Shown here: in pieces, positions 1 through 35,182 of the stretch | Layout of the letters: each line of letters starts with the position of its first letter | Position numbering within the stretch: position 1 is the first letter of the stretch | From: Hadesarchaea archaeon | GTDB taxonomy: Archaea; Hadarchaeota; Hadarchaeia; Hadarchaeales; JAGGTB01 | Reading direction: 5' to 3' | NCBI GenBank assembly: GCA_021163965.1 | Contig: JAGGTB010000012.1 | Coordinates: 1 to 35,182, forward strand | DNA length: 35,182 nucleotides | Program-made: the position numbers and the translations under genes | Notes under the pieces: model-generated | What the model saw: the letters and a program-made list of their open reading frames with translations, nothing else | What the model was told of the DNA's origin: nothing | The model's database searches: none

Positions 1-24
1 GCGTGGTCCATTTATAAAGGTTGA

Positions 25-300
25 CTAGAGGATGGTCGAAACTTCGGCTTTCTCGGTGCCTATGACCTCCCTTCGGATCCACTTCTTGCTCGATGCGGTA
101 AATATTATGACTGAATCCTCGTCCTCCCTAATGAGCTCCCTGAGCCTCGCCCTCACCCGCTCGAGCTGCCCCTCGCTGAGCTCGCCCTCGAAGGCGGAAT
201 TCTGGATCCAAGTGAGGTACTGCCTCAGGAACTGCCTAACCCCGTCGATCCGCTCGACCCCGACGTCGTAAACTATCAGCACGTACACGGCTACCACCAA
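25..300 (-). CDS. cas2: CRISPR-associated endoribonuclease Cas2
   Basis: 91 aa; N-terminal VYVLIVYDVGVERIDGVRQFLRQYLTWIQNSAFEGELSEG is the canonical Cas2 fold region; overlaps the end of cas1 by 10 nt. Confidence 0.96.
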   Translation of the reverse strand: MVVAVYVLIVYDVGVERIDGVRQFLRQYLTWIQNSAFEGELSEGQLERVRARLRELIREDEDSVIIFTASSKKWIRREVIGTEKAEVSTIL

Positions 301-1280
301 GCGCGAAAAGCCTCGAACGGCTTGTCCCCCAGCAGGTGTTTCACCAGCTTATAGCACTCGAGCCTAATCAGCCGCTGATAAGAGACCTTGCGCTTGAGCG
401 AGGGGTGTTTGATGGTCGTGCGGAGCTTCTCGTCCCACTCGGTGAGGAAAATCCTTCTGCCCCTATCGTTGAGGTAGCAGAAGTTGAGCTCCTCGAGAAA
501 GTGTTCTCCCCCAAGCATTCGGTTGTTCACGAGCTTAAAAATCACCCGATCCACGAGAATCGGTTTGAAGATCTCGCTCAGATCCAAGCTCAGCGAGAAA
601 CGCCGCTCGCCTGGCTCGTGCAAGTAGCTTATCGTTGGATTGAGCTGGGTGTGGTAGATCTCCGTAAGCACTGTGGTGTAAAGCAAAGAATTGCCGAAGG
701 AGATGAGGCAGTTTATCATGTTATCGGGAGGGCGCTTGACACGGCGCTCGAGCTCGAACCCCTCTCGCAGGATCTCATTAAAGCTCCGATAGTAGTGATC
801 CCTGATCCTCCCCTCGATGCCCATGAGCTCCTGCACATCCCCCGCCCCGTCGATCGCGCGCCTCTCCCCCTCTATCGCCTCCATCGCTCCGCCGACGTCC
901 TTGCCGCGCTTCCGGTAGTGGGCGAGGTTCTTCAAGATGTTGTGGCTCGCGCCCCTAATTACCTCCTTGGCGATCTCGAGCCTCTTCTCCCCGTCCAAGT
1001 AGTGCTCGACCTGCTTCACGAGCAGGTATCCGGACGGCAGGTACTCGCGGGGATAGAAGGTGCCGGAGTAATAGCCGTAGTAGTTGAAGACGTGCATCGG
1101 AATGCGGTTCTGGGAGAGGAAGACCAAGAGCTTCGAGTTAACGTCGAGCTCGCCGAACGCGTATATCGCCCCGACGTTGGTCACGGGTATGGGTGTTTTC
1201 CCCTGGCCGGTCTCCAAGTACAGCGTGTTTTCCCTTCGCCTCAGCCTCCCGCTCCTCAAAAGGTAATAATTGCGCTTCAT
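291..1280 (-). CDS. cas1: CRISPR-associated endonuclease Cas1 (type I-B-like)
   Basis: 329 aa; KRNYYLLRSGRLRRRENTLYL..., NRIPMHVFNYYGYYSGTFYPRE, HTQLNPTISYLHEPGERRFSLSLDLSEIFKPILVDRVIF are Cas1 motifs. Confidence 0.97.
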   Translation of the reverse strand: MKRNYYLLRSGRLRRRENTLYLETGQGKTPIPVTNVGAIYAFGELDVNSKLLVFLSQNRIPMHVFNYYGYYSGTFYPREYLPSGYLLVKQVEHYLDGEKRLEIAKEVIRGASHNILKNLAHYRKRGKDVGGAMEAIEGERRAIDGAGDVQELMGIEGRIRDHYYRSFNEILREGFELERRVKRPPDNMINCLISFGNSLLYTTVLTEIYHTQLNPTISYLHEPGERRFSLSLDLSEIFKPILVDRVIFKLVNNRMLGGEHFLEELNFCYLNDRGRRIFLTEWDEKLRTTIKHPSLKRKVSYQRLIRLECYKLVKHLLGDKPFEAFRAWW

Positions 1281-1281
1281 C

Positions 1282-1788
1282 CTAGCACCAGCACAGTTCG
1301 TAATAGCTGCATTTCCTACAATAAGACTTCTTCTCCGCGGGCGGTGGCTCGGGGCTGGAGAGCACGCGCTTTATTTCCTCCAGGGTTCTCTCTACCTCCC
1401 TTTCCCTCTCAGCCGTCAACTTGACTTCCTGTCTCCGCCGGAGCAGGGGGTAATCTATTACCCCCCTTGCGACGATTCCCCTCCGCTTCAGCCAGTAGAG
1501 GTAGTAGAGCATCTGGCCGATGTGGGCGGCCTCAATTCGCTTCGAACGTTTGATATCGTGGACCTCCGGGCCGCGCGAAAGGAAGTCTATTTTGATGGGG
1601 CCGAGGTCTATCTCCTTCGTCTTCCTGGAGTATGCCACCTCGTGCAGCAAGCTTCCCAGCGAGACGAGATCCGAGGTTTGCTCCATCTCGAAGTTGCGCG
1701 AGAAGAGCCAGAGCTTTCGCTTGCAGACGAAGTAGTAGTTGACTTGGGTGCCGGTATAGGTGAGCTCGGGGGAGGGTATTCTCTCCAT
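1282..1788 (-). CDS. cas4: CRISPR-associated exonuclease Cas4
   Basis: 168 aa; TGTQVNYYFVCKRKLWLF N-terminus and C-terminal Cys cluster YCRKCSYYELCWC; abuts cas1. Confidence 0.93.
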   Translation of the reverse strand: MERIPSPELTYTGTQVNYYFVCKRKLWLFSRNFEMEQTSDLVSLGSLLHEVAYSRKTKEIDLGPIKIDFLSRGPEVHDIKRSKRIEAAHIGQMLYYLYWLKRRGIVARGVIDYPLLRRRQEVKLTAEREREVERTLEEIKRVLSSPEPPPAEKKSYCRKCSYYELCWC

Positions 1789-1792
1789 GGTT

Positions 1793-2008
1793 TCACGCCT
1801 TACGTGAGTCGAGCCGACAAATCCTTTCCAGATCTCCCAAATCGAACGGGAAGTACCCTTCGTCCCTCAACTTCTCTTTCCCACGGATTTTTCTCGCAAT
1901 CAAACCGTAAAACTCCTCCCTCCTTTTGTTGAACCAAGAATTTATTGCCTCAAGCTCGCTTATGATTTTCCTTCGTTTCAGGAGCCAAAAACTCCAAGAG
2001 AAGGACAT
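1793..2008 (-). CDS. Short hypothetical ORF between cas4 and broken MNT (possible remnant)
   Basis: 71 aa ORF immediately upstream of and co-directional with cas4; no family recognised. Confidence 0.35.
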   Translation of the reverse strand: MSFSWSFWLLKRRKIISELEAINSWFNKRREEFYGLIARKIRGKEKLRDEGYFPFDLGDLERICRLDSRKA

Positions 2009-2166
2009 CGCTCGACCTGTTTCGGTTTTACGAAAAAGTCAGCCCTCGGTTCTTCATGAACTCCGGCGTTAATCTTGCTTTCCAACCCTCCCCGCGCCGT
2101 ATAGGGCATTTGTTTCCCGAAGCCGTTCGAGAACGGCTAAGAGCTTTCATTTGCAACGAAGTCTCC

Positions 2167-2491
2167 CTACCCCTCCACAGAGATCCCGGTCTCCACCGCC
2201 TCCCTCACGATGGTGACCTGCTTCTTGAGCCTCTCGAACTCCTCCGGGGTATAGCAGAGAAAGTCGACGAGGTAGTTAGAGTCCCAGTATCTGTAAGTTT
2301 CGGAAACCCTTTGGAAGAAATCCTTCCCCTCGTACCGCGGGGAGACGACTATCAAATCTATATCGCTGTCCTCGCGTGCCTTCCCCAGCAGCCCTGCTCC
2401 CGAACAGTATCACGCGGTCGACCCTCATCGCGCGGCCAATTTTTCTCCTGAATTGCCTGACTACATCCATTATATTCTCTTCCGAACCCAT
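2167..2491 (-). pseudogene. MNT-type minimal nucleotidyltransferase interrupted by one frameshift
   Basis: ORF 2276-2491 gives MGSEENIMDVVRQFRRKIGRAMRVDRVILFGSRA; the shifted frame (ORF 2167-2355 and upstream) gives LGKAREDSDIDLIVVSPRYEGKDFFQRVSETYRYWDSNYLVDFLCYTPEEFERLKKQVTIVREAVETGISVEG. Joined, they restore GSRAxGKAREDSDIDLIVVS. Confidence 0.85.
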
Positions 2492-2508
2492 CTCAGGATC
2501 TCCTCCGT

Positions 2509-3285
2509 TTAACCCCTTCTTTCACGAAGATCGGCCCTCACCACGTTCATGAACCCGAACCCGAGCGAGTTGAGCTCCCCGAACCCGCACTCGAGCCCGA
2601 ACTGTAGTATCTCCCTCTGGTTCTTATTTAGGTGACTGAAGGGGAACTCCCAGAGAGAGCCGAGGACCTTAACCTCCCTCCCGCCGAACACGACGTGGTT
2701 GCAGACCGGCTTCTTAAACGTGAACTGCTCGAATATCTGGAACCCCTCTAGGCGCTCCCCGCGGAACTCCCGGTACTTCTTGAACAGGTTGTCCTCCAGC
2801 TGCCTGACGAAGGCCTCGAAGGAATAGCGGGGCCGCCAGTAGACGTAGTCGTAGTCGCGCGGTGGCCTGATTCCATAGCGCCCGTAGTTCTCCCTCGGGA
2901 TCCTCACCACTATCGGAGTCCCGGAGACGAGGGTGCACCCCCCGCGGAGCCTCGGCTCCAGCACCCTGAGCGACTCCAGCGAGAAAGCCATGTCGCCGAC
3001 CTCAACCCTCCCGTCCCCCTCCAGGATCTCCGAGAGCTTTCCCTCCAAGACCCCGAGGAGCGGCCTCTCCGGCGACGATATCAACAGGTGCCTCAGGTCC
3101 CCCCTCCTCATGTCGGCGGGCGGGAAGATGTTCGAGAAGCAGAAGAACTTGTACCCCCGGCGGTCGTGGAGGTCCGAATAAGGGGTCCCCCGCAGCAGGT
3201 CGTAGATAAAACCCTGCAACTTGTGGTGGTAGCGCGGATCGTAGCCCTGATCCTTCAAGGCTCTCAGCCCGATTAAAATTCTCAT
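2509..3285 (-). CDS. cas6: CRISPR repeat endoribonuclease Cas6
   Basis: MRILIGLRALKD... start chosen inside the 294-aa ORF; C-terminal Gly-rich loop FGLECGFGELNSLGFGFMNVV; SLWEFPFSHLNKNQREILQFGLE. Confidence 0.88.
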   Translation of the reverse strand: MRILIGLRALKDQGYDPRYHHKLQGFIYDLLRGTPYSDLHDRRGYKFFCFSNIFPPADMRRGDLRHLLISSPERPLLGVLEGKLSEILEGDGRVEVGDMAFSLESLRVLEPRLRGGCTLVSGTPIVVRIPRENYGRYGIRPPRDYDYVYWRPRYSFEAFVRQLEDNLFKKYREFRGERLEGFQIFEQFTFKKPVCNHVVFGGREVKVLGSLWEFPFSHLNKNQREILQFGLECGFGELNSLGFGFMNVVRADLRERRG

Positions 3286-3420
3286 CTCCACCGACTTTAC
3301 TGAACCCTCGGAGGAAAAAAGTCTATCTGGCCAGCGAGAATCGGTACGTCGTCGGCCAGATCTGGCTTCCCCCCTCGTAAACGGGTGGCGCAATAGCGCA
3401 CGATCGCCGAGGGGGGTTAA

Positions 3421-3777
3421 CTATCGCTCGCCGTATCTCGCCAGCACCCCTTTGATCTCCCCCGCAAACCGGCAAAAGTCGTCGCGGCCCTTCGTTATGC
3501 TCTCAAACGCGATCTCGTCGCTGATCTTTCCGTACCCGTATACCGCTTTCCCCTTCAACGCCTCCACCCTGACATATAGGGGGAGATCCCGAAAGGTCTG
3601 AACGTCGAACCTGTCACCGAGCTCCCCAAGCACCATAATCCTAAAGTTGAACCTCTCCCTCCCATCTCCACCGTGTCCCACCGCCAGATCCACATCGGAG
3701 AGCTTGTCGTCTTCCCCCCTCGCCACCGACCCGTAAAGGAGTATGAACTGAACCTTTCCCTCTTCATCCAGTTCCAT
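3421..3777 (-). CDS. MNT-type nucleotidyltransferase domain protein (possibly 5'-truncated or frameshifted)
   Basis: ILLYGSVARGEDDKLSDVDLAVG is the GSxARGx(n)SDxDLxV nucleotidyltransferase motif. Confidence 0.8.
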   Translation of the reverse strand: MELDEEGKVQFILLYGSVARGEDDKLSDVDLAVGHGGDGRERFNFRIMVLGELGDRFDVQTFRDLPLYVRVEALKGKAVYGYGKISDEIAFESITKGRDDFCRFAGEIKGVLARYGER

Positions 3778-3957
3778 TATCTTTCTAACGCCTTCTCCAC
3801 CTTGGGCGGAACCGATACCTTCTTCGATAGCACTCTGGCCCCCTCTAATGTTTTCGCTCCGCTCAATAAAAACCGCGAGGCTCCCGCCAGCGGATACCTC
3901 GGGGGCGGCGAATTCCAGTAAACGTGGACGCCGTTGGCACCCGATTGACCGACCGGC

Positions 3958-4896
3958 TCACTCGAACTCGATCGTCGCGGGCGGCTTACTGGACAGATCG
4001 AAGAGAACGTGGGTGACCGTGGGGATCTCCCCCGTTATCCTCCTCTCGATCGAGCGCAGGGTTTCCCAGGGCACGGGGAACGGTTCCGCCGTCATGGCAT
4101 CCTCCGATTTCACGACCCTGACCGCGACGACCTCCCCGTATTTCCTCTCCCCCGCCTCCGTCACGCCGGTAGCTTTATCCCGCATGAGGACCGCGAAGGC
4201 TTGGAAGCACGGCAGGCCTTCCGTTTCCTCCTCCACTATCGCCGTGGCCTTCCTGACGAGCTCAACGCGCTCCGGCGTCACCTCCCCGAGCACCCTTACT
4301 GCCAAGCCTGGGCCGGGGAAAGGCCTCCTCTCGTAAACCTCGCGGGGGAGTCCGAGCGCGCGCGCCACCTCCCTGACCTGCGGCTTGTAGAGATCTTTCA
4401 GGGGCTCCAGGACCCTGTAGCCGTACCTCTCCATCGGGTCGATCCCCACCTGCTCTAGGACGTTGTGCTGGGACTTCACGCCGCCGCTCGCCTCGACCAC
4501 GTCGGCCGCTATCGTTCCCTGGAGCAGGCAGGAGACCCCGAGCTCCCGCGCGATGTCGGCAAACGTCCGATAGAAGGTCTCCCTGAAGGCCTTCCTCTTC
4601 TCTTCGGGATCCGTCTTCCCCCTGAGCGCGCTGAAGAAATGGTCCTTCACGTCGAAAATCTTCGCCTTTATCCCCATCCGCCCGAGGACCCTCAAAACCT
4701 CCTGGGGCTCGCCTTCCCGCATCAACCCGTCGTCGAGGAAGACGACCTTCAGCCTATCGCCGACGGCCCTGTGCCCCAAGGCGGCGGTCGTCATGCTGTC
4801 GACCCCTCCCGAGGTCGCCGCGAGAGCCTCCGCGTCGCCGATGGCTCGCCTCAGCCAAGCTATCTTCTCCTCGATGAATTTTTCGGGTTCGAACAT
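3958..4896 (-). CDS. guaAB: GMP synthase, ATP-pyrophosphatase subunit (archaeal split GMPS)
   Basis: MFEPEKFIEEKIAWLRRAIGDAEALAATSGGVDSMTTA P-loop; RRPFPGPGLAVRVLGEVT; C-terminal KPPATIEFE. Start moved to the internal Met. Confidence 0.96.
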   Translation of the reverse strand: MFEPEKFIEEKIAWLRRAIGDAEALAATSGGVDSMTTAALGHRAVGDRLKVVFLDDGLMREGEPQEVLRVLGRMGIKAKIFDVKDHFFSALRGKTDPEEKRKAFRETFYRTFADIARELGVSCLLQGTIAADVVEASGGVKSQHNVLEQVGIDPMERYGYRVLEPLKDLYKPQVREVARALGLPREVYERRPFPGPGLAVRVLGEVTPERVELVRKATAIVEEETEGLPCFQAFAVLMRDKATGVTEAGERKYGEVVAVRVVKSEDAMTAEPFPVPWETLRSIERRITGEIPTVTHVLFDLSSKPPATIEFE

Positions 4897-5032
4897 CGGG
4901 AGACATCCTCGCGCGCTCGTTAATATATTTTGTTGCAAACTCGTGAGGATGCCTAAATTAATTAGGATGGCCAGCCATGGCTTCCATCGCAACGCATTTA
5001 TTTCCTTTCACCAGCGGGGAAAATGAGAGTCT

Positions 5033-5215
5033 ATGGTCAGATGCTCCGTCTGCGGGAGGGAATTCCCCGAGAACCGGTTGCTTCGCTGCTACGAGTGCGG
5101 CAAGGCATACTGCCCGGAGTGCGCCGAGCGGAACCCCACGATAAAAGAGCTCGGCGTTTGCCCGGACTGCGAGGAAGTCTTCGAGACCGAGGAGGACTAC
5201 TGGGAGTGGGAGTGA
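5033..5215 (+). CDS. Small zinc-binding protein
   Basis: 60 aa with CSVCGREF...CYECGKAYCPEC...CPDC cysteine pairs. Confidence 0.75.
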   Translation: MVRCSVCGREFPENRLLRCYECGKAYCPECAERNPTIKELGVCPDCEEVFETEEDYWEWE

Positions 5216-5262
5216 TATTCGTCGGCTTACCCGCCTAGACCGCGAGAGCCAACTACTGGGTC

Positions 5263-5757
5263 TCAAGAGGAGGCCAGCTTTGACGCAAGCCTGGCCACCC
5301 TCCTGCCGTATTCCCTGCACAGTCCTTCGCTCCTTCCGTCCGGCTTCCCGATCGCCACAGGGCCGTAGTGGTCGCCCTCCGACGTCCCTTGGACGATCAT
5401 CCCGTGTATCAGCAGGGCCTGCAGGATGCTCATCACCGTCGTTTCGTTTCCTCCTCCGATGCCGCCCGAAGAGGAAAAAGCCCCGCCGACCTTCCCCTCG
5501 AGATCGCCGTGGAGCCGAACGCTGTCGTCGAGGAACTTCTTGACCTCCGCCGCCATGCACCCGTAATAGGTCGGGGACCCTACGACGATGGCATCGTACT
5601 CCGGTAGCTCCTCTACCTTGGCCTCCCGCACCGGTTTCACGTCGACTTCGGCGCCCTCGTCTCTCGCACCTTCCGCTATCAGCTCGGCCATCCTCTTCGT
5701 GTTGCCGGTCCTAGAGTGATAGACGATCAAAACCCTCGACATGTCCCCACCATTCAT
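5263..5757 (-). CDS. Flavodoxin / NAD(P)H:quinone oxidoreductase (WrbA-like)
   Basis: VLIVYHSRTGNTKRMAELIAEGARD FMN-binding motif; DAIVVGSPTYYGCMAAEVKKFLD; GIGGGNETTVMSI. Confidence 0.92.
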   Translation of the reverse strand: MNGGDMSRVLIVYHSRTGNTKRMAELIAEGARDEGAEVDVKPVREAKVEELPEYDAIVVGSPTYYGCMAAEVKKFLDDSVRLHGDLEGKVGGAFSSSGGIGGGNETTVMSILQALLIHGMIVQGTSEGDHYGPVAIGKPDGRSEGLCREYGRRVARLASKLASS

Positions 5758-5809
5758 CCTATGTTACGGGGGCAAATAAGCTGTGGGCCGTATCCCGTGA
5801 AGCCCCTTT

Positions 5810-6505
5810 GTGATGGCCCGGGTTGAGGTCTGCCCCACTCAGCTTAATACCACCAAAAGCCGACCCGAATTGGGGGAGAACTTGAAGCTGAAGCAGATGC
5901 TCTCCCGGATCCCGAGCTATTCTGAGGAGCTCGGGCTCGACCTGCGGAAGCCCGGTGACAGGTTCAAGTGGTTTCTCGCATCGGTGCTGTTCGCCAAGCG
6001 GATATCCGCGGAGATCGCGAAGAAAACCTATCGAGTCTTCGAAAAGAGGGGATTGACCACCCCCGATGCCATCCTGCGCACGGGCTGGGACGGGCTCGTT
6101 GACGCCCTAGACGCCGGAGGATACGTGCGCTACGACTTCTCGACGGCCACAAATCTCCTAGAGGTGGCTAAGGAGCTCAAGAGGCGGTACGGGGATCTCG
6201 AGCAACTGCACCAAGGGGCGAAGACCCCCCGGGACTTGGAGTCACACCTGCAGAAGTTGAGGGGGATAGGCCCTGTCGCCACGAACATCTTCCTCCGGGA
6301 GCTCAGGGGCATATGGCCGAAGGCGAGGCCTAAGCCCTCGAAGCTAGCGCGCGAGGTAGGCGAGAAACTCGGACTCGATGAAGTCGAGCCGTTCGAATCG
6401 GCGCTCGTAAGGATCAACCTCGAATACTGCAAACGGCGCAAATGTGCCATTTGTCCCGTGGAAGAATATTGTAGAGAGAAGCGAAATCTAACGACCCCAT
6501 TTTAG
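5810..6505 (+). CDS. HhH-GPD superfamily DNA glycosylase-like protein with C-terminal Fe-S cysteine cluster
   Basis: LRGIGPVATNIFLREL HhH segment and CKRRKCAICPVEEYC Cys cluster. Confidence 0.85.
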   Translation: MMARVEVCPTQLNTTKSRPELGENLKLKQMLSRIPSYSEELGLDLRKPGDRFKWFLASVLFAKRISAEIAKKTYRVFEKRGLTTPDAILRTGWDGLVDALDAGGYVRYDFSTATNLLEVAKELKRRYGDLEQLHQGAKTPRDLESHLQKLRGIGPVATNIFLRELRGIWPKARPKPSKLAREVGEKLGLDEVEPFESALVRINLEYCKRRKCAICPVEEYCREKRNLTTPF

Positions 6506-6548
6506 TCATATTATTTGTCATCCGAGGAAAGTAAAACTTGGTGCTCGC

Positions 6549-8486
6549 GTGTCCTGGCGGGAATACTTTCCGGAGGGCTACGAGAAAAGACCAGACCAGC
6601 TGAGGTTCATCGAAGAGGCCTCCGAGCTCCTCGCCGAGGGGGGGATATACGTGGTCTCGGCCCCCTGCGGGATAGGCAAGAGCCTGGCTGCCCTCGTATC
6701 TGCCCTCCCGCTGGTCGAGGAGGGGAAGAAGCTGATCTTCACATACCGGACGCGCAACCAGATCCAGATCTACCTGAAGGAGCTCAGGGCCATAGGCAGA
6801 CGACGGGAGCGGGAGTACCTTCAAGCATCCCTCGTGAGCAAACAGAGCATGTGCCCGAGATTTTCCGGCGACCGGATCTCCTACGGCGCTTTAGTGAGGG
6901 CCTGCAGGATCCTGAGGGAGAACTCTAAGAGGGGGAAGGAGCCGAGGTGTGCGTACTACTCCAAGATCCTAGAGGACCAGGAGAGAGCTATGAAGCTCGC
7001 CCTCGAGTGGTCCAAGAGCTACATTTCGCCGCTGGAAATCGTGGCGCGGGCGGAGAAAGCCGGGATCTGCCCCTACGAAGCGGTGAAGCTGATAATGCCC
7101 GAAGCTGAGGTCTTCCTCGGGACCTACCACTATCTCTTAGACCCTGGAATAAGGGAGGGTCTGCTCAGCCAGCTGGACATCGATCTCTCGGAGTGCGTCG
7201 GGGTGATCGACGAGGCCCACAATCTGTCGACCTTCGCGCGGGATCTCCTTTCGAGCGAGCTCCAGGAGCGCTCCATACGGAGGGCCCTAGACGAGGTCGG
7301 CGCGTTCGGGGGGCCGGACGCGGACGAGATCGAAGAGATCCTCCTAGCCCTCCGCGAAGAGTTCTTCCCCGAGCTGTCTAAGGGGCTTAAGCCCGGCGAG
7401 CCGAGAAGGCTGGACCGCGAGGCCGTCAGGGAGCTTTTCAGGGAGACCGTGGGCGGGATTCCGGAGATGGTCGCCAAGCTCGTCCACGATTACGGAGAGT
7501 ACGTGTGGGGCGAGAGGCTCAAGCTCGGGCGGAGAATCTACAGCTACAACCACAGAGTCGGAGAGTTCCTGATGGGCTTCCTCGGAGCGGAGGGGGCTCA
7601 GTATGCCCGCTGGGCCGAACTCGAGGAAGGTGAGACGAAGCTGGAACTCAGGAACTTGGACGGGAGGGAGCTAACGGACGTGGTCTTGGAAGGTCTGCAC
7701 TCCGCGATCCTTATGAGCGGGACCCTCACGCCCGCGGAAGTCCACGGACAGCTCCTCGCTTTCGACACGAGGAGGATGAAGTTCAGGGAGTTTAAGTCCC
7801 CATTCCCACCCGAGAACCGCCTCATCCTAGTCGCTAGAGACGTGTCCTCGAGGATGGAGGAGCGGACGGAGCAGACCTATCGGCGGTGGCGCGAGTACAT
7901 CGAGGAGGTGTTGAGGACGAACAGGGGAAACGTCGGAGTGTTCTTCACGAGCTACGAGTTGATGAAGAAGATCTCAGGGCTGGACACGGAGCGAGAGGTA
8001 ATCGTAGAAAATAGGAAGACCACCCACGGGGAAGTGATAGGGCGGCTGTCTGGGAGGGATGACATCGCCCTGTTTGGGGTGATCGGCGGAAAGTTCAGCG
8101 AAGGGGTCGACTACCCCGGGGAGCTCCTCACGTGTGCTGTGGTAGTCGGGTTCCCTTACGCGAGTTGGGACGACCGCCAAAGAGCCCTCACCGAGTACAT
8201 GAACGCGGTCTTCCCGGGAAAGGGGAGGCTCTATGGATATCTGGCCCCCGCGATCACGAGGTTCCTCCAGACCTGCGGGAGGATCCACCGCTCAAAGAGG
8301 GATAGGGGGTGCGTGGTGATACTCGACAAGCGCGTACGCTACCCCCACATCAGGCGTAAGCTTCCAAAGTACTTCCAGCGGGAAATGCGAACGGTCTCGA
8401 GCCCGGAGGAGTGCGGGAGGCTCATCTCCCAGTTTTGGGAGAAGCCTCGTCAGGGGGCATACAGAAATGCGAGCCCGGCGAGGTAA
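6549..8486 (+). CDS. XPD/Rad3-DinG-like superfamily 2 Fe-S helicase
   Basis: SAPCGIGKSLAA Walker A, VIDEAHNL DEAH box, four Cys between motifs Ia and II (MCPRF, RACRIL, PRCAYY, GICPYEA), C-terminal TCGRIHRSKRDRG. Confidence 0.92.
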   Translation: MSWREYFPEGYEKRPDQLRFIEEASELLAEGGIYVVSAPCGIGKSLAALVSALPLVEEGKKLIFTYRTRNQIQIYLKELRAIGRRREREYLQASLVSKQSMCPRFSGDRISYGALVRACRILRENSKRGKEPRCAYYSKILEDQERAMKLALEWSKSYISPLEIVARAEKAGICPYEAVKLIMPEAEVFLGTYHYLLDPGIREGLLSQLDIDLSECVGVIDEAHNLSTFARDLLSSELQERSIRRALDEVGAFGGPDADEIEEILLALREEFFPELSKGLKPGEPRRLDREAVRELFRETVGGIPEMVAKLVHDYGEYVWGERLKLGRRIYSYNHRVGEFLMGFLGAEGAQYARWAELEEGETKLELRNLDGRELTDVVLEGLHSAILMSGTLTPAEVHGQLLAFDTRRMKFREFKSPFPPENRLILVARDVSSRMEERTEQTYRRWREYIEEVLRTNRGNVGVFFTSYELMKKISGLDTEREVIVENRKTTHGEVIGRLSGRDDIALFGVIGGKFSEGVDYPGELLTCAVVVGFPYASWDDRQRALTEYMNAVFPGKGRLYGYLAPAITRFLQTCGRIHRSKRDRGCVVILDKRVRYPHIRRKLPKYFQREMRTVSSPEECGRLISQFWEKPRQGAYRNASPAR

Positions 8487-9394
8487 AAAACGTAGAACGC
8501 GAGCAGCCCGATCCCCTCCCGGCGGCTCAACTTAAGTCCCGTCCACATAAACCCTAGGAGCAGGAGCATCGCGATTAACATCATGGGGTTACTAAACCAT
8601 ATTGCCTGATGATCCACCCTTAACGGCCTTATCACCGAAGCGCAACCGATGACGAGGGCAGCGTTGAAGATGTTCGATCCTATGACGGTGCCCGCCGATA
8701 TCTCAGGCAACCTCTTGGCGGATGCGATTATTATCGTGGCCAGTTCTGGGAGCGAGGTTCCGACGGCTACCAGTGTAAATCCTATCGCCGACTCGGGAAC
8801 TCCGACAACGCGAGCGAAACCCGCCCCGGAGTACACGAGCAACCACGCGCCTAGGATCGTCCCAGTCGCACCCACGACAAACAGGAGAAACAAGCGACCT
8901 AATCCCTCCCGACCTCGGGTGGAATTATCCCTCCCCCTGTTCGCCTCCCTCCCCCATACGAATTTCAGAAAGAGGACAAAAATCAGGAGGAGAACCACGC
9001 CCTCGATTGCGCTGACTTCGCCGTCGAGAGCCATTAAAACGAGGACGATTCCAATACCGAGCATTATTGTGCCCTCCTTCAGTCTCTCCCTATTGACGTT
9101 GACTGCACCGAAGACCGCCGCCAGCCCCAAGACGAGGGAGATGTTTATGATGTTTGAGCCCACCACGTTCGCGTATGATATCTCGACTTCGCCCAGAGCA
9201 GCGGCTATTGTAGAAGTAAAGAACTCGGGGGCGGAAGTTGCGAAAGCGATGAGCGTGAGGGCAACCACCGCCTGTGAGACGCCGAGGGCTCTGGCTATCC
9301 CGCAAGACGAGGAGACGAAAACGTCGCCCGCCTTGCCGATGAGAACAACGGCGGCCACAAACGCGACGACGTACAGGATGAGTTCTTCTATCAT
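8450..9394 (-). CDS. Na+/Ca2+ exchanger family (CaCA) protein
   Basis: Two alpha repeats: FATSAPEFFTSTIAA...VVGSNIINISLVLG and VGTSLPELATIIIASAKRLPEISAGTVIGSNIFNAALVIG. Confidence 0.95.
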   Translation of the reverse strand: MIEELILYVVAFVAAVVLIGKAGDVFVSSSCGIARALGVSQAVVALTLIAFATSAPEFFTSTIAAALGEVEISYANVVGSNIINISLVLGLAAVFGAVNVNRERLKEGTIMLGIGIVLVLMALDGEVSAIEGVVLLLIFVLFLKFVWGREANRGRDNSTRGREGLGRLFLLFVVGATGTILGAWLLVYSGAGFARVVGVPESAIGFTLVAVGTSLPELATIIIASAKRLPEISAGTVIGSNIFNAALVIGCASVIRPLRVDHQAIWFSNPMMLIAMLLLLGFMWTGLKLSRREGIGLLAFYVFYLAGLAFLYAP

Positions 9395-10593
9395 CCAGTC
9401 CCCTCCTTTGAGACGAGCTTAAAAAATATAGGTGTGAGCAGCGTGGTCGCAAGGGTTACCGCGATCATCGTTGCGAAGAGGGCAGATGGTAGGATTTCCG
9501 ATTCCAACCCAAAGAGCAACACGGCAATTTCGAGAGATCCCCTCGAACACATGGCAGTACCTATGATCGCGATATCCCTTCCCCGATAACCGGATACTGC
9601 GGCCCCGGCCCCACATCCGACCATCTTCCCAACGAACGCAGCAGCTAGAAGCGCGAGAAGTAGGGGCACCATCCCCCATCCTATTTCGCCCAGGGCCGGG
9701 AAATTGAGGCCGACGAAAACGAAGAACATCGGTGTGAGGATCGACTGTAGCGAAGTCGTGACGTTATCCAGTATAGCGTTTAGTTGGATCCTACTCAACA
9801 GGAGGGCGTCGGGCCTCTCGCGCAATCTGCTGATGAACATGCCGGCCATATAGGCCCCTATGATCGCGTGGAGACCGATGTAATGTGTGGCAACGGCAAG
9901 GGCTAGCGCCAGACACACGACAAACGTGATGGGGACTTCCCCTTTCTCGAAACGCCAAAGCTTCTGCATTAGGTTCATCTCGATGATTAACTTTCGGGAG
10001 AGATATGTCACGAGCACGAAGAACACAAATATGCCTAGCGTCGTCCAAGCGAACACGCTCCAGTCCAAGCCACCTCTAAGGACGGCCGAAGACAGGAGGC
10101 CAAGGACGTAGACCGCCATAATGTCGTCGATGAGGGCAGCACTCACTATGAGTTGGCTGTGCCGGCTCTTTCCGACGACGCGCGTCACCACCTCGGTCGC
10201 CGTGTTGCTGAGCGCGGCGCCGACGAACACGCAGGCGAGCGTCTGGTACCCCCAGGCGTAAGCTATGCCGAACCCTAGAGCGAAGGAGACGCTCATGCCG
10301 CAGAGGGCGATCACCAGCGCTCGATATTTAATCCTCATAAAATGTTCAAAGCGGGAGTTCAGTCCGGCGACCAACATCATCACCACCAAGCCGAGCATCG
10401 CAACGGCCGTGATTCCGTCGCTGATGGTCTCCCCAGGTTCAATCGTGATTAGACCGTAGCCCGCCGGACCGAGGAGAACACCGATGGCGACCTCCCCAAT
10501 CAGCGGAGAGAAACCTCCGCGTAGAAATAGCCCGCCGAAGAATTTCGCGGAGAGCAACAGGACCAAGAGATAGAGGAGAAGATCCCAATTCAT
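9391..10593 (-). CDS. Kef-type monovalent cation:proton antiporter (CPA2)
   Basis: 400-aa polytopic protein; GEVAIGVLLGPAGYGL, AALSNTATEVVTRVVG, AALIDDIMAVYVLG; overlaps the CaCA gene by 4 nt. Confidence 0.92.
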   Translation of the reverse strand: MNWDLLLYLLVLLLSAKFFGGLFLRGGFSPLIGEVAIGVLLGPAGYGLITIEPGETISDGITAVAMLGLVVMMLVAGLNSRFEHFMRIKYRALVIALCGMSVSFALGFGIAYAWGYQTLACVFVGAALSNTATEVVTRVVGKSRHSQLIVSAALIDDIMAVYVLGLLSSAVLRGGLDWSVFAWTTLGIFVFFVLVTYLSRKLIIEMNLMQKLWRFEKGEVPITFVVCLALALAVATHYIGLHAIIGAYMAGMFISRLRERPDALLLSRIQLNAILDNVTTSLQSILTPMFFVFVGLNFPALGEIGWGMVPLLLALLAAAFVGKMVGCGAGAAVSGYRGRDIAIIGTAMCSRGSLEIAVLLFGLESEILPSALFATMIAVTLATTLLTPIFFKLVSKEGTG

Positions 10594-10595
10594 GT

Positions 10596-10916
10596 CTAAA
10601 CCTCGCGCCTCCGCCAGAGCAGCTTTTTCCCGACTTCGATGCGTAGGATCCTGTGATACGGGATTTCAACCTCCCCTTCGCCGGATTTGACGCGCATGAA
10701 TGCCCTTCCGAGTTCCTTTATTTCGTCGCCCCGAATGACGCGCACATCGCCCGGTGCTCCACGGTGCGCTATCGTCACGCGCGCCTGACTTATATCCAGC
10801 TCAGGATGCCATTTTAGTTTCCCCAGCACGTCGCGGGGTCCGGGAGCTCGTCCAGTGTGCAAACTATCACCAGACCTATCGTGGAGGTGGTCAAAAAAGC
10901 TACCCCATGGGACCAA
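10596..10916 (-). CDS. UPF0248 / DUF504 family protein
   Basis: RDVLGKLKWHPELDISQARVTIAHRGAPGDVRVIRGDEI...IPYHRILRIE is the family signature; true start uncertain. Confidence 0.85.
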   Translation of the reverse strand: MVPWGSFFDHLHDRSGDSLHTGRAPGPRDVLGKLKWHPELDISQARVTIAHRGAPGDVRVIRGDEIKELGRAFMRVKSGEGEVEIPYHRILRIEVGKKLLWRRREV

Positions 10917-11568
10917 TCTGCCAGAGGTTGGTTATGGAATCCAAAGCCGCCCCGATGCACTCTCCTCCCCGCACATCCGTCGTCGCTCCGTGTCCGGGGA
11001 GCAACCTTCGCACGCCGAGCTCCTTCAACCTCCGTAACGATCGCACCATGGCAGCCGAATCGCCCGTCGGGAGATCCGTGCGCCCAACCCCGTCGCAAAA
11101 CACCGTGTCCCCGGAGAACAGCACCCGTCGCTCCCGGTCGTAGAGACATATGCTACCCCGCGTATGTCCGGGAGTGTGCAAAACCTCCAAAGTCACCTCA
11201 CCGAGCTCGATTCGGTCGCCGTCCCTGAGCTCGCGGGTTGGTTCAATCGGCTCGAGGCTTGCCCCGAACGCGTTGGCGAGGGTAACTTCGGGGTCCGCGT
11301 TGCGAAGCGCTTCTACCTCAAGTTCGTGAATCGCGACTTGGCAACCGGAAGCGGAGATGAAGTCGTGATCACCACCGATGTGATCGTAGTGGCAGTGAGT
11401 GTTGATCAGAAGATCCACGTCATCGGTCCTCACGCCGAATTTCAGGAGGTTCCTCCTGACCCGATCGAAGTTCATCCCCGTCCCGGCATCCACCAGCGCG
11501 ATGACTTCGTCAATGATCAGGTAAATGTTGGAGTCAAAACCTAGACCGCCTACCTGGTGAATTTGCAT
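10900..11568 (-). CDS. MBL-fold metallo-hydrolase (glyoxalase II-like)
   Basis: LINTHCHYDHIGG, HTPGHTRGSICLYD, LLPGHG motifs. Confidence 0.95.
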   Translation of the reverse strand: MQIHQVGGLGFDSNIYLIIDEVIALVDAGTGMNFDRVRRNLLKFGVRTDDVDLLINTHCHYDHIGGDHDFISASGCQVAIHELEVEALRNADPEVTLANAFGASLEPIEPTRELRDGDRIELGEVTLEVLHTPGHTRGSICLYDRERRVLFSGDTVFCDGVGRTDLPTGDSAAMVRSLRRLKELGVRRLLPGHGATTDVRGGECIGAALDSITNLWQIGPMG

Positions 11569-11685
11569 GGGACAGGTCTGTTTTATTGGTGGCTATTAAG
11601 CTTTGCGCCTCCAAATCCTTGACGATTCTAGATGATAGCGCATCCTTCCCTACTGTTCATAGGAGACAAGTTCCCTTCAACATAA

Positions 11686-13266
11686 CTAATCGGAGATTAT
11701 TTCCACGTTAAAATGTTGCGTCATTGGGTATTTCACGTTTTTTACGTTTAAACACAGCTCTAGAGTGTAGTTTCCGGGTTCTATGTTTAATGTCTCTAAT
11801 TCTACCTCGGCGCTTGAGGTTGACTGCCGAAGAATGCTCCCAAAATTGAGTTCCCCGGAAAGAACTTTCAATTTTGGCAGAGTGGATATGACCCTGCCTA
11901 CAACTTCTTCAGCTATGCTACTCCCAACATTCTCAAGAGTTAGATTTATCCGCGCCTTTTCGTCTGTTTCAAATTGCTTCTCCATTAACTCCGCTTTAGT
12001 TAACATTGGACAGGGCCCAGTAATTACGTCTTTTAGGAATAAACTTTGAAACACGTGCCTGTCCAATGACACAAGGATTGTGGAAATTCGTCTTTTTAGA
12101 TCGTTAGCAACACCAATTGACTGCCCAGCAGTGTTGGCTAATTGCTCGTCTGACATCTCTAGGATATCCACTAGCCTCTTGTCCAACAGAGGGGCTAGAG
12201 AGGCACAATCTATTTTGACTGATAGGAATAACTCAGCTTTTCTTTTCCATTCATAAACTTCGAGCATGGAAATTCCAGTTAATTCAGCCAGAGTCAGCGC
12301 ATCTGCTGAGGCCAAATCCTCCACATTGACGATATCGTGTTCTGCCAACTTCCCAGCATAAACGTCGCCAATTCCCTGTATGTTCGTTACCGGAAGGGAA
12401 GAAAGAGGATTGGGAAAGAAAAAAGTTTCCAAAAAAGGTTCATAGTCTACTCTCCCCTCAGCAGGGTTATCTTTATTATCGTAAATTTTGGCCTCGATTT
12501 CGGATCGGTCAACCGTCCCCCAGTAGTTATTGGGTGCTTTGATATCTTGTGCAGAAGAACCGCCAATGCTTTTCGCACAATTGTAGAAGTTATAACCCGA
12601 GTTACCGCAGATATTGTTGTATTCTATAACTATCCCGGAAGTATCTCCCCAAATTTCGAAAGCCCTGTACGGTATATTTGTTATCACGTTTTTTATTACA
12701 ACGTTGCCATCGTTTGGCCAACCCGCTATAAAAATGCCTCGGTACACTTTTGAAATTAAATTATTTACTATTCTGTTATTCCTCGCTTGGGATATGTGAA
12801 TGCCATAAGTCCACGCCTTCTCACTTGAAATGATATTGTTCTCAATCGTGTTGTTTGCAGCTATTTGAGTCAAAAGGATGCCCGATGAGTGGTTGTGCAA
12901 TATGATGTTGTCTGAGATGATGGTGTCCCTAGCACCAGCTAGGTGAATCCCATTGGGATACGTAGTACTACTTCCCCTGCCCCCAATTATTGTGAATCCA
13001 CTAATTTTTGCCCCTCTTGTTTTGATGTGGAATACGTCTGTATGTTGGTTATTTGCCTTTACTGTCGTGACCCCTGCTCCAGCTCCTTCTAGACACACCG
13101 GTTTAGAGATTTTTACGTTTTCACTATAAGTTCCGGCCGCCACTTTTATAGTATCCCCTGCGCCAGCACTATCGATGGCCTTTTGGATCTTACTATATGG
13201 ATGTTTTTCACTTCCATCTTCAATACTCGATGCTTTCTCGATGTCTACATAAATTGTTGTCACCAT
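11686..13266 (-). CDS. Right-handed parallel beta-helix (NosD-like) protein with internal HhH segment and C-terminal CARDB-like region
   Basis: IQKAIDSAGAGDTIKVAAGTYSENVKISKPVCLEGAGAGVT; repeated NN/N-rich rungs; IQGIGDVYAGKLAEHDIVNVEDLASADALTLAELTGIS; no signal peptide (in-frame TAA 12 nt upstream of ATG). Confidence 0.85.
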   Translation of the reverse strand: MVTTIYVDIEKASSIEDGSEKHPYSKIQKAIDSAGAGDTIKVAAGTYSENVKISKPVCLEGAGAGVTTVKANNQHTDVFHIKTRGAKISGFTIIGGRGSSTTYPNGIHLAGARDTIISDNIILHNHSSGILLTQIAANNTIENNIISSEKAWTYGIHISQARNNRIVNNLISKVYRGIFIAGWPNDGNVVIKNVITNIPYRAFEIWGDTSGIVIEYNNICGNSGYNFYNCAKSIGGSSAQDIKAPNNYWGTVDRSEIEAKIYDNKDNPAEGRVDYEPFLETFFFPNPLSSLPVTNIQGIGDVYAGKLAEHDIVNVEDLASADALTLAELTGISMLEVYEWKRKAELFLSVKIDCASLAPLLDKRLVDILEMSDEQLANTAGQSIGVANDLKRRISTILVSLDRHVFQSLFLKDVITGPCPMLTKAELMEKQFETDEKARINLTLENVGSSIAEEVVGRVISTLPKLKVLSGELNFGSILRQSTSSAEVELETLNIEPGNYTLELCLNVKNVKYPMTQHFNVEIISD

Positions 13267-13591
13267 TTCCCCCGGTTATTTCTGCGTCTCATTCCTTTTA
13301 TAATTTTTTCTAACTAACAAAATCAATCGACATACCTCACTTTAAAAGTGTACGGACATTCACTACAGCGATAAGCTACCCAAGTTGCTTATCTGTGGTT
13401 TCGTCCCTCAGGCCAACGTTTTAGAATTCCTACCCCTCACAAAGGGCACCTCATTCCGCCTATTTTCAATTTCCCCACCTGCAGCAGGGATTTAGATTCC
13501 GAGATTTTTAAACCCAACAAACTATCACCAAGAATAAGCACCCGTCGCTTCTGTTCAAAATTTTTTAATTTCACCATTAATATTTGGATGA

Positions 13592-14023
13592 ATGACAAAA
13601 TTCATGAAATCGAAAATAAACCAGATGGTATGCCTCTTGGGCGTTACGATGGTTTTCATCGGCATATTCTCACCTTGGGTGAAATGGCAGTCCTGGGGAA
13701 GCCACCCCTCAGGGTCCGTACTGGGAATAGAAACGGCCGACGGATGGATCTTACTAGTATTTGCAATCCTTGCCAGCATTTCTCTTTTTAAATCAACAAG
13801 CGATGTGGGGATAGTTTTCCTCAGACTTTTTCCTAGCATCATTATCACTCTCGGGGGGTGGCTGGCTCTAGATTATTTCTGGACTTTCGCTCCTTACGGC
13901 GTTTACAGGGTATTGATGGAAAGGGGGATAGGCTGTCCTCTTATAGTATATGGCGGGTCAATACTCCTGATCTCCGGACTTTGGGAGCTGTACGCGTGGA
14001 TGAAGATGCGCTCGCTACACTGA
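13592..14023 (+). CDS. Small multi-pass membrane protein, unknown function
   Basis: 143 aa with about four hydrophobic segments (VCLLGVTMVFIGIFSPWV, WILLVFAILASISLF, FPSIIITLGGWLALDYFW, CPLIVYGGSILLISGLWELYAW). Confidence 0.65.
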   Translation: MTKFMKSKINQMVCLLGVTMVFIGIFSPWVKWQSWGSHPSGSVLGIETADGWILLVFAILASISLFKSTSDVGIVFLRLFPSIIITLGGWLALDYFWTFAPYGVYRVLMERGIGCPLIVYGGSILLISGLWELYAWMKMRSLH

Positions 14024-14185
14024 TGTTTTACACAAAATCGGTCCTAACATGGTCGCTTTCGACTTTCGAACCGAAGTCAACGACGTATGCACATTCTAGC
14101 CAGTTCTTATGTTCCTGATTCTACTCCGGATAACCTACTTTTTCCGATCCAAAGAACGGTGGATACCGGAGCCCTTTTTGCTTTG

Positions 14186-14980
14186 CTACAGTTCCCACCT
14201 TTCATGAAGAGGTGGCACGCTCGCGACCAAGTTCTTCGTGTACGGGTGTTTCGGGCTGAAGATGACCTTCCTGACCGGCCCTTGCTCAATTATCTCTCCT
14301 TTCTTCATTATTGCTATCCTGTCGCCAATGTAATACGCCTGCGCCAAGTCGTGCGTTATGAACAGCACCGACATTTTCGCCACCTTCTTCAACCGCAAGA
14401 GTTCATTCAGTACCGCGACGCGAGTTGAAGCATCTATCATGCTCGTCGGCTCGTCCGCTACCAACAGACTCGGGCGAATGATCAAAGATCTCGCGATGAG
14501 CAATCGCTGCATCTGTCCTCCGCTCAGCTGGTGGGGGTATCTTCCCAAGATCTCATCTGGGTTCATACCTATTGTTTCCAGGGTGGACCTAATGATTTTC
14601 TTCCTTTCCTCCTTGGAAGGAGAGTTTTCGAGAAGATCAAACGCGTCGTTCAGGGGCTTGTCAACATTATAGAAGAAATTGAAGGAAGAGTAGGGATCCT
14701 GAAATACGGCCTGCACCTTTCTCCAGTAAGCTTTTTTATCGTATGAAAAGGCATCCTTGCCATCGAGCAGGATCTTGCCGCTTGTCGGCTTGATGAGCCT
14801 CAAAATCATGTTGCCCACAGTGGTCTTGCCGCTACCGCTCTCCCCCACTAGACAGAATATCTCGCCCTTCTTTATGTCAAATGACACATTTTTTGCCCCT
14901 ACCACCTCGGTGGTCCGGATGTAACCCGAAGTGTATAACTTCGTCAAATTTTTGACCCTTACAACCGCATCCCCCTTCAT
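14186..14980 (-). CDS. Oligopeptide/oligosaccharide ABC transporter ATP-binding protein (OppF-type)
   Basis: GESGSGKTT Walker A, LSGGQMQRLLIARSL signature, LLVADEPTSMID Walker B. Confidence 0.95.
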   Translation of the reverse strand: MKGDAVVRVKNLTKLYTSGYIRTTEVVGAKNVSFDIKKGEIFCLVGESGSGKTTVGNMILRLIKPTSGKILLDGKDAFSYDKKAYWRKVQAVFQDPYSSFNFFYNVDKPLNDAFDLLENSPSKEERKKIIRSTLETIGMNPDEILGRYPHQLSGGQMQRLLIARSLIIRPSLLVADEPTSMIDASTRVAVLNELLRLKKVAKMSVLFITHDLAQAYYIGDRIAIMKKGEIIEQGPVRKVIFSPKHPYTKNLVASVPPLHERWEL

Positions 14981-14986
14981 TTCGAC

Positions 14987-16039
14987 TCACCTCCGCTCGA
15001 GATGGCGCTTAACTCTTTTACCCTTCTCCCCGATTTTAGTGTAGAGCCAACACTTAACGATCCTACCATCTTTCTCCACCTCTGGGGGTTCCTTGCGCGT
15101 ACATATCTCCATGCATTGGTCGCACCGCGGGTGAAACCTGCACCCAGGCGGGGGATTTCTAAGATCGGGAACCACCCCCGATATACTCGACAGCTCCTTG
15201 TCCTTCGTTTCCGGTTCGAGAGGAAGCAGAGAATCCATCAGCATTCGGGTATAGGGGTGGAAAGGGTTATTTATGACCTCGTCCACCCTTCCGTCCTCCA
15301 CGAAGACTCCGGCGTACATTATTACTATCCGGTCGCAAAGTTGGTTCAGAGCGGCTAGGTCGTGGGATATACATATGAGACTTTTTATTATCCCCTCCCT
15401 CTGTATGTCTATCATGAGTTTTATCATCCGTTTCTGGGAAGTCACATCAAGGGCCGAAGTTGGCTCATCCGTAATCAAAAGTTTTGGAGACCCCAGCGTC
15501 GATATCGCCGTTATAACCCTTTGCGCCATGCCTCCACTAAGCTCGTGTGGATAGACGTCGAGAACATACCCATCTAAACCCAACCTTTCGAAGTGCTCAA
15601 TCGCCATTTCGCGAACTTCATCAATGGAGTATTTTCGACCGGTCCGCTCTCTCATCATGTCCGCAATAAACTCCCTAACTCTTTTGGTAGGATTTAGAGA
15701 ATTTAACATGGCCTGAGGCACGTATGACATAAGTTTGCATTTAACCTCTTTCCTCATTTTTTCGGGGGAAATCTTCCAGATATCGTAACCGTAGACCTTG
15801 ACTTGACCGCCCTCATAGTGCAACAGGGGCGTTGTGGTACCGGTGATGAGCTGCGCGAAGCTGGATTTCCCGCAACCGGATTCACCAGCAATGCCAACCC
15901 TCTCACCCTCATCCACTTTGAGTGAAACACCATCTACTGCATGAACTACGCCAAACGTCCCCCTGTAGTAGCCTTTGAGGTTTTTCACCACCAGTGCGTT
16001 TTTATCCATTTTTTTCGCTCCCCCTTTCTCGTAAATCAA
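14987..16039 (-). CDS. Oligopeptide/oligosaccharide ABC transporter ATP-binding protein (OppD-type)
   Basis: GESGCGKSS, ELSGGMAQRVITAIS, LLITDEPTSALD; C-terminal PPGCRFHPRCDQCMEICTRKEPP oligopeptide-ABC motif. Confidence 0.96.
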   Translation of the reverse strand: MIYEKGGAKKMDKNALVVKNLKGYYRGTFGVVHAVDGVSLKVDEGERVGIAGESGCGKSSFAQLITGTTTPLLHYEGGQVKVYGYDIWKISPEKMRKEVKCKLMSYVPQAMLNSLNPTKRVREFIADMMRERTGRKYSIDEVREMAIEHFERLGLDGYVLDVYPHELSGGMAQRVITAISTLGSPKLLITDEPTSALDVTSQKRMIKLMIDIQREGIIKSLICISHDLAALNQLCDRIVIMYAGVFVEDGRVDEVINNPFHPYTRMLMDSLLPLEPETKDKELSSISGVVPDLRNPPPGCRFHPRCDQCMEICTRKEPPEVEKDGRIVKCWLYTKIGEKGKRVKRHLERR

Positions 16040-16061
16040 GGATAAATACTCTCAAAGTCCA

Positions 16062-16916
16062 TCACTCCGTCCGCAACTTGGGATTCAGCACATCGTCTAT
16101 AACCGCGGTAATCATGAGGAGGGTTCCAGTGAACATTACCAAAATGACCCCCGGAGGGATGAAATACCACCACGCTCCTATTGAATGAGTTTCCCAAGAA
16201 ACGGCCCACTCAAGCATCTTCCCTAGGGTGAAAGCCGTGGTCGGCCCCAAACCTATCATACTTATAGATGCCTCCACCACCACGGCGGAGCTGATGCCTA
16301 TAATGAGGCATAAAAAGATGTATGCTAGCATATTCGGCAAAATCTCTTTTGCCACTATTGAAAAATCGCCTTTTCCTGAAATTCTGGCTAAATCCACGAA
16401 GTTTCTTTCCCTCAAACTTAGGAGTTGAGATCTTATGGACCTAGCCATCCAAGCCCAGTTGAACAATCCTATTAGTATCCCCACCACAAGTAGACTTCTG
16501 CTGTGAAGTACTGAGGCTATGACTATCAGAACAACTAATTGGGGGAGAACCAGAAATATGTTTGTGGTAAGATTTGCCGTTTCATCTACCAATCCGCCCT
16601 TATACGCGAGAAGTCCTCCTATTATGACCCCAATTGTTAGCGCCAGCAACCCAGCGATAACGCCCACAAAGAGCGAGTTACGGATGGCCACACAAACTTG
16701 AGCCAAAACGTCCCTGCCAGCTGTGTCGGTGCCCAACAAAAATTCGGTCGAGGGAGGTTCCCATCTGCGGGCTGTACCGTCTTCTTTCCTTATTATTTCC
16801 CTCGGATCCCGAGTAAAGAAAGGACCTACGATCCCAAACATGGCAATGATAATGACAATTACCGAGCAGACTTGGAATTTCCGATTTCTCGCGAGTAGTT
16901 CAATTCTGCTGGGCAC
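16062..16916 (-). CDS. ABC transporter permease (OppC-type)
   Basis: FLLGTDTAGRDVLAQVCVAIRNSLFVGVIAG and EASISMIGLGPTTAFTLGKML. Confidence 0.95.
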   Translation of the reverse strand: MPSRIELLARNRKFQVCSVIVIIIAMFGIVGPFFTRDPREIIRKEDGTARRWEPPSTEFLLGTDTAGRDVLAQVCVAIRNSLFVGVIAGLLALTIGVIIGGLLAYKGGLVDETANLTTNIFLVLPQLVVLIVIASVLHSRSLLVVGILIGLFNWAWMARSIRSQLLSLRERNFVDLARISGKGDFSIVAKEILPNMLAYIFLCLIIGISSAVVVEASISMIGLGPTTAFTLGKMLEWAVSWETHSIGAWWYFIPPGVILVMFTGTLLMITAVIDDVLNPKLRTE

Positions 16917-16918
16917 GG

Positions 16919-18187
16919 CTAACCACCCACATAGCCCGTTCTGATACGGGGATCTATGAATCCGTAAATTATATCCATCAAGAAGTTACCGATTAATACC
17001 ACAACCACCGTAATCACGAAAAGGCCCTCCAGCAGTGGGTAATCTAAGTTTCTTGCGGCCCCCAATGCTAGAGTTCCCAGTCCCGGCCACCCGAAGACAA
17101 TTTCCACTAGCATAGTCTGCCCTATGAGGCTCGAGAGGATTATCGGGAGCCCGGTGACTTGGGGCAGAATAGCGTTCCTCTGCGCGTACTTCCTTAATTT
17201 GCCCTCCCCAAAGCCCATTTGCCTTGCGTAGTATACGTAGTCCGATTGCCTCTCGTAGATCGTCATCGCTCTCATCCCCGTGCACCAGTTGCCTATGCCG
17301 GAAATGAAAAGGGATAGGAAAGGCAGGGCATAATGATACGCCGCATCCGAGATAAATCTAAGGCTCAGAGAAGGTGTCAAACCCGGAGTATAAGCCCTAG
17401 CGGTGGGGAACCATCCAAGTTTGACGGCAAAAACAAACACTAAAATTAGGGCAAACCAATAATAGGGCGCCGAATTCAGATACACTGAAAAAGTATAGTA
17501 GGCGTGGATGAGCTTATTCTTAGAAAATGCTGCCCATGCCCCGAGATAATTGCCTACTATAAACGCGAGTATCCACACTGGGATAACGAGGACTAATGTC
17601 CAACCCAAGCTATCCATAATTAAGTTTGCCACAGATTTAGGATACCGCGAAATTGAGAGGCCAAAATCCATAGTCAGCACTCTTTTCCAAAAGGAATAGT
17701 ACTGTTCGGCTATGGGTTTGTTCAACCCAAATAAATCATAATATTTTTCACGCATTGCTTCCACCTTCTCCGGAGTCATGCCTGGTTGGACCGTTATCTT
17801 ACGTACCGCCACCTCCGCAGGATTTGTGGGCGCAAGACGAGGAATAACGAACAGGAGGGTGTATGCAAGAAAAACTGTGACGAGCAAAAAGAGTATCTTC
17901 TTAGTGAAAAATCTGGCAAACGGCCTTTTAGCAAGTCGCTTTTCAATCGGGGCCACCAGTATTTTGATTCCTCTTGCTATTGATGAGGCAAATATCATCA
18001 GCAAAACAATCATCGCTCCAACTGACCAAATAAAAAGCGCCAGCTCCATCTGGGAAGACGTAGTGGGAGAGGAGTACGTTGGAAGCAAAAGCAGTAATAT
18101 TACTCCTACTATAATCCCTCCTATAATGGGGCCTTTTTTATTCATTTTTCCCGCTCCATTCTTTCTCGTCCCTTTTTTACTACTCAA
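16919..18187 (-). CDS. ABC transporter permease (OppB-type) with extra N-terminal TM segments
   Basis: PRLAPTNPAEVA, YDLFGLNKPIAEQYYSFWKRVLTMDFGLSI, VEIVFGWPGLGTLALGAARNLDYPLLEG. Confidence 0.95.
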   Translation of the reverse strand: MSSKKGTRKNGAGKMNKKGPIIGGIIVGVILLLLLPTYSSPTTSSQMELALFIWSVGAMIVLLMIFASSIARGIKILVAPIEKRLAKRPFARFFTKKILFLLVTVFLAYTLLFVIPRLAPTNPAEVAVRKITVQPGMTPEKVEAMREKYYDLFGLNKPIAEQYYSFWKRVLTMDFGLSISRYPKSVANLIMDSLGWTLVLVIPVWILAFIVGNYLGAWAAFSKNKLIHAYYTFSVYLNSAPYYWFALILVFVFAVKLGWFPTARAYTPGLTPSLSLRFISDAAYHYALPFLSLFISGIGNWCTGMRAMTIYERQSDYVYYARQMGFGEGKLRKYAQRNAILPQVTGLPIILSSLIGQTMLVEIVFGWPGLGTLALGAARNLDYPLLEGLFVITVVVVLIGNFLMDIIYGFIDPRIRTGYVGG

Positions 18188-18392
18188 CCCATTAAAAGGT
18201 TTTACTCGGGCAAATAAAAAGTTGTGGTTTTTAGACTCCCCACTTCAAATGTCGAACAGCCTAGGGCCTCATTCACTTCAGCGGAAGCCTCCGAGCAAGA
18301 GAAAGAGATCGGCTAAGCGAAAAGTCTGCGGTAAGAGGCGGTTTCACCCGCGGTTGTCAAATCAGTGCCCCAGCGAACACCAACTAGAGAAA

Positions 18393-19685
18393 CTATTGTA
18401 GATATTTTTTCTCTATCTCGAAGTCTATCCCGTTCTTTTTTGCTATCTCCCCGTACATATAAGCGCTCTTTCTGGGGATCCTCTCCAAAGTCTTGTAATC
18501 TACTTCCACCAAGCCGAACTTGGGTTCAAATCCCATGGCCCACTCGAAGTTGTCCATGAAACTCCAGTGCATGTAGCCGGTTACATTCGCTCCCTCGTCC
18601 ATCGCCCTTCTGATTTGCTTTAAGTGATTGACTATAAACCTCCTCCTCTGCAAGTCATCGTTGGTTCCTATCCCATTAGAAGTGATCATTATCGGTAGGC
18701 CAAACATTTTATGAACTCTTCTCAAAACCTTGTAGATTCCTTCCGGATACACCCACCAACCCATGTAGTCCCTCTCGCAGTATTTCTTTACCCCAACTTG
18801 GAAGTAGTACCAAGGCGGAGTAGGACGGCTTTCCTCGAAGTAGCATACGTTCCCAGAGAAATAATTGAGACCGAAGAAATCAAGAACGTTCCCGAACTCC
18901 TCTCCGGAAAGCGGAGGTTTAGGTATGCCTTCTTTTAGAGATAGTAACCAAACACCGTTCACTATATAATCTTGTATCTCCGTTGACCACCTATCCAGTG
19001 GAGAATCTGATGCCGGTTCGAGGATATTCACAGCCTTAGCTAGACTTACTTTGCCCTTTGAATGATCGTGAATCGTCTCGTAGGATTTGACATGGGCCTT
19101 TAAGAGGTTAGAGGCCATCTCAAAAACATTTTTAATACTTTTTTCTCGCCGAGGCCATTTGCCGTTTATCAAATATGGCGGGGGCACGTCATCCCGTAGG
19201 CAAGAGCTAAAAGCATACAACATAGGTTCATCTAGAGTCAGCCAGTAGTCGAACTCGAACTCATTCGCCAATTTTCTCACGAACTCTACGAAATAATCAA
19301 CATTTTTTTCTTTGAGCCATCCCCCCTCGTTCATGAACCACAAGGGGTTCGTGTAGTGGTGTAGCATTGGTATGGGTTTGATGCCTTTTTCTTCCATGTA
19401 GTTTATCACGTTTCGGTAGTGCTCGATTTCTTTCTCATCGAATTGTCCCTTTTTGGGCTCTACGCGGCTCCATTCGATGGAAAAACGATAGGCATTGTAA
19501 CCCAATTCCGCCATCAAATCGATGTCCTCTTTATATCTGTTGTAATGATCGCAGGCTACTCCAGATTCCTCCAAATCTGTTTCTTTCTCCCACTTCCACC
19601 ATTGATTGTTCCTGTTGTTTCCTTCCACTTGATGAGCCGAAGTGCTTGTCCCCCACAGAAAACCTTCTGGGAATTTGGCTCGCAT
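18393..19685 (-). CDS. Glycoside hydrolase family 1 protein with altered catalytic residues
   Basis: MRAKFPEGFLWGTSTSAHQVEGNN, AYRFSIEWSRVEP, HHYTNPLWF, WSFMDNFEWAMGFEPKFGLVEVD are GH1 blocks; acid/base block reads TLDEP and nucleophile block reads ITSNG. GGTGA SD just upstream of the chosen ATG. Confidence 0.95.
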   Translation of the reverse strand: MRAKFPEGFLWGTSTSAHQVEGNNRNNQWWKWEKETDLEESGVACDHYNRYKEDIDLMAELGYNAYRFSIEWSRVEPKKGQFDEKEIEHYRNVINYMEEKGIKPIPMLHHYTNPLWFMNEGGWLKEKNVDYFVEFVRKLANEFEFDYWLTLDEPMLYAFSSCLRDDVPPPYLINGKWPRREKSIKNVFEMASNLLKAHVKSYETIHDHSKGKVSLAKAVNILEPASDSPLDRWSTEIQDYIVNGVWLLSLKEGIPKPPLSGEEFGNVLDFFGLNYFSGNVCYFEESRPTPPWYYFQVGVKKYCERDYMGWWVYPEGIYKVLRRVHKMFGLPIMITSNGIGTNDDLQRRRFIVNHLKQIRRAMDEGANVTGYMHWSFMDNFEWAMGFEPKFGLVEVDYKTLERIPRKSAYMYGEIAKKNGIDFEIEKKYLQ

Positions 19686-19767
19686 AGTGTCACCATTGTA
19701 ACTTTTGACATAAATATTTGATTCCAAATTTAGCTCTGTCGGCGGGCACCATCAGAACCTTGATAAA

Positions 19768-19801
19768 TAGCTATATAGAAAATCTAAAATTTATATAGCT
19801 A
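19768..19801. promoter_or_regulatory. Inverted repeat / probable operator with TATA-like cores between divergent GH1 and nagB
   Basis: TAGCTATATA (19768-19777) - 14 nt - TATATAGCTA (19792-19801), perfect 10-bp arms in the divergent intergenic region. Confidence 0.7.
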
Positions 19802-19848
19802 AATCACTTAATGCACGGGCTGGAAAAGGAAGATGGAGTTAGAACAGC

Positions 19849-20580
19849 ATGCCAATCAAAGTCTTAATCACAAAGAACTACGATGAGCTCAGCGAGAAAG
19901 CGGCGAAAATCATCGCGGATGCAATAAGGAACAAGCCCAACTTGGTTCTGGGTTTAGCTACAGGGGGGACTCCAGTAGGCTGTTATCGAGAACTCGTCCG
20001 CATGCACAAGGAGAAGAAACTTGATTTCTCGAGAGTTGTAACTTTCAACCTCGACGAGTACATCGGGTTGCCGCCAACCCATCCACAGAGCTACAGATAT
20101 TTCATGAACGAGAACCTCTTCAATCACGTGAACATTAGGATGGAGAACACGCATATTCCAGACGGTATGACGGACGATCCCCAAAAAACTTGTGAAGAGT
20201 TTGAGAAGGCCATCGAAACCGCAGGCGGAATTGACCTTCAACTCTTGGGCATAGGAGCCAACGGCCACATAGCTTTCAACGAGCCTGGTTCACCCTTCAA
20301 CTCCAGAACTAGAGTCGTGGAGATCTCGGAGCAAACGAGGAAGGACAACGCGCGCTTTTTCCAATCCATTGATGAGGTGCCTCGTCAAGCCATCTCCATG
20401 GGCATCGGAACCATCATGGAGGCTAGAAAAATCGTGCTCCTGGCAAGCGGTGCGAGAAAGGCAGATGCCGTCGCCAAGTCCGTCAAGGGGCCAATAACCG
20501 AGGAGGTGCCCGCATCAATTCTCCAAAAACACCCTAACTGCACGTTTATCCTTGATGAAGCAGCGGCATCTAAACTCTAA
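19849..20580 (+). CDS. nagB: Glucosamine-6-phosphate deaminase
   Basis: GLATGGTPVGCYREL, FNLDEYIGLPPTHPQSYRYFM, LGIGANGHIAFNEPGSPFNSRTRVV. Confidence 0.95.
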   Translation: MPIKVLITKNYDELSEKAAKIIADAIRNKPNLVLGLATGGTPVGCYRELVRMHKEKKLDFSRVVTFNLDEYIGLPPTHPQSYRYFMNENLFNHVNIRMENTHIPDGMTDDPQKTCEEFEKAIETAGGIDLQLLGIGANGHIAFNEPGSPFNSRTRVVEISEQTRKDNARFFQSIDEVPRQAISMGIGTIMEARKIVLLASGARKADAVAKSVKGPITEEVPASILQKHPNCTFILDEAAASKL

Positions 20581-20598
20581 ACTAATCAAAAACTAATG

Positions 20599-20640
20599 AA
20601 AATAAAATAAAATAAAAGGAGAAGGGAAGAATTTTTTTCT
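20599..20640. terminator. Bidirectional T-rich terminator between convergent nagB and binding-protein gene
   Basis: AAAATAAAATAAAATAAAA (T-rich on minus) followed by ATTTTTTTCTCT (T-tract on plus), between two converging stop codons. Confidence 0.5.
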
Positions 20641-20641
20641 C

Positions 20642-22651
20642 TTAGCCACCCCTGCGCGCCGCCAAGACTATGCCGATTATCAACACTATTACGACGATCG
20701 CTCCTGCGACCCAATATCCAGTCGGCACCTCTGTCACGGTAGTGGTCTGAGTTTCTGTCTCTGTCACGGTTATTTCCCCTGCAGTTACCGTCGTGGTAGT
20801 GGTCTCAGTTACCGTCTCAGTTACCGTCTCAGTTACCGTCTCAGTAGGAGTAGGCGTAGGCGGTGCCCCCGCTGGTCTAAGACCCAATACTACCTGCGGA
20901 ATGTTGTACTCGTGCCATGTGCACGCTGGTCCGCACCGTCCCGGGTTGTCGACGGTGGGCCATCCCTCCCAGTAGGTTGTCCAGTGTCTTCCCCACGAGA
21001 CTTGGACGTAGAGCGGTATGTACGGAAGCTCTGGGACGAGGTAGGACTGTATCTCCTTGGCCACCTCTATTGACTCTTCGCTACCGATTGGCAACCTCCA
21101 AAGCTCGTCGATCAAATCTTGGACCGTCTCGGCGTTCGGGGATGTCTCTGGGGTGTAACGGGCATAGTTCGTCCCGCCCTCCGCTGTTCCTGTGAATAGG
21201 TTATTGTATGCGTTTATCGGGAACGTGGGGCCCGGTACTCCCGAGTCTATGCAGGCGAAGTCTATCCAGTCGAAGTCCCCTGTCACCGGGATCGACCAGT
21301 AGTCATCCTCAGAAACTATTCTTGGTTCCACCTTTATTCCGATATCTGTAAGGTTCTTTGCTATCAGCTCGGACATCAAGTTAACATCGCTCCAGCCCTC
21401 GCAGGTAACTATCTCCCATGGGCCTATCGGGTGTCCGTCCCAAGTCCAGCCCTCTTCAACGCTTCCCTCGCAGTGTTCCTGCAGGATTTCTATCGCCTTA
21501 TCGGGGTCGTACGGAATCACGACATCGCCATATGTCTCCCTTATCAAATCGTAGTCGATGTATTGGTCGGCCATGGGTCCCGTGGGTGTAATGTACGATG
21601 GATTGGCCCTCGGGACAAGGCCTTCCTGAGCGATGTTACACACGTCATCCATGTTGATTGCGTATGCCACGGCCTGCCTCAGCCAGGGCTCCTTGAGTTC
21701 GGGGTGCTCCTCGCTCGCCAAGTTTGGAACCATGTATATGGCGCCCTGGAAGGGGAAGATATGCCCCTCCGGATCCCACTTGTTCCAAGTTATCACATCC
21801 TCGTGGGTCATGATCCACTTATAGCACCCGGCAAAGAAGCTGTCTGACCAGTCATGGACATTGTTGGCGAAATCCCTCTGCTCCAGGTCGTTGCTCGCGT
21901 ATTCTAGCACCCCAACATATTTCGGATACGTCGGAGGATCAGGAAGACCAAATACGTCGATGCCCCACCAATCATCGATCCTTTCATAGTACGTCTCCCT
22001 TTCCGTTGACTCAACTGCTCGATACGGGCCACAGCCATCCATCTCATCGTAATCCGTGTTCGCGTACGTCGTAATTTGGTCTCCATACTCCGCTATGAGC
22101 GGTTCCCATCTTGCCTTGGAAACAATCGGCATGTCGACCAGTCCGGCTGTTACCCTGTTGGTAAACTCTTGGCCTTCCACGACATTGATGTGTACGGTGC
22201 GCGTATCGGCGGCTTCTATCGAGGCTATCACATCTCTATTTATTGAAAAGTAGGGGTTGTACTGGTCATGCGCCTCGTAGGAGAACACTACATCGTCGGC
22301 GGTCACAGGAGTGCCATCCCGCCACACGGCTTCCGGACGAATCTTGATTATGAACGTCGATCCATCATCAGACCACTCCCCGCTCTCCGCCAACCACGGT
22401 ACCAGCTCTCCGGTAACCGTGTTGTAATAGAACAGGGTCATGTATACGAGACTCAGGCCTCTGTTGAACGTTGCCCATCCGCCAACGTTGAAGGGGTTGA
22501 AGTTCCCGACGCAGTACGACTGATCACCGCCAATATACATTGTTTCCTCTCTCGGATACTCCTGGGCCATAGCACTGCCGACGCCAGCAACCATCATGCT
22601 CACTATCAACACTGAAACACACAGCAAAGCGGCACATTTCCCTTTTTTCAT
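20642..22651 (-). CDS. ABC transporter substrate-binding protein, family 5 (OppA/CbtA-like), with Thr-rich stalk and C-terminal TM anchor
   Basis: Signal peptide; WRDGTPVTADDVVFSYEAH; NMDDVCNIAQEGLVPRANPSYITPTGP; C-terminal PTPTPTETVTETVTETVTETTTTT...GYWVAGAIVVIVLIIGIVLAARRGG; SD AAGGAGG. Confidence 0.93.
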   Translation of the reverse strand: MKKGKCAALLCVSVLIVSMMVAGVGSAMAQEYPREETMYIGGDQSYCVGNFNPFNVGGWATFNRGLSLVYMTLFYYNTVTGELVPWLAESGEWSDDGSTFIIKIRPEAVWRDGTPVTADDVVFSYEAHDQYNPYFSINRDVIASIEAADTRTVHINVVEGQEFTNRVTAGLVDMPIVSKARWEPLIAEYGDQITTYANTDYDEMDGCGPYRAVESTERETYYERIDDWWGIDVFGLPDPPTYPKYVGVLEYASNDLEQRDFANNVHDWSDSFFAGCYKWIMTHEDVITWNKWDPEGHIFPFQGAIYMVPNLASEEHPELKEPWLRQAVAYAINMDDVCNIAQEGLVPRANPSYITPTGPMADQYIDYDLIRETYGDVVIPYDPDKAIEILQEHCEGSVEEGWTWDGHPIGPWEIVTCEGWSDVNLMSELIAKNLTDIGIKVEPRIVSEDDYWSIPVTGDFDWIDFACIDSGVPGPTFPINAYNNLFTGTAEGGTNYARYTPETSPNAETVQDLIDELWRLPIGSEESIEVAKEIQSYLVPELPYIPLYVQVSWGRHWTTYWEGWPTVDNPGRCGPACTWHEYNIPQVVLGLRPAGAPPTPTPTETVTETVTETVTETTTTTVTAGEITVTETETQTTTVTEVPTGYWVAGAIVVIVLIIGIVLAARRGG
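20802..20845. repeat. 12-bp tandem repeat (GTCTCAGTTACC, 3 perfect copies plus partial) encoding the TETV stalk
   Basis: Direct reading: gtctcagttacc at 20802, 20814, 20826, then gtctcagta. Confidence 0.9.
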
Positions 22652-22761
22652 TTTTTACCTCCTTATTTAGTTCTCTTTTTGACAAGTTAATCCTCCTGTT
22701 GTTTCTATTTAAAAGTTGCGGTTCTAATAGGCAGACTTTTTTGTGATTTGTTTTTAGCTAA

Positions 22762-22793
22762 TCCGGCTAGAGACGACTCCGGCCAAAGACAAC
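22762..22793. repeat. Two-copy 16-bp tandem repeat upstream of sugar ABC ATPase gene
   Basis: TCCGGCTAGAGACGAC followed directly by TCCGGCCAAAGACAAC (13/16 identical). Confidence 0.7.
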
Positions 22794-22834
22794 TTTTTAA
22801 GTTTAATTGAGTTTAGTTTATAAAAGGGAGTTCC

Positions 22835-23572
22835 ATGGTCTCGGCACTGGTGGAAATGAAAAACATCCACAAGTGGTTTGGGAGCGTTCATGCGTTGAAA
22901 GGCGTTGATTTTTACGTGAACCCCTCCGAAATTGTGGGGCTGGTGGGAGATAACGGCGCTGGAAAAAGTACACTGATTAAAATCTTGACGGGGGTTATTC
23001 CGGCGGATAAAGGAGAAATATACTTTAATGGAAAAAAAATCAGCTTCTCCTCGCCAAGGGAGGCCAGAGATAATGGGATTGAAACGATATATCAGGAGCA
23101 AGCACTGGCAGATGACCTGAGCGTAACGAGAAACATGTTTTTGGGGAAAGAGATTCAAAAATCCATAGGCCCCATAAAACTTCTCGATCATAAAAAAATG
23201 AAAAAAGAAAGCGAGAGGATATTGAGCGAGCTCGGGTTGAAGATACCATCCATGGACCAGGAAGTTAGGTTTTGCTCCGGGGGTGAAAGAGAAGGAATAG
23301 CGATAGCAAGAGCGATGTATTTCAAGGCCAAGCTCGTCATACTGGATGAGCCGACGAGGGCCTTGGGAGTCGCTGCAGTTCGGCGGGTATTGAGTCTCGT
23401 GAAGGAACTGAAAAGCAGGGGGATTGCAAGTGTTTTTATAAGCCACAATCTTCACCATGTGTACTCCATTGCAGACAGGATTGTAGTTCTTGTCCGAGGA
23501 GAGAAAGTAGAGGATATACCGAAAAAAGAAACTTCAATAAGAGAACTCACCAAGCTCATTATTAGAAGATAA
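22835..23572 (+). CDS. Sugar ABC transporter ATP-binding protein, single domain (FrcA/RbsA-like)
   Basis: GDNGAGKSTLIKILTG, FCSGGEREGIAIARAMYFKAKLVILDEPTRALGVAAVRRVL, VFISHNLHHVYSIADRIVVL. Confidence 0.94.
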   Translation: MVSALVEMKNIHKWFGSVHALKGVDFYVNPSEIVGLVGDNGAGKSTLIKILTGVIPADKGEIYFNGKKISFSSPREARDNGIETIYQEQALADDLSVTRNMFLGKEIQKSIGPIKLLDHKKMKKESERILSELGLKIPSMDQEVRFCSGGEREGIAIARAMYFKAKLVILDEPTRALGVAAVRRVLSLVKELKSRGIASVFISHNLHHVYSIADRIVVLVRGEKVEDIPKKETSIRELTKLIIRR

Positions 23573-23676
23573 CTAGCAGTTCTTTGCCCAGCTAATTTTA
23601 AACCATCAATTTTTTCACTTCGCTTTCGATCGCTCCGCAAAAGTTAAAAGAGTAGCTCGCCCATAAAGGAGACGCT

Positions 23677-24882
23677 ATGTTGAGAGGTAATTTGGTAGTA
23701 GGCCAGTCGGGCGGCCCGACTAGCGTAATCAACAATAGTTTATGCGGTATTATTCGGGAGGCAAAAAAACATAGAGAAATAAAGGAAATATATGGGATGC
23801 GTTTCGGCATCGAGGGGTTTATGAGTGAAAATATTATCGACCTCCGACGTGAGGAAGAAGGAACCATTGAGGGGCTACGGGATACTCCTTCCTCCGCTTT
23901 GGGGTCATCCCGTCACAAACTTAGGGACGATGATCTCCCCAGAATTTTGGAAGTACTCAAAAAATTTGATATTAGATATTTTTTAATGATTGGCGGCAAC
24001 GACACGATGAATACGCTTCACAGAGTTGAAAAATATTGCGCTAAAGAGGGATACGATATCGTTTGTGTCGGCATACCCAAAACCGTGGATAACGACCTTT
24101 TCGGTACAGATCACACCCCCGGCTTCCCAACGGCGGCAAGATTTGTAGCTCTTTCGGTCAAACAGGGGGGGATTTTGGCTAGAGACATGCAAAAGGTGGA
24201 TCAGTTTGTCATTTATCAATCGATCGGCAGAGATGCTGGTTGGCTCGCTGCCTCGGCGGCCGTTGCTAAAGAAAAAGAATCGGATGCCCCTCACCTCATT
24301 CTCCTTCCTGAAAGACCGCTGAATAAAGGGAGATTTCTAGAAGAAGTTGAAAAGTGTTACAATAAATACGGTTATGTATCCATAGTATGCGGCGAAGGAA
24401 TCACTTGGGAGGACGGATCCCCCGTTTCGGGCTCTGTAATCAGGGATAAATTCGGCAACATCGAGTTTGGGGCGATGGGTGGAACCTCTGCAGCTATGGT
24501 CTTACACAGGATAATCAGCTCTGAATTCGGCTGGCGCGGGGAATTTCAGATCCCGGAGTCCCTGCCTATGTGCTGCGCGGATAGAATGGTGGGGATAGAT
24601 CGGGACGAAGCTTATCTGGTCGGTGCGCAAGGGGTGAAATTGGCTGTCGAAGGAGAATCGGGCGTAATGGTCACCCTGGAAAGGAAGAGCAATCGTCCTT
24701 ACCTATGCGAAACGGGAACAATTGGTGTGGAAGAAGTAGCAGAGAAAAGCAAACCGATGCCGGACGATTACATTTCCGATGATGGATTTTTCGTGACGAG
24801 CGAATTTATGGAATATATAAGGCCTTTGGTCGGGGAAATGCCTCGCTATGCTGAGCTGAAGGCCGAAGCAGTAATAAAGTGA
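23677..24882 (+). CDS. 6-phosphofructokinase (PfkA superfamily), predicted PPi-dependent
   Basis: GQSGGPTSVINNSLCG, MIGGNDTMNT, GIPKTVDNDLFGTDHTPGFPTAAR, QSIGRDAGWLAA; SD AAAGGAG. Confidence 0.93.
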   Translation: MLRGNLVVGQSGGPTSVINNSLCGIIREAKKHREIKEIYGMRFGIEGFMSENIIDLRREEEGTIEGLRDTPSSALGSSRHKLRDDDLPRILEVLKKFDIRYFLMIGGNDTMNTLHRVEKYCAKEGYDIVCVGIPKTVDNDLFGTDHTPGFPTAARFVALSVKQGGILARDMQKVDQFVIYQSIGRDAGWLAASAAVAKEKESDAPHLILLPERPLNKGRFLEEVEKCYNKYGYVSIVCGEGITWEDGSPVSGSVIRDKFGNIEFGAMGGTSAAMVLHRIISSEFGWRGEFQIPESLPMCCADRMVGIDRDEAYLVGAQGVKLAVEGESGVMVTLERKSNRPYLCETGTIGVEEVAEKSKPMPDDYISDDGFFVTSEFMEYIRPLVGEMPRYAELKAEAVIK

Positions 24883-24898
24883 ATAGAAGAAAGAATGC

Positions 24899-25852
24899 AT
24901 GATGTCAGACTATCTCGTTGAAATAGGAGACACGTTAGACAAACTGATAAACAAAAGAGAAAATTGCCGAGTGGTCATCAAAAGATTGGGGGCCGAGGTA
25001 ATCAGTTACAGAGTGCGGGATGGTCAAAGAACGCTTCCCTTGCTGTGGAACGATGGCAACGATTTTCCTCCCCCGAGAGGGGGATGGAAAAGTCACGCTA
25101 CGGTCATCTTTCCCCACGTCGGGGGGCTCAAAAACAACGAAAGTTGGCTCGGCGATATAAAAATTACCAGCCCGGGCAACCATGGTTTTGCCCGCCACTC
25201 GACCTTCCAGGTAGTCGACCACGGCAGTGACAATGGTGCATACATCCGATATCGCCTCGAGGCAAACGACAAGACGAGGAGATACTATCCTTTCAATTTC
25301 AGGCTGGATGTTGTTTATGCCCTAAAGGGAAAGGAACTTTCCGCCGAGTTTGAGGTCACCAATCTAGAGGAAGAGAAAGACATATTTTTCTCTCTGGGCT
25401 GGCACCCCGGATTCAGCACGTCCTTCCCAGACTGCGGAGGTAAAAAGGAGGACTGGCGGATAATTTTCCAGAAGGGGAGATATCGGCGCTATTTCAACAA
25501 CGAGGAATGTAGGTTAACTGGCGAAACCAAAGATTTGGATATCGATGGTCCTCTCGGATGGACCGAAGAAGAACTCGAAGGTACGATTATGTTGGAGATA
25601 GAAAAAAGGGAACTTCGCACTTGTAAATTTTACAATCCTAAAATTAAAAGGGGAGTGGAAATTGATTTCGAAGATTTCCCCTTCCTTGCAATTTGGTCGG
25701 AAGTTGGCCGCGAGTTCATTTGTCTGGAACCTTGCCAAGGACTCGACGATCACGAAATACAGGAAAGTTTTGATCAAAAGGTGGGCATCGTGAACCTCGG
25801 CGCTTCGATGAGTAAAAAATGGCAGGCTACCGTTAGGCCTATACTTTCTTGA
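24899..25852 (+). CDS. Aldose 1-epimerase-like protein
   Basis: FPHVGGLKNN, PGNHGFARHSTFQV, FFSLGWHPGFSTSF, EVGREFICLEPCQGLDD. Confidence 0.85.
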   Translation: MMSDYLVEIGDTLDKLINKRENCRVVIKRLGAEVISYRVRDGQRTLPLLWNDGNDFPPPRGGWKSHATVIFPHVGGLKNNESWLGDIKITSPGNHGFARHSTFQVVDHGSDNGAYIRYRLEANDKTRRYYPFNFRLDVVYALKGKELSAEFEVTNLEEEKDIFFSLGWHPGFSTSFPDCGGKKEDWRIIFQKGRYRRYFNNEECRLTGETKDLDIDGPLGWTEEELEGTIMLEIEKRELRTCKFYNPKIKRGVEIDFEDFPFLAIWSEVGREFICLEPCQGLDDHEIQESFDQKVGIVNLGASMSKKWQATVRPILS

Positions 25853-26036
25853 AAACGAGGGGGTCCTCTGTAGCCCGGATCCCCATTCGTTATAGTTAAA
25901 TACTTTTCTACATACATGTCGAGCTGGCAAATAAACAATCATTAAAAATAATCAAGGGGTGCCAGCTAAGGAGGTGTAAAACTGACAACCGTACGCTGTT
26001 GGGACAGGAACCGATCTCAATAGTGGAGGGATTTAC

Positions 26037-27038
26037 GTGATTATTCCGGCCCGAATTAAGCGTATCCCCAGCAAAATTTTGAGTTACCGATCATTTAGCG
26101 TATCTGTAATTCTGGTCGGGATGATCATAGGATTTTGGGCAATCACGCCCGAGCATAAGTTTATTTCATCTCCCGTTATTGACATTTTTCTGACAGTATC
26201 GCCCATGATAACCATAGTTACAATAGCTATGGCGTTGCTCTTAATTTCCGGTGAATTTGACCTTTCGGTGGGTTCGATTTATGCGCTTGCCAGCGCGATC
26301 GTGGCCATCTTGTACACAAATCATGGTGTAAATCCGGTCATAGCGGTAATCATCGCTTTAACTCTCGCTGGTGTTTTGGGTGGTTTTATAAATGGAATAG
26401 TTGTGACCAAACTGAGAATATCCTCACTTATAGCAACATTGGCCACGATGTGGATATATCGAGGAGCAACACTTCTTATTACCGAGGAAGGGCGTGAAAT
26501 ACCCTATTACCCTGGAAAGATGTTCCCAACTTTCGAAAAATTTTTCTGCGGCAAAATTTTGGGAGGACTCCCCGTCCAATTTCTGTGGCTAATAGTAATT
26601 GCTATACTTCTATGGATATTGCTCGAGCATACTAAGTTCGGCAATTGGATATTTGCTACCGGAAGCAACAAGGAGTCAGCGCGGATGATGGGGATAAACA
26701 CGGACAGGGTAAAGATAATTTGTTTTATACTAGTAGGATTTTTGGCAGCATTTGCAGGGATCATACAAACAACCCGAATTCACATAGCGGCTCCTTGGAC
26801 AGCACAAACGATGAACCTTGAGGCGATCGCCGGAGCTGTTGTGGGAGGAACCTTGCTCACCGGAGGCGTCGGATCTATTCTAGGTGCAGTACTTGGAGCG
26901 TTTAGTCTCCGGGTTCTGAGTCTAGGCCTCGTTATGATGGGCCTCTCTCCATACGTCTACATGGTAGCCACCGGCGTACTGCTAATTTTGGCCGTGGCTT
27001 TCAACGAGTTGGTGAGACGGTGGATGTCACACAGATAG
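26037..27038 (+). CDS. Sugar ABC transporter permease (RbsC-like)
   Basis: GTG start preceded by GGAGGG; LLISGEFDLSVGSIYALASAIVA, FINGIVVTKLRISSLIATLATM, GSNKESARMMGINTDRVKIICFILVGFLAAFAGI. Confidence 0.95.
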   Translation: MIIPARIKRIPSKILSYRSFSVSVILVGMIIGFWAITPEHKFISSPVIDIFLTVSPMITIVTIAMALLLISGEFDLSVGSIYALASAIVAILYTNHGVNPVIAVIIALTLAGVLGGFINGIVVTKLRISSLIATLATMWIYRGATLLITEEGREIPYYPGKMFPTFEKFFCGKILGGLPVQFLWLIVIAILLWILLEHTKFGNWIFATGSNKESARMMGINTDRVKIICFILVGFLAAFAGIIQTTRIHIAAPWTAQTMNLEAIAGAVVGGTLLTGGVGSILGAVLGAFSLRVLSLGLVMMGLSPYVYMVATGVLLILAVAFNELVRRWMSHR

Positions 27039-27091
27039 CTAAAAAATTTTGAAGAGCACTACTTACAGCCAATTCTAAGCACACATTTCAT

Positions 27092-27111
27092 CCCATCTTA
27101 GAGGTGATGGG
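27092..27111 (+). terminator. Hairpin downstream of RbsC-like gene
   Basis: CCCATC-TTAGAGGT-GATGGG followed by CTCTTTT. Confidence 0.4.
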
Positions 27112-27190
27112 CTCTTTTAAACGCGTAGTTTTTGACATTTGGAGGCAAGCATCCTTGGCCAGACTCACCTAATTTCTGTTAACCTCGCCT

Positions 27191-28102
27191 TCACTCCCGT
27201 AGCTCCACCTCGATTTCCATCAAATCGTGGGCGAGAATCAAATTTGGAAAAATCTTCTTGGCTCGCTCTAAAAATTTCGACGTGTCCAGATATCGGGGGC
27301 TCACGTGGAAAAGTATCAACTTGCGAACTCCTGCTTCTCTCGCGATCTCGGCGGCAAGCCTCGGAGTTGAGTGACCGCTCTCGAGGGCGCGATCCTCGAG
27401 GTCGTCGCCAAGCGTTGCCTCGTGAATCAAAATGTCTGCCCCTCGAGCCAGCTCGACTACTTTTTTCGACGGTCTCGTGTCGCTTACGTACACCACCTTG
27501 CGCCCAGGCCTGGGTGGCCCCATTACTTGCTCAGGTCTCACCGTCCTACCATCCTGCAATCTGACCTCTTTGCCCGCCTGTAGCCTCGAGAAATCCGGGC
27601 CCAGTTTGACTCCCAGCTTCTCGGCCCTTTCGGGGTAAAATCTGCCCGGGCGTTCCTTCTCGATCAAAGCGTACCCGATTACCGGGACATCGTGATCCAG
27701 CTCGCACGTACCGATCCAGTATCCATCCCGGCTGAGTTTTTGGCCAGGTTCTAGCTCGTGGAGTTCGATTTCAAAAGTTTGCGTGTACAGAGGGATTCGA
27801 AGAAGGGATCCAATCTTTTCTTTAGTGCCGGGGGGTCCGTAGATCTGCAACTTTCTCTCTCTGCGCATAAGCGACATAGTTTGTACCAGTCCTGGAAGGC
27901 CGAGAAAGTGATCGCCGTGGAAGTGCGTGATGAAAACGGCATCGAGTTTCAACGGACTCAGACCGGCACGGACCATTTGGCGTTGGGTTCCCTCGCCACA
28001 ATCGAAAAGTAAGGTCTCGCCACCCCTCCTGATCGCCACGGCTGGCAGACCCCTCTCAGCTGTCGGCATGCTTCCACCGGTTCCGAGGAAGATTATCCTC
28101 AT
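27191..28102 (-). CDS. rnz: Ribonuclease Z
   Basis: IIFLGTGGSMPTAERGLPAVAIRRGGETLLFDCGEGTQRQM, FITHFHGDHFLGLPGL. Confidence 0.97.
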   Translation of the reverse strand: MRIIFLGTGGSMPTAERGLPAVAIRRGGETLLFDCGEGTQRQMVRAGLSPLKLDAVFITHFHGDHFLGLPGLVQTMSLMRRERKLQIYGPPGTKEKIGSLLRIPLYTQTFEIELHELEPGQKLSRDGYWIGTCELDHDVPVIGYALIEKERPGRFYPERAEKLGVKLGPDFSRLQAGKEVRLQDGRTVRPEQVMGPPRPGRKVVYVSDTRPSKKVVELARGADILIHEATLGDDLEDRALESGHSTPRLAAEIAREAGVRKLILFHVSPRYLDTSKFLERAKKIFPNLILAHDLMEIEVELRE

Positions 28103-28111
28103 TGACCCCCC

Positions 28112-29149
28112 TCACAGGAACCTCTTTTTCCTGAGCACATAGATGTTCCGAACCAACGACTTGTGAACGCGCTGGCTGTGTTTTTCCACCAACTTAAACC
28201 CAACGTCCTCTGCGAAATCCTCCAAGGCGATTCCGGAGGGAGAAGTAATACACATGTGGCGGCCTGGCTTCAGCGCCCGAACGAGACTTGGAAGCGCTTG
28301 CTCGTAAATTCTCGGAAGTTCCAGCCCCCTTGTGCTTACCTGCCTCCCATACGGAGGGTCCGTTGCTATCGCATCCACCTCCTCCTCGAGCTCGAGTTGT
28401 CTGGCATCGCCCAGAAGGAGCTCATAATCCTTAACCCCGAATTGTTTCAGATTCTTCTCCGCGCCCTCGAGCGATTTCGGGTCGATGTCCACGCCCACAG
28501 CTCTAGCTCCAATTAATCCGGCTTCGAGAAGAATGCCACCGACGCCGACAAACGGATCTAACACAACACCACCTCTGGGGGTTCGAGCCAAGTTCACCAT
28601 GCACCTAGCTAGCTTTGGCTTGATGGTTCCCGGGTGAAATACCGCGCGGTGCTTCGGCTCCCTCCGTCTGAACTGGCTGGTATCGATGCTTGCCTCTTTT
28701 ATTCCAACCGCGCACTTATCCCCCGTGAGCACAGCGAGCATCTCCACATCTGGCGAAGAGAGATCGACTTTGAAATCCACTTCGCTTCTTATGAGGTCAG
28801 CTATTTTTCGCGCGAGTTCTCCGACATCGATTTCTGGTGAATAGCGCTTTACGCGCTTAACCCTGACTGCAAAGCTCTTCCCGTGTGGAATAATATCCAC
28901 TAAGTCCGAACTTCCCACCGCATCCGGAACCTCGCTGACGAGAGCGGTGCAGATGTGCTCCCCTATCCACTGAGTCATCGCAAGCCTCTTGGCGAGAATC
29001 TGAGGGTCAGCCTTCGTCTCGAGGATTAGAACTTGGTCGAGCTCCTCATCCACTTTATATACTCTGTGTTCGGCTTCTATCGCTCCAAACACTTCAGCCG
29101 CGGGCAGGCTTGGGTGCTCCCCCGACAGAAGAAACATGAGCCTCCTCAT
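28112..29149 (-). CDS. tRNA (guanine10-N2)-methyltransferase (Trm-G10 / Trm11 family; THUMP + Rossmann MTase)
   Basis: GVVLDPFVGVGGILLEAGLIGARAVGVDIDPKSLEGA, IATDPPYGRQVST. Confidence 0.92.
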   Translation of the reverse strand: MRRLMFLLSGEHPSLPAAEVFGAIEAEHRVYKVDEELDQVLILETKADPQILAKRLAMTQWIGEHICTALVSEVPDAVGSSDLVDIIPHGKSFAVRVKRVKRYSPEIDVGELARKIADLIRSEVDFKVDLSSPDVEMLAVLTGDKCAVGIKEASIDTSQFRRREPKHRAVFHPGTIKPKLARCMVNLARTPRGGVVLDPFVGVGGILLEAGLIGARAVGVDIDPKSLEGAEKNLKQFGVKDYELLLGDARQLELEEEVDAIATDPPYGRQVSTRGLELPRIYEQALPSLVRALKPGRHMCITSPSGIALEDFAEDVGFKLVEKHSQRVHKSLVRNIYVLRKKRFL

Positions 29150-29157
29150 TAAAACCC

Positions 29158-30024
29158 CTAGCGAAGCGCATCCGCGATGAGTGGTGCCACGGTGATCCTG
29201 CTAATCTCTCGCTCGATAGTGTCGGTGGCAAAAACCTCCTCTGCTCCCGCTCTTCTAATTTTTTCCAAAGCATCGCCAACCAAGACAGCATGCGTACAGG
29301 CAACATAGATCTTCCCCGCCCCTTGCTTCCGCAGGATCTTGGAGGCCTCAACTATCGTGCCTCCTGTGCTTATTATGTCATCGACCAGTACTGCGTCTCT
29401 CCCCCTGACGTTGAGTCTTTTCGGCTCCATCTTCACCTTAGTTGGTGTCTCTCGATGTTTCACAAGATAATCAAAATCGGCTTGGAGTTCGCCCGCCACG
29501 CATTCAGCATGATGCAGGGCCCCTTGATCTGGGGCCAAAACGACGGGGTCTCTAAGCTCAAATCTTCTTAGGTACTTCCCCACTAGTGGCATTGCGGTGA
29601 GGTTTCTAGCTGGAATCTTGAAAGACTCCATCGCCTTATCACTGTGTACGTCGACGGTGACGAATTCATCGGCGCCAGCGCCCTCCAGTAAGACTCGGAC
29701 AGTCTGGGCGCTCACGACTTCTCCCGGCTCAAAGCGCTTGTCCTGCCTAGCGTATCCCAAGTACGGAACAACCGCTGAAACCCTCTCGGCCCCTAGGTCT
29801 TTAGCGACGTGAAGGAGGAAAAAGAGCTCCATGAAGTTGTCATTCTGCGGCTGGCAAGTAGACTGAACTACCGCCACAGCTTCTCCCTTGAGCTCTTGTG
29901 GAACCCGCACGTAGAGTTCTCCATCTGGAAAGCGCTTGAGTTCCGGTCTCACAAGCTCGCACCCAAGTTCGGCCGCAACCCGCTCGGAGAGATTTCTGGA
30001 TGCTGACCCGGCTACAACCAGCAT
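29158..30024 (-). CDS. prs: Ribose-phosphate pyrophosphokinase
   Basis: KRFPDGELYVRVP, PYLGYARQDKRFEPGE, VDVHSDKAMESF, AVLVDDIISTGGTIVEA PRPP-binding loop. Confidence 0.96.
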   Translation of the reverse strand: MLVVAGSASRNLSERVAAELGCELVRPELKRFPDGELYVRVPQELKGEAVAVVQSTCQPQNDNFMELFFLLHVAKDLGAERVSAVVPYLGYARQDKRFEPGEVVSAQTVRVLLEGAGADEFVTVDVHSDKAMESFKIPARNLTAMPLVGKYLRRFELRDPVVLAPDQGALHHAECVAGELQADFDYLVKHRETPTKVKMEPKRLNVRGRDAVLVDDIISTGGTIVEASKILRKQGAGKIYVACTHAVLVGDALEKIRRAGAEEVFATDTIEREISRITVAPLIADALR

Positions 30025-30079
30025 CTGAAACACCTGAATTCCTTTAGAAGTTGACGGTAAAAACATTTAATCGAGGAAA

Positions 30080-31171
30080 ATGTGGCGAGTTCTTAGACCG
30101 GATTCCGTAGCCGTGCTGGGGGATGAACTGATCCGAAGTTCCTTGAAGAGGTACTTCGCGGTTATGGAAAATAAGCTCCCCGCGAGATTCCAAGTGGCCA
30201 AGCGTGTCCCGGTTAGAACGGATCTCGGCTCGGAGACCAAAAAACTCTGGCGCGTGCACGAACAAGCTCTTAAGAGGTTCCGAAAACTCTTGGCGGACAT
30301 CGATAGTGGGAGAACAAAAATCGAGGAACTGGAGAAGCCTGAGCTATCCCTACTGGACCTGAAAATTGAGCTGTCCAGGCGTATACTGGAGTCCTGTCAT
30401 TTTTGCGAGTGGAAATGCGGAGTCAACCGAAAAGCTGGGGAGCGGGGGGCGTGCGGCGTTGGGGAGCGATCGCGAGTCGCCTCGGAATTCATGCACTACG
30501 GGGAAGAACCAGAGCTCGTACCGAGTTATACCATCTTCTTCAGTGGGTGTACATTCAAGTGTTGCTTTTGTCAAAACTGGGACATTTCCCAGTTTCCGGA
30601 AAATGGAGTCGAGACCTCTCCAAGGACCTTGTCGAGCCTCGTCTCCGTTCACCGCCGGGAAGGAGCCAGAAACGTCAATTGGGTTGGCGGTGACCCGACG
30701 CCGAACATCCATGATATCCTAGCGGCACTTAACGTGTGCGAGGAAAACGTCCCTTCCGTCTGGAACTCAAACATGTATTTGAGCCTTGAAGGAATGAAGC
30801 TCCTCTTTGCAACACAGGACGTTTATCTCACCGATTTCAAATACGGAAACAACAGATGCGCTCTGAGATATTCTAAAGTTCCGAGGTATTGGGAGGTAGT
30901 GACACGAAATCACCGTTTGGCCTTCGCTGACGCGGAGCTCATCATCCGGCACCTAGTCCTCCCAGAGCACATCGAGTGTTGTACTAAACCTATTCTAAAG
31001 TGGATAGCCGACAATCTTGGCGCGACGGTCAGGGTCAACATCATGAACCAGTATAGACCATGCTACGAAGCTAAAAAATACGAGGAGATCAATCGGCGTA
31101 TAACTCACGAAGAGTACGAAAGCGCCTTGAGGATGGCTAAGAAGGCCGGGTTAAAGAATCTCGGAACTTAG
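30080..31171 (+). CDS. Radical SAM protein, PflX-like (COG1313-type)
   Basis: FSGCTFKCCFCQNWDIS (CX3CX2C), upstream CHFCEWKCGVNRKAGERGACGVG, NWVGGDPTPNIHDIL. Confidence 0.9.
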   Translation: MWRVLRPDSVAVLGDELIRSSLKRYFAVMENKLPARFQVAKRVPVRTDLGSETKKLWRVHEQALKRFRKLLADIDSGRTKIEELEKPELSLLDLKIELSRRILESCHFCEWKCGVNRKAGERGACGVGERSRVASEFMHYGEEPELVPSYTIFFSGCTFKCCFCQNWDISQFPENGVETSPRTLSSLVSVHRREGARNVNWVGGDPTPNIHDILAALNVCEENVPSVWNSNMYLSLEGMKLLFATQDVYLTDFKYGNNRCALRYSKVPRYWEVVTRNHRLAFADAELIIRHLVLPEHIECCTKPILKWIADNLGATVRVNIMNQYRPCYEAKKYEEINRRITHEEYESALRMAKKAGLKNLGT

Positions 31172-31218
31172 AACCCCGCCGCGATGGAAATTGATAAGGA
31201 AAAGCATGATGAGCTCGC

Positions 31219-31231
31219 AATCTTTAAATAG
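31219..31231 (+). promoter_or_regulatory. TATA-box-like promoter element upstream of sugar-binding protein
   Basis: CAATCTTTAAATAGCG about 55 nt upstream of ATG, followed by SD. Confidence 0.45.
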
Positions 31232-31279
31232 CGTGGAGAAAAAGATAATTCGTAAAAAATACCGAAAAGGAGGAGAAAT

Positions 31280-32428
31280 ATGAATAGAGAAATCGGTTAT
31301 GGGACTGCCACAGTAGTAGCTATTATTGTGATAGTAGCAATTGTCGCGGGAGCCATAGGTTACATTGTAAAGCCAGAGCCGGCGGAATTGTCCGAGTTGG
31401 AAGCCAAGGTAGACGAACAGAAGGCTACAATAGACCAACAGAGAGCTACAATAGACGAGCTAGAAGCCAGGATTGCCGAGTTGGAGGCCCAAATTCCGGC
31501 ACCTCTCGAGACGATAAAAGTAGCCTTTATATGCCACGGCAGTTCCGAGGATCCGTGTTGGATAGCATACCATAACGGTGCAAAAGCTCTGGCGGAGCGT
31601 CTCAGAAATGTCGAGGTGGTTTTCAGATATGCTGCAGAGGACATACCCAAACAGGTTGATATGATAAGAGAGGAAATCGCCCGCGGCGTTGATGCGATAA
31701 TTGTTTCGATAGCAGATAAAGATGCCCTAGATGCACCAATTCAGGAAGCAAGAGATGCGGGAATTGTTGTGATCGCCTACGACTGTGACGATCCGGAAGG
31801 GGCAGAGGGCAACGCGAGGCAAGCTTTTGTCACAAGCTCCGTAACAGGGGGAGGCTTATGCTATGATACCGGCTATCTGAGGGGCCAGCTCGTAGCAGAT
31901 TACGGAATTCCTGAAGGCGGCCATATATTCTTCCCAAACGAGGGGCCCGGAGCAACGTGGTCGGAGGCGTGCAAACAGGGATTCATAGATGCCCTTGCTG
32001 AGAGGGGCTATATCGAGGGCGTAGATTACTACTTGGACGAGATAGAGGCCACCTACAGCGTGGAGACAGCGGAAGAGCGTATAAGAGCGTACCTCGTGGC
32101 ACATCCCGAAGTCGACATACTTGTACCTTGCGGAGGTTGCACTTCAATTGCGAGCGTTCTGGCAGAGGAAGCCCTCGGAATGGAACCCGGGGAGGTGCCA
32201 ATCTTCTCGTGGCCGCACGGCGATGTGGACGCCCGAGGGATACGAGAGGGATTGGTCATCGCTGGTGTAACCGACTCGCACTCAAGCGTTGGAGCCATTT
32301 GCTTGTATGAAGCAGTTATGGCAGTTGAGTTCGGTGTCGGTCCGATAGATGTAACCATGCCACTAGTCGTGGTAGATCAGAGCAACATTGACGAGTGGGC
32401 ACCAGGCTGGGAAAATATGTTATACTAA
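31280..32428 (+). CDS. Sugar ABC transporter substrate-binding protein (Peripla_BP_4-like), N-terminal TM anchor plus coiled-coil stalk
   Basis: N-terminal TM, ELEAKVDEQKATIDQQRATIDELEARIAELEAQ coiled coil, then VAFICHGSSEDPCWIAYHNGAKALAER...VDAIIVSIADKDALDAPIQEARDAGIVVIAYDCD; SD AAAGGAGGAG. Confidence 0.92.
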   Translation: MNREIGYGTATVVAIIVIVAIVAGAIGYIVKPEPAELSELEAKVDEQKATIDQQRATIDELEARIAELEAQIPAPLETIKVAFICHGSSEDPCWIAYHNGAKALAERLRNVEVVFRYAAEDIPKQVDMIREEIARGVDAIIVSIADKDALDAPIQEARDAGIVVIAYDCDDPEGAEGNARQAFVTSSVTGGGLCYDTGYLRGQLVADYGIPEGGHIFFPNEGPGATWSEACKQGFIDALAERGYIEGVDYYLDEIEATYSVETAEERIRAYLVAHPEVDILVPCGGCTSIASVLAEEALGMEPGEVPIFSWPHGDVDARGIREGLVIAGVTDSHSSVGAICLYEAVMAVEFGVGPIDVTMPLVVVDQSNIDEWAPGWENMLY

Positions 32429-32434
32429 GAAGAA

Positions 32435-32475
32435 GGAATGCGCAAAAATTAATTGCGCATTTCCTTTTTTATTTT
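32435..32475 (+). terminator. Stem-loop followed by T-tract, downstream of sugar-binding protein
   Basis: GGAATGCGCAA - AAATTAA - TTGCGCATTTCC then TTTTTTATTTTATT. Confidence 0.65.
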
Positions 32476-32575
32476 ATTATTTTAAAATTGTGATAGAGTT
32501 CGGGATCGCCTCTTCTTTGTCAAATCGCTGGTTCCCACGCCAATAATCCACGACCGTTAGAAATACAATAATTGA

Positions 32576-33967
32576 TTACTCATAAACTAATGGCGTTATT
32601 CCTTTCATCTTACAGATGGCCTTCAATTCTTCTGTGTAATCCCCGTAAACCAAAACCCAGTGGAACCCCTGCCAGTTTTCTAGGATCTGTGAAGCGTTGT
32701 TCACTTTTACTTGAGAACGGCAAATTCTCAGATCAGGAGTTCCCATCACTCTTCCCCTAACAATAAGCATCTTATCCAGATCAAAAGAAAACCCTGCCAC
32801 TGTTACTTCCCCCTCTTTAAAGGTTGGCTTTGGGGTGGCTCCATAATTTGACTCGTGATGTGTCCGCACTTGATAAGGAAAGTTCGGTTTATCAAACCCA
32901 AGCAACTTTGTGGGTGAAGTGCAGTGGGCCAAAATTAGCGTTCCATCCTTCTCATTCACCGTTGGGTCATGGAAGAACACGGGTTTTCCCGAGATGTATC
33001 GTATAAGGTATTGTAAACCCATAGCTGCGGGATCTGCCTCACATGTTGCTACGATTCCTGAATCATTAAAAATAGAAAAAGCCATGCAAGGGGTGGCTTT
33101 AGTCATTTCCACTAATTCGCTTAGGCAATTTACGGTAATCCAATCGGCTTTATTTTCCTCGATATATTTCTTTAAAACCAAATAATAAATCCCTGCACGA
33201 AGAAGCTTCTCTTCTGTAGGTTCAACTACTTCTGTACTCTTGGATACAAAATCTTCAATTATTTTTCTCGCTTCCTGCTGTTTATTTTTATCTTCATAAA
33301 ATTTCTTGAAGTCCCTTGCAAATTCGTCGTAAGTGTAAAATCGTACATCATGACCAAACAGCTCAATACTTCTCTTAAGGGTGGACCACCCTCCTAGTTC
33401 TGCATTTATTGGCCCCACGCAGACAAGCTTTGCTGAGGAAATTTTTTCTAAGGCGTAGACGCTTCTTAAGATTGTTTTTAGCCTCCTCTCATCTCCCTCT
33501 ACTTGGAAGACTCTATTCACAAGGTGATGTCGCTTGAGAAATTGATAAGCCGGGGGTGTAAACAGGGTCCCTGCGTAAATATTTGGCCCAAACTTATCGA
33601 ATAAAATAATATACTTTGAAGCGGAGGCTATCGCATTTACCAGTTTACTGCACATCTCGGGACGACACCACTCCAAAGGGGAAATTCCCAAGATTATGTT
33701 TACAGCTGTCTTTTTCAGTTCATCAAAATTTTTCAACACGTCGCCTAAATTCTGAATTTCTATTTCCGGTAAAAACTCGATCTTCATTCCCTCTTTTCTT
33801 AAATCTGAGATTAGACCCTCAATTTGCTGGCAAACCACGGATTTTTCCCCTTCGTAATCCTCTTTACATCTGACAAACCCCCAGTAACCATCTTTTACCG
33901 GTTCCTCGGAAAGCCAGTGATCCGCGGGCTTACCGATTACTAACCTCACACGTAGGGCAAAATCCAT
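32576..33967 (-). CDS. L-fucose/L-arabinose isomerase-like sugar isomerase
   Basis: 463 aa; VNCLSELVEMTKATPCMAFSIFNDSGIVATCEADPAAMGLQYLIRYISGKPVFFHDPTVNEKDGTLILAHCTSPTKL..HHESNYG is the FucI/AraA-like C-terminal pattern. Confidence 0.85.
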   Translation of the reverse strand: MDFALRVRLVIGKPADHWLSEEPVKDGYWGFVRCKEDYEGEKSVVCQQIEGLISDLRKEGMKIEFLPEIEIQNLGDVLKNFDELKKTAVNIILGISPLEWCRPEMCSKLVNAIASASKYIILFDKFGPNIYAGTLFTPPAYQFLKRHHLVNRVFQVEGDERRLKTILRSVYALEKISSAKLVCVGPINAELGGWSTLKRSIELFGHDVRFYTYDEFARDFKKFYEDKNKQQEARKIIEDFVSKSTEVVEPTEEKLLRAGIYYLVLKKYIEENKADWITVNCLSELVEMTKATPCMAFSIFNDSGIVATCEADPAAMGLQYLIRYISGKPVFFHDPTVNEKDGTLILAHCTSPTKLLGFDKPNFPYQVRTHHESNYGATPKPTFKEGEVTVAGFSFDLDKMLIVRGRVMGTPDLRICRSQVKVNNASQILENWQGFHWVLVYGDYTEELKAICKMKGITPLVYE

Positions 33968-33991
33968 GAGAATCTTGTCTATCTTCTTTAG

Positions 33992-34144
33992 TCAATCGTT
34001 TAAAGTTTTTTGGGCTAGAAGGGCTAGAAGTAGTAGGTTTTGTACTTCCTCATCAAATACATCGGATGCTAATTTTTTGGAAACCCAAAACTCATCCTGT
34101 TCCCCCAAGAACTCATCCACGAGCGACTGTAGAAACTGAACAGG
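33992..34144 (-). pseudogene. Short open frame lacking start/intact 5' end, between kinase and isomerase
   Basis: Minus-frame reads PVQFLQSLVDEFLGEQDEFWVSKKLASDVFDEEVQNLLLLALLAQKTLND*, protein-like but absent from the ORF track. Confidence 0.35.
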
Positions 34145-34173
34145 TCATTGATTTCATCTTCCTCCCGTATAGA

Positions 34174-35182
34174 CTACTTCTTGGAAGAGCTGACTATCGA
34201 ATAAATATATGCCGCCGAGGCAGTATCTCCGGCCCCCACGGATGAGAAGAAACTTCTCCTCTTGAAGCAGGGGGTAGCGACTAACTCCCCCCCCTTCACC
34301 GTCGTGGCGTATTCCTTCAAGATTTTCTTCACGGCCACCTTTCCCTCCTCCGAATAGTTCCTCACCCTCGCTCGCTCCACGAGTTCCTTGAAGTTAGGAA
34401 AACGTCCAGTTTCCACACGAAACACGCCCGCCGCAGCAGCGTTCATTTGGGCTTTCTCCAGCAATTTCTTGCTGTGTCTCGTGCTCAGCGAAACCTGGTA
34501 CTCAGGCGTGTGCAACCATATCGTCGATAAGTTCTCGGAGGAATCCAGCAAGTCGCGCATCGCTTGAAATTCATCCACCGCTTCCGCCTCAAGTGTCTCC
34601 GATATCTGTACGGCCTCCTCGTCGTTCACGGAGAGGTAATCGAAGAGAGAGTAGATTTCGCAGAGGTATTTCCTACCTCTCTCGCTGTAGGCCGCCAAGC
34701 TTCCGGCATCGGTGAAGAGCGGAGATCCCGTGGCTTCGCGAATTTTTTCTATCGTATCCTTCACCAGCTGGAAATCTCGGCTATTTATCCCCGCAGCGAA
34801 CATAACGTGCCATCCAACCAAGCTTATCATATCCAAACCGCCGCGATCCTGCTGGATCTGATTCAGAATGTCGGGTAACTTTCGGATATATCCCCGTAGC
34901 TGAGCAATCCTTCGCCCCTTCCCCTCACAAAGGATGTAGCGGTTCGTGTACTCGTTGGTGTCACGGGTTTGAAAGATAAGCGATACCGGTTGATGATACA
35001 ACTTACAGGCGAACGATAAGTCAGAGCTCTCAAAATGCCTTAGGCTCTCGGGTGGCGCTTTCTTGAGATTTTGAAATAACCCGCCAACGAAAATAACGTT
35101 TCCGCCCAACGCCCTCACAGCCGCCGCTTCCTGCGCACCGTTTCCACCGAGAGAATACTTTATTTCAGCCCCATGCGCGATG
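34174..35182 (-). CDS. ADP-dependent sugar kinase-like protein (ADPGK/PfkC-related), 5' end beyond window
   Basis: Frame stays open to the window edge (IAHGAEIKYSLGGNGAQEAAAVRALGGNVIFVGGL); C-terminal SFFSSVGAGDTASAAYIYS GAGDT catalytic motif. Confidence 0.65.
   Translation of the reverse strand, partial: IAHGAEIKYSLGGNGAQEAAAVRALGGNVIFVGGLFQNLKKAPPESLRHFESSDLSFACKLYHQPVSLIFQTRDTNEYTNRYILCEGKGRRIAQLRGYIRKLPDILNQIQQDRGGLDMISLVGWHVMFAAGINSRDFQLVKDTIEKIREATGSPLFTDAGSLAAYSERGRKYLCEIYSLFDYLSVNDEEAVQISETLEAEAVDEFQAMRDLLDSSENLSTIWLHTPEYQVSLSTRHSKKLLEKAQMNAAAAGVFRVETGRFPNFKELVERARVRNYSEEGKVAVKKILKEYATTVKGGELVATPCFKRRSFFSSVGAGDTASAAYIYSIVSSSKK

Follow-up and report, generated by a model that had tools for sequence, protein, structure and literature searches.

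A GH1 gene without the family nucleophile

Few enzyme families have been studied as thoroughly as GH1, and its mechanism with two glutamates is regarded as invariable. The gene at 18393-19685 of the window (the whole 35,182-nucleotide stretch of DNA analyzed here) raises the question of what a GH1 protein might do once one of these glutamates is gone. Its 430-aa open reading frame on the minus strand, product P0001, is translated without an internal stop; an alternative TTG start at 19727 would make P0001 longer by 14 aa.

18393..19685, minus strand: GH1-fold protein P0001 without the GH1 nucleophile (PF00232, 1vff, AlphaFold2, Foldseek)

By sequence, P0001 belongs to GH1: its match to Pfam Glyco_hydro_1 (PF00232) reaches 300 bits against a cut-off of 22.6, and its score against the NCBIfam GH1 beta-glucosidase equivalog TIGR03356 is 291 bits, below the curated cut-off of 478.5. 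The nearest solved structure is 1vff, BGPh from Pyrococcus horikoshii (phmmer E 2e-105), which is also the top Foldseek match of the AlphaFold2 model (TM 0.90, E 2e-47, 41% identity). The model, built from 66 aligned sequences, has a mean pLDDT of 92.5 and a pTM of 0.93; confidence falls in two loops (approximately residues 161-180 and 281-300), and the strands bearing the catalytic residues lie well above 90 pLDDT. P0001 is a full-length GH1 protein with a TIM-barrel fold and falls into the BGPh-like group of archaea, and with the acid/base residue retained as well, the preliminary description was right that the rest of the fold is intact. No secretion signal was apparent at the N-terminus of P0001 when inspected by eye, so the protein is probably cytosolic.

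The replaced residues meet at the sugar C2 position

The acid/base block of P0001 reads WLTLDEP, followed by GLNYF and, at the nucleophile block, ITSNG. All three motifs, and the codon positions 18678-18680, 19230-19232 and 18858-18860 previously assigned to them, proved exact by translation. We aligned P0001 to 145 GH1 relatives from archaeal and bacterial genomes and located the following residues.

18678..18680, minus strand: Ser336 (TCT), GH1 nucleophile position; Glu in 145/145 relatives
19230..19232, minus strand: Asp152, at the C2-OH-contacting Asn position of N-E-P (alignment; role from PMC6522968); Asn in 141, Asp in 3 and Thr in 1 of the 145 relatives
19227..19229, minus strand: Glu153, acid/base, kept; Glu in 145/145 relatives
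18858..18860, minus strand: Phe276, second Tyr of N-Y-Y; Tyr in 145/145 relatives
19353..19355, minus strand: Tyr111, aromatic -1 position; Phe or Trp in 142/145 relatives
19149..19151, minus strand: Arg179, conserved-Pro position; Pro in 138/145 relatives
19629..19631, minus strand: Gln19, C3/C4-OH contact, kept (alignment; role from PMC6522968)
19485-19487, minus strand: Arg67, kept (alignment)
19356-19358, minus strand: His110, kept (alignment; role from PMC6522968)
18864-18866, minus strand: Asn274, kept (alignment)
18564-18566, minus strand: Trp374, kept (alignment)
18543-18545, minus strand: Glu381, kept (alignment; role from PMC6522968)
18540-18542, minus strand: Trp382, kept (alignment)

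A catalytic GH1 protein has its acid/base Glu at the end of beta-4 and its nucleophile Glu in an (I/V)TENG block at the end of beta-7. The first is present in P0001 as Glu153, though the preceding Asn has become Asp; at the second, P0001 has Ser336. In the AlphaFold2 model, Asp152 ends strand 147-152 (beta-4) with Glu153 directly after it, and Ser336 sits within strand 332-338 (beta-7). Changing GAA or GAG to TCT takes three base changes (N to D and Y to F take one each), which rules out a sequencing error at Ser336, as had been argued for a single error. A nucleophile glutamate shifted to a nearby position is likewise ruled out, because the block FGLPIMITSNGIGTNDDLQRRR contains no Glu and aligns to the ITENG of 1vff without a gap (phmmer).

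The second Tyr of N-Y-Y normally hydrogen-bonds the nucleophile, and with Tyr276 changed to Phe the hydroxyl at this partner position is lost. In Sulfolobus GH1, contacts to the sugar come from the nucleophile E387 and N205 at C2-OH, from Q18 and H150 at C3-OH, and from E432 at C6-OH (PMC6522968). By alignment to the GH1 motifs, positions 336 and 152 are the two C2 contacts; both are altered in P0001, and the C3, C4 and C6 contacts are kept. One carboxylate is gone at 336 and another is gained at the neighboring C2 contact 152. Judged from the sequence, the changes amount to a consistent remodeling of a single pocket corner, and we regard it as certain enough that P0001 would be incapable of the Koshland mechanism, the classical chemistry of retaining glycosidases. 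A beta-glucosidase annotation for this gene is unsafe. The two options first proposed, a pseudoenzyme or catalysis of a non-canonical kind, are supported by a GH1 scaffold that lacks the nucleophile and keeps the acid/base residue and the rest of the fold.

Taken together, the catalytic options (C2-assisted, with an external nucleophile, or by another C2-selective route) make a repurposed catalyst of some kind just short of an even chance. In one form of this idea, the carboxylate has moved from beta-7 (Glu to Ser) to beta-4 (Asn to Asp) and the enzyme would cleave C2-substituted (GlcNAc- or GlcN-type) glycosides. Neighboring-group participation or another non-Koshland route would then make P0001 a convergent hexosaminidase on a GH1 scaffold, which is possible though unlikely.

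The changes are local and occur in a singleton

The residues around the rebuilt corner are strongly conserved: E153, Q19, H110, W374, E381 and W382 are identical across 145/145 relatives and P0001, and P0001 keeps 45/51 clade-invariant residues. Two further clade-invariant positions are altered, F111Y, at the aromatic following the invariant His, and P179R; the Arg179 loop contains an insertion relative to 1vff (near residues 163-182) and has low model confidence. As a control, we scored 50 non-redundant archaeal relatives by leave-one-out at a 95% consensus threshold, using 13 catalytic-site columns that we chose from known GH1 contacts. At these columns, each of the 50 relatives shows 0 departures and P0001 shows four (F111Y, N152D, Y276F and E336S). 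Across all conserved columns, P0001 departs at 7/56, and the other relatives depart at 1.2 on average and 9 at most. The catalytic-site enrichment is modest (hypergeometric P about 0.02-0.04 depending on the threshold, with small numbers), and the contrast with 0/50 relatives is the stronger evidence. Since departures are high at the catalytic site and overall within the normal range, the change in P0001 is local, without general decay.

The search for a clade sharing TLDEP and ITSNG covered about 1,600 genomes, mostly of several archaeal phyla, together with species genomes searched by peptide patterns and viral contigs; none was found among the sequences read, which were the best loci per search. 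A plasmid protein search with P0001 returned only matches below 60% identity. P0001 is therefore a singleton among the sequences searched, without a close homologue, and to call its replacements co-varying, as was done at the outset, overstates the case: one sequence carries all of them. SGR_2426 (8kap), considered as a nucleophile-less relative, has a normal TENG block and was rejected. Full-length GH1 matches within the phylum occur in this genome only, among 28 genomes that are mostly small. In the tree, P0001 is a lone branch (length 0.86, flagged as long, with weak support nearby) among archaeal BGPh-like sequences, apart from the second GH1 of its own genome. That second protein (L001, G000:C6:20997-22298) has ITENG and NEP intact, and the genes adjoining it include none homologous to the sugar transporters of the window. 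No shared operon was found around the GH1 relatives.

These comparisons bear on the idea that P0001 is the product of a recently inactivated GH1 gene heading to decay, its changes being neutral after the loss of function. A singleton with changes shared by no relative, in a genome with a second, intact GH1, would fit such a history. However, the open reading frame is intact, most clade-invariant residues are kept, and the changes are concentrated at the catalytic site rather than scattered; three base changes in one codon plus two chemically matched neighbors would also be unlikely so soon after inactivation. We consider decay improbable.

Asp at position 152 recurs in three relatives with TFDEP at the acid/base block (L058, L059 and L062, of family f9, which we read as Thermococcaceae). 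These proteins resemble P0001 in the Asn to Asp change before the acid/base Glu; unlike P0001, they keep ITENG and N-Y-Y, carry R67Q and are placed elsewhere in the tree. Because P0001 branches apart from the TFDEP proteins, its Asp152 probably arose independently.

The gene lies in an Opp-type sugar transport operon

Two permease genes and two Opp-type ATPase genes follow the GH1 gene on its strand, and a binding-protein gene precedes it, beyond the divergent nagB.

16919..18187, minus strand: ABC permease (BPD_transp_1), 205 bp downstream of the GH1 gene
16062..16916, minus strand: ABC permease (BPD_transp_1), by domain match
14987..16039, minus strand: ABC ATPase, OppD type, by domain match
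14186..14980, minus strand: ABC ATPase, OppF type, by domain match
20642..22651, minus strand: solute-binding protein, family 5; nearest solved structures Opp-type 2o7i, 4jsd and 4pfu
19849..20580, plus strand: nagB, glucosamine-6-phosphate deaminase, above the NagB equivalog cut-off

We take 2o7i, 4jsd and 4pfu to be Thermotoga maritima sugar-binding proteins; 4pfu bears the name mannoside-binding protein. The match to 1zty, which binds chitin oligosaccharides, scores far below these Opp-type ones.

Farther along the window (22835-32428), a ribose-type sugar ABC permease, binding protein and ABC ATPase surround an aldose epimerase and a PPi-type phosphofructokinase. Unrelated genes (RNase Z, methyltransferase, PRPP synthase and radical SAM) separate the ribose-type binding protein from its permease. 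Near the window end, a 314-aa open reading frame (34174-35118, minus strand) weakly matches ADP-dependent glucokinase/phosphofructokinase; its counterpart in L158 has 408 aa, so it may be shortened or its start may be wrong. The opposite end holds part of a CRISPR-Cas locus (291-3393), with Cas1 (291-1280, minus strand) and Cas6 (2509-3393, minus strand) and small open reading frames between them. A 526-aa product (11686-13266, minus strand) shows the odd combination of NosD/right-handed beta-helix repeats followed by a helix-hairpin-helix match.

The reading that we favor over any single catalytic alternative is that P0001 is a putative cytosolic sugar-binding pseudo-glycosidase of this transport operon, a tentative assignment somewhat short of an even chance. 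In the proposed scheme, P0001 would have lost the Koshland nucleophile and rebuilt its C2 pocket while keeping the acid/base residue and its grips on the C3, C4 and C6 positions of a beta-glycoside. It would bind an oligosaccharide imported by the co-encoded Opp-type ABC transporter and, not turning it over by double displacement, may serve as a sensor, retention protein or partner. We favor this scheme because the nucleophile and Tyr276 are lost and the sugar contacts Q19, R67, H110, E153, N274, W374, E381 and W382 are kept, because the changes are site-specific in a confidently predicted fold, and because of the permease/ATPase gene order, the Thermotoga-type sugar-binding protein and the Klotho precedent.

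At the nucleophile position, the KL2 domain of Klotho probably carries Ser or some other residue. Like P0001, Klotho KL domains are homologous to GH1. The GH1-like KL2 of beta-Klotho preserves the acid/base residue, Glu693, which contacts a peptide that mimics sugar, and soluble alpha-Klotho is believed to function as a lectin, not as a glycosidase (PMC10628560). Unlike P0001, the Klothos are vertebrate membrane co-receptors with tandem domains. We know of no Klotho-like prokaryotic counterpart in a transport operon, and non-catalytic glycoside hydrolases are, to our knowledge, unusual in such operons. Further points count against a pseudo-glycosidase. A protein that only binds sugar has no need of the acid/base residue and its environment, yet both are fully preserved. 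The pair E336S and N152D maintains the charge close to the -1 site, a hint that the chemistry has been rewired. Among the window genes scanned, moreover, P0001 was the only glycoside hydrolase recognized.

Retention of the acid with loss of the nucleophile/base is also the pattern of inverting phosphorylases. Accordingly, phosphate, another anion or water could fill the Glu336 cavity by Arg67 and Ser336 while Glu153 protonates the leaving group; with phosphate, the product would be an alpha-sugar-1-phosphate, and P0001 would be a phosphorylase of the cytosol that works alongside a disaccharide importer. The retained Arg67 and the transporter operon are in keeping with this. So are engineered nucleophile-less GH1 enzymes that use external donors, the glycosynthase Abg E358S and TnBgl1A E349G with formate, which like P0001 combine a small residue in place of the nucleophile Glu with an intact acid/base (PMC6151457). 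Unlike P0001, they are man-made and need activated donors. The Asn and Tyr partners are not known to be altered in such engineered enzymes; P0001 is a natural counterpart of them with the Tyr partner lost and a new Asp by the acid/base. By alignment, Arg67 and Ser336 could bind an anion, which Asp152 would disfavor. Against an inverting phosphorylase, Asp152 would repel phosphate, and no new basic residue appears among the catalytic-site columns. Furthermore, the inverting phosphorylase families in a 2022 review are GH65, GH94, GH112, GH130, GH149, GH161 and GT108, not GH1 (PMC8950772). We judge an inverting catalyst decidedly unlikely.

The mannoside-binding relative of the binding protein and the adjoining nagB could instead point to a shift in C2 specificity, toward a charged sugar (the 2-amino sugar GlcN) or an epimer (mannose) whose C2 group Asp152 recognizes, with residual non-Koshland hydrolysis. 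The R67Q plus N152D pair of L058, L059 and L062 also speaks for it: alongside ITENG, this pair matches the Pyrococcus beta-mannosidase BmnA, and the three proteins are probably beta-mannosidases of that type. P0001 departs from that pattern, keeping Arg67 and lacking the nucleophile that those proteins keep; such a shift would explain Asp152, but not Ser336 or Phe276. It is the least probable of the readings considered.

The amino-sugar hypothesis and nagB

The preliminary description likened the Asp-Glu pair of P0001 to that of the GH20 beta-N-acetylhexosaminidases and, with nagB as neighbor, proposed 2-acetamido-assisted hydrolysis of GlcNAc-type substrates. Here Asp152 would orient the acetamido group, whose carbonyl attacks C1, with Glu153 as acid/base; the beta-7 nucleophile would be dispensable and its removal would make room. 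As in GH20, where the pair is Asp437-Glu438 and there is no enzyme nucleophile on beta-7 (PMC4752478), Asp-Glu ends beta-4 in the model of P0001. Among polar sugar contacts, moreover, only the two that touch C2-OH have changed (PMC6522968). This is a likeness of layout, not of family membership, since P0001 is GH1 by sequence and fold and GH20 is another family with another sequence. GH20 enzymes also hold the acetamido oxygen with a Tyr, and in P0001 Tyr276 is lost to Phe. Asn to Asp is, besides, found in the GH1 proteins with a normal nucleophile noted above.

The nagB argument has weakened. Six further genomes of the phylum carry nagB at 77-87% identity, and this GH1 is absent from all six. 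In L156, L157 and L159, nagB stands among apparent housekeeping genes (open reading frame starts read by eye); in G014 it adjoins a ROK kinase, and in G012 a phosphofructokinase, an epimerase and an ADP-kinase-like gene are nearby. In the sister genome G021 (L154, G021:C45, 2345-8431), nagB occurs with nagA, a SIS-domain sugar isomerase, a GH42-type enzyme and a polysaccharide deacetylase, by gene content an archaeal amino-sugar cluster, which connects the nagB line, in one relative at least, with the breakdown of amino sugars. On this predicted gene content, nagB is inherited in the lineage and partly linked to amino-sugar use. Its adjacency is weak evidence for the role of the GH1 protein because it is inherited and present in relatives without this GH1.

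We also sought, family by family (PF01979, PIG-L), the deacetylases on which a GlcNAc route would depend. The genome, which is 86% complete, has two PF01979 proteins only, whose sequences look like a dihydroorotase and an enzyme of the adenosine/SAH-deaminase type; nagA-like and PIG-L deacetylases were not found in it, an absence that is not proof. Together with the Thermotoga-type relatives of the operon binding protein, this counts against a GlcNAc role, for which the GH20-like layout and the changed C2 contacts still speak. Substrate-assisted 2-acetamido hydrolysis is, on these grounds, unlikely.

Relation to known GH1 proteins

Among characterized proteins, BGPh (1vff) resembles P0001 in fold, in the HH(F/Y)T and WSFMDN blocks and in the -1 contacts to C3, C4 and C6; it differs in having TFNEP, NYY and ITENG where P0001 has TLDEP, NYF and ITSNG. 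Literature searches returned no natural nucleophile-less GH1 protein outside Klotho, and P0001 would be an example of a pseudo-glycosidase in prokaryotes or else of a mechanism altered within GH1.

Two other unusual GH1 architectures came to light. PDB 8in1, a 994-aa tandem GH1, has TIDDPF at the acid/base block of its first domain, possibly a degenerate GH1 domain. Genomes of group f229 encode GH1 proteins of 660-724 aa (L162, L166 and other open reading frames in L163-L187); the C-terminal part of L162 and L166 resembles a sugar nucleotidyltransferase, with an AGGLGTRLG motif, and these two are apparently GH1-nucleotidyltransferase fusions.
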